A program made the translations under genes and the position numbers. A stretch of 36,157 bases of DNA. Source: Azoarcus sp. Lineage in GTDB: Bacteria; Pseudomonadota; Gammaproteobacteria; Burkholderiales; Rhodocyclaceae. The notes under the pieces were generated by a model that did no database searches, was not told the DNA's origin, and was given only the letters and a program-made list of their open reading frames with translations. Location: the NCBI GenBank assembly GCA_031277415.1, contig JAITMK010000011.1:1-36157 (forward strand), given 5' to 3'. This document shows, piece after piece, positions 1 to 36,157 of the stretch (positions within the stretch are counted from its first letter, which is position 1; each line of letters begins with the position of its first letter).

Positions 1-460
1 TTTTGTATTCCGGATAGCGTTTCGTGAGCAGAGGAATACCACAATCATGAAACAGCCCGAAGGTATAGGCGGTATCCGGATCGAGCTTGCCGACGATGGA
101 AGCCAGCCGTTTTCCGGCGATGGCGGTATAGCGCGAATTGTCCCAGAAACGGTCGAGTGAGGCATTGCTATCGTTGATTGAGCCTTGCAGAAGGGCTTCC
201 CGCACCAGATTGACCAGGGAACCGAAGCCGAGTATCTTGATTGCGTCCGCAATGGAGTTGATGCGGCGACCACAGCCGAGGAGCGGAGAGTTGGCCGTGC
301 GAATGACGACAGCGGAAATTCCCGCATCCTGACTGACGAGTCCTGCAATCCTTTTGCTGTTGGTTTGCTGGCTATTCAATTCGTCCATCAACTGGGTGAG
401 AATCGCCGGGCAAGCCGGGATGGTGACACCGCGTAGTGCTCTGTTATCGGCGATATCCAT
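1..460 (-). CDS. HDOD domain protein, N-terminal part (runs off the window)
   Basis: This gene is not in the ORF track because its end lies left of base 1. I translated the minus strand from the ATG at 460. It begins MDIADNRALRGVTIP and continues without a stop for about 153 residues. The pattern is that of an HDOD domain: a proline-containing start helix, a segment GLVSQDAGISAVVIRTANS resembling the usual 'DP.L...LL..ANS' stretch, then INSIADAIKILGF, and later FGLFHDCGIPLL, the position of the degenerate HD motif. HDOD proteins are non-catalytic HD-superfamily relatives found in signalling and stress regulation; nothing here shows a specific partner. It is divergently oriented to mscS with about 170 bp between the starts, and that gap must hold both promoters. 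The family call is firm; the role is unknown. Confidence 0.85.
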   Translation of the reverse strand, partial: MDIADNRALRGVTIPACPAILTQLMDELNSQQTNSKRIAGLVSQDAGISAVVIRTANSPLLGCGRRINSIADAIKILGFGSLVNLVREALLQGSINDSNASLDRFWDNSRYTAIAGKRLASIVGKLDPDTAYTFGLFHDCGIPLLTKRYPEYK

Positions 461-630
461 GATGTGATCTTTACCCTGTTTTCGACAGATACCTTCGCGA
501 AGCCTATCGTGTATTCGTCACGCATGCCGCGTACAATGCCGCAATACGCGGAAGAAATGCTTATGACGACGCATGGAACGGCCTAAAATCTCCCCATTCA
601 CTCTCATCGTTCGTATGGAGGCGTTGGATC

Positions 631-1722
631 ATGGAATGGTTTGAAAAATGGCTGGAGAGGCTTGCCGGTGGGGATCCGATGACACTGTTTTCCCTGCACA
701 CGCTGTTGATCGTGCTTGCCATCGTGATTTTCAACTACGTGTTGCAGCGTGTGTTGACCCGATTCGGCAGGACAACCGCGGATACATTCTGGGAATCGGT
801 ACTGGCAGCATCCGCCCGGCGTCCGCTGTCCGTATTGGTCTGGGTGGTGGGTATCTCGTTCGTCGGGCAGATGGCACAGGCACAAACGAAAGCCTCCATT
901 CTTGCAATTGTCCATCCCGTGCGCGTCATCGGGGTCATCGTTTGCCTGGGCTGGTTCCTGACAGGGTTCATCAGTAATGCAAAAGAGGCAATCATCCGGC
1001 GGCAGATCGCTCGCGGCGTGGAAGTCGACAGAACGACGATTGATGCCATCGGCCAGCTTCTGCGAATTGCGGTGTGGGTCACGATATTTCTGGTCGGCCT
1101 GCAAAGTTTGGGGTTTTCAATTCAAGGAGTGTTGGCTTTCGGGGGTATTGGCGGGATTGCCATCGGCTTTGCAGCCAAGGATTTGCTGGCCAATTTCTTC
1201 GGCAGCCTGATGATCTATTTTGACCGTCCGTTTGCCGTCGGTGACTGGATACGTTCGCCGGAGAAGCAGATTGAAGGCACGGTCGAAGACATCGGTTGGC
1301 GTCTGACCCGCATTCGCACCCTGGACAAGCGCCCCCTGTACGTGCCCAATTCGGTATTCACGACCATCACGGTCGAAAATCCATCGCGGATGAGCCACCG
1401 GCGCATCGACGAAACCATCGGCCTGCGCTACGACGACATTGGCAAGGTTGCTGCCATTGTCGAAGACATTCAGGCCCTGATGCGCGCGCATCCGGGAATC
1501 GACCAGAATCAGGCCGCGGTCGTCAATTTCGACAAGTTCAACGATTGCTCGCTCGACATCGTGGTGCGTGCGCACAGCCATGTGACGGCAGGCACCGAGT
1601 TCCAGCAGATCAAGCAGGACATCCTGTTGAAGATTGCCGACATCATCGACAGTCATGGCGCGGAAATCGCGTTTCCGACGCACGTCAATCTCACCCGCGC
1701 CTTGCCGCCCCAGGACGCATGA
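631..1722 (+). CDS. MscS-family mechanosensitive ion channel
   Basis: A 363-aa inner-membrane channel of the small-conductance mechanosensitive family, which opens under membrane tension to release solutes during hypo-osmotic shock. Three or four hydrophobic segments fill the first ~200 residues. The pore helix and following beta domain are recognisable from AFGGIGGIAIGFAAKDLLAN, with the glycine/alanine packing typical of TM3, followed by FFGSLMIYFDRPFAVGDWI and EGTVEDIGWRLTRIRTLD, and a family-typical YVPNS turn. The length is between E. coli MscS (286 aa) and the larger YbdG/YnaI types. A purine-rich GTATGGAGG lies about a dozen bases upstream of the ATG. The stop overlaps the fluC start as ATGA, so the two genes are translationally coupled. 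I saw no fluoride-riboswitch-like leader upstream. Confidence 0.93.
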   Translation: MEWFEKWLERLAGGDPMTLFSLHTLLIVLAIVIFNYVLQRVLTRFGRTTADTFWESVLAASARRPLSVLVWVVGISFVGQMAQAQTKASILAIVHPVRVIGVIVCLGWFLTGFISNAKEAIIRRQIARGVEVDRTTIDAIGQLLRIAVWVTIFLVGLQSLGFSIQGVLAFGGIGGIAIGFAAKDLLANFFGSLMIYFDRPFAVGDWIRSPEKQIEGTVEDIGWRLTRIRTLDKRPLYVPNSVFTTITVENPSRMSHRRIDETIGLRYDDIGKVAAIVEDIQALMRAHPGIDQNQAAVVNFDKFNDCSLDIVVRAHSHVTAGTEFQQIKQDILLKIADIIDSHGAEIAFPTHVNLTRALPPQDA

Positions 1723-2105
1723 ACGCAGCGATATTCGTGGCAATCGGTCTGGGTGGAGCCTGCGGGGCGTGGCTGCGCTGGGCGCTCGGAGCGTGGCTCA
1801 ATCCTTCGGGTTTCGTGCTGCCGCTGGGAACCCTGGCGGCCAACCTGGGCGGCTGCTTTCTGATGGGTATGACTCTGGCAGTAATACAAAACTGGCCCGG
1901 CCTGTCGCCCGTGCTGAGACTGGGCATTACGACGGGCCTGCTTGGCGGGTTGACTACCTTTTCAACCTTCTCGGCGGAAGCTTTTCACCTTGCCCAGCGC
2001 GGCGAATGGGGCTGGATGGCGGCGCATACGCTGTCGCATGTTGTGGGTTCGATCCTGTTGACCTGCCTTGGTTACGGCCTGGTGCAGGCGCAATGGAAGG
2101 GGTGA
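1719..2105 (+). CDS. crcB: CrcB/FluC fluoride ion channel
   Basis: The ORF track opens this frame at 1296, but the homologous protein starts at the ATG at 1719, which overlaps the mscS stop as ATGA. The product is 128 aa, the normal size for the family. The family signatures are present in order: an N-terminal GGACGAWLRWALG (G..GA..R[YW]), GTLAANLGGCFLMG (GT...N..G.F..G) and GLLGGLTTFSTFS, the strongest FluC hallmark, with the phenylalanines that line the fluoride path. There are four predicted membrane helices. FluC works as an antiparallel dimer exporting fluoride that entered as HF. Pairing with mscS suggests a membrane-homeostasis operon. The gene stops right at the palindromic element that opens the T4SS block. 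Confidence 0.95.
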   Translation: MNAAIFVAIGLGGACGAWLRWALGAWLNPSGFVLPLGTLAANLGGCFLMGMTLAVIQNWPGLSPVLRLGITTGLLGGLTTFSTFSAEAFHLAQRGEWGWMAAHTLSHVVGSILLTCLGYGLVQAQWKG

Positions 2106-2142
2106 ATTGCGTGAATGAATGTGCAACATATCGGGCGACCAC
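2102..2142 (+). repeat. Truncated copy of the palindromic T4SS-flanking element
   Basis: This stretch matches 2796-2853 and 3605-3670, and in reverse complement 21064-21141. It begins GTGAATTGCGTGAATGAATG and ends in GGGCGACCAC. Its right arm is missing: the following bases (TTGTTCGAGATGACC) are already trbM-derived. It overlaps the fluC stop codon, so fluC supplies the left boundary of the inserted block. Confidence 0.8.
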
Positions 2143-2161
2143 TTGTTCGAGATGACCATCT

Positions 2162-2761
2162 TCATGGTTTCGGTGTTGGAGTCCTGGGTGTCATATGGGG
2201 AGTGTTTTTGTTGTCAGTTTGAACGTGCGCTGGGGACTTCCGCAACAAAATCCTCGTGTCAATTTGAACGTGCACTGGGGACTTCTGCAACAAAACATTC
2301 TGCGCGCCGCGAAGCGAAGTCGCAGAATCCGGACCAGAAATTTGCACCGGTCTTCCTTTGCCAAATACTGTCCCGGATCCTGCGCCTTGGTGCTGGATGA
2401 CAGGTGATGGGTAGGGTAAGGGTGATGCAAAGATTCCTTTATTGGGGCTGGGAACATTGCATTTTTCGGCGCCTTCACTGATGGCGTTCGCAAGCTGCCT
2501 CATGGTGTTGTCTTCGTTGACCGAGGGACACTTGTTTAGAAATTTGCGACGGTCTTTTACCGTGTCCGACCATTTCTTGCGCGAAATACTGAAATACCTT
2601 TGGATTGAGGGGGCGCACCCGTTCGGGCGTTGGCCGGTTGATAGACACAGGATTGCCTCACATGCCAGTTTTGTGTCCCCCGTCAGCATTCCTCCGTGGT
2701 TTTGCGCGTTTGCCGTGAAACAGGCCCCGAAGATCATCAGGGCGAATAGGCTTTTTTTCAT
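2162..2761 (-). pseudogene. TrbM-like gene, copy 1, 3' end disrupted
   Basis: The real start is the MKKSLFALMIFG methionine at 2761, preceded by AAAGGGGAGTG, not the track start at 2902. The first ~115 residues match the two neighbouring copies: a signal peptide ending near ANAQ, then LTGDTKLACEAILCLSTGQRP, the TrbM/KikA motif with paired cysteines, then CPSVNEDNTMRQLANAISEGA. After NVPSPNKG the sequence stops resembling the family and becomes proline/serine-rich filler encoded by an inserted ~250-bp stretch. A remnant of the original 3' part (codons for DSNTETMKMVISNK) follows in another frame at about 2143-2195 and then abuts the truncated palindromic element. So an insertion plus a deletion removed the conserved C-terminal half. 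A shortened product may still be made. Confidence 0.75.
2213..2296 (+). repeat. Two tandem 39-bp near-identical units inside the trbM copy 1 insertion
   Basis: Unit 1 (2213-2251) and unit 2 (2258-2296) differ at a few bases; both contain TTTGAACGTGC, GGGGACTTC and GCAACAAAA. The period is 45 bp, so in the overlapping reading frame they encode two similar peptides (KSPVHVQ and KSPAHVQ). They are followed by a hairpin with arms ATTCTGCG and CGCAGAAT at about 2298-2329. Nothing similar occurs in trbM copies 2 and 3, so this is inserted DNA. Confidence 0.75.
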
Positions 2762-2795
2762 GATCACTCCCCTTTGAAAAATGACTGTGCTCGCC

Positions 2796-2853
2796 CGGCG
2801 AATTGCGTGAATGAATGTGCAACATATCGGGCGACCACAGGTCGCCCCTACCG
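2796..2853 (+). repeat. Palindromic T4SS-flanking element, copy 2
   Basis: This lies between trbM copies 1 and 2. It carries two competing stems: CGCCCGG pairing with CGGGCG around a central near-palindrome (TTGCGTGAATGAATGTGCAA), and GGGCGACC-ACA-GGTCGCCC. It ends in CCCCTAC, the end shared with other REP-like elements in this window. It sits just upstream of the ribosome binding site of trbM copy 1, so it lies in the mRNA between the two genes. Confidence 0.85.
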
Positions 2854-2901
2854 CGTCAGTTGAAAACATTCCTTCGCGTGATTGCTGCGTTTTCCTGAGC
2901 A

Positions 2902-3185
2902 ATCCGGGCGTTATATTTCTCTAATGCCTGCTGGTACTGCGCAGGTTCTACCCAAAACCCTCCGCGCGCCGGGTCACCTACATAAACCGGCACGGTCTCA
3001 TCCAGGTCTGTATATGCGTGGTTCCAGTAAGCGCCGCAATATAATCCGGGCGTTATATTTCTCTAATGCCTGCTGGTACTGCGCAGGTTCTACCCAAAAC
3101 CCTCCGCGCGCCGGGTCACCTACATAAACCGGCGCGGTCGCATCCAGGTCTGTATACGCGTGGTTCCAGTAAGCGCCGCAATAGC
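2902..3185 (+). repeat. 142-bp tandem duplication in the 3' end of trbM copy 2
   Basis: The segment beginning ATCCGGGCGTTATATTTCTC at 2902 recurs at 3044 and runs nearly identically to GCGCCGCAATA in both units (ending about 3041 and 3183). The units differ at only a few bases (for example TATATGCG versus TATACGCG). Because 142 is not a multiple of three, the duplication shifts the frame of the gene that contains it. Confidence 0.9.
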
Positions 3186-3576
3186 TGGGCATCCTGTTCG
3201 AGATGACCATCTTCGTGGTTTCGGTATTGGGGTCCCAGGCGTATGAACGCAAATTATTGAAGCTGGCAACATCGCATCTTCCGGCGCCTTCACTGATGGC
3301 GTTCACAAGCTGCCTCATGGTGTTGTCTTCGGTCTTGACCGAGGGACACTTGTTCAGAAATTTGCGACGGTCTTTTACCGTGTCCGACCATTTCTTGTGC
3401 GAAATACTGAAATACCTTTGGAGCGAGGGGGTGCACTCGTTCGGGCGTTGGCCGGTTGATAGACACAGGATTGCCTCACATGCCAGTTTTGTGTCCCCCG
3501 TCAGCATTCCGTGGTTTTGCGCGTTTGTCGTGAAACAGGCCCCGAAGATCATCAGGGCGAACAGGCTTTTTTTCAT
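2998..3576 (-). CDS. TrbM-like protein, copy 2, C-terminus altered by a tandem duplication
   Basis: The start is the MKKSLFALMIFG methionine at 3576, behind the same AAAGGGGAGTG ribosome binding site as copy 1. The product is 192 aa with a signal peptide (cleavage near TNAQ) and the TrbM core LTGDTKLACEAILCLSTGQRP, so it is probably periplasmic with disulphides. TrbM/KikA proteins accompany IncP-type mating-pair formation genes, and their exact role is poorly defined. The protein matches copy 3 up to EKYNARI. There the 142-bp duplication throws it into another frame and replaces the usual tail (AQENAA...FN) with ILRRLLEPRIYRPG. The original tail codons survive at about 2855-2901, beyond the present stop. 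The core is intact, so it could still function. Confidence 0.85.
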   Translation of the reverse strand: MKKSLFALMIFGACFTTNAQNHGMLTGDTKLACEAILCLSTGQRPNECTPSLQRYFSISHKKWSDTVKDRRKFLNKCPSVKTEDNTMRQLVNAISEGAGRCDVASFNNLRSYAWDPNTETTKMVISNRMPSYCGAYWNHAYTDLDATAPVYVGDPARGGFWVEPAQYQQALEKYNARIILRRLLEPRIYRPG

Positions 3577-3604
3577 GATCACTCCCCTTTGAAAAATGAC
3601 TGCG

Positions 3605-3670
3605 CTCGCCCGGTGAATTGCGTGAATGAATGTGCAACATATCGGGTGACCACAGGTCGCCCCTACCGCG
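3605..3670 (+). repeat. Palindromic T4SS-flanking element, copy 3
   Basis: This lies between trbM copies 2 and 3, with the same order of motifs as the 2796 copy: CTCGCCCGG, AATTGCGTGAATGAATG, ATCGGGTGACC, then AGGTCGCCCCTAC. One base of the second stem differs (GGGTGACC instead of GGGCGACC). It was probably duplicated together with the gene, since the spacing to the neighbouring start codon is the same as in copy 2. Confidence 0.85.
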
Positions 3671-4246
3671 TCAGTTGAAAATATTCTTTCGCGTGGCTGC
3701 TGCGTTTTCCTGAGCAATCCGGGCGTTATATTTCTCTAATGCCTGCTGGTACTGCGCAGGTTCTACCCAAAACCCTCCGCGCGCCGGGTCACCTACATAA
3801 ACCGGCACGGTCGCATCCAGGTCTGTATACGCGTGGTTCCAGTAAGCGCCGCAATAGTTGGGCATCTTGTTCGAGATGATCATCTTCGTGGTTTCGGTAT
3901 TGGGGTCCCAGGCGTATGAACGCAAATTATTGAGGTTGGCAACATCGCATTTTCCGGCGCCTTCACTGACAGCGTTTGCAAGCTGCTTCATGGTGTTGTC
4001 TTCGTTGACCGAGGGACACTTGTCCAGAAATTTGCGGCGGTCTTTCACCGTGTCCGACCATTTTTTGCGCGAAATACTGAAATACTTTTTGATCGAGGGG
4101 GCGCACTCGTCCGGGCGTTGGCCGGTTGATAGACACAGGACCGCCTCACATGCCAGTTTTTTGTCACCCGTCAGCATTCCGTGGTTTTGCGCGTTTGCCG
4201 TGAAACCGGTCCCGAAGATCGCCAGGGCGAATAGGCTTTTTTTCAT
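3671..4246 (-). CDS. TrbM-like protein, copy 3 (intact)
   Basis: The start is the methionine at 4246 (MKKSLFALAIFGTGF), preceded by AAAGGGAAGTGATC; the track start at 4426 lies inside the upstream gene. The product is 191 aa. It has a signal peptide ending near TANAQ, then LTGDKKLACEAVLCLSTGQRP and APSIKKYFSISRKKW, which is the TrbM/KikA/MpfK signature, and a C-terminal half with NYCGAYWNHAYTDLD and ARGGFWVEPAQYQQALEKYN. It is the only one of the three copies with its natural C-terminus (TRKNIFN). It follows the 761-aa gene by 28 bp, so it belongs to the same operon. It is probably an exported periplasmic accessory of the secretion system. Confidence 0.88.
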   Translation of the reverse strand: MKKSLFALAIFGTGFTANAQNHGMLTGDKKLACEAVLCLSTGQRPDECAPSIKKYFSISRKKWSDTVKDRRKFLDKCPSVNEDNTMKQLANAVSEGAGKCDVANLNNLRSYAWDPNTETTKMIISNKMPNYCGAYWNHAYTDLDATVPVYVGDPARGGFWVEPAQYQQALEKYNARIAQENAAATRKNIFN

Positions 4247-4274
4247 GATCACTTCCCTTTGAAAAATGATTGAG

Positions 4275-6560
4275 TCAAAGAGACAACTCAGGTTCTTTAC
4301 GCTGAGACTCTTCGTGCACATGCGTAGCGTTTTCCTGCGCGTTGGAATCCGACTGTTCCAACTGCTCCAGGAAATCAGGGTTTTCCGCAGCCTTGTCATA
4401 TTTGGAAATAGCCTCGGTCTGAGCATTCTCTGGTTCGAGCTTTGTCATTTCCTGCACGATGCCACGCCAGTACGCAAGCTTTTCAAGGGCTTCCGGTGTC
4501 CTGTCGGCCAGCGCCGGGTTTTTCTTGAGTTCTTCAAGATTTGCAGTGACGCTGGACGTGGCTACAGTGTGTAATTGCGGCTGGTTCTTGTTCAGATCGT
4601 GGCGCGGGGCGTACTCGGATTTATCTTGTTGCTCCGCGTAATCGGCCTGCCGTTCGCTCACTGGCTGGATATTGTTTGTCGCCCGCTCCTGCCGCAGCAC
4701 TTCGAGCGCGACAAGATCGGCCTTTTTGGGTGAGTAGCCAGTGGTTTTAAGTCCCTGGCTTTCTGCTTCGAGCCACGCTTCCCGGCGAAATTCCTTGGAG
4801 CCCGATAATTTGAGAGTGTTCCATTGCTTGGCCTTTGCCACAGCAATCATGTCACTAACAACCCCACTGTCCGCGCCCGACATTTTTAGCTTGTTGCCGA
4901 GGTCTTCAAAGGCTACGCGCGGCTGCCTTTCCTTCGTGTAAAACTTGCCGTCGACTTCAAGATACCTTTGCGCGACAGAATGCGGCAGGACGAATTCATT
5001 GGCGCCAAGCTCCTTACCGGTTGGCTCGTTCAGATCGATCATGTGCTCCCGCTGCTCTCGTCCCATCTTTGCTTTGAGGATGGACTCGATTTCAGCATTT
5101 CGCACGGCTTGCCCCTCTTCCTCATGGCGCACGCGCCCACCGGCTCCGGGCAATTCGGAGCGTGAGTCCCCGGGCGTCCCGATTTCTGCGCTACTACGCA
5201 GATCTCCAGGCTCTACTGCACCAGACGGGTAATTGGATTCGCGTCCACGCAAATCAAGATCATCGATGGCAAGCAGTTCCGAGCGCGAGTCCTCGGGTGA
5301 TTCAAGCACATCGGCTTCGCTGCGTGCCCTGGCACCGAGCCGATCGAGCGACTCGGCTTCGTCGTTAGCGCTTTTCGGACGATCACTGTGAAGACTGATG
5401 ATGCGCTCTTCACCAAGCACGGCGGCAAACGTTCCGTTTTCGTTAAATCCGTTTTTACTTTCCACGAAAAGCTGAGGCGATACCTTATCGAGAGCGTTTC
5501 GGTAATGCTCGTTCGCCTGAGCGCAAGCCGCCATCTCTTTGAGTTGCCTGTCACGGGCTTGTTCATCATCAAGCAGATCGAGGCGCACCATATCGGCATC
5601 AACCTGTTTAGCGACTTCATCGAGGGGCATGCTTTTTACATGGCCGACTTTCTCAGCCAGGGTTCGTGCGTCGATTTCGGCGAGTATCGACGGGGCAATC
5701 TCTGCAATTTCTTTGCGATAGTACGGATTTGCGGTGGCTTTCTGACCGATTGTGGCTAGCGCCTGTTCTCGTTCTTCTGCGTTGAGCGCGTCAAAGCGAT
5801 CAATGTCCGCATCAGCGGCATCCGTTGCCTCTTGTTTCAACATGTCCTGCACTGTGCGGGCGTTTTTAGCCGTAGCTTCCTCAATGCGGTTATTCATACT
5901 GTATCCTCTGCTTTCCCGCACTTCTTCCTGGTACGGGAAGTGTTGCTGCGTTCGGGTTTGGTCGTGCAGTCCTTGCGCAACCATCCGGGTGATGTTTTCG
6001 AGGTCTGCGGAGGTCATCCGCCGGGGCTGTTCGGCGGTGCACGTTTCATAAAACGATTGCGAGCCCTCCTGACGAATTTGCACTGCTTCCTGTTCGTTGC
6101 CGGGTGCGGAAATCTTTTCGGTGAAGGTTGCATAGACCTCTTCGGCCCTTTCACGCACATCGACGTCCGGATACACCACGTCGACGTGGTTCCATAACCC
6201 GAGAAGCCCACGCTGCTGTCGCGCGGCAATCAGGGCATCGAGGAGGGCATCCTTTTCTTGCGTGGTAAATGTGTTGATACCGTAGTGACCAAGGATTTCA
6301 TGACGCAGGGATTCATTGGCGTCATGTATGTCATTGGTATTGCCTGCAATCAAATTCACCTGACCATGAAATGCCCGTCCATCGCGGCTCACGAACGGTT
6401 TTGGGCTGATCGTGGCCTTGAGGTTCGAAAGGTCGCCGTCGTAATCCGGATAGATATCTTGCGGTTTCTCGCCGATTTTGTAATAAAGGTGGCGAGCCAC
6501 CGGATACTGTTCACAGAAATCCCGGACAACCTGCTGATAGTCGTCAGCGGAGATGGGCAT
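4275..6560 (-). CDS. Polyvalent protein: HEXXGH metallopeptidase-like N-terminus and LPD7-like C-terminus
   Basis: This 761-aa protein has no signal peptide and no membrane helix. Near residue 87 it has LRHEILGHYGINTF, an HEXXGH zinc motif like those in phage and plasmid polyvalent metallopeptidases (the spacing also occurs in M49 peptidases); E140 and nearby acidic residues could supply further ligands. Residues ~253-297 and ~324-368 are two diverged copies of a helical unit (...RFDALNAEER..ANPYYR versus ...RLDLLDDEQA..ANEHYR). A low-complexity linker follows (~400-480, with DSRSELL and DSRSELP). Residues ~530-620 resemble LPD7, including KLSGSKEFRREAWLEAESQG and a following TGYSP, a domain common in relaxase-linked and polyvalent proteins. 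The start overlaps the 62-aa gene as TGATG. Its place directly after the coupling protein makes it a good candidate substrate of this T4SS. That is inference, and no relaxase motif is seen. Confidence 0.75.
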   Translation of the reverse strand: MPISADDYQQVVRDFCEQYPVARHLYYKIGEKPQDIYPDYDGDLSNLKATISPKPFVSRDGRAFHGQVNLIAGNTNDIHDANESLRHEILGHYGINTFTTQEKDALLDALIAARQQRGLLGLWNHVDVVYPDVDVRERAEEVYATFTEKISAPGNEQEAVQIRQEGSQSFYETCTAEQPRRMTSADLENITRMVAQGLHDQTRTQQHFPYQEEVRESRGYSMNNRIEEATAKNARTVQDMLKQEATDAADADIDRFDALNAEEREQALATIGQKATANPYYRKEIAEIAPSILAEIDARTLAEKVGHVKSMPLDEVAKQVDADMVRLDLLDDEQARDRQLKEMAACAQANEHYRNALDKVSPQLFVESKNGFNENGTFAAVLGEERIISLHSDRPKSANDEAESLDRLGARARSEADVLESPEDSRSELLAIDDLDLRGRESNYPSGAVEPGDLRSSAEIGTPGDSRSELPGAGGRVRHEEEGQAVRNAEIESILKAKMGREQREHMIDLNEPTGKELGANEFVLPHSVAQRYLEVDGKFYTKERQPRVAFEDLGNKLKMSGADSGVVSDMIAVAKAKQWNTLKLSGSKEFRREAWLEAESQGLKTTGYSPKKADLVALEVLRQERATNNIQPVSERQADYAEQQDKSEYAPRHDLNKNQPQLHTVATSSVTANLEELKKNPALADRTPEALEKLAYWRGIVQEMTKLEPENAQTEAISKYDKAAENPDFLEQLEQSDSNAQENATHVHEESQRKEPELSL

Positions 6561-6748
6561 CAGTCTTCACCGCCATCACCCATCAAAGCGGCATCAACCT
6601 CTTCGGCTGGCGCGCCAGGGGGGAGGCCAAGCATTTCACGCAGAGATTTCGTGCGGATGTGCGTGGGCGGCGGCAATGGTTCACCGCTTGTCACATCATC
6701 GTCAAAGCACGGGCCGGCGGGAGGGGGGGAGCATTTTTCATCTGACAT
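6560..6748 (-). CDS. Small acidic protein between virD4 and the polyvalent gene
   Basis: A 62-aa product starting MSDEKCSPPPAG, with no signal peptide or membrane segment. A GAGG ribosome binding site lies 7-8 bases upstream, overlapping the virD4 stop; the start is 11 bases after that stop, and the gene's own stop overlaps the next start as TGATG. These tight junctions argue that it is a real gene. The only recognisable feature is a helical-looking segment, LREMLGLPPGAPAEEVDAAL, similar in style to short segments in phage-derived proteins. I do not recognise a family. Its size, acidity and position just ahead of a large candidate substrate would fit a secretion chaperone or adaptor, which is only inference. 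Confidence 0.7.
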   Translation of the reverse strand: MSDEKCSPPPAGPCFDDDVTSGEPLPPPTHIRTKSLREMLGLPPGAPAEEVDAALMGDGGED

Positions 6749-6758
6749 TGTTCATTCC

Positions 6759-9053
6759 TCAAATTCTAAATTTGCGCAGCACGGCGAGACCCTTGTCCAC
6801 CGCCATGATCTGCTCGGGCGTCACCGGCGGCTCACTGGTCAGTCGTAACCATTCCGTCCGGTAGACTTCGGCCAGTTCGGGCGTGTTACGAAGCACGATC
6901 GCGGTTTCAGCATTTCGGTTGTCCGCGCTGGACGTATAGTTGAAGCTGCCAAGCTGGACGTGCTTCTTGTCGGCAACCATGAATTTATGATGCATGGCCG
7001 TATAGTTCGCGCACTTGATGACTGGCACGTTTTTCGAGACCAGGAAATCAACGGCCTTGTAATCCGTCTGGTCATCGTTGTTTTGTGCCCTGTCGACAAC
7101 GATACGCACGTCGACCCCTCGGGCCTTGGCTTCGCCCAGGGCGAGCGCGATTGGGCGCGAGGTTAAGGAATAGGCGGCCACGTACAACTCATGCTGTGCC
7201 GATAAAATCAGGGACATCACTGCCTCCAGGGCGTTTCTTCGAGGCGAAAATCCAACCTCGAAACTCACGCCGCTCCCGAGCGACTGGTCGCGGATTGCCC
7301 CGGAGAAATGCAGCGTCTCGGAAACGTCCGGTTCGATGGTGTTTTCCGGTTGTTCCGTGCTGCTCTGATCGGGGGCAGGGGGCAGGGGCATGTTTGCCCG
7401 GCGCATGAATACCGGCTCTTTGTACCACCTGATTTTGTCCACGAGGGCCGGAACCATGTTTTCCAGGCTGATGATTTCTTTTTCGATGCCAATTGCCTTG
7501 ACTTCCTGCGGCAGCAGCACCGCGCGGCGCTGGTCGCTCTCGGACTCACTCTGGCCGCCGTTCTTGCTCAAACCAAGCTGGCGAGACTTCGACGTGGATT
7601 TCTCGGTCATGTAACCGATCATTTCGCTGTAGTCCTTCGCGTCCTGATCGTCGCGCGGCGCATAACAGACTTGCAGCGCCATGTTTGTGAGCATGGTTTG
7701 CGCGCCGGTCTTGTCATAGAGCTTGCGATCCTCGACCTGCGACTTGCTCTGGAAAATCAGCAACAGGCGCATGTTGTAGCCTGCCATGTACGCGCAGGCC
7801 TTTTCGATAATGGCAACCCTTCCCATTGCCGGGAATTCATCGAGCAGCAAGAGGCACTGGTATTTCAGTTCCGGGTTTTCCTCGGGCAATTCATCCATGT
7901 TCAGTACCAGCAACTGCTGGAAGAACAGGTTCAGAAATTGGCCGAACTTGTCGATGTTTGCTGGCCGGATAACAACGTAGATCGACATCCGGCGCTTGCG
8001 CACATCGCGCAGGTCAAACGTGCTTTTGCTCGTGGCCTGCGCCGTGATCGGATCTGAAAAGATGCCCAGGGGCTTGTCAAACGAAATGTCGATGGACGAA
8101 CGCATCTTTTCGACCGTTTTCGCGTAGGCGAGTAGATGCTGAATACAATCGGCGCTCAACGGCTCATAGCTTTTGCGTGATTCGACATAGGCCAGAAACG
8201 TTTTTTCGTCGGCCAGGAAAGACAGGGAGGTCTTGTACTTCTTGATCGTGGCAATGTTGAGGTTGTCGCGTTCCTTTGCCGTGTCGAGAATGTAAAGCGC
8301 AAGGCCGAGGAAAAGACTCTCCGCCGTGCTGTTCCATACGTCATCGCTGGGCGGATAAAGGATGTTGGTGATGCTCATCAAATCTTTTATCCGAAGCATC
8401 GGGTCATGCCGGACATAATCCAGCGGGTTCCAGCAATCCGTTTTAAATTTTTCGTCATCCGGGGCGAACCTGTAGACTTCCTGGCCGCAAGCCGCGCGGA
8501 ATCCGGCGGTGACCTTGTAGTTTTCCTCTTTCACATCGAGGACGACCACCGAATCCCGGTAATGCAAAAGATTCGGAATAACAATGCCGACACCCTTGCC
8601 GGAACGGGTCGGCGCGGACAAAAACATGAACTGCTGACCACGAAAAAGCAAAAATTGCTTTCCTGCTTTGCCTACGACCAGCGACGGGTACTTGTCATCA
8701 TTTTTGTCTGGTTGAAGCAAGCCGGATTTCCGGAGATCGGCGGTGCTGGCCAACTTTGCCGATCCGTGTAGTTCCCGGTGCTTCGGCAGAAAAACGGCAA
8801 TACCCACTCCGCCGAACAGGAGTACCGGCAACCCGAAACTGACGATAAGCGCCAGAATGCCAAAGCCCTTGATCTTTTTGTTCTGGCTGTACTTCACTAC
8901 GTTGATCGGCAGCGACATCGAGGGCGTGACTCCGGTTTTGCCGGAAAGCATCCGGCCAGAAACCGAGAGCAGAGCAAGCGAAGTGCCGAGCGCCATGAAC
9001 ACGAGAAACGCAACGGCAATAGCGATTTTCTGCGGCTTCAGGGAGGAGTTCAT
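6759..9053 (-). CDS. virD4: VirD4/TraG-type coupling protein fused to a PLD-family nuclease domain
   Basis: This 764-aa hexameric-type ATPase would recruit substrates to the secretion channel. Two N-terminal membrane segments (about residues 9-31 and 63-89) are followed by a cytoplasmic TraG domain with LHGSAKLAS, Walker A (APTRSGKGVG, about 147-156), the family-typical SAPTRSGKG context, and Walker B LLLLDEFPAMG (about 401-411). The canonical TraG region ends near residue 560. A linker leads to a C-terminal domain (about 595-735) of the phospholipase D superfamily, closest in style to Nuc endonucleases: LYVAAYSLTSRPIALAL, VDVRIVVDR, then HHKFMVAD (HxKx4D at 688-695) and LGSFNYTSSADNRNAE. Nuc is usually a separate gene beside conjugation genes (as in IncN plasmids). 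Here it is in the same reading frame with no stop between. One HKD motif per chain implies a dimeric active site. Its start overlaps the virB11 stop as ATGA. Confidence 0.93.
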   Translation of the reverse strand: MNSSLKPQKIAIAVAFLVFMALGTSLALLSVSGRMLSGKTGVTPSMSLPINVVKYSQNKKIKGFGILALIVSFGLPVLLFGGVGIAVFLPKHRELHGSAKLASTADLRKSGLLQPDKNDDKYPSLVVGKAGKQFLLFRGQQFMFLSAPTRSGKGVGIVIPNLLHYRDSVVVLDVKEENYKVTAGFRAACGQEVYRFAPDDEKFKTDCWNPLDYVRHDPMLRIKDLMSITNILYPPSDDVWNSTAESLFLGLALYILDTAKERDNLNIATIKKYKTSLSFLADEKTFLAYVESRKSYEPLSADCIQHLLAYAKTVEKMRSSIDISFDKPLGIFSDPITAQATSKSTFDLRDVRKRRMSIYVVIRPANIDKFGQFLNLFFQQLLVLNMDELPEENPELKYQCLLLLDEFPAMGRVAIIEKACAYMAGYNMRLLLIFQSKSQVEDRKLYDKTGAQTMLTNMALQVCYAPRDDQDAKDYSEMIGYMTEKSTSKSRQLGLSKNGGQSESESDQRRAVLLPQEVKAIGIEKEIISLENMVPALVDKIRWYKEPVFMRRANMPLPPAPDQSSTEQPENTIEPDVSETLHFSGAIRDQSLGSGVSFEVGFSPRRNALEAVMSLILSAQHELYVAAYSLTSRPIALALGEAKARGVDVRIVVDRAQNNDDQTDYKAVDFLVSKNVPVIKCANYTAMHHKFMVADKKHVQLGSFNYTSSADNRNAETAIVLRNTPELAEVYRTEWLRLTSEPPVTPEQIMAVDKGLAVLRKFRI

Positions 9054-10090
9054 AGGGCGGATATCTCCCCACGAAGGAGTTTCAATTTGCGCATGGGGTC
9101 GTAGTAAAGCTCGGAGATGTACGTTTTATCGAAGTACGCAACAACATCGATAGTGGTCATGACCTCTTGCATGATGTAAGTGAAATCGAGCGTTTGCCCG
9201 ACGGCACTTTGCTTGATGTAACTGCCGATCTTGTAGAGTGCGCCCCGGCAATCATTGGCGTGGATCGAAGTCACAGAACCCGTGTGGCCGGACTTCAAGG
9301 CCATGAGGTAATCCCAGGCTTCATCCCCTCGTAATTCGGCAAGAAAAATGTGGTCTGGCTTCATCCGCATACAGGAGGCCAGAATCTCCTTTGCGCCGAT
9401 CAATGGTGAAAAGAACAACGGCACCGAATTGGGGTGATACGGCATCGTGAGTTCACGCGCGTCCTCTATAGTGAACATTCGCCGGTGAAACGGATAAAGG
9501 TCTATCAGGCACTTGGAAAACGTGGTTTTTCCGGAACCCGTGCCGCCGACGGTGACAATGTTCAGCTTCTGCTCGACGGCAATTTCAAAGAACCGTTTGA
9601 ACTGGCTTGCCTGAGACAAGTCGAGCATTTCTTGTTCCCAGGGCAACAGCGCGTCGGTGATCGAGGTCAGCCTTGGCTTGAGGCGACCTGATTTCTCATA
9701 GTCATCGAGCGTAAAACGGCTTGTTGACGGTTTGCGGATGGTAATGACCGCCCTGCCGTCTTCTGTTGCAGGGGGTAGAACGATCTGGCAGCGTTCGCCA
9801 TCCGGCAGCGTCAGACTGGCAATGGGGTTATCCCGGCTGAGTGGCTTCTTGCAGTAAATCGCAGCAGCGTTGGCCAGGCCGTTCAACGCCTGGAGGGTAA
9901 GGGTTGAATTCTCGAACCGTTGCCAACCGGCGGCGCTTTCCGTCCAATGCTCACCGGGTTTGTTGATGGCAAACTCGGTTATATCGCCCTCCAAAGTAGC
10001 GGTAACGCCCATAGACTTGAGCATCTCCCGGACGGTGAGGGCGTTATCGACGCGTGACACCCTCGACAACGGATTATTTGACGAGGTCAT
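9050..10090 (-). CDS. virB11: VirB11-type traffic ATPase
   Basis: The track ORF opens at 10297, but the likely start is the ATG at 10090 (MTSSNNPLSRVSRV), preceded by CGAGGGAGTCT and overlapping the end of virB10 by 17 bp. The product is 346 aa, the usual VirB11 size. It is a hexameric cytoplasmic ATPase that powers pilus assembly and substrate transfer. It shows the N-terminal domain, Walker A VGGTGSGKTTFSK (about residue 180), an Asp box around MFTIEDARELTM, Walker B-like DHIFLAELRGDEAWDYL and the His box SGHTGSVTSIHAND. The stop overlaps the virD4 start (ATGA), so the two ATPases are translationally coupled. Confidence 0.95.
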   Translation of the reverse strand: MTSSNNPLSRVSRVDNALTVREMLKSMGVTATLEGDITEFAINKPGEHWTESAAGWQRFENSTLTLQALNGLANAAAIYCKKPLSRDNPIASLTLPDGERCQIVLPPATEDGRAVITIRKPSTSRFTLDDYEKSGRLKPRLTSITDALLPWEQEMLDLSQASQFKRFFEIAVEQKLNIVTVGGTGSGKTTFSKCLIDLYPFHRRMFTIEDARELTMPYHPNSVPLFFSPLIGAKEILASCMRMKPDHIFLAELRGDEAWDYLMALKSGHTGSVTSIHANDCRGALYKIGSYIKQSAVGQTLDFTYIMQEVMTTIDVVAYFDKTYISELYYDPMRKLKLLRGEISAL

Positions 10091-11432
10091 AGACTCCCTC
10101 GAAAGACACGTCACGAGCGGCAAGGATGTAGATGACTGTTCCCGGCTTGACGATAAGCGTAGTGGGGATATTGATGCTCTCATCGAGCGTCTTTTCGGCG
10201 ATCGAGACGGCAGACTCGGCAGAGGAACTGCCAACGGTGACCCGGTTGCCGTTCCGGTTGGCGATTTTCTGCGCGGCGGCCTTGGCGAAATCGTCAATGA
10301 TCGATATCAGGATTGCGCCGCCAAAACGCTCCATCAAATGACGATCAACGACACCAGGAATACCGCTATAGCCGAGGCTATCAACGCCAGGTGAGTCGAG
10401 ATCGAAAGTGACGCCATTCGGGTTGTCGCCACGCGACCAGGCAACGAATGTGCGGAACTGCCCGCGCGAGAGTGCGGTGGTTTGTTCGCCAAAGAACGTT
10501 GCACCGCGTTCAACCAGCAATGTTTTGTTATTGGCGCTATAAACGTCCTTGATGGTGCGGCAAAGGGTGAATCCGGAAAGCTGTGTATCAATACCCGTTA
10601 CCAGAGCGCACGGTATGACCGTTCCTTTTTTGAGGATGAAATCCAGATTTCCGAGCCTGTCGGCAGACACCGCAGTCAGACGCGCGGTACGAAGACGCGA
10701 GGCAACGCCTCCTCCTGCACCCGCAGCGGCACCCAACATGCCTCCGCCGTCGAAGGCGCCGCCCATATCATTGGAGATCAGCCCTGCGGCTTTCATTCGG
10801 CGCGCGATTTCATTCTCTTTCCAGGACTCTCTGTCAGCATCGGAGGTGGGGAAACCCACTGGACCCACATACCCGTCATTGCCCCCGGCCTGCCCTAAGG
10901 ATTGCGTGTCGTTACCGGCTACCGGGTTGTATACACCACCCGAGGTCGGCACCAGAACGCCTGCGCGGAGGCGGCGCTGAACAGCGTCATCCGGGGTGGC
11001 CTCCTGCCCTTCACCAGTGTCCCCGGCCTGCGGCGGTTCCAGCCCTGCGAGGAAGCGCGCGCGCTTCTCCGCCTCTTCTCTCTCGGCAGCCTCTCTCTCG
11101 GCAGCCTCCAGCGCGACCTGGCGGGCTTCCTCGGCCTTGCGAATACGCTCTTTTTGATCTCCGATGGATTCGTTGTCGATTGCGGCGTTCTTGATTTCGT
11201 AGGTCGCTTTCTGGAGTGTCGCCGGGGTAGCAGCAGGGGCCGTCGTTGTCTTTGATCTGCCAAAAAACATGAGACCGGCCAACATGACGATGATGCCGAG
11301 CAGGAGCATGGCCAGCAGCTTCACCTTGGCCACATTGGTTTTCGACTTCGTTTCGGATGTGGGCGTCGAGAATTCTTCATTCAGGTGCGGGAGTGCGCCA
11401 TCACCGCCGGAAACAACCGTTGAATTACTCAT
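10074..11432 (-). CDS. virB10: VirB10/TrbI core-complex protein
   Basis: The chosen start is the ATG at 11432 (MSNSTVVSGG), behind a very good GAGGGGAGTAAAA ribosome binding site; the track start at 11459 lies inside virB9. The product is 452 aa. One membrane helix (about residues 37-58, LLAMLLLGIIVMLAGLMFF) follows a cytoplasmic tail. Then comes a charged coiled-coil and proline/glycine-rich periplasmic linker, and a C-terminal TrbI domain with KGTVIPCALVTGIDTQL, GATFFGEQTTALSRGQFR and GGAILISIIDDFAKA. VirB10 spans the envelope, senses ATPase energy and forms the outer-membrane channel with VirB9 and VirB7. It overlaps virB9 by 8 bp and virB11 by 17 bp. Confidence 0.95.
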   Translation of the reverse strand: MSNSTVVSGGDGALPHLNEEFSTPTSETKSKTNVAKVKLLAMLLLGIIVMLAGLMFFGRSKTTTAPAATPATLQKATYEIKNAAIDNESIGDQKERIRKAEEARQVALEAAEREAAEREEAEKRARFLAGLEPPQAGDTGEGQEATPDDAVQRRLRAGVLVPTSGGVYNPVAGNDTQSLGQAGGNDGYVGPVGFPTSDADRESWKENEIARRMKAAGLISNDMGGAFDGGGMLGAAAGAGGGVASRLRTARLTAVSADRLGNLDFILKKGTVIPCALVTGIDTQLSGFTLCRTIKDVYSANNKTLLVERGATFFGEQTTALSRGQFRTFVAWSRGDNPNGVTFDLDSPGVDSLGYSGIPGVVDRHLMERFGGAILISIIDDFAKAAAQKIANRNGNRVTVGSSSAESAVSIAEKTLDESINIPTTLIVKPGTVIYILAARDVSFEGVYDLVK

Positions 11433-12231
11433 TTTTACTCCCCTCGGTGCGCACTGCACCGTACTCGCCAGCGTTGGTACGATTTACGGCGGGCTGTTTG
11501 TAATTGCGGTTGTGAATTTCAATGACCTGGTTGTTCAGACGCGCACGCACGACGCGGATAACTTCCTGCAGGACGATGGTCTCCTTTGCCTTGTCATCAA
11601 CGTTGTAGTTGACCAGGGCCTCGGAGCCGTCAGGCAGCACCTTGTAGAAAACAGGTAACTCCCCGGCATGGTTGTATTCCAGCCGGGTGAACCGGCCATC
11701 ATCCCATGCGGCAGTCGGCGCGAGCAGAACATCCGATCCGTTGCCTTTCCAGATGTAGTTTGTGTTGATTGTGCGCTTCTCGGCACGGGACGAGGTTGTC
11801 AGGCCAAGCCGCCGACGCACGGCGGCAATCTCGGCGGCCTGGTTTTCAGGGTAAATGAACCGGAAAATGTAGGTAGGCGGATTGGCTTTTGTGGCGGGAC
11901 GAAGGTCAAAGGCGTATGTGCGCTTGTTCGTTACCAGTACGATGTTTGAACCATTCTCCAAAGCGGCAGGCTTCAGGCTGACGCTGTTGCCTTTTGCTCC
12001 AACGTGCCATGCACCGGCATCACCCATTCCGAGCAGGGATTTTGGCGTTTGTAGCGTTTCATCCGGGGCGAACTGAATAAGGCTTGCGAAACCAACGCTT
12101 GTATAAATGACATAAACCTTGTTCGGGTCATACACGACTTCACGGATACGCGAGTCTTTGGCGGCAGCAGGCGTGGTAAGGCCAAAAGTCAGACATAGCG
12201 CCGAGAACCAGAGAATTTTGCTGAATTTCAT
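11425..12231 (-). CDS. virB9: VirB9 core-complex protein
   Basis: The product is 268 aa with a clear Sec signal peptide (MKFSKILWFSALCLTFGL...AAA). The mature part has the VirB9 pattern: an N-terminal beta domain including VREVVYDPNKVY-like RIREVVYDPNKVYVIYT, a central linker, and a C-terminal CagX domain with INTNYIWKGNGSDVLLAPTAAWDDGRFTRLEY and VNYNVDD. It forms the outer-membrane ring with VirB10 and a VirB7-type lipoprotein. The start overlaps the stop of the upstream membrane-protein gene as ATGA. The length is typical. Confidence 0.93.
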   Translation of the reverse strand: MKFSKILWFSALCLTFGLTTPAAAKDSRIREVVYDPNKVYVIYTSVGFASLIQFAPDETLQTPKSLLGMGDAGAWHVGAKGNSVSLKPAALENGSNIVLVTNKRTYAFDLRPATKANPPTYIFRFIYPENQAAEIAAVRRRLGLTTSSRAEKRTINTNYIWKGNGSDVLLAPTAAWDDGRFTRLEYNHAGELPVFYKVLPDGSEALVNYNVDDKAKETIVLQEVIRVVRARLNNQVIEIHNRNYKQPAVNRTNAGEYGAVRTEGSKNE

Positions 12232-12677
12232 GGGGTTTCGCCTTTGTAAAAACGAATGAGGGCTGCCACACCGGAGGCGGGATGGGGTTTGTTGTCCTGT
12301 GACCGGTAGAAATCATTGACAATGCGGGTTAATTCAGAAAACGTAATAACGCCTTCCGTTTCCAGGTGTCTGCCCAGTTCAACTTTTATTTCCGTGTCGA
12401 TGTCTCTGCTCGATGCGATGTTCAACAAAAGGTCATCAGGAATCGCGGCGTTTCCAATAAAAACGGCCCCTGTCAAATAGAGGATGAACCAGCTTCCAAA
12501 AAGGATGGAAATCAAAATTGCTCCCGAGAGGGCGGCAATAGTTGTACCCAGAAATTGAACGCTCAGAATGGTGCCGAGTGTCACGCCTATAACCGCCACT
12601 ACTAACGCGCGGCGAGTATTATTTGCCCGTTTTTCGGCGTTACGTCTTTCGATCATTCTGAAAATTTCTGTATTCAT
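12228..12677 (-). CDS. Small inner-membrane protein between virB8 and virB9
   Basis: A 149-aa protein that is not a lipoprotein. A basic N-terminus (RMIERRNAEKRANNTRR) precedes two or three hydrophobic stretches (ALVVAVIGVTLGTILSVQFLG, IAALSGAILISILFGSWFILYLTGAVFIG). The C-terminal ~65 residues are soluble and charged (IDTEIKVELGRHLETEGVITFSEL). In the standard virB order this slot holds virB7, but the 52-aa lipoprotein at the operon head is a better VirB7 analogue. The gene starts 3 bases after the virB8 stop, with GGGAG upstream, and overlaps virB9 as ATGA. I do not recognise the family. Operon position suggests a platform accessory. Confidence 0.7.
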   Translation of the reverse strand: MNTEIFRMIERRNAEKRANNTRRALVVAVIGVTLGTILSVQFLGTTIAALSGAILISILFGSWFILYLTGAVFIGNAAIPDDLLLNIASSRDIDTEIKVELGRHLETEGVITFSELTRIVNDFYRSQDNKPHPASGVAALIRFYKGETP

Positions 12678-12680
12678 CTC

Positions 12681-13466
12681 CTATTCTCTCCCTATCGCTT
12701 CGGGGTTCACCTGATAGGAAAGGACTTTGAATCCGAGCGGATTGACCATCCGTTGCTGGTCTGTCATCAAACCCGCATCAAATTCAAAAACGACTGTAGC
12801 AATCCAACGCTGAAGGGGTGAGCCGTCGGGGTTTTCGCCTGCGGCGGTTAGTTTCTGCGAAGTAAATCGTACCGATGCGGTATTGGAATCAAGGAAGGAA
12901 ACAGAAACAATACGAACATCGATCCGGCCTTTGTCCTTGAGCATTTCAAGCGGGGCATTTTTGGCCTTGACTTTATTGCTGTGAGCGGTAAAAACGTCGC
13001 TTGAACTGAAAAGCTCGCAAGAATCAAAGTCAACACCGATTGAATACCAGTCGTACCGCTCGCACGTTTTTACGTAATTCGCTACCCAATACCTGTTAAC
13101 AACTTCGTCGTAGCTATTGTTGGCATCCTTGATCGAGGTGAGTACGTCGATATTCCCCGTGGTGTTGTCAAGACGCAGGATGGTGGGCTGCGGCTCACGG
13201 TGGAGAGCAAACGACATCAGGATACCTACGACGCAAACGAAGGCGAACGCAATGGCACCGGCTATTCCTTTCACCAGCAGCTTGTTGGTGCGCTGAAGGG
13301 TCTCGTTCTTCGACCTTTCGAAGTCGAGCGCGGCATCAACAAAGGTTTGAGGAAGCCGCTTCGGAGACACGGTCTGAACGGCCCGACCGCTTTTAACGGG
13401 CGTCGCCACCTCATCCGCCGGGGCCGGAGGTTGTTGTTTTGACTTGGGGAAAAATGGAAATCTCAT
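12681..13466 (-). CDS. virB8: VirB8/TrbF assembly protein
   Basis: A 261-aa bitopic inner-membrane protein. A cytoplasmic tail of about 65 residues is followed by one membrane helix (LLVKGIAGAIAFAFVCVVGILMSFAL) and a periplasmic NTF2-like domain containing YDEVVNRYWVANYVKTCERYDW and ending NPLGFKVLSYQVNPEA, the classic VirB8 C-terminus. It nucleates the inner-membrane complex with VirB6, VirB10 and VirB4. It starts 3 bases after the virB6 stop; its ribosome binding site (AGGATAAG) lies within the end of virB6. Confidence 0.93.
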   Translation of the reverse strand: MRFPFFPKSKQQPPAPADEVATPVKSGRAVQTVSPKRLPQTFVDAALDFERSKNETLQRTNKLLVKGIAGAIAFAFVCVVGILMSFALHREPQPTILRLDNTTGNIDVLTSIKDANNSYDEVVNRYWVANYVKTCERYDWYSIGVDFDSCELFSSSDVFTAHSNKVKAKNAPLEMLKDKGRIDVRIVSVSFLDSNTASVRFTSQKLTAAGENPDGSPLQRWIATVVFEFDAGLMTDQQRMVNPLGFKVLSYQVNPEAIGRE

Positions 13467-13469
13467 GGC

Positions 13470-14507
13470 TTATCCTGGCTTTACGCCGTTTGAACCTTTA
13501 AGTAAATTCATGACGGCGGAACCAAGACGTCCTGCACCGCCAAGCGCTTTTCCACCCGTCCACTTGCCTGCGGCTGCCGCTCCTGCAGCTCCCTTTCCGG
13601 CGAGTTTCGCCGCGCCCCTGCCTGCCCGAGAAGCTACACCGCCGCCGCCTACCGTGCCTGGATTGATGCCGCCTGCGCTGAGGGAGGAGGCGAGGGCTTT
13701 ACAGGTTAACAATAGAAAAATCAGCAACCAATTCACAAGTGAGGCCTTAACACATGTAGTAAAAGACATATCTTCGAATGTCGTACCGTTGAAACCAAAG
13801 ATTGTCTTTGAAATTTCGATACCGAACAAACCGACAATAGCAACCAAAACAGGTAACAACGCATACGAGACGACACTATTCATCCATGACGAAAAGTATT
13901 GGCGTGTTGCAGGGAACATAAGACATGCAAAAAAGATAGGGCCAACAGCAGCCACTAACATTGTGCCAACCTTCGCAATAATAAGAAGAACGCCCGCAGC
14001 AACCAAGAAGGGGATAAGACCAATATAAATAACAAGTGATTTGAAAAACCAAAGAAGAGGCTGAGTAACATTATCTGATCCATCCCAAAACCCCAGGCCT
14101 TGAATGCGATCATAATCAGTATCTATAATCTTCATATAATGCGCCACAAGGTCATCAAGTCCCGCCGCCGGACTCGGTGATCCGCTTATAGCTGATGAAA
14201 GATCATTGCCGAGGCTTTGTATCATAGGAATTACAAGGTTTTGGTAATTGTTTATATTAAGGCCAAGGCCAATTACAATAGAGAACGCAACCCAGCGCAT
14301 CCAAACGTCCCACACAGGATTGGATGAATTACCACGCATCATGTCTACAACAACCAAAATGATGTAGATGCCAAAACAGATAGCAACGAGCGGCATGATA
14401 ACGGTGGCGATCCCGTGCGAGGCCGAGATCGCCGTGTTAGCAATTTCCGTGTCGACTATGCTAATAAGAGACGCTACGGGTTTGGCTGTGTCAAAGGAGA
14501 ACGACAT
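13470..14507 (-). CDS. virB6: VirB6 polytopic inner-membrane channel component
   Basis: A 345-aa protein with about six hydrophobic helices (for example IVIMPLVAICFGIYIILVVV-like near the start, KSLVIYIGLIPFLVAAGVLLIIAKVG, SYALLPVLVAIVGLFGIEI, LVNWLLIFLLLTCKALAS) and a glycine/alanine-rich cytoplasmic tail. VGPIFFACLMFPATRQYFSSWMN matches the TrbL/VirB6 plug region. It forms part of the inner-membrane substrate route. The middle of the gene (about 13690-14400) is visibly richer in A and T than the genes on either side, which may reflect separate ancestry or relaxed GC pressure. The start is 2 bases after the preceding lipoprotein stop. Confidence 0.92.
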   Translation of the reverse strand: MSFSFDTAKPVASLISIVDTEIANTAISASHGIATVIMPLVAICFGIYIILVVVDMMRGNSSNPVWDVWMRWVAFSIVIGLGLNINNYQNLVIPMIQSLGNDLSSAISGSPSPAAGLDDLVAHYMKIIDTDYDRIQGLGFWDGSDNVTQPLLWFFKSLVIYIGLIPFLVAAGVLLIIAKVGTMLVAAVGPIFFACLMFPATRQYFSSWMNSVVSYALLPVLVAIVGLFGIEISKTIFGFNGTTFEDMSFTTCVKASLVNWLLIFLLLTCKALASSLSAGGINPGTVGGGGVASRAGRGAAKLAGKGAAGAAAAGKWTGGKALGGAGRLGSAVMNLLKGSNGVKPG

Positions 14508-14509
14508 GA

Positions 14510-14896
14510 CTACTTGCTCCGCGTGTATCCCTTTGAATCAAGGCATGCATGATCTGTATGTGCAGTGTCAACGTATTTCGTAATTACACTGCCTGATTCA
14601 TCATGCGGCCAGCATTTCGTCGGAAGTACCATTCTTCTCGCCTTTTTCGGTAGTTGCACTTTTGCAAAAAGATCCGGGGTTGGTTCCCCGAGCTCTCCAC
14701 GGTCGGCAGCAGCAGAGGCGGCCATCGCCGCATCGATGTCATGCAGCCAATCGCCCAACTTCCATGTGTTGAGCCTGTCCATATGCACCTTTGCTTCTGG
14801 TGACAAATTTGCGCTTTCTTTGTCCTCAAAGCAGCCGCTCAATGTGACTGCCAAAAGAACCCCGATTAACAGTCGGGTCTGTTGAATTGTTGACAT
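14510..14896 (-). CDS. Paralogous small lipoprotein L1, at the entry-exclusion position
   Basis: The start is the ATG at 14896 (MSTIQQTRLLIGV), eight bases after AAGGAGG, not the track start at 14902; this also aligns with the other copies. The product is 128 aa. A lipobox VTLSGC places the mature protein as a membrane-anchored lipoprotein. The body has LSPEAKVHMDRLNTWKLGDW and a conserved C-terminal DTAHTDHACLD with cysteines. It lies between virB5 (30-bp overlap) and virB6, where pKM101 and R388 carry their eex entry-exclusion lipoprotein. The sequence does not show the EexN motif I would expect, so exclusion is inferred from position. A core-complex lipoprotein or an immunity protein are alternatives. 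Nearly identical to L3. Confidence 0.85.
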   Translation of the reverse strand: MSTIQQTRLLIGVLLAVTLSGCFEDKESANLSPEAKVHMDRLNTWKLGDWLHDIDAAMAASAAADRGELGEPTPDLFAKVQLPKKARRMVLPTKCWPHDESGSVITKYVDTAHTDHACLDSKGYTRSK

Positions 14897-15546
14897 GACC
14901 ATTCCCTCCTTGCTTCCTGTGCTGCTTGTTTGATTTCTTCCTGGCTGATCTTCTCGTAGGCTTGCATGGCCTGCATGTTTGCCTGAACCGTTGCCTGCTC
15001 GACGGCCAGCCTGTTAGCCAGGTCGAGCTTGTCGCCGGGGTCTTTTGCGCTATTGATTCGGGTCATCAGGTTGCCGATGTTCTCAATGCGCGCATTCGTC
15101 TGGTCGTACATGCTTTTGAACGCTGCCCGCTGACCGGCCATCTCGTCGTACATCTTGTTGAGCTTCGGCGCACCTTCAAGCGTTGGAAGTTTTCCGCGTT
15201 CAATTTTGTAGCCTGCAAGACTCTTGGCGTTCGAGACGGCCTTCTGCATTTCAGCGGGAATCTGGTTTTTCGGAATCGCGTCGTAAATTTGGCCGAGATT
15301 GCTTGCGCCCTTGAGAGCGTTGTAGGTTTTCTGGGCCTGTTGAAATTGCTGCACCAGTTGGTTGTACTGTTGGGTCATTCCCTGAACTTGTTGCCCCCAC
15401 TGCGCCAGGGTTTCAACCTGCTCCGTAATGGACTGGCCCAATTCGGCGGCGGAAATAACCGGGATGCCCCCGGCGCTTGCCACTGGCATTACCCCGGCCA
15501 TAGCGGTTGTCATACCCGCAACCAGGACGGTTTTCTTAAGGTTCAT
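14866..15546 (-). CDS. virB5: VirB5 minor pilin/adhesin (intact copy)
   Basis: A 226-aa protein with signal peptide MNLKKTVLVAGMTTAMAGV...ASA. The mature part is almost entirely helical and glutamine-rich (VETLAQWGQQVQGMTQQYNQ, LVQQFQQAQKTYNALKG), then LMTRINSAKDPGDKLDLANR and QEARREWSCQQF at the end, as in TraC/VirB5 proteins that cap the pilus tip. AAAGGAGGAACC is an excellent ribosome binding site 0-8 bases upstream. It overlaps the L1 lipoprotein by about 30 bp. Its 3' end is the source of the three virB5 remnants found upstream. Confidence 0.92.
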   Translation of the reverse strand: MNLKKTVLVAGMTTAMAGVMPVASAGGIPVISAAELGQSITEQVETLAQWGQQVQGMTQQYNQLVQQFQQAQKTYNALKGASNLGQIYDAIPKNQIPAEMQKAVSNAKSLAGYKIERGKLPTLEGAPKLNKMYDEMAGQRAAFKSMYDQTNARIENIGNLMTRINSAKDPGDKLDLANRLAVEQATVQANMQAMQAYEKISQEEIKQAAQEARREWSCQQFNRPDC

Positions 15547-15588
15547 GGTTCCTCCTTTCTGGGTGGTTTCAGCGGGATTGCCGCTGTT

Positions 15589-15658
15589 GTCAGAGTCGTG
15601 CTGCTACAGCCGTCTCGGTTTGCTGGGGGGGCTCTGTTTTTTAGCATGTTTGCGTAAT
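15589..15658 (-). pseudogene. Scar of the virB4 3' end upstream of virB5
   Basis: This intergenic stretch repeats the last ~20 codons of virB4 and its downstream leader. On the minus strand it reads codons for RKHAKKQSPPSKPRRL followed by a stop, against LRKQAKKQKPPQQTKTEEAVAA at the real virB4 end, and both are followed by the GTAGCAGCA-GACTCTGACA leader of virB5. The gene order was therefore once virB4-virB5 directly, and the block now between them arose by duplication. No expression is expected. Confidence 0.8.
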
Positions 15659-15731
15659 CTCCGTTTCGATTGTCCCTGTTACAGAAGAATCCGGCGCGTC
15701 TGGATTAAAAGAAAACGCCATGATGGGTTTC

Positions 15732-16121
15732 CTACTTTCCTCGTTTGTATCCGGCAGCATCCAAACACGCATGATCCGTGTGTGCGGTGTCTATCATCGT
15801 CTTGGTAGTGGGATCGCCCTGTTTCCATCGTGGCCAGCAGTCTGCCACTGAACCACTGGAAGACATGTTGTCAGCGCGCCATGCCAGTTCAAGCTTGCCA
15901 GCCAGGTCCGGGGATAGCGTGCCAAGGTCTCCACGTCTTTCGGCCTCCAAAACGGCTTTGGCGGCATCAATATCATGGAGCCAGTCAACCAGCTTCCATT
16001 TGTTGAGTCTCTGGATATGCACTTTCGCCTCTGGCGACAGGTCGTCATCCTGACAACCACACAACATGACGGCTGCCGCAAGGCCACAAATCAACATCCG
16101 GGTTTTTTGAACTGCATACAT
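15732..16121 (-). CDS. Paralogous small lipoprotein L2 (divergent)
   Basis: The start is the ATG at 16121 (MYAVQKTRMLICG), with AAGGAGAGAATGGGA upstream; the track start two codons earlier lacks correct spacing. The product is 129 aa with lipobox VMLCGC. It keeps the LSPEAKVHIQRLNKWKLVDWLHDIDAA core and the C-terminal DTAHTDHACLDAAGYKRGK, but the middle (about residues 60-105) differs strongly from L1 and L3. The pattern of conserved ends and a variable centre is what one expects of proteins diversified for recognition specificity, though drift is also possible. About 185 bp including the virB4 scar separates it from virB5. Confidence 0.85.
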   Translation of the reverse strand: MYAVQKTRMLICGLAAAVMLCGCQDDDLSPEAKVHIQRLNKWKLVDWLHDIDAAKAVLEAERRGDLGTLSPDLAGKLELAWRADNMSSSGSVADCWPRWKQGDPTTKTMIDTAHTDHACLDAAGYKRGK

Positions 16122-16178
16122 TCCCATTCTCTCCTTGCTTCCTGACTTGCCTGCTGACTTCTTTGCAGGCTTGCATGA
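16122..16178 (-). pseudogene. virB5 3'-end remnant before L2
   Basis: On the minus strand this reads, just after the L3 stop, ATGCAAGCCTGCAAAGAAGT, recalling MQAYEKIS of VirB5, followed by codons for QEARRE, the VirB5 C-terminus. The last part doubles as the L2 ribosome binding region (AAGGAGAGAATGGGA), which explains why it survived when the rest of virB5 was lost. Confidence 0.75.
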
Positions 16179-16565
16179 TTACTTGCTCCGCTTATAGCCC
16201 TGCGCATCGAGACACGCATGATCTGTATGTGCAGTGTCAACGTATTTCGAAATTACACTGCCTAATGCATCATGCGGCCAACATTTCGTCGGGAGTACCA
16301 TTCTTATCGCCTTTTTCGGTAGTTGCACTTTTGCAAGAAGATCCGGGGTTGGTTCCCCGAGGTCTCCACGGTCGGCAGCAGCAGAGGCGGCCATCGCCGC
16401 ATCGATGTCATGCAGCCAATCGCCCAACTTCCATGTGTTGAGCCTGTCCATGTGCACCTTTGCCTCGGGAGACAAATTTGCCGTCTCGCTGTCTCCGCAG
16501 CCGCCAATCAGAACGGCGGCAGAGAAAACGCCGATTAACAGCCGGTTTCGTCGAATTGCGTACAT
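16179..16565 (-). CDS. Paralogous small lipoprotein L3
   Basis: A 128-aa product starting MYAIRRNRLLIGV with AAGGAGAGAACGGGG upstream and a lipobox VLIGGC. The mature part is almost the same as L1: only scattered substitutions (for example E/D after AADRG, R/I after PKKA, and near the C-terminus QGYKRSK versus KGYTRSK). Its first ~35 residues instead match L4 almost perfectly (MYAIRRNRLLIGVFSAAVLIGGC). L3 is thus a mosaic: an L4-like signal peptide with an L1-like mature domain. It is preceded and followed by short virB5 remnants. Confidence 0.85.
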   Translation of the reverse strand: MYAIRRNRLLIGVFSAAVLIGGCGDSETANLSPEAKVHMDRLNTWKLGDWLHDIDAAMAASAAADRGDLGEPTPDLLAKVQLPKKAIRMVLPTKCWPHDALGSVISKYVDTAHTDHACLDAQGYKRSK

Positions 16566-16622
16566 CCCCGTTCTCTCCTTGCTTCCTGACCTGCCTGCTG
16601 ACTTCTTTGCAGGCTTGCATGA
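16566..16622 (-). pseudogene. virB5 3'-end remnant before L3
   Basis: This short stretch repeats the unit seen before L2: a virB5-like ATGCAAGC start two bases after the L4 stop, codons recalling QEARRERG of the VirB5 C-terminus, and an AAGGAGAGAACGGGG ribosome binding site used by L3. Confidence 0.75.
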
Positions 16623-17021
16623 TTACTTGCTGCGTTTGTATCCGGCCGCATCCAGACACGCATGATTTGTGTTGGCGGTCGTGGATCTTCCACTTTCTGG
16701 CCAGCAATATATGACCGAAGATGTTTTCTCGTCATAAATGCCTCTGGGGCCAGCCAATTTTGTGGCTTGTCGTGCAAATTCCAGTTTTGCGACAAGGTCA
16801 GGGGTTGGGTGTCCGAAGTCGCCATTATTTGCCGCCTGCATGACAACCCTGGCGGTATCTACATCGTGTAGCCAATCTCCCAATTTAAGGGTTTCAACTT
16901 TTTTCCAAAGCGCTGCCGCCTCGGGAGACAAATTTGCCGTCTCGTTGTCTCCGCAGCCGCCAATCAGAACGGCGGCAGAGAAAACGCCGATCAACAGGCG
17001 GTTTCGTCGAATTGCATACAT
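16623..17021 (-). CDS. Paralogous small lipoprotein L4 (divergent)
   Basis: The true start is the ATG at 17021 (MYAIRRNRLLIGV), preceded by AAGGAGAGAGCGGAA; the track ORF to 17201 reads through the virB5 remnant in the wrong frame. The product is 132 aa with lipobox VLIGGC and the family core LSPEAAALWKKVETLKLGDWLHDVDTA. The central region (ANNGDFGHPTPDLVAKLEFARQ and onward) diverges from L1/L3, and the C-terminus returns to NHACLDAAGYKRSK. It is the first of the four lipoproteins to be transcribed, after virB4. Confidence 0.85.
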   Translation of the reverse strand: MYAIRRNRLLIGVFSAAVLIGGCGDNETANLSPEAAALWKKVETLKLGDWLHDVDTARVVMQAANNGDFGHPTPDLVAKLEFARQATKLAGPRGIYDEKTSSVIYCWPESGRSTTANTNHACLDAAGYKRSK

Positions 17022-17189
17022 TTCCGCTCTCTCCTTGCTTCCTGACTTGGCTCGCTGATTTCCTTGCAGGCTTGCACGGCCTGCATGTTTGCCCGAACCG
17101 TTGTCTGCCCGATGGCAAGGCGGTTTGACAGACCGGGTTTGCGGCCGGGGTCTTGGGCGCTGTTGATGCGGGTCATCAGGTTGTCGCGG
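17022..17189 (-). pseudogene. Longer virB5 3' remnant between virB4 and L4
   Basis: On the minus strand this encodes MTRINSAQDPGRKPGLSNRLAIGQTTVRANMQAVQACKEIS and QEARRE in one frame (track ORF 16991..17176), clearly related to the last ~70 residues of VirB5 (MTRINSAKDPGDKLDLANRL...). The 5' two thirds of that virB5 copy are gone: the sequence jumps from the virB4 downstream leader (GACTCTGACA) straight into the virB5 3' region at about 17189. No start or signal peptide remains. Confidence 0.85.
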
Positions 17190-17197
17190 TGTCAGAG

Positions 17198-19642
17198 TCA
17201 TGCTGCTACGGCCTCTTCTGTTTTGGTTTGCTGGGGAGGTTTCTGTTTTTTAGCTTGTTTGCGTAAGGCGTGGTAGGCCGGTATCCAGTCGTCCGGATGA
17301 TCTCCGGCCTGCGCTTTTGCCGCTTCCAACAAGGGAAATTCTTCTGCGGCCATTGCAAACACTGCGATGTATTCGCCCAGGCCGTCCAGGTTCATTTTTG
17401 CCATTGCCGACTGGCTTCCTTGTTTGACCATGAACATCCGGCTCTGAAGCCCAAGTTTTTTGATTTTCTTGAACTCTTTGAGAGTGATGCCGAACCGCGA
17501 ATAGCCTCCGCCATCCGGGGTTTTGAATTCGGCGTCGGGGTTTGGCAGATAGATTTTTGTCGGAGTTTGCTGCATGACAGCGGGAAGCAGCGGACTCTTG
17601 AGTATGTCTTCCGGCGATTGCGTGACCAACAAAATGAACTCATCGCGACGGCGGCCTGTCTTGAGGCTGTCCAGGATTTGTGCTGCCGTTGTGGGATATG
17701 CCATAGGCAGCCAGCATTCTTCGACGATGGTTGCCAGGAGACCGCCCCTTTCACGCTGCATAAGGGTTTTCAGGTGAAACAAGTATGAAAGAAGCGGCTC
17801 GGTGGCTGGATGATTCGGCACCAGGAAGTCCGAAACGTCAAATCCGACACGTTGAAAATCGCGCCAGTCAAAAGCGTTTGTTTCATTATCCAGGGCGTAG
17901 GCGTAGCGGCCATCGCCGTCCTCGGTGTAGCACCATTGCTCCAGACGGCGGCGCAGACAGTTTTCGCCCCGGTCAGGAATGGACTGGAGCAGAACGCCGA
18001 ACCGCCTCAGGTGGAAGGGGATGTTTGTAAGCAGGTTGTCGACCGCCTTTTTGATGTCGGCAATATCTTCTGCGTTCTCTTCGTCGGCAGGCCGTCCAAA
18101 CCGGCCACAAGCTCCAACAAGGTCGTTCAGAAACGAGCGATTGAAGGACGTATCCGGCAGTTGGAACGGGTTCAATCCTGTAGGCTCGCCGCTACGCAGG
18201 GTGAAGTACGTACCGCCGACGGCTTCGATGAAACCGCGCATCGAGCCATCCTTGTCGACAGCAAAGAGTTTGCAGGACCACCTGACAAGGAACGCCAGGA
18301 GAGATGTTTGAAGCGTTGTTTTTCCCGCGCCGGTTGCGCCGCAGATAAAGGTGTGACCAGCGCGCTTTTCGCCGTGGCTGTCCAACTCCAGCAGGGAGTA
18401 ATGGAAATTGAAATGGAGCACTCCGCCTACGGTAGTCTGTACCGGAACAACGGCGGAACCGTCCCCGATGGGGTTGCCCGTGGCCTTGCCCGAACTATAG
18501 GTATTCAGGCTGAACATGCTGAAGAGGTTGCGCGTTGTCTTCGGCATTGGCCGAGGCCTGCGCCTGGTGTTTCCAGGAAACATACTGAAGAACGTTTCCG
18601 GGGCGGAAAGCATGGCCGGAATGAAGAGCGCCCCGCATGAACCTGACAGAGTTGTGCGCGCCGTCGCGCCCCGGTCTTCGGCTTGCCGGGCAGACGTGCC
18701 GTGCACCATGAGCGCGCCGTGCAGTTCTCCAAAGTAGATCGTTCCGTCTTGAATCTTGCCCTTGGCAACCTCCATTTCAGCCATTTCTTCCACGGCTTCG
18801 TCCCCGGCGCTTTCCATCTTGTTCAACGCCTGGTTAATCATCTGAATCGCGGACGCGGCAGTGATAAAGGTGAATGAGAACGCCATGAGAAACGGAAACC
18901 GGAGTTCGAGCATGGGGTTCAATCGGCCACGAGTCGACCTCTTCGGGAAGTCTTTGAGGTCGTAGAAGGTCGTGAAGCGATGGCCGCCGTCGGGGAACCT
19001 GGTTTCCATCACCCGGTAGCCGTGGTGATGGATGCTGGTTTCGACCGCCTGGTAGAGCGGCAGGGATGTGACGGGGACGCGCTCCCAAAACCCGTTGTAC
19101 AGGTAAGCGATGAATTCGTAGACCTCGGAAAAATCGAGACCGTTGTGCTGATACATTGAAAGGACTTCACACTCGTAGAGACGCAGCCCTTGCACGGTCA
19201 TTTGCTGGATTTCTTCGAGTTCCCGGACGGCTTCCTGGAGGGTGTCGTTGCTGCCCGGTTTAAGGATGATGGCAATGTAGAAATCGTTTTCAAACACATC
19301 GGCGGTCAGGAACCGCTTCATGTACTGGTCTGAGAATTGTTGCAGCCATTTGTAATCGAACTTGTAGTCTGTGCTGAACTCGGTCTTGTAATGATCGAGG
19401 ATGCACCACACGGCCAGCCGCCCGCCAACTGTCTTGGCAAGACTCATGAAAACGTCATTCAGCGCGTCATACTGATTTTCCAGCATGGCGTCACTGATGA
19501 CTTCAAACGGAACACCTCTCAGTCGCAGGAAAAAGGCCACGCGCCCATCTTCGAGCGATACTACCGTGTCGCTGACATGGTAGTTGTACCGTGGAAGTTG
19601 TTCCTCACCGGCGAACTGCCGCTTTAATAGCTGACTCAACAT
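17198..19642 (-). CDS. virB4: VirB4 ATPase
   Basis: An 814-aa product of typical VirB4 size. It is an inner-membrane-associated ATPase that drives pilus biogenesis and substrate translocation. The N-terminal CagE_TrbE_VirB domain includes DGRVAFFLRLRGVPFEVIS and LYECEVLSMYQHN. Walker A is FICGATGAGKTTLQ (about residues 433-446). The Walker B position reads LLATIVEECWLPMAYPT, with Glu where Asp is usual before the catalytic Glu, a conservative change. Later LLVTQSPEDILKS is the usual coupling motif. It starts within the end of virB3 (38-bp overlap), with AAGGAAGCTCAGAA upstream. The C-terminal tail (KKQKPPQQTKTEE) is duplicated as a scar near virB5. Confidence 0.95.
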   Translation of the reverse strand: MLSQLLKRQFAGEEQLPRYNYHVSDTVVSLEDGRVAFFLRLRGVPFEVISDAMLENQYDALNDVFMSLAKTVGGRLAVWCILDHYKTEFSTDYKFDYKWLQQFSDQYMKRFLTADVFENDFYIAIILKPGSNDTLQEAVRELEEIQQMTVQGLRLYECEVLSMYQHNGLDFSEVYEFIAYLYNGFWERVPVTSLPLYQAVETSIHHHGYRVMETRFPDGGHRFTTFYDLKDFPKRSTRGRLNPMLELRFPFLMAFSFTFITAASAIQMINQALNKMESAGDEAVEEMAEMEVAKGKIQDGTIYFGELHGALMVHGTSARQAEDRGATARTTLSGSCGALFIPAMLSAPETFFSMFPGNTRRRPRPMPKTTRNLFSMFSLNTYSSGKATGNPIGDGSAVVPVQTTVGGVLHFNFHYSLLELDSHGEKRAGHTFICGATGAGKTTLQTSLLAFLVRWSCKLFAVDKDGSMRGFIEAVGGTYFTLRSGEPTGLNPFQLPDTSFNRSFLNDLVGACGRFGRPADEENAEDIADIKKAVDNLLTNIPFHLRRFGVLLQSIPDRGENCLRRRLEQWCYTEDGDGRYAYALDNETNAFDWRDFQRVGFDVSDFLVPNHPATEPLLSYLFHLKTLMQRERGGLLATIVEECWLPMAYPTTAAQILDSLKTGRRRDEFILLVTQSPEDILKSPLLPAVMQQTPTKIYLPNPDAEFKTPDGGGYSRFGITLKEFKKIKKLGLQSRMFMVKQGSQSAMAKMNLDGLGEYIAVFAMAAEEFPLLEAAKAQAGDHPDDWIPAYHALRKQAKKQKPPQQTKTEEAVAA

Positions 19643-19994
19643 TTCTGAGCTTCCTTGTGTATGACGTTGGCGCTATCGTGAATGTGCCTCCAAAAATTCC
19701 TGCGTTACCGCTCATCCATTTTATGAGCGCCCATTTCACTTCCTTTGCAATCTTAGTTAGTGCCCTGTCATCCGTTTCGCACTGGATGCGCGCGAAAATC
19801 AGGAGGGGTACGGCCGATACGGCAAAGAACCACCCATAGGGGCTGACGAAAACGCCAAGCATCATGGACGGCAACAAACAAGCGCACACGATGCCAAGAC
19901 CGGCCATGAACGGGACGCCCCAAACCATCGGCGCCCGTCCAAGGCCGTTGTAGCTCAGATATTCGATCGGTTCTTGATCGTCGATATCGGACAT
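19605..19994 (-). CDS. virB3: VirB3 inner-membrane protein
   Basis: The start is taken as the ATG at 19994 (MSDIDDQEPIEYLSYNGLGRAP); the track start at 20087 lies inside virB2. The product is 129 aa. Two adjacent membrane helices (VPFMAGLGIVCACLLPSMMLGVF and GWFFAVSAVPLLIFARIQC) with a short N-terminal tail match VirB3/TrbD. The C-terminal cytoplasmic part is a little longer than usual. VirB3 works with VirB4 and VirB6 in the inner-membrane platform. It starts 13 bases after the virB2 stop and overlaps virB4. Confidence 0.88.
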   Translation of the reverse strand: MSDIDDQEPIEYLSYNGLGRAPMVWGVPFMAGLGIVCACLLPSMMLGVFVSPYGWFFAVSAVPLLIFARIQCETDDRALTKIAKEVKWALIKWMSGNAGIFGGTFTIAPTSYTRKLRNVESAIKAAVRR

Positions 19995-20007
19995 GGCTAC
20001 CAGTCCA

Positions 20008-20295
20008 TCAAGTGAACGCCGACCATGCCCAGGTTGCAAGAGCAGTGACGCCGCCAGCAATACAGACATACACAACGCCCCACCCAAAATCAGCCCATGT
20101 TTTCTTTTCGGTGAAGGCCATGAACGCCAGGTAGATCAGGTAAATAGTCGCGCCTACGCCGAGCAGCGCATACAGGCCGGTCTTGATTTCTTCACCCAGG
20201 CTCTTGGCTTTGTCCAGTCCGCCAACAGAGGCGGCAAACGCCGGGGAAGCCATCAAGGACATCAAAGCAAGTGAGAGATTGCGGATGAGTTGCAT
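20008..20295 (-). CDS. virB2: VirB2-type major pilin
   Basis: A 95-aa protein with a signal peptide (MQLIRNLSLALMSLMASPAFA) and two membrane helices in the mature part (IKTGLYALLGVGATIYLIYLAFMAF and FGWGVVYVCIAGGVTALATWAW) separated by a short charged loop (TEKKTWAD). This is the standard VirB2/TrbC pilin plan. The gene is directly upstream of virB3, as in most virB operons. Confidence 0.88.
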   Translation of the reverse strand: MQLIRNLSLALMSLMASPAFAASVGGLDKAKSLGEEIKTGLYALLGVGATIYLIYLAFMAFTEKKTWADFGWGVVYVCIAGGVTALATWAWSAFT

Positions 20296-20301
20296 AATTA
20301 T

Positions 20302-20781
20302 TTATTCCCTTGGGAAGTCACGAAAAATGTCCCATTCCTGATACTGTTTTTCAGAGGAAGGAACGGTTTTAGAGGCGGAATTTTCAGCCGTTGCCGACTG
20401 CGTTTCGTCGTCAAAAAACGTCTCGTAAACGGGCGCGTTTTTGGCAACAGAAATTTCAGATTCAAGTGATGCGAGGGTGCGTGTCAGTTGATCGACCTCA
20501 GCCTGATCGACCGGGTTTTTTTCATGCGCGGCTTTGAGGCGGTGCTGAACTTCCTGGTGTTCACCAATCAGGATGGCAAGCCGACCGGCTTGCCGCTGCT
20601 CGCCTTGTGTATTTGGGGTTGAGGTGGTGCGCGGCTGTCCGGCGGGCGCTTGAGCCAGCAGCATACGGGAGACCTTCAAAGCGGAATGCAACAGGCTCTC
20701 CGAGGCCTGCGCAGGCAGGCTGCCAGCCACAAGGCTGCATAACAAGGCGCCTGACAGAAACGACCGTTTGCAAAAGATCAT
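20302..20781 (-). CDS. Secreted coiled-coil protein at the T4SS operon head
   Basis: The chosen start is the ATG at 20781 (MIFCKRSFLSGALLCSLVAG...AQASES), which gives a good signal peptide and overlaps the stop of the 52-aa lipoprotein as ATGA. The track start at 20955 reads an out-of-frame shadow of that lipoprotein. The product is 159 aa. The mature part has a proline/threonine-rich spacer, a helical coiled-coil stretch (LAILIGEHQEVQHRLKAAHEK...VDQLTRTLASLESEI), and an acidic tail. It ends six bases before virB2. I do not recognise a family. It could be a periplasmic accessory of the pilus. Confidence 0.7.
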   Translation of the reverse strand: MIFCKRSFLSGALLCSLVAGSLPAQASESLLHSALKVSRMLLAQAPAGQPRTTSTPNTQGEQRQAGRLAILIGEHQEVQHRLKAAHEKNPVDQAEVDQLTRTLASLESEISVAKNAPVYETFFDDETQSATAENSASKTVPSSEKQYQEWDIFRDFPRE

Positions 20782-20936
20782 CTGGAATTCTCTTCTATAA
20801 GCCGTTTGGATTGCTCTGGCGTGTTTATCTGGTGTTCTTCCGCAAGGCTGCTGACTTGCGTCAGTTCGGTGCTGGCGCATCCGGCGAGGCATGCAGTCAG
20901 GATTAAAAATACCACAAATTGTGATGATTTTTTCAT
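20778..20936 (-). CDS. 52-aa lipoprotein, VirB7-like candidate (below the ORF-track cutoff)
   Basis: I found this by translating the minus strand from the ATG at 20936. It begins MKKSSQFVVFLILTACLAGC, a compact signal peptide with a lipobox (LAGC), and continues ASTELTQVSSLAEEHQINTP to a stop overlapping the next start as ATGA. The ribosome binding site AAAAAGGAGCAAGGCA is the strongest in the operon. Short lipoproteins of this size and shape are typical VirB7 subunits that staple VirB9 to the outer membrane. Its place as first gene rather than next to virB9 is unusual, so VirB7 is a structural analogy, not a homology claim. Confidence 0.8.
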   Translation of the reverse strand: MKKSSQFVVFLILTACLAGCASTELTQVSSLAEEHQINTPEQSKRLIEENSR

Positions 20937-20960
20937 TGCCTTGCTCCTTTTTCATACATG

Positions 20961-21040
20961 TTTTCGTTACTCTAATACCATTTTAATTCGTTGGAAATAT
21001 CTTTTTAGGGATTTTTTGTGTAGCACCCACTTTTCGTTAC
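20961..21040 (-). promoter_or_regulatory. AT-rich leader of the T4SS operon with two 10-bp direct repeats
   Basis: The 127 bp between the first T4SS gene and the palindromic element hold no gene and are strongly AT-rich. TTTTCGTTAC occurs at 20961-20970 and again at 21031-21040, exactly 70 bp apart. This must be where the operon promoter lies. I could not pick a convincing -35/-10 pair. The repeats are a candidate operator. Confidence 0.5.
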
Positions 21041-21063
21041 AATACATTAGCATATTTAAAGAG

Positions 21064-21141
21064 GTAGGGCCGGCCTGTAGTCGCCCGATATGTTGCATAT
21101 TCATTCACGCAATTCACCGGGCGACAGGATGGCGCCCCTAC
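21064..21141 (-). repeat. Complete palindromic element at the right edge of the T4SS block (inverted copy)
   Basis: About 78 bp, in reverse orientation to the three left-hand copies. The outer ends GTAGGG and GCCCCTAC are inverted repeats, an inner pair is GTCGCCCG and CGGGCGAC, and the centre is TTGCATATTCATTCACGCAA. This copy shows the element is a closed unit of which the left-hand copies have lost one end. Confidence 0.8.
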
Positions 21142-21425
21142 GAGAGCGGTTTCGGGTAATGCAGCCCGTAGCCCGTAGGTTGGGACGAGTGTAGGGGCGT
21201 TGCGTGCAACGCCCTTGTCAGAGATACCCCATATTTCCTGCCATCCCCGCGTGTTTCCCCCGTCATTTCCGTAAGTTTCTATTCGTCGTTGCGAGGCGCG
21301 AAGCGCCGTGGCAATCCAGGCGAAGCAATCCATTTCCGGTCCGATGAAGGACAATGCACGGGAACAAAAATGTTCGGCGACTCAAAAAAAGTGATATATC
21401 ATCATGAAAAAAGGAGCACATCATC
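21142..21425. repeat. Gene-free stretch with REP-like palindromes upstream of the toxin-antitoxin pair
   Basis: No coding region is supportable here. It holds GGGCGTTGCGTGCAACGCCC (21195-21214, near-perfect palindrome preceded by GTAG) and a repeat of the type TTGCGAGGCGCGAAGCGCC... GCAATCC (about 21284-21331), a common dispersed bacterial repeat, whose sequence also echoes at about 23155-23175. The last ~40 bp form the leader of the 189-aa gene with AAAAAAGGAGCAC as ribosome binding site. Confidence 0.65.
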
Positions 21426-21995
21426 ATGGCACAAACACCCGCACCCGATTCAGCAACGCGCTACGAGGCAGCAATAGACGCCATCGACCAGGAGGTGGCA
21501 AGGATAACCGCAGAGCATGTCCGGGAGACAAGGCGGGAGACGAATGGGGAGCCTTCAAGCCGTGCTATTTCGGAATACCTCGAGTCCTGTGTATCGTCGC
21601 TCATTTTGCTGAAGCAATACCTGGGCCGCAGGGACACGGCAGCCATTGACGCCATTCTGGACGGGTCTCTCATTTTGAAAGAGGCCCCGAAAATGCCCAA
21701 TACAAAGGAAGGCGTCACCACGCCCCCCGCATTCGATCCGGCGGCCAAAGCCGATCCGGTGATGCGTTACGTCCTGGCACTGGAAGACATCAATATGGCG
21801 TCGGCAAGAATGTCAACAAAGTGTTTCCACGAGGAGGACCGGGAGAACCCGAGCCCTGCCATTCTGGCATACCTCAATTCCCGTACGCCGTCGCTTTATT
21901 TGTTAGAACAGCACTTGAGGCACGAAGACACGGTTGCCATAGACGCGATCCTGAAAGGGTTTCTCTTCCCGATAGAAGGCCCCCGCAATGCCTGA
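21426..21995 (+). CDS. Internally duplicated small protein, candidate antitoxin to the zeta toxin
   Basis: A 189-aa soluble protein. Residues ~12-84 and ~113-183 are two copies of one domain: each has an initial helix (YEAAIDAIDQEVARI versus YVLALEDINMASARM), then RETNGEPSSRAISEYLES versus RENPSPAILAYLNS, a leucine-rich helix (SLILLKQYLGRRDT versus SLYLLEQHLRHEDT) and the closing AAIDAILDGSL versus VAIDAILKGFL. It overlaps the zeta-like gene by 8 bp on the same strand and precedes it, the usual antitoxin position. It does not look like the epsilon antitoxin I know. The antitoxin role is inferred from position only. Confidence 0.75.
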   Translation: MAQTPAPDSATRYEAAIDAIDQEVARITAEHVRETRRETNGEPSSRAISEYLESCVSSLILLKQYLGRRDTAAIDAILDGSLILKEAPKMPNTKEGVTTPPAFDPAAKADPVMRYVLALEDINMASARMSTKCFHEEDRENPSPAILAYLNSRTPSLYLLEQHLRHEDTVAIDAILKGFLFPIEGPRNA

Positions 21996-23130
21996 TTATA
22001 TTCCGCTGACCGATAAAGAAATCGCGCAGCTCGCGCGGAGGCATTATCGTAATGACATTGCGCCTTTTACCAGGGCTCAAGAGAGTCCCACGATGATGCT
22101 TGTCGGCGGCCAGCCGGGGGCGGGTAAATCGTATGCGACAGAAACCGCAAAGGCTGAACGGCATCAAACGGGCGGGGTCGCTCATATCGATGCCGACAAA
22201 TTCCATCCACGAATAAATGACTTCAAAAAAGAAACATTTACAGCCTCTCAAGCACACGACGACTGCAAAAAAATAGCCCTGCTGGTGCGTGATCATGCGT
22301 TTGAAGGCAAGCGGAATATCCTGGAAGAAGGGCTTTTCAGGCGCCCCGATGCGTTGTCGAGCCTTGCCGAACGCGCCCATCGGTCTGGCTATAAATGTGA
22401 AATCATTGCCATTGCCGTATCGCGCGAACAAAGCCGGTTGAGCGTACTGGAGCGGCGCGAGGTTTTTCGCGATACCCGTGGACTCGCGCGCGATGTCCCC
22501 GAAAGCAAACAAGACGCTGCCTATAAAGGCTTCACAGAAACCCTGCTGAAAGACGCGGACAAATTCGACCGTGTGCGTGTGATGGGTCGCTCGGGTGAGT
22601 TGTACTACGACAGTAAAGGGGGCGGGCTGTGCCAGAGCGTTTATGAAGGGCTGGAAAAAGGGCGCAGCCTTTCCAGCAAACAGGTGGCTGCGCTCACCCG
22701 GCAATGGGAAGTGCTGCGCGAGAGTTGCGTCGATAAAGGCATTCCTGCCGAAGAACTTGCCCGCGTCGACGAGGGCATCCAGTGTTTCAATGCATTCAAG
22801 AGCGCCGAGGAATACCGTCACGGCATGCGGTGCCTGGAAGAGAATTACCGTTTGCTCGTAAAGGATCCGCATTACGCCGACCACAGCGAGGCAGAACGGC
22901 TCAAGGCGGCGTTCTATTGGGGCGCCATTGAAAAGAAAGATGCCATCGAAGGCCATCCAACCGATTTATATGCCATTGACTCGATGTTATCCCACCGTGA
23001 AACCCTCCAGCGCCTGCCCGATGTTGCCGAGATAGAGGGTTTGGCGCCGCCCAGCAGGGAAAATGCCGAAAGCAGAGAAAATGCCGAAAAAGGGCAGGAC
23101 CGGTCGAATGAAGACGGTTTGGAGTTGTGA
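21988..23130 (+). CDS. Zeta-toxin family protein with C-terminal extension
   Basis: A 380-aa product. The N-terminal ~215 residues match the zeta toxin fold: Walker A VGGQPGAGKSYATE (about residues 39-52), GGVAHIDADKFHPR (D68/D70) where zeta kinases place the catalytic Asp and substrate-binding residues, RNILEEGLFRRPDA, and YKCEIIAIAVSREQSRLSVLER. Zeta toxins phosphorylate UDP-N-acetylglucosamine or related sugars and block peptidoglycan synthesis. The last ~160 residues (from about 220) are helical and charged and not part of the usual domain. It is coupled to the upstream 189-aa gene. The location beside a T4SS also allows a transferred or stabilising role. Confidence 0.87.
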   Translation: MPDYIPLTDKEIAQLARRHYRNDIAPFTRAQESPTMMLVGGQPGAGKSYATETAKAERHQTGGVAHIDADKFHPRINDFKKETFTASQAHDDCKKIALLVRDHAFEGKRNILEEGLFRRPDALSSLAERAHRSGYKCEIIAIAVSREQSRLSVLERREVFRDTRGLARDVPESKQDAAYKGFTETLLKDADKFDRVRVMGRSGELYYDSKGGGLCQSVYEGLEKGRSLSSKQVAALTRQWEVLRESCVDKGIPAEELARVDEGIQCFNAFKSAEEYRHGMRCLEENYRLLVKDPHYADHSEAERLKAAFYWGAIEKKDAIEGHPTDLYAIDSMLSHRETLQRLPDVAEIEGLAPPSRENAESRENAEKGQDRSNEDGLEL

Positions 23131-23231
23131 TCAAAACACAAAACCGTTCCATTTCTCCGCCTCGCAATGACGTCATTCTAATTTGCATTAGAAACAGAAA
23201 TAATGACTCGTTTCTACTCAATGACAAGCTG

Positions 23232-23252
23232 AATAATGCTTAATGCATTATT
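23232..23252 (+). terminator. Possible AT-rich hairpin downstream of the zeta gene
   Basis: AATAATGC and GCATTATT form an 8-bp stem with a 5-base loop, followed by TATGTTTTTATT. The stem is weak and about 100 bp after the stop, so terminator function is uncertain. Confidence 0.3.
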
Positions 23253-23330
23253 TATGTTTTTATTGCGAAATGGAATCACATGAACCTGCTTGCCCGGATT
23301 TTCTGGCCCCCGCTTAACAAGGAAACGACG

Positions 23331-23370
23331 CATTGTCGATGGGCGAATAATTATTCGCCCATCGACAATG
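23331..23370. repeat. Perfect 40-bp palindrome (GGGCGAATAA family)
   Basis: The left half is CATTGTCGATGGGCGAATAA and the right half is its exact reverse complement, with no loop. The core GGGCGAATAATTATTCGCCC recurs with one mismatch at 23380-23399 and inside the palindrome at 30224-30253. The surrounding gene-free stretch 23131-23533 also has a hairpin TTGGGAT...ATCCCAA at 23490-23514 (with GAGCAAAGCG in the loop), a well-spread repeat type. No gene is supportable there. Confidence 0.85.
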
Positions 23371-23379
23371 CTGCGGCAA

Positions 23380-23399
23380 GGGCGAATAATCATTCGCCC
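23380..23399. repeat. Second GGGCGAATAA-type palindrome
   Basis: GGGCGAATAATCATTCGCCC, followed by CTACA, is a shorter and imperfect relative of the 40-bp palindrome directly upstream. Two units lie in the same orientation 9 bp apart. Confidence 0.75.
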
Positions 23400-23489
23400 C
23401 TACATCCTTTGGGTGTCGCCTGCCGCCTGAATGACCGGCACCGTGGTACAGCGATGCGGCTTACACAACATCAATTAAGTCCGCGTAGG

Positions 23490-23514
23490 TTGGGATGAGC
23501 AAAGCGAATCCCAA
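23490..23514. repeat. GTAGGTTGGGAT-type hairpin repeat
   Basis: Arms TTGGGAT and ATCCCAA enclose GAGCAAAGCGA-type loop sequence, preceded by GCGTAGG and followed by CATCCA. The same beginning (CCGTAGGTTGGGACGAG) appears at about 21174-21190 without its second arm. The hairpin lies just beyond the 3' end of the PD-(D/E)XK gene and may act as its transcription end. Confidence 0.6.
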
Positions 23515-23533
23515 CATCCAACTAATCCAACAT

Positions 23534-24517
23534 TCAATGTGGCAGCGACAGAATTTTCTCCCTGGAAAGCCCTGTCAGCGCCATGATGTCCTCGATGGGC
23601 AGGTTCTTTTTCAAGGCGGCAATGGCAACGGAGAGAAGTCCTTTTTCGATCCCCTGCTCAATCCCTTCTTCTCGGCCCTTCTCAAGACCTTCTTCGCGAC
23701 CTTTCTCAAGACCTTTCTCAAGACCTTTCTCAAGACCTTCTTTACGGCCTTTTTCAAGGCCTTCTTCGCGACCCTTCTCAAGCCCTTTCTGAAGCCCTTC
23801 TTCGTGCCCTTTCTTGATCCCATGCTCGCGTATCGCCTGCATGTCCCACTCCCACTTCTCGCGGGATTCGGCCAGTAGCCGTTCGCGTTCGTCTTCCGTG
23901 AGTTCTTGTAGTCGGCCTACCGCCTTGGCGATCTGGGGGTTTTTCTCTGCGAGCATCTTCAGTTCCTCCTCTTGTCGGGCCGCCAGAAACTTTAGCCAGT
24001 CCCATAGTGCGCTTCCGTCCGTATTGTGCGGCAATTTGGGGAGTTCGAGGGTGTTGACTTCCACGATGTCGGTAAATTCCGAGCCGGTTTTGGGGTCGTA
24101 GAGCCGGTAACGGTTGTGGTAGCAGGTGTTTTCCGGGATCTGGATGTAGTCGGTGATCAGAATACAGATGGAACGCTCGATTTTTCGGTGATCTTCCCCC
24201 CGGCTGACCTGCTCGGTAATCATGCGGGAGAGGTAAAAGACGATGCGTTCACGCATCTGGGGGCGTTCGGCGACCTGGATTTCGATGTCGACCAATTTTC
24301 CGGTGGCGGTTTTGACCTTGACGTCGAGGATACCCTGTTTGTCGTCGGGCTTTTTGCCACGCAGGTGCGGGTCGACGAGCACGATGTCCAGAAGATCTTC
24401 GGCAGGCAGATCAAGCGTGGCCTTGAGGAAATCGGTCAGCGGGCCGGTGTTTTGGGCATCGCCGAAAATCAGCGTGAAGACCTGGTCATTGCGGGGCGAG
24501 AGGAAGGGTTGGGACAT
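23534..24517 (-). CDS. PD-(D/E)XK nuclease family transposase-like protein (Rpn/PDDEXK_2 type)
   Basis: The start is taken as the ATG at 24517 (MSQPFLSPRNDQVFTLIFGD), with CCGGAGACC upstream; the track start 8 codons earlier has no ribosome binding site. The product is 327 aa. The N-terminus FLSPRNDQVFTLIFGDAQN and the nuclease core DKQGILDVKVKTATGKLVDIEIQ (D...ExQ) followed by ERIVFYLSRM are typical of the PDDEXK_2 family related to Rpn recombination-promoting nucleases. The last ~100 residues turn into four-residue repeats of the KGLEKGREEG kind, encoded by near-identical DNA repeats (23655-23815) that could change length by slippage. These genes are scattered and mobile; the biological role is unclear. 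Confidence 0.88.
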   Translation of the reverse strand: MSQPFLSPRNDQVFTLIFGDAQNTGPLTDFLKATLDLPAEDLLDIVLVDPHLRGKKPDDKQGILDVKVKTATGKLVDIEIQVAERPQMRERIVFYLSRMITEQVSRGEDHRKIERSICILITDYIQIPENTCYHNRYRLYDPKTGSEFTDIVEVNTLELPKLPHNTDGSALWDWLKFLAARQEEELKMLAEKNPQIAKAVGRLQELTEDERERLLAESREKWEWDMQAIREHGIKKGHEEGLQKGLEKGREEGLEKGRKEGLEKGLEKGLEKGREEGLEKGREEGIEQGIEKGLLSVAIAALKKNLPIEDIMALTGLSREKILSLPH

Positions 24518-24630
24518 ACCGAGGTCTCCGGGTTGTTTCATACAGCATATGCTATATGGAACGATAACTCAAGATGCTGTTGTGTTTTTTGTAAGAAGCC
24601 CAGGAAAATCAAATCTTCCAGAAAACCGGT

Positions 24631-24698
24631 AGTGTCTCAGTTTGCCCCCTCTCCCGCCCCTTTGGGGCACCCTCTCCCGCTGTTCAAACTGAGACACT
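24631..24698. repeat. Long inverted repeat upstream of the Pho box
   Basis: AGTGTCTCAGTTTG (24631-24644) and its exact complement CAAACTGAGACACT (24685-24698) flank a 40-base loop that contains a further TGCCCC/GGGGCA pair and two CCCTCTCCCGC copies. The arms form a strong hairpin. It may be a small non-autonomous insertion; it ends 13 bp before the Pho box. Confidence 0.75.
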
Positions 24699-24711
24699 GC
24701 CACTCCCTCCC

Positions 24712-24739
24712 CTGTCACCGTTCTGTCACAAATCTGCCC
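24712..24739 (+). promoter_or_regulatory. Pho box upstream of pstC
   Basis: CTGTCAC at 24712 and CTGTCAC at 24723 are direct repeats 11 bp apart, with a third weaker CTGCC at 24734. This is the PhoB operator pattern (7-bp repeats with 4-bp spacers). TAGACT at 24740 is a candidate -10, at the right distance for a PhoB-replaced -35. PhoB is encoded four genes downstream, giving autoregulation. Confidence 0.8.
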
Positions 24740-24773
24740 TAGACTGCCGGAAGTTTTTTCGACTTCCGACCGA

Positions 24774-25727
24774 ATGCGCCCGAATCTAAAAATTTCCAAC
24801 GCCCTTGCCGACCGCCTGTTCGGGTTCGCGGCACGCGGCGCGGCGCTGCTTACGCTGGCTTTGCTGTCGGGCATCATCATCTCTCTCGTCATGGGAGCCT
24901 GGCCTGCAATCCGTGAATTCGGAATCGGTTTTCTGACGCATAACGCCTGGGATCCTGTGCGGGAGGATTTCGGCGGGCTGGCGATGATTTGCGGCACGCT
25001 GGCAACTTCGTTCATCGCGCTGCTGATTGCGGTTCCGGTGAGTTTTGGCATTGCGCTTTTTCTGACGGAACTCGCGCCGGCCTGGCTGAAGCGTCCGCTC
25101 GGCACGGCCATTGAATTGCTGGCCGCCGTGCCTTCCATCGTATACGGCATGTGGGGTTTGATGGTGTTCGGCCCGGTGCTGGGGCGCTACGTGCAACAGC
25201 CGTTACAGTCCCTTCTGGGCGACGTGCCTTTTCTGGGGGCGCTGGTGAGCGGCCCGCCGGTGGGCATCGGCATTCTGTCCGCAAGCATCATCCTTTCGAT
25301 CATGATCATCCCTTTCATCGCCTCGGTGATGCGCGACGTGTTCGAGGTGACGCCGCCGCTGCTGAAGGAGTCGGCCTACGGGCTGGGGGCAACGACATGG
25401 GAAGTGGTCTGGCATGTGGTGCTGCCCTACACGAAGACCGGGGTGCTCGGCGGCATCATGCTGGGGCTTGGTCGCGCGCTGGGCGAGACGATGGCCGTGA
25501 CGTTTGTCATCGGCAACATGAATCAGCTCAATTCGATATCGCTGTTCGACCCCGCCAACACCATCACCTCGACTCTCGCCAATGAATTTGCCGAGGCCGC
25601 GCCGGGGCTGCATCAGGCGTCCCTGATCTATCTGGGGCTTGTCCTGTTCCTGATTACCTTCATGGTGCTCATCTGCTCCAGGCTTCTGCTCATGCGTCTG
25701 AAAAAGAATGAAGGAAAGCGCGTATGA
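24774..25727 (+). CDS. pstC: Phosphate ABC transporter permease PstC
   Basis: A 317-aa inner-membrane permease, close to E. coli PstC in length, with about six helices. The family segments are [43 protein letters not shown] and the EAA-type loop [23 protein letters not shown]. It pairs with PstA and PstB to import inorganic phosphate delivered by PstS. No Shine-Dalgarno sequence other than GGAAG, which is buried in a small hairpin (CGGAAGT/ACTTCCG, 24748-24768), precedes the ATG. It overlaps pstA as ATGA. No pstS precedes it, which is unusual. Confidence 0.95.
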
Positions 25728-26596
25728 AGGGGGATCGCAAAACAACCCGGAACGCGCGCTTTGCCCGCCGCAAGCAGTTCAACCGGATCGCCATCGCGCT
25801 TTCCATGTGCGCGATGCTGTTCGGCATGTTCTGGCTGGCGTGGATACTGTGGGAAACGATCTCCATCGGCGTATCCAGCCTCTCCCTATCGTTACTGACG
25901 GAGAACACTCCGCCGCCCGACGACGCCATCGGAGCGGGCGGGCTGTCCAATGCAATAAAGGGGTCTTTTCTGATGGTGGCGCTGGCAACGTTCGTCGGCA
26001 CGCCCATCGGTATTCTCACCGGAGTTTATCTGGCCGAATACGATCCGCGGGGCAAGCTCTCCGGCACGGTACGTTTCATCAACGATCTCCTGCTCTCCGC
26101 GCCTTCCATCATCATCGGCCTTTTCGTGTACGCGGTCATCGTGGTGCGGTTCAAGGAGTTTTCGGGATGGGCGGGCGCTGCGGCGCTGGCGCTCATCGTC
26201 GTTCCCATCGTGATTCGCACGACCGAAAACATGCTGGCGCTGGTTCCTGCTGGTCTGCGCGAGGCAGCCTATGCGCTGGGCGCGCCGAAATGGAAGGTCA
26301 TCACCCGGGTCACGCTGGTTGCCGCGCGCGCCGGGGTTCTGACCGGCATCCTGCTCGCCGTGGCACGCATCTCCGGCGAGACCGCGCCGCTGCTCTTTAC
26401 CGCGCTGAACAACCAGTTCTGGAATGCGAGTCTGTCCGGCCCGCTCGCCAATCTGCCGGTGACGATTCTGCAATTCGCCATGAGCCCCTACGAAAACTGG
26501 CAACAACTGGCCTGGGGCGGCGTATTCCTGATTACGTTCGCCGTGCTCGGACTCAACATCCTGGCCCGGATGCTGTCCCGTGAGAAACTGAAATGA
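25724..26596 (+). CDS. pstA: Phosphate ABC transporter permease PstA
   Basis: A 290-aa permease with about six helices. Recognisable are [47 protein letters not shown] and the EAA loop [27 protein letters not shown]. It forms the membrane channel with PstC. Its first four bases overlap pstC and its last four overlap pstB (ATGA at both joints), so the transporter genes are translated as a coupled set. Confidence 0.96.
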
Positions 26597-27375
26597 ACAT
26601 CCCTGAACCCTCCCCTGCCGCGCCTACCAAGATCGTCGTGCGGGATCTGAATTTCTATTACGGCAAATTCCAGGCGCTCAAGTCGATCAACCTCGACATT
26701 CCGGAACGCCATGTAACGGCTTTCATCGGCCCTTCCGGCTGCGGCAAATCGACGCTCCTGCGCACCTTCAACCGGATGTTCGAGCTATACCCGGAACAAC
26801 GCGCAGAAGGCAGCATTCTGCTCGACGGTGAAAACCTGCTTACCTCCAAACAGGACGTGGCGCTGATCCGCGCCCGCATCGGCATGCTGTTCCAGAAACC
26901 CACGCCGTTTCCGATGTCGATCTTCGACAACATCGCCTTCGGGGTGAAACTGTTCGAGAACCTCTCCCGCATCGATCTTGAAGAACGCGTGGAATGGGCG
27001 CTCCGGAAAGCGGCGCTCTGGGACGAAGTAAAAGATAAACTCTCCCAGAACGGAACCAGCCTTTCGGGTGGTCAGCAGCAACGCCTGTGCATCGCGCGCG
27101 GCATTGCGATCAAGCCGGAACTGCTGCTGCTCGATGAACCCTGCTCCGCGCTCGACCCCATCTCCACCGCGCGCATCGAAGAATTAATCGCAGAGTTGAA
27201 AAAGGACTATACGGTGATTATCGTTACGCACAACATGCAGCAGGCGGCCCGGGTGAGCGACCATACCGCCTACATGTATCTTGGCGAACTCATAGAATTC
27301 GGTGAAACCGAGCAAATGTTCCTGAAACCCGCCCGGCGCGAAACCGAGGATTACATCACCGGGCGATTCGGCTGA
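26593..27375 (+). CDS. pstB: Phosphate ABC transporter ATPase PstB
   Basis: A 260-aa ATPase with all ABC motifs: Walker [18 protein letters not shown], the PstB-typical [21 protein letters not shown]-loop region, signature [16 protein letters not shown], Walker [14 protein letters not shown] and the switch His in [15 protein letters not shown]. It drives phosphate import and, with PhoU, passes the phosphate status to PhoR. Confidence 0.97.
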
Positions 27376-27399
27376 AACCTGATCCCGCAAGAGACCGAC

Positions 27400-28122
27400 A
27401 TGACCGCAAAACATCTTTCCTCCCAGTTCGACAGCGACCTGAACAACGTTTCCTCGCAACTCATGGAAATGGGCGGGCTGGTGGAGGCGCAGGTCAAGCG
27501 CGCAATCGACTCGCTGACCCACTTCTCTCTGGCTGAAATCAACTGCGTCCTCGACACGGAGGTCCGGGTCGACCAGATGGAAGTCGAAATCGACCGGGCA
27601 TTGACCACTGTCGTTGCGCGCCGACAACCCGCCGCCCGCGACCTGCGTCTGTTGCTGGCCATCTCCAAGATCACCACCAACCTGGAACGCGCCGGAGACG
27701 AAGCCCACAAAATAGGCAAACGAGCGAAGTCCCTCGTGGAAAGCGGCGAAGTGCGCCAGATGCCGATCGGCGATCTGCGCGTAGCCGCCGACCTGGCCGC
27801 CAGCCTCATCCACCGCGCGCTGGATGCCTTTGCCCGGCTGGACGTGGCCGCAGCCATCGACATCTACAGGGAAGACGACCAGATCGACCGCGAATTCAAG
27901 GGTTTCGTCCGCAAACTCATCACCTACATGATGGAAGACCCGCGCACCATCAGCAGCAGCCTGGATCTGTTGTTCATCGCCAAGGCCATCGAACGCATCG
28001 GCGACCATGCCAAGAACATTTCCGAATACATCATCTACATCGTCCACGGCACGGACGTTCGCCACAGCAAGCTCAAGGGGATCGAAAACATCGTTCAGGA
28101 AAAGCAAACTCCGCCTTTATGA
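27400..28122 (+). CDS. phoU: Phosphate transport regulator PhoU
   Basis: A 240-aa all-helical protein made of two PhoU three-helix units. The first holds MTAKHLSSQFDSDLNNVSSQLMEMG and the metal-binding ERAGDEAHKIGKRA (ExxxD motif); the second holds ERIGDHAKNISEYIIYI with the matching E/D pattern. PhoU links PstB to PhoR and keeps the Pho regulon off when phosphate is plentiful. It starts 24 bp after pstB and overlaps phoB as ATGA. Confidence 0.96.
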   Translation: MTAKHLSSQFDSDLNNVSSQLMEMGGLVEAQVKRAIDSLTHFSLAEINCVLDTEVRVDQMEVEIDRALTTVVARRQPAARDLRLLLAISKITTNLERAGDEAHKIGKRAKSLVESGEVRQMPIGDLRVAADLAASLIHRALDAFARLDVAAAIDIYREDDQIDREFKGFVRKLITYMMEDPRTISSSLDLLFIAKAIERIGDHAKNISEYIIYIVHGTDVRHSKLKGIENIVQEKQTPPL

Positions 28123-28829
28123 ACGTCACCCATGCTCCCAAACCGCGCGTGCTGGTCGTTGAAGATCAGCACGATATTGCCGAACTCATCCTCATTCACC
28201 TGCGGCACGAAGGTTTCGAGGCTGTCGCGGCGGAAAATGGAGTCGCCGCCCAACGGGAACTGGACGCCGTGCTACCGGATCTCGTCCTGCTCGACTGGAT
28301 GCTGCCCGGCGGGCAGAGCGGCCTCGACCTTGCGCGTAAATGGCGAGCCGCATCGCGCACGAAAAACATCCCCATCATTCTTCTCACTGCCCGTGGGGAA
28401 GAAGCCGACAAAATTGCCGGGCTGGACAGCGGCGGGGACGACTACATCACCAAACCCTTCTCTCCCGCCGAACTCATGGCCCGCATCCGCGCCCTGCTGC
28501 GCCGCCGCGCGCCCGAACAGATCGCCGACACCGTGACCGTTGGAGAGCTTTCGCTCGACGCTGCCGCCTTGCGCGTCTGCTTCCGGAGCCGGAAACTCCC
28601 GGTCGGCCCGACCGAATTCCGCCTGTTGCACTACCTGCTGAAACACCCGGATCGCATCCACTCCCGCACCGCCCTGCTCGACAAAGTATGGGGCGACCAC
28701 ATATTCATCGAAGAACGCACTGTCGATGTCCACATCAAACGCTTGCGCGCCTCTCTCCAGGAAGCCGGAATCATGATCGAAACCGTGCGCGGCGCGGGTT
28801 ATCGCCTCAGTTCAAAACAGGACGCCTGA
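28119..28829 (+). CDS. phoB: Phosphate response regulator PhoB
   Basis: A 236-aa OmpR/PhoB-type regulator. The receiver domain has the acidic pair VVEDQHD, phosphoacceptor D59 in LVLLDWMLPGG, LLTARGEE with the switch Thr, and K in DDYITKPFSPAEL. The winged-helix domain has VGPTEFRLLHYLLKHPDRIHSR and DVHIKRLRASLQEAG. It would bind the Pho box at 24712. Confidence 0.97.
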   Translation: MNVTHAPKPRVLVVEDQHDIAELILIHLRHEGFEAVAAENGVAAQRELDAVLPDLVLLDWMLPGGQSGLDLARKWRAASRTKNIPIILLTARGEEADKIAGLDSGGDDYITKPFSPAELMARIRALLRRRAPEQIADTVTVGELSLDAAALRVCFRSRKLPVGPTEFRLLHYLLKHPDRIHSRTALLDKVWGDHIFIEERTVDVHIKRLRASLQEAGIMIETVRGAGYRLSSKQDA

Positions 28830-28834
28830 ATCTC

Positions 28835-30205
28835 ATGCCTGCCCTGTTTTCCCGGATGATGTCTCTGTTGATCCTCATGGCAGGCGGCGCGGCGCTTGCC
28901 TCTCTGGCCGGAGCGGAAACCACGGGCACAGTGTTGGGCATCGTTGCAGGCGCACTGATCTGGCTGATCGGAGACAACTGGCTCGCGCGGGCTTTTGCCG
29001 ACTGGCTGCACCATGTACCGGATGAGCAGCCGGGCACGTCACCGCCCCGGCTCGATAGCGCGCGCAGGGAAGCCGCCGAACGCATTCAGCGACTTCTTCG
29101 CAGGCAGCGCCTCGATGCGGAAGAACTCGAAAACCGCCTGCACAACATTCAATCCGCGCTGCAAGCCTCGCCCAACGGAGTCATCATCCTGAACGAACAG
29201 GAATGCATCGAATGGTGCAACCGCACGGCCTGCGAACACTTCGGACTGGACAGCCTCCGCGATCTCTCTCAACGGATCACACACCTGTTGCGCGCTCCCG
29301 TGTTGGTCAAAAGCCTTGCCATGCGCGATTTCGGCGAAGCTCTCACCCTGGAAAGCCCGCTGTCCACGGCTGCTCGCCCCCTGCGGCTTGAAGTGCGGAT
29401 CTTCCCCTACGGACATGGCCGTCTGTTCATGCTCTCACGGGATATCACCGCCATCGAACAGGCCGAAGCCATGAAGCGCGACTTCGTTGCCAACGTTTCC
29501 CACGAAATCCGCACCCCGCTCACCGTGCTGGCGGGCTTCATCGAAACCCTGCAAACACTGCCGCTCGAAGAAGAAGAACGCACCGACATGCTTTGCCGCA
29601 TGGCGCAACAATCAGACAGAATGAAAAGCCTGGTGGACGACCTCCTCACCCTCTCCCGACTGGAAGGCAGCGCCCCGCCCGGAATAAAGGAATGGACTCC
29701 CGTCCGCGCCCTGCTGGAACAACTCGGCGCCGACGCCCGCGCCCTGTCCGCCCTCCTTGCCGGGCAGAACGCTCCCGAACATGAACTCATCATCGAAGGC
29801 ATGGACACCTCCGGCGAAATCGCCGGTTCCGCATCCGAATTGCAAAGCGCCTTTTTCAACCTCGTGAACAACGCCATCCGCTACACCCCGCCCGGCGGCA
29901 AAATCGTCGTCCGCTGGCAGGCGCAACCCAACGCAGGCGCGTGTTTTTCCGTGCAGGACAGCGGCCCCGGCATCGCCCCCGAACACATCCCGCGCCTGAC
30001 GGAGCGTTTCTACCGGGTCGACTCCGACCGCTCCCGCGCCAGCGGCGGAACCGGACTGGGGCTTTCCATCGTCAAACACGTGCTGCAACGCCACGATGCC
30101 ACGCTCGCCATCGACAGCGCCCCGTCGAAGGGCGCGTGCTTTACCGCGACGTTTCCGGCAGTGCGGATACGGGCGGGCGGACAGAAAGATATCGGAAGCG
30201 ATTGA
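28835..30205 (+). CDS. phoR: Phosphate sensor histidine kinase PhoR
   Basis: The track frame opens at 28340 inside phoB, but the real start is the ATG at 28835 (MPALFSRMMSLLIL), five bases after phoB. The product is 456 aa. Two short N-terminal membrane helices with almost no periplasmic loop (as in E. coli PhoR) are followed by a PAS-like region (IQSALQASPNGVIILNEQE), the HisKA helix with phosphoaccepting H223 (VSHEIRTPLTVLAGF), and the ATPase domain with N box FFNLVNNAIRYTPPGG, G1 DSGPGIAPEH and GTGLGLSIVKHVL. Confidence 0.96.
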   Translation: MPALFSRMMSLLILMAGGAALASLAGAETTGTVLGIVAGALIWLIGDNWLARAFADWLHHVPDEQPGTSPPRLDSARREAAERIQRLLRRQRLDAEELENRLHNIQSALQASPNGVIILNEQECIEWCNRTACEHFGLDSLRDLSQRITHLLRAPVLVKSLAMRDFGEALTLESPLSTAARPLRLEVRIFPYGHGRLFMLSRDITAIEQAEAMKRDFVANVSHEIRTPLTVLAGFIETLQTLPLEEEERTDMLCRMAQQSDRMKSLVDDLLTLSRLEGSAPPGIKEWTPVRALLEQLGADARALSALLAGQNAPEHELIIEGMDTSGEIAGSASELQSAFFNLVNNAIRYTPPGGKIVVRWQAQPNAGACFSVQDSGPGIAPEHIPRLTERFYRVDSDRSRASGGTGLGLSIVKHVLQRHDATLAIDSAPSKGACFTATFPAVRIRAGGQKDIGSD

Positions 30206-30223
30206 AGCAAGAAGATCAATTAC

Positions 30224-30253
30224 TGTAGGGGCGAATAATTATTCGCCCCTACA
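30224..30253. repeat. Perfect 30-bp palindrome after phoR
   Basis: TGTAGGGGCGAATAA and its exact complement, with no loop, lie 18 bases after the phoR stop. It belongs to the same family as 23331 and shares its CCCCTAC end with the T4SS-flanking element. It may serve as the 3' end of the pst-pho transcript. Confidence 0.85.
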
Positions 30254-30386
30254 ACACACCAGGCGGCTTATTGCGTAGGAGTGACAGCCTGTTGTCCATG
30301 GGTTTGTACACACACGATCTGTGCACGATTAAACGAAAAACGCTCTAAAATCGTTCCCCCATCATCCTTCTCCGCCACGATTCCCC

Positions 30387-30692
30387 ATGTTTCTTGCCAT
30401 GAACCGCTTCAAGATCGTGCGCGGCCACGAACAGGTCTTTCTCGACCACTGGCGCGCGCGTACCAGCTACCTCGGCGAAGCGCCGGGGTTCATCCGCTTC
30501 AACCTGCTGCAAGGGTTGCAGACCGAGGAATACACGCTGTTCGCCTCTCATACCGAATGGGAAACCGAAGCGGATTTCGAGGCGTGGACGCACTCCGAAG
30601 CCTTCCGCAAGGCTCACGCCAACGCCGCCAGAACCCCGCGCGAAATCTACCTCGGCCCACCGGAACTGGAATTGTTCGACTTCGTTCTTTGA
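30387..30692 (+). CDS. Small ABM-domain protein (antibiotic biosynthesis monooxygenase / IsdG-like fold)
   Basis: A 101-aa ferredoxin-like fold protein with MNRFKIVRGHEQVFLDHW, EAPGFIRFNLLQGLQTEEYTLFASHTEWETEADFEAWTHSEAF, the ABM pattern of a strand, W..E..F..W and S..F. Members are heme-degrading or quinone-processing mono-oxygenases, or have no known activity. The start could also be the methionine 4 codons later (MNRFKIV); no good ribosome binding site is seen. TAAAAT at about 30341 may be a -10. The stop overlaps the mutY start (TGATG). Confidence 0.85.
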   Translation: MFLAMNRFKIVRGHEQVFLDHWRARTSYLGEAPGFIRFNLLQGLQTEEYTLFASHTEWETEADFEAWTHSEAFRKAHANAARTPREIYLGPPELELFDFVL

Positions 30693-31819
30693 TGAGCGAG
30701 ACTGCGGCCTCACCGAATTTCCTGCCGTCCATGCCCGGCTTCTCCACCCGCCTGATTGGCTGGCAGCGTACCCATGGCCGACATGGCCTGCCGTGGCAAG
30801 GCACGCGCGATCCTTACCGGATATGGCTCTCCGAGATCATGTTGCAGCAAACGCAGGTCGCCACCGTGATCCCGTATTACGCGCGCTTTCTCGAACGCTT
30901 CCCCAACATCGAGGCGCTGGCCGCCGCGCCGGTGGAAGAGGTCATGGCGCTCTGGAGCGGTCTGGGCTATTACGCCCGCGCCCGCAATCTGCACCGCGCC
31001 GCGTGCGCGGTGATGGAAGAACACGGCGGGCACTTTCCCGTCACGGCAGCGGCATTGGCCGGACTGCCCGGCGTCGGGCGCTCGACGGCAGCGGCCATCG
31101 CCGCATTCGCAAGCAACGAACGCGCGGCCATTCTGGATGGCAACGTCAAACGGGTGTTGTGTCGCGTCTTCGGAATCGAAGGGTTTCCCGGCGAACGCGC
31201 GACAGAGGAACGATTATGGGCGCTGGCCGAATCCCTGCTGCCGGAAAACGCCGGGGACATCGGCATCTACATTCAGGCGCAAATGGATTTGGGAGCCACC
31301 GTGTGCACACGCACCCGCCCTGCCTGCGAAGCCTGCCCGCTCGCGGCGCAATGCGCGGCCCTCGCAACGGGACGGGTAGCGGAACTGCCCGCCGCGCGCG
31401 CCCGGAAAACGCCGCCGCGCCGCACAGTCCAAGTGGCAGTGGTCATACTGAACGGCAATATCCTGCTGGAACGCCGCCCGCCTGCCGGAATCTGGGGCGG
31501 CCTGTTGGCCCTGCCCGAAATTCCGGAAGGCACCCAGGTTGAAACCTGGGCCATGCACAATCTCGGCACCGATCAGGCCGACGCGCGAGCCTTGCCGACG
31601 CTCGTCCACGCCTTCACGCATTTCACGCTGGAAATCGCGCCCTGGCGCATCGATCTCCCCACCGCTCCCCGGATACTTGCCGAACCGACCTGGCAATGGC
31701 TGGCACCCGGTCAAATCGAATCTGCCGCCTTGCCTGCTCCGGTACGTAAACTCATTCACGTAGCATTGGATGCACTCAAATCAGGACAATCTTTCAATCC
31801 GGCATTGCATGAAGGTTAA
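30692..31819 (+). CDS. mutY: A/G-specific adenine glycosylase MutY
   Basis: The track frame opens at 30281, but the start is the ATG at 30692 (MSETAASPNFLPSMPGF), overlapping the preceding stop. The product is 375 aa. It removes adenine opposite 8-oxoguanine. It has WLSEIMLQQTQVATVIPYY (catalytic Glu), the helix-hairpin-helix LPGVGRSTAAAIAAFA with the catalytic Asp in AILDGNVKRVL, the four-cysteine FeS loop CTRTRPACEACPLAAQC, and a C-terminal NUDIX-like domain (TVQVAVVILNGNILLERRPPAGIWGGLLALPEIP) that reads 8-oxoG. It ends 23 bp from the convergent hsdM. Confidence 0.97.
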   Translation: MSETAASPNFLPSMPGFSTRLIGWQRTHGRHGLPWQGTRDPYRIWLSEIMLQQTQVATVIPYYARFLERFPNIEALAAAPVEEVMALWSGLGYYARARNLHRAACAVMEEHGGHFPVTAAALAGLPGVGRSTAAAIAAFASNERAAILDGNVKRVLCRVFGIEGFPGERATEERLWALAESLLPENAGDIGIYIQAQMDLGATVCTRTRPACEACPLAAQCAALATGRVAELPAARARKTPPRRTVQVAVVILNGNILLERRPPAGIWGGLLALPEIPEGTQVETWAMHNLGTDQADARALPTLVHAFTHFTLEIAPWRIDLPTAPRILAEPTWQWLAPGQIESAALPAPVRKLIHVALDALKSGQSFNPALHEG

Positions 31820-31842
31820 CACTGAGTACAGGCGCAAACACA

Positions 31843-33453
31843 TCATGGCAGCGGCGGCAAGCCCAGTTCTTCCAGAAATTTGTTATGCCGCCCAGTGACT
31901 GCCCTGATTTTTTGGTCCAGCGAAACCAGTTCTGCATGGACTGCCTTGAGGTCGATTTCCTCTTCGCCCTTTGCAGTACTGACATAACGGGAGATGTTCA
32001 GGTTGAAATCGTTCTTTTCGATTTCTTCCATGTCCACCCGCCGCGAATAGCGTATCTCTTCCTTGCGGAACTGATAGGTTAAGACGATTTTCTCGATGTG
32101 CTCATCCAGCAGTTGATTTTGCCGCTTGCCTTTCTCAAAGTGTTCGGCGGCATTGATGAAGAGTACATCGTCCGGCTTCTTGCACTTCTTCAGCACCAGG
32201 ATACACACCGGAATGCCGGTGGAGAAAAACAGGTTGGCGGGTAGCCCGATCACCGTGTCGATATGACCGTCCTTGAGCAGCTTGGTGCGGATGCGTTCTT
32301 CAGCGCCGCCACGGAACAGCACGCCATGCGGCAAGATGATCGCCATCACACCGTCGGGCTTGAGGAAATGGAATCCGTGCAGCAGAAAGGCGAAATCGGC
32401 GGCGGACTTCGGCGCCAGCCCGTAATTCTTGAAACGCACATCCTCACCAAACGCCTCGCTCGGCTCCCAGCGGTAGCTGAATGGCGGATTGGCAACCACC
32501 GCATCAAACTTCGGCACTTTGGCCGGATTGGTTTCGCAGAGCATGTCCCAATCATTGGTCAGCGTGTCACCGTGGAAGATATCGAACTCCGAATCCTTCA
32601 CGCCATGCAGCAGCATGTTCATGCGTGCCAGGTTGTAGGTGGTGACGTTCTTTTCCTGCCCGTAAATCTTGCCAATGCCGTGCGGCCCCATGCGGTGGCG
32701 CACGTTCAACAGCAGCGAGCCGGAACCGCAAGCAAAATCCAGCACGCTGTCCAGATGCGAGCATTTCCCCGTTGCCGGTTCCTGCCCGTCCAGCGTGACG
32801 ATGGCTGACAGGATGCTGGAAATCGGTTGCGGCGTATAGAATTCGCCCGCCTTCTTGCCGGAACCTGCCGCGAATTGGCCGATCAGGTATTCGTAGGCAT
32901 CGCCCAGCGTATCGCTGTCGGTGGAAAACTGGGTCAAGCCCTTGGCGATCTCGCTGATGATCTTGCACAAGCGGGCATTTCGCTCGGCGTAGACTTTGCC
33001 CAGCTTGTCGGAAGCCAGATTAATTTCAGAGAACAGCCCTCGGAAGGTGCTGACAAAAGATTCCTCTTCGATGTATTTGAACCCGGCTTGCAGCGTATTA
33101 AGCAGTTCATTGTTTTGTGTGCGCGCCATCTCTACGATGCTGTCCCAGAGGTAGTCCGGATCAATCACATAGTGCACTTTGCGGCGCATTTGCTTCTCGA
33201 ACTCGGGTACATCCTCAAGATTCTCCTCGTACCAGATCGCTAATGGGGTGCGCTTATCCTCCTCATTAACCGGCTTTGGGTAGTCCGTCCCCAACTCCTT
33301 TTTTGCGGCCGCCTCATAGTTGTCCGACAGATAGCGCAGGAACAGGAAGGCCAGCATGTAATCACGAAAATCATCCGCGTTCATCGCCCCGCGCAACTGG
33401 TCGGCAATGGCCCAGAGAGTTTTACCGAGTTTCTGTTTTTCGTCTTGAGTCAC
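31843..33453 (-). CDS. hsdM: Type I restriction-modification DNA methylase HsdM
   Basis: A 536-aa N6-adenine methylase subunit. The start is GTG at 33453 with AGGAAAGCGAG upstream. The N-terminal HsdM helical domain (TLWAIADQLRGAMNADDFRDYMLAFLFLRYLSD) is followed by the AdoMet motif DFACGSGSLLL (about residues 239-249) and the catalytic NPPF (about 322-325); LPHGVLFRGGAEERIR is typical of motif VIII. The C-terminus ELGLPPLP is the usual end of HsdM, where hsdS normally begins, yet here the convergent mutY lies 23 bp away. So no hsdS follows. It starts 11 bp after prrC. Confidence 0.94.
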   Translation of the reverse strand: MTQDEKQKLGKTLWAIADQLRGAMNADDFRDYMLAFLFLRYLSDNYEAAAKKELGTDYPKPVNEEDKRTPLAIWYEENLEDVPEFEKQMRRKVHYVIDPDYLWDSIVEMARTQNNELLNTLQAGFKYIEEESFVSTFRGLFSEINLASDKLGKVYAERNARLCKIISEIAKGLTQFSTDSDTLGDAYEYLIGQFAAGSGKKAGEFYTPQPISSILSAIVTLDGQEPATGKCSHLDSVLDFACGSGSLLLNVRHRMGPHGIGKIYGQEKNVTTYNLARMNMLLHGVKDSEFDIFHGDTLTNDWDMLCETNPAKVPKFDAVVANPPFSYRWEPSEAFGEDVRFKNYGLAPKSAADFAFLLHGFHFLKPDGVMAIILPHGVLFRGGAEERIRTKLLKDGHIDTVIGLPANLFFSTGIPVCILVLKKCKKPDDVLFINAAEHFEKGKRQNQLLDEHIEKIVLTYQFRKEEIRYSRRVDMEEIEKNDFNLNISRYVSTAKGEEEIDLKAVHAELVSLDQKIRAVTGRHNKFLEELGLPPLP

Positions 33454-33464
33454 AACTCGCTTTC

Positions 33465-34604
33465 CTATTGTCCCTGAAACAGTGCTGTGCTAAATGGGTG
33501 GGTTTTGATGAACTGCCGCAACACCCTGCCAAAGTGTTCCTTGTTTTCCTGCATCATCTCCCTCGGCTCGTACAGCGAGTAATCGCCATGACTCATCAAA
33601 TCGATAACCCGTTTGTAAATGATCTGATTCGGATCATCGCTTTCAGGCGTGATGCACTCATCCCACTTGGCATACCCGAAGAAGCAAGCGGTCTGCTCCA
33701 TCACGCGACGCATCATATTGAAGTGGTGCGTATACAGTGCGCCCGATTTCTCCGCCTCATGCAACTCCACCAGCGATGCAAGGTGATAAAGAAATGGCGT
33801 ACTATCGGTCTCATGTATGATAAAACCCTCTGAGAGCGGCCCTTTGTTCAAAAAATACTTGCGCGGCTTTTTCAGCGTGTTGCACAGTACGTTGAAGAAC
33901 AGCACATGATGCGTGGAAACAACCATCTTTTGCTGTCCGGATGAACTCATCAGCAATTGCGCCAGATGGTGCGCGACCATCACCGCATTATTGTCATCCA
34001 GAGATGATACCGGGTCGTCGATATAGATATACTTGACCCATTTGTATGCTTCAGCGCCATCCAGCGCAAGTTGCACAATGGCGAGGAAGAAGCACCAGAT
34101 GAAGATATTCTCTTCTCCGCGGGAAATTTTTATGTTTTCTTCCCGTTTTGTCTCGTATTCATCGCTTTCTTTCTTTTGCCTGATTTCTCGCGCAAAACTT
34201 ATCTCCCATTCGTTCGCATCGATTTCAAACTCAAAATCAGCATAACGATTAAGCAAAGGACGGATTCGATTGTCCATTTCCAATTCGCCAAGCCCGGCGA
34301 AAAAACGGGAATCCCGGTTGATTTTCAGTACCCGTTCACGGTCGTTCCTGAAATCATTGTCCCAATGGAACAGGTCTTCGGTAAAAGCATTGAAGTAGAG
34401 TGTATCGCGCTGCGTCGTTTCGCCGTCCTCATTGACTTTTCTGCCCAGGTCCCTGAATGCGTTCGACAGCCGGGTTTTGCCTGTACCGTTATAGGCATAG
34501 AGCAGGACGGTTTTTTTATCCTCCAATTCGCTTCGCAAATGATTCGCCAACATAGGCAAGTCGGCAAATGACAGCGGCTGAACTGGAGTGCTGGCTTGTC
34601 TCAT
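33465..34604 (-). CDS. prrC: PrrC-type tRNA anticodon nuclease
   Basis: The start is taken as the ATG at 34604 (MRQASTPVQPLSFADL), overlapping the helicase stop as TGATG; the track start is a GTG nine codons earlier. The product is 379 aa, close to E. coli PrrC (396). It has the ABC-like ATPase half with LLYAYNGTGKTRLS (Walker A), YFNAFTEDLFHWDND, and YIYIDDPVSSLDDN (Walker B). The C-terminal half keeps the R-x3-E pair (MMRRVMEQTACFFGY) and the SHG histidine that, by alignment from memory with the E. coli protein (R320, E324, H356), form its catalytic triad. PrrC normally sits in a type I hsd locus, held silent by the enzyme, and cleaves tRNA-Lys when a phage inhibits restriction. Here it lies directly before hsdM. 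Confidence 0.88.
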   Translation of the reverse strand: MRQASTPVQPLSFADLPMLANHLRSELEDKKTVLLYAYNGTGKTRLSNAFRDLGRKVNEDGETTQRDTLYFNAFTEDLFHWDNDFRNDRERVLKINRDSRFFAGLGELEMDNRIRPLLNRYADFEFEIDANEWEISFAREIRQKKESDEYETKREENIKISRGEENIFIWCFFLAIVQLALDGAEAYKWVKYIYIDDPVSSLDDNNAVMVAHHLAQLLMSSSGQQKMVVSTHHVLFFNVLCNTLKKPRKYFLNKGPLSEGFIIHETDSTPFLYHLASLVELHEAEKSGALYTHHFNMMRRVMEQTACFFGYAKWDECITPESDDPNQIIYKRVIDLMSHGDYSLYEPREMMQENKEHFGRVLRQFIKTHPFSTALFQGQ

Positions 34605-36157
34605 CACTCCAGTCCATCCATAATCCGCCACGCTTTACGGTAAGTGCCTCCGGCGGCACCGAGCGCCGCGTTCCAATCTTGTTCCGACAAATGCTCAAGA
34701 CGCTGGCGAATAGACGGAAGAGAATCACTAGACTTTAGGCCCAATGCCTGCGCTAGACGCGGAGCCGCCCGACGGGGAACACCTAGCAGGCGCAGGGAAA
34801 CCGCCTCATCCGTGGATACTCCATAGAACACCTGTGAGGGGAGATTGGCTAGTTGACTACGCTTATTATCGTCAAGATCAGACGCAGTGATCGCCAGAAG
34901 AGCGTTCAACCCCCAGGAAGAGGTATGTGCAAGTTTTCCGAATAGATTCTGCCCACATTTGGTTAGTGCAGTAATCTCATCGGAACCTTCTCGACTGAAG
35001 TATCTCTCGGCGATGGTGGTTAGTTCTTCCCCATTCACCCAGTCTTTAAGAATGAGTGCGAGTTTGTCGCCATCTGGCGCTCTGCCACCCAGAACCGAGT
35101 TCAGATTTTCACGCAGCTCGGGGACTCGCAGCAGTACCCCCATCATGTCTTGCAAATTGCGGTCTCCATCACGGAATAACCGTTCCCGATTCCAAGAGTC
35201 AGGCCCGATGTTGCCCTTGTGTGTCAGAACTGTTTTGATGCTTTGCAGTGAAAAACCCGTGCTATCCACTAACGTAAGCGGCTGCCCCGGCCTAATCATG
35301 TCGGCAATGTATGTGTCAATGCCCCCCAGCAAATTGCGCGCAATCTGACTGTTTGATGCCCGCAGCTTCTCAAATCCCAATGTTCCGCGCAAAACCTGTT
35401 CAATTTGGGCTGCAAAGTTAGATGGCTTGCCCATTTGCTGATAAGTGTGCACTAGATACTGCAGGAAACTCGACCATTCCGGCTTGCTGTAAACGATCAC
35501 CCCAAGATTGTCCAAGGCATCGCCCGCAGCCTGCGCCAGTTGAATTAACGCAGAACTCAGGTCTCCGGTATTTCGATTGATGAATTTGCGGCGCAGCGAT
35601 ACTTCATTTGCATCTTTGGCGACCAAGGCTACCACGCCGAGTTGCCCTTGAGATACACGTCCCGCCCGTCCAGCGATATTCCAGAAATCCTCTGGCGGCA
35701 TCTCCTGCCCATAGGGGTACTGAGTGGCGGCCATCACCACGCCACTCACAGGAAAGTTCACACCCTGTGCGAGTGTTGTCGTCGCCGCCAGCACATCGAG
35801 ATGGCCTTTTTCAAACAACCACTCCATCAACATTCGCACTTCTTCCGGCAAGCCGCCGTGATGCACGCCGATGCGACGAGAAAGCAAATCTACCAAGGGG
35901 AATTGCTCCCCCATCTCTGCCTTCACATAGTCCTGCACGAAACGCACATCCGCAGGCAGCGGATCAGCGCGTTCGGCTTTCAGCTTTTCAGCCAGCTTCC
36001 AAACGAAATCCGGGCGACTGTGCATGGCGATCACCGGCCCACGTTCCTTCAGCTTCCGTGCGGTGATCGCAGCCAGTATGCCTATATCCTTCGCCTGCGA
36101 CAGAGAAGACGCTAAAGCTTCTTCTTTCCCCAAAGAGAACGCTTCATCCAGCGTAAT
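34604..36157 (-). CDS. Ski2-like DEAD/DEAH helicase, C-terminal part (runs off the window)
   Basis: The frame continues through the window edge (ITLDEAFSLGKEE...), so the track start at 36133 is artificial. About 517 residues are visible. The second RecA-like domain is clear: GPVIAMHSRP, then RIGVHHGGLPEEVRMLMEWLF, VLAATTTLAQGVNFPVSGVVMA and the arginine-finger motif VI GRAGRVSQG. This is the Ski2/Lhr/Brr2 superfamily 2 pattern. The downstream ~330 residues are helical with a helix-hairpin-helix-like end (LLGVPRRAAPRLAQALG). The Walker A/DExH half must lie to the right. Hachiman HamB-type or another defence helicase is possible; I cannot assign one. It is coupled to prrC by TGATG. Confidence 0.85.
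   Translation of the reverse strand: MTLDEAFSLGKEEALASSLSQAKDIGILAAITARKLKERGPVIAMHSRPDFVWKLAEKLKAERADPLPADVRFVQDYVKAEMGEQFPLVDLLSRRIGVHHGGLPEEVRMLMEWLFEKGHLDVLAATTTLAQGVNFPVSGVVMAATQYPYGQEMPPEDFWNIAGRAGRVSQGQLGVVALVAKDANEVSLRRKFINRNTGDLSSALIQLAQAAGDALDNLGVIVYSKPEWSSFLQYLVHTYQQMGKPSNFAAQIEQVLRGTLGFEKLRASNSQIARNLLGGIDTYIADMIRPGQPLTLVDSTGFSLQSIKTVLTHKGNIGPDSWNRERLFRDGDRNLQDMMGVLLRVPELRENLNSVLGGRAPDGDKLALILKDWVNGEELTTIAERYFSREGSDEITALTKCGQNLFGKLAHTSSWGLNALLAITASDLDDNKRSQLANLPSQVFYGVSTDEAVSLRLLGVPRRAAPRLAQALGLKSSDSLPSIRQRLEHLSEQDWNAALGAAGGTYRKAWRIMDGLE

Follow-up and report, generated by a model that had tools for sequence, protein, structure and literature searches.

How conjugation machines select their protein cargo is poorly understood. 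Relaxases are exported by definition, and in alphaproteobacteria a BID domain with a charged tail marks the cargo of type IV secretion systems (T4SSs). A conjugative system exports the Fic toxin VbhT, and short export signals are described as notoriously difficult to predict (PMC5675462); PezT/Zeta-BID proteins count as accepted candidates for export (PMC6509941). The TraC1 protein of RP4 travels to recipients in conjugation (PMC7213743, PMC5512222); the related plasmid R751 encodes a homologue of RP4 TraC, of 1448 aa. Polyvalent proteins, as described by Iyer et al. in 2017, join zincin and LPD domains beside T4SS genes (PMC5512222). Here, we describe a two-gene unit behind virD4 that shares features with each of these systems.

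The locus and its 761-aa protein

The window that we analyzed, 36,157 nucleotides from Azoarcus sp., is an entire contig (C63) of a metagenome-assembled genome (MAG) with a size of 2.6 Mb and a completeness of 98%. On its minus strand, from about position 20 kb downwards, a VirB-type operon is followed by virD4, a gene for a 62-aa protein, a gene for a 761-aa protein, and three copies of trbM. The operon (positions 9050 to 20087, minus strand) is of the VirB3-VirB11 type (VirB11, -10, -9, -8, -6, -5, -4, and -3-like), and virD4 (6759 to 9053, minus strand; PF02534) encodes a coupling protein with a PLD-like domain, that is, a phospholipase D-like nuclease (PF13091), fused to its C terminus. 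A zeta toxin gene lies on the plus strand (21988 to 23130; PF06414, E value of 1.7e-36), and the antitoxin position is occupied by a 189-aa protein with an internal duplication (21426 to 21995, plus strand), assigned by position and repeat, for which no Pfam match was found. Chromosome-type genes flank both sides, with MscS on the left and, on the right, genes for a sensor kinase and an ABC permease. Neither relaxase, MobC, nor primase was found in the window, and neither relaxase nor primase in the MAG, which is weak evidence in a binned genome. PHROGs and PADLOC gave no matches.

Several minor features of the contig are worth recording. The TrbM/KikA genes stand in tandem (2162 to 2764, 2998 to 3576, and 3671 to 4246, minus strand), with changes in the second half of the most distal one. 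Four paralogous, small lipoprotein-like ORFs (14510 to 14902, 15732 to 16127, 16179 to 16565, and 16623 to 17201, minus strand) occupy the position of the VirB7-like or exclusion lipoprotein gene of plasmids, an unusual multiplication. A PD-(D/E)XK transposase-like gene whose product has a repetitive C terminus (23534 to 24541, minus strand) lies between the zeta gene and the chromosomal genes.

An earlier note had proposed that a polyvalent metallopeptidase-like protein, with an HEXXGH zinc motif, an internal helical duplication, and an LPD7-like domain, is translationally coupled to a small acidic protein directly behind the coupling protein, and our analysis bore out this description together with the association with conjugation. 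The two ORFs (4275 to 6560 for the 761-aa protein and 6560 to 6748 for its partner, both on the minus strand) have base 6560 in common (TGATG), and the 62-aa ORF, whose product has a pI of 4.1, starts 10 nt past the virD4 stop codon with GAGGA upstream. Taking as polyvalent a protein with at least two unrelated effector-type domains beside T4SS or phage genes, we find a zincin and an LPD7 domain in the 761-aa protein and a T4SS operon adjacent to it. Compared with the proteins of Iyer et al. (PMC5512222), it is smaller, its zincin has no Pfam model, and it carries a candidate export module.

The N-terminal domain (residues 1 to 215; 5916 to 6560, minus strand) contains HEILGH at residues 87 to 92 (6285 to 6302) and a third-ligand motif, AEE, at residues 139 to 141 (within 6129 to 6149). 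The two histidines and the glutamate of HExxH, as well as AEE, are invariant in 35 aligned relatives. No Pfam model matches the domain at an E value of ≤1. Its AF2 model (pLDDT of 94.8) is mostly helical with three strands, and a Foldseek search against the PDB gave zincins as the sole likeness, a weak one (best MATCAP, E value of 0.039). From the conserved HExxH and the downstream acidic ligand, we assign the domain as a putative zincin and predicted protease. Residues 250 to 297 and 321 to 368 form the helical duplication (5457 to 5813, minus strand; alignment score of 73 against a shuffle mean of 23, equaled by 0/1000 shuffles), a related unit of which occurs in the LPD7 protein of genome G048. 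Further on, alignment revealed the short repeats SPEDSRSELL and TPGDSRSELP (residues 421 to 471; 5148 to 5300, minus strand), and SRSEL repeats also align in LPD7 proteins of Xylella and Verminephrobacter. The LPD7 domain itself (residues 529 to 619; 4704 to 4976, minus strand) scores well above the Pfam cutoff (PF18821, E value of 2.4e-19, 69.5 bits versus a gathering score of 27 bits). The protein ends in a region that we call module A and the tail ELSL-COOH (4278 to 4637, minus strand), together a candidate T4SS signal; by eye alone, no export signal was seen in the protein.

Resemblance to IncP TraD and TraC and distribution of relatives

The N terminus of R751 TraC is 44% identical to residues 1 to 209 of the 761-aa protein (210 aa, E value of 4e-42). 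The two proteins have in common their N-terminal 207 residues with an HExxGH zincin, a conjugation locus, and a small acidic gene directly upstream, which is traD in IncP plasmids and here a gene whose product resembles part of TraD. Beyond the N-domain, R751 TraC contains ArdC-N, a second zincin (MPTase-PolyVal), DUF5710, and Toprim, all absent from the 761-aa protein, whereas LPD7 and the C-terminal module of the latter are missing from R751 TraC. Since Pfam detects no Toprim primase domain in the 761-aa protein (nor elsewhere in the genome), it is TraC-like rather than a TraC primase. ArdC of R388 likewise has a zincin-type metalloprotease domain on a conjugative element (PMC7213743), but it also has an ssDNA-binding domain that the 761-aa protein does not have, and its protease type is that modeled in TraC as PF18818, which does not match the 761-aa protein.

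The resemblance of the 62-aa protein (6560 to 6748, minus strand) to TraD is confined to the C-terminal half of TraD, P-F-DD ... PP-I-T--RE---L-PG. With a TraD profile it scored above all 2000 shuffles, yet at just 10 bits, and in pairwise comparisons most TraD sequences scored higher with it than every shuffle or almost every one. A TraD-like ORF precedes the N-domain not only in IncP TraC but also at stand-alone N-domains (Zoogloeaceae, L051; Thiosymbion, L052). Because of this match and this recurrent gene order, the 62-aa and 761-aa pair resembles the beginning of a traD-traC unit to which an LPD7 gene has been joined. We also considered the 62-aa protein as a possible VirE1-like chaperone. 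At the Thiosymbion locus (9320 to 15900 of L052), on a 679-kb contig of a nematode symbiont, TraD-like plus zincin units stand in tandem.

The full 761-aa protein, used as a query against genome contigs in our first search, returned no relatives, whereas a profile of its N-domain found 50 loci. Among the 72 N-domain loci eventually collected, the domain is N-terminal in 35, lies inside giant, mostly phage-like proteins in 33, and is a fragment in 4. The proteins with N-terminal placement are mostly of TraC type or otherwise linked to conjugation; they include a few stand-alone domains and, in Pseudomonas, NTD-Toprim-LPD7 proteins. The relatives therefore do not occur mainly away from T4SS genes, which the earlier note had named as an outcome that would speak against its proposal. 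In five loci (L078, L079, L081, L087, and L089), giant phage-type proteins contain two copies of the N-domain.

LPD7 matches were found in 355 plasmids, 239 of which were typed conjugative, and those complete plasmids that we examined encode it at or beside the position behind virD4. Xylella pPLS206, Verminephrobacter pVEIS01, IncU (TraC4), and pIPO2 (TraO) share both this gene position and LPD7 with the window. Residues 408 to 736 of the 761-aa protein are homologous to the LPD7 protein of pPLS206, and residues 490 to 736 to that of pVEIS01, both encoded directly behind virD4. These two also have module A and an SL tail, but they have no zincin domain and no TraD-like partner. A search with the middle region (residues 213 to 490) gave no match among the loci collected up to then. 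No second case of the compact zincin-LPD7 fusion was found, the nearest being the Pseudomonas NTD-Toprim-LPD7 proteins, a 1747-aa protein in genome G320 with both parts, and separate neighboring genes in Oligella.

C-terminal modules and tails

Module A, which the earlier note had overlooked, spans ∼110 aa at the C terminus of the 761-aa protein and is common to the zeta toxin of the same element (residues 252 to 377; 22741 to 23118, plus strand), whose tail is GLEL. Comparison of the C termini of LPD7 protein and zeta toxin within an element gave scores of 66 in Xylella and 59 in Verminephrobacter (0/2000 shuffles each), and the window LPD7 protein aligned with the Xylella zeta toxin at 73 (0/2000). 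The two proteins of the window, compared directly, match weakly (36/2000 shuffles), so that this pair rests on the profile. A profile built from LPD7 proteins only retrieved zeta toxins at E values of 3.8e-5 and 1e-4, with no other extra matches among the ORFs of the loci collected then; the reverse search, with a zeta profile, retrieved LPD7 proteins, and the window zeta toxin joined in the next round at 8.8e-7. A joint profile recovered the LPD7 protein and zeta toxin of the window, another zeta toxin of the same genome, and zeta toxins on contigs of the same genus. Two zeta toxins continue past module A with C-terminal extensions.

Module A is rare. Among 369 genomes of the class, this genome alone matched, and in plasmids, convincing matches were limited to Xylella and Verminephrobacter. 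Its AF2 model is mainly helical (mean pLDDT of 62.5), has no PDB match, and is too uncertain for claims about the fold, such as the four-helix bundle with hook that characterizes BID domains. In a genome of the same genus, module A forms residues 2066 to 2165, at the end of a 2178-aa Eco57I-type methylase with an SNF2/ResIII helicase (1908 to 8444 of L137), a candidate exported counter-restriction protein.

A second lineage (B) has its own module, module B, on LPD7, zeta, and Fic proteins, the IncU primase TraC4, a phosphoribosyltransferase, and two proteins of pMBUI6, one of which has a weak LPD29 match. No homology between modules A and B was detectable (hhalign, 2%), and a Pfam scan at an E value of ≤1 gave no match to the BID family.

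Relaxases do not have the modules, yet they have the tails. In lineage A, relaxases end in GQEL or GNSL, LPD7 proteins in EQSL or ELSL, and zeta toxins in GNSL or GLEL; in lineage B, relaxases end in DIER, DAER, or DEDER, LPD7 proteins and primases in GMDR or NENER, zeta toxins in DPER, and Fic proteins in ERER. [SE]L-COOH is found in 9/10 putative cargo proteins and 0/82 others of lineage A, and R-COOH in 29/30 putative cargo proteins and 54/450 others of lineage B, counts that are not independent, since the elements are related, so that nominal P values overstate their strength. We ranked 33 cross-family pairs, each within one of 20 elements, by the match of their last five residues against comparisons from the same element: 19/33 pairs fell in the top 5%, with a median of 0.04. 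When the 5-residue frame was shifted inwards, this number dropped to 11/33 at one residue, 5/33 at two, and 0 to 4/33 from three on, so the tail match is confined to the C terminus and fades inwards. We first saw the pattern in about five elements, prior to testing it; among the pairs from eight plasmids added subsequently, 9/10 ranked at or below 0.11. The one failure, in Vibrio, involves an apparently split LPD7 gene, the downstream part of which has the module and an ER tail. The tail of R751 TraC differs from that of its own relaxase.

Tail type and VirD4 type vary together. Among ten VirD4 proteins compared, the PLD fusion was found, besides the window, in Xylella and Verminephrobacter only, and these lineage A coupling proteins are ∼70% identical to one another and 32 to 44% identical to the others. 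In Pseudomonas plasmids, a separate PLD protein is encoded just before the N-domain gene (L050).

Probable export of the 761-aa protein and competing readings

The proposal of the earlier note that the pair is T4SS cargo gained indirect support, from the homology to TraC, the module shared with zeta toxins and other cargo-like proteins, and the tails shared with relaxases. That the same protein families share modules and tails is read most simply as marking T4SS cargo. The 761-aa protein is therefore probably a T4SS-exported, TraC-like polyvalent protein with a two-part signal that resembles BID but is unrelated to it in sequence; its export by the adjacent VirB/VirD4 system, which we infer, is likewise probable. 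Module A and the tail would dock on the PLD-fused VirD4; within the donor, the acidic 62-aa partner would hold the protease in an inactive or unfolded state, and the 761-aa protein would unfold in order to pass. After arrival in the recipient, its zinc site would re-form and might then cut either a recipient protein or the linkers of the polypeptide itself. The suggestion that the protein disarms recipient defences found no specific support: the related protein ArdC, which joins ssDNA binding to a metalloprotease domain, does not need its protease site for antirestriction (PMC7213743). Disarming by proteolysis is therefore no safe assumption, and self-processing, which Iyer et al. (PMC5512222) proposed for polyvalent proteins, is just as possible.

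Were the 761-aa protein a donor-side adaptor, LPD7 and module A would tether the relaxase or a toxin to VirD4, and the protein would stay in the donor, where its zincin would act. LPD7 does occur in the relaxase TraI of R751 and is separate behind virD4 where the relaxase is short, suggesting a relaxase-linked job, but zeta and Fic toxins, which share the modules and tails, make little sense as adaptors, and a TraC-type primase with LPD7 also bears the module; we consider this reading unlikely. It is rather improbable, too, that the shared C termini reflect a habit of each lineage (charged flexible tails, stability tags, or recombination between plasmid genes) instead of an export signal. Charged, low-complexity regions are overrepresented at the C termini of the cargo set, and some plasmids, such as pMBUI6, have near-identical duplicated C termini; against this stand the restriction of the match to the last few residues, the different endings of the two lineages ([SE]L in A and R in B), and the relaxases with a tail but no module.

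Finally, the locus might be a decaying relic that lost its relaxase and duplicated its TrbM and lipoprotein genes, leaving the 761-aa protein functionless, as the missing relaxase, MobC, and primase, the chromosomal genes on both sides, and the transposase-like gene by the zeta gene could suggest. Nevertheless, the 761-aa ORF, the zeta toxin, and every T4SS ORF examined have their full length, catalytic residues are intact, and a relaxase may act in trans, since binning often misses plasmid contigs. We regard decay as very unlikely and retain export as the preferred reading.

More generally, we lean slightly towards the view that beta- and gammaproteobacterial VirB/VirD4 systems use a lineage-specific, two-part C-terminal export code, made of a ∼100-aa helical module and the last residues, that covaries with the coupling protein. 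Such a code would be common to relaxases (tail only), primases, LPD7 proteins, zeta and Fic toxins, and counter-restriction enzymes; it would parallel BID and make cargo predictable from sequence. BID-domain substrates (VbhT, PezT/Zeta-BID, and Bep; PMC5675462, PMC6509941) likewise have a ∼100-aa C-terminal module and a short tail on toxins, on conjugative elements with a covarying coupling protein. They differ in that the lineage A tail is acidic/hydrophobic and not basic, the relaxases here have the tail only, and export here is predicted.

The individual domains, the relationship to TraC, and the idea of exported toxins are of kinds already known. In the open-access literature searched, we found neither the domain combination, the zincin without a Pfam model, the coupling to a TraD-like gene, nor the two modules with lineage-specific tails, which are above all the new part. 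A shared, lineage-specific module and tail offer a directly testable rule for predicting further cargo, among it toxins from toxin-antitoxin pairs that would be sent in mating, and would place LPD7 proteins, found behind virD4 in many plasmids, in the export pathway. The tail, unrecognized so far and common to toxins and other mobile-element proteins, may be an address label into the receiving cell.

Two minor observations concern toxins. Fic proteins on MPF_T plasmids (39484 to 40789 of L143 and 44342 to 45319 of L146) end in module B and ERER, and one such protein adjoins a VbhA-type antitoxin. Contig C8 of the Azoarcus genome (3431 to 6660 of L133) carries two more antitoxin-zeta pairs, the second toxin being truncated within module A.
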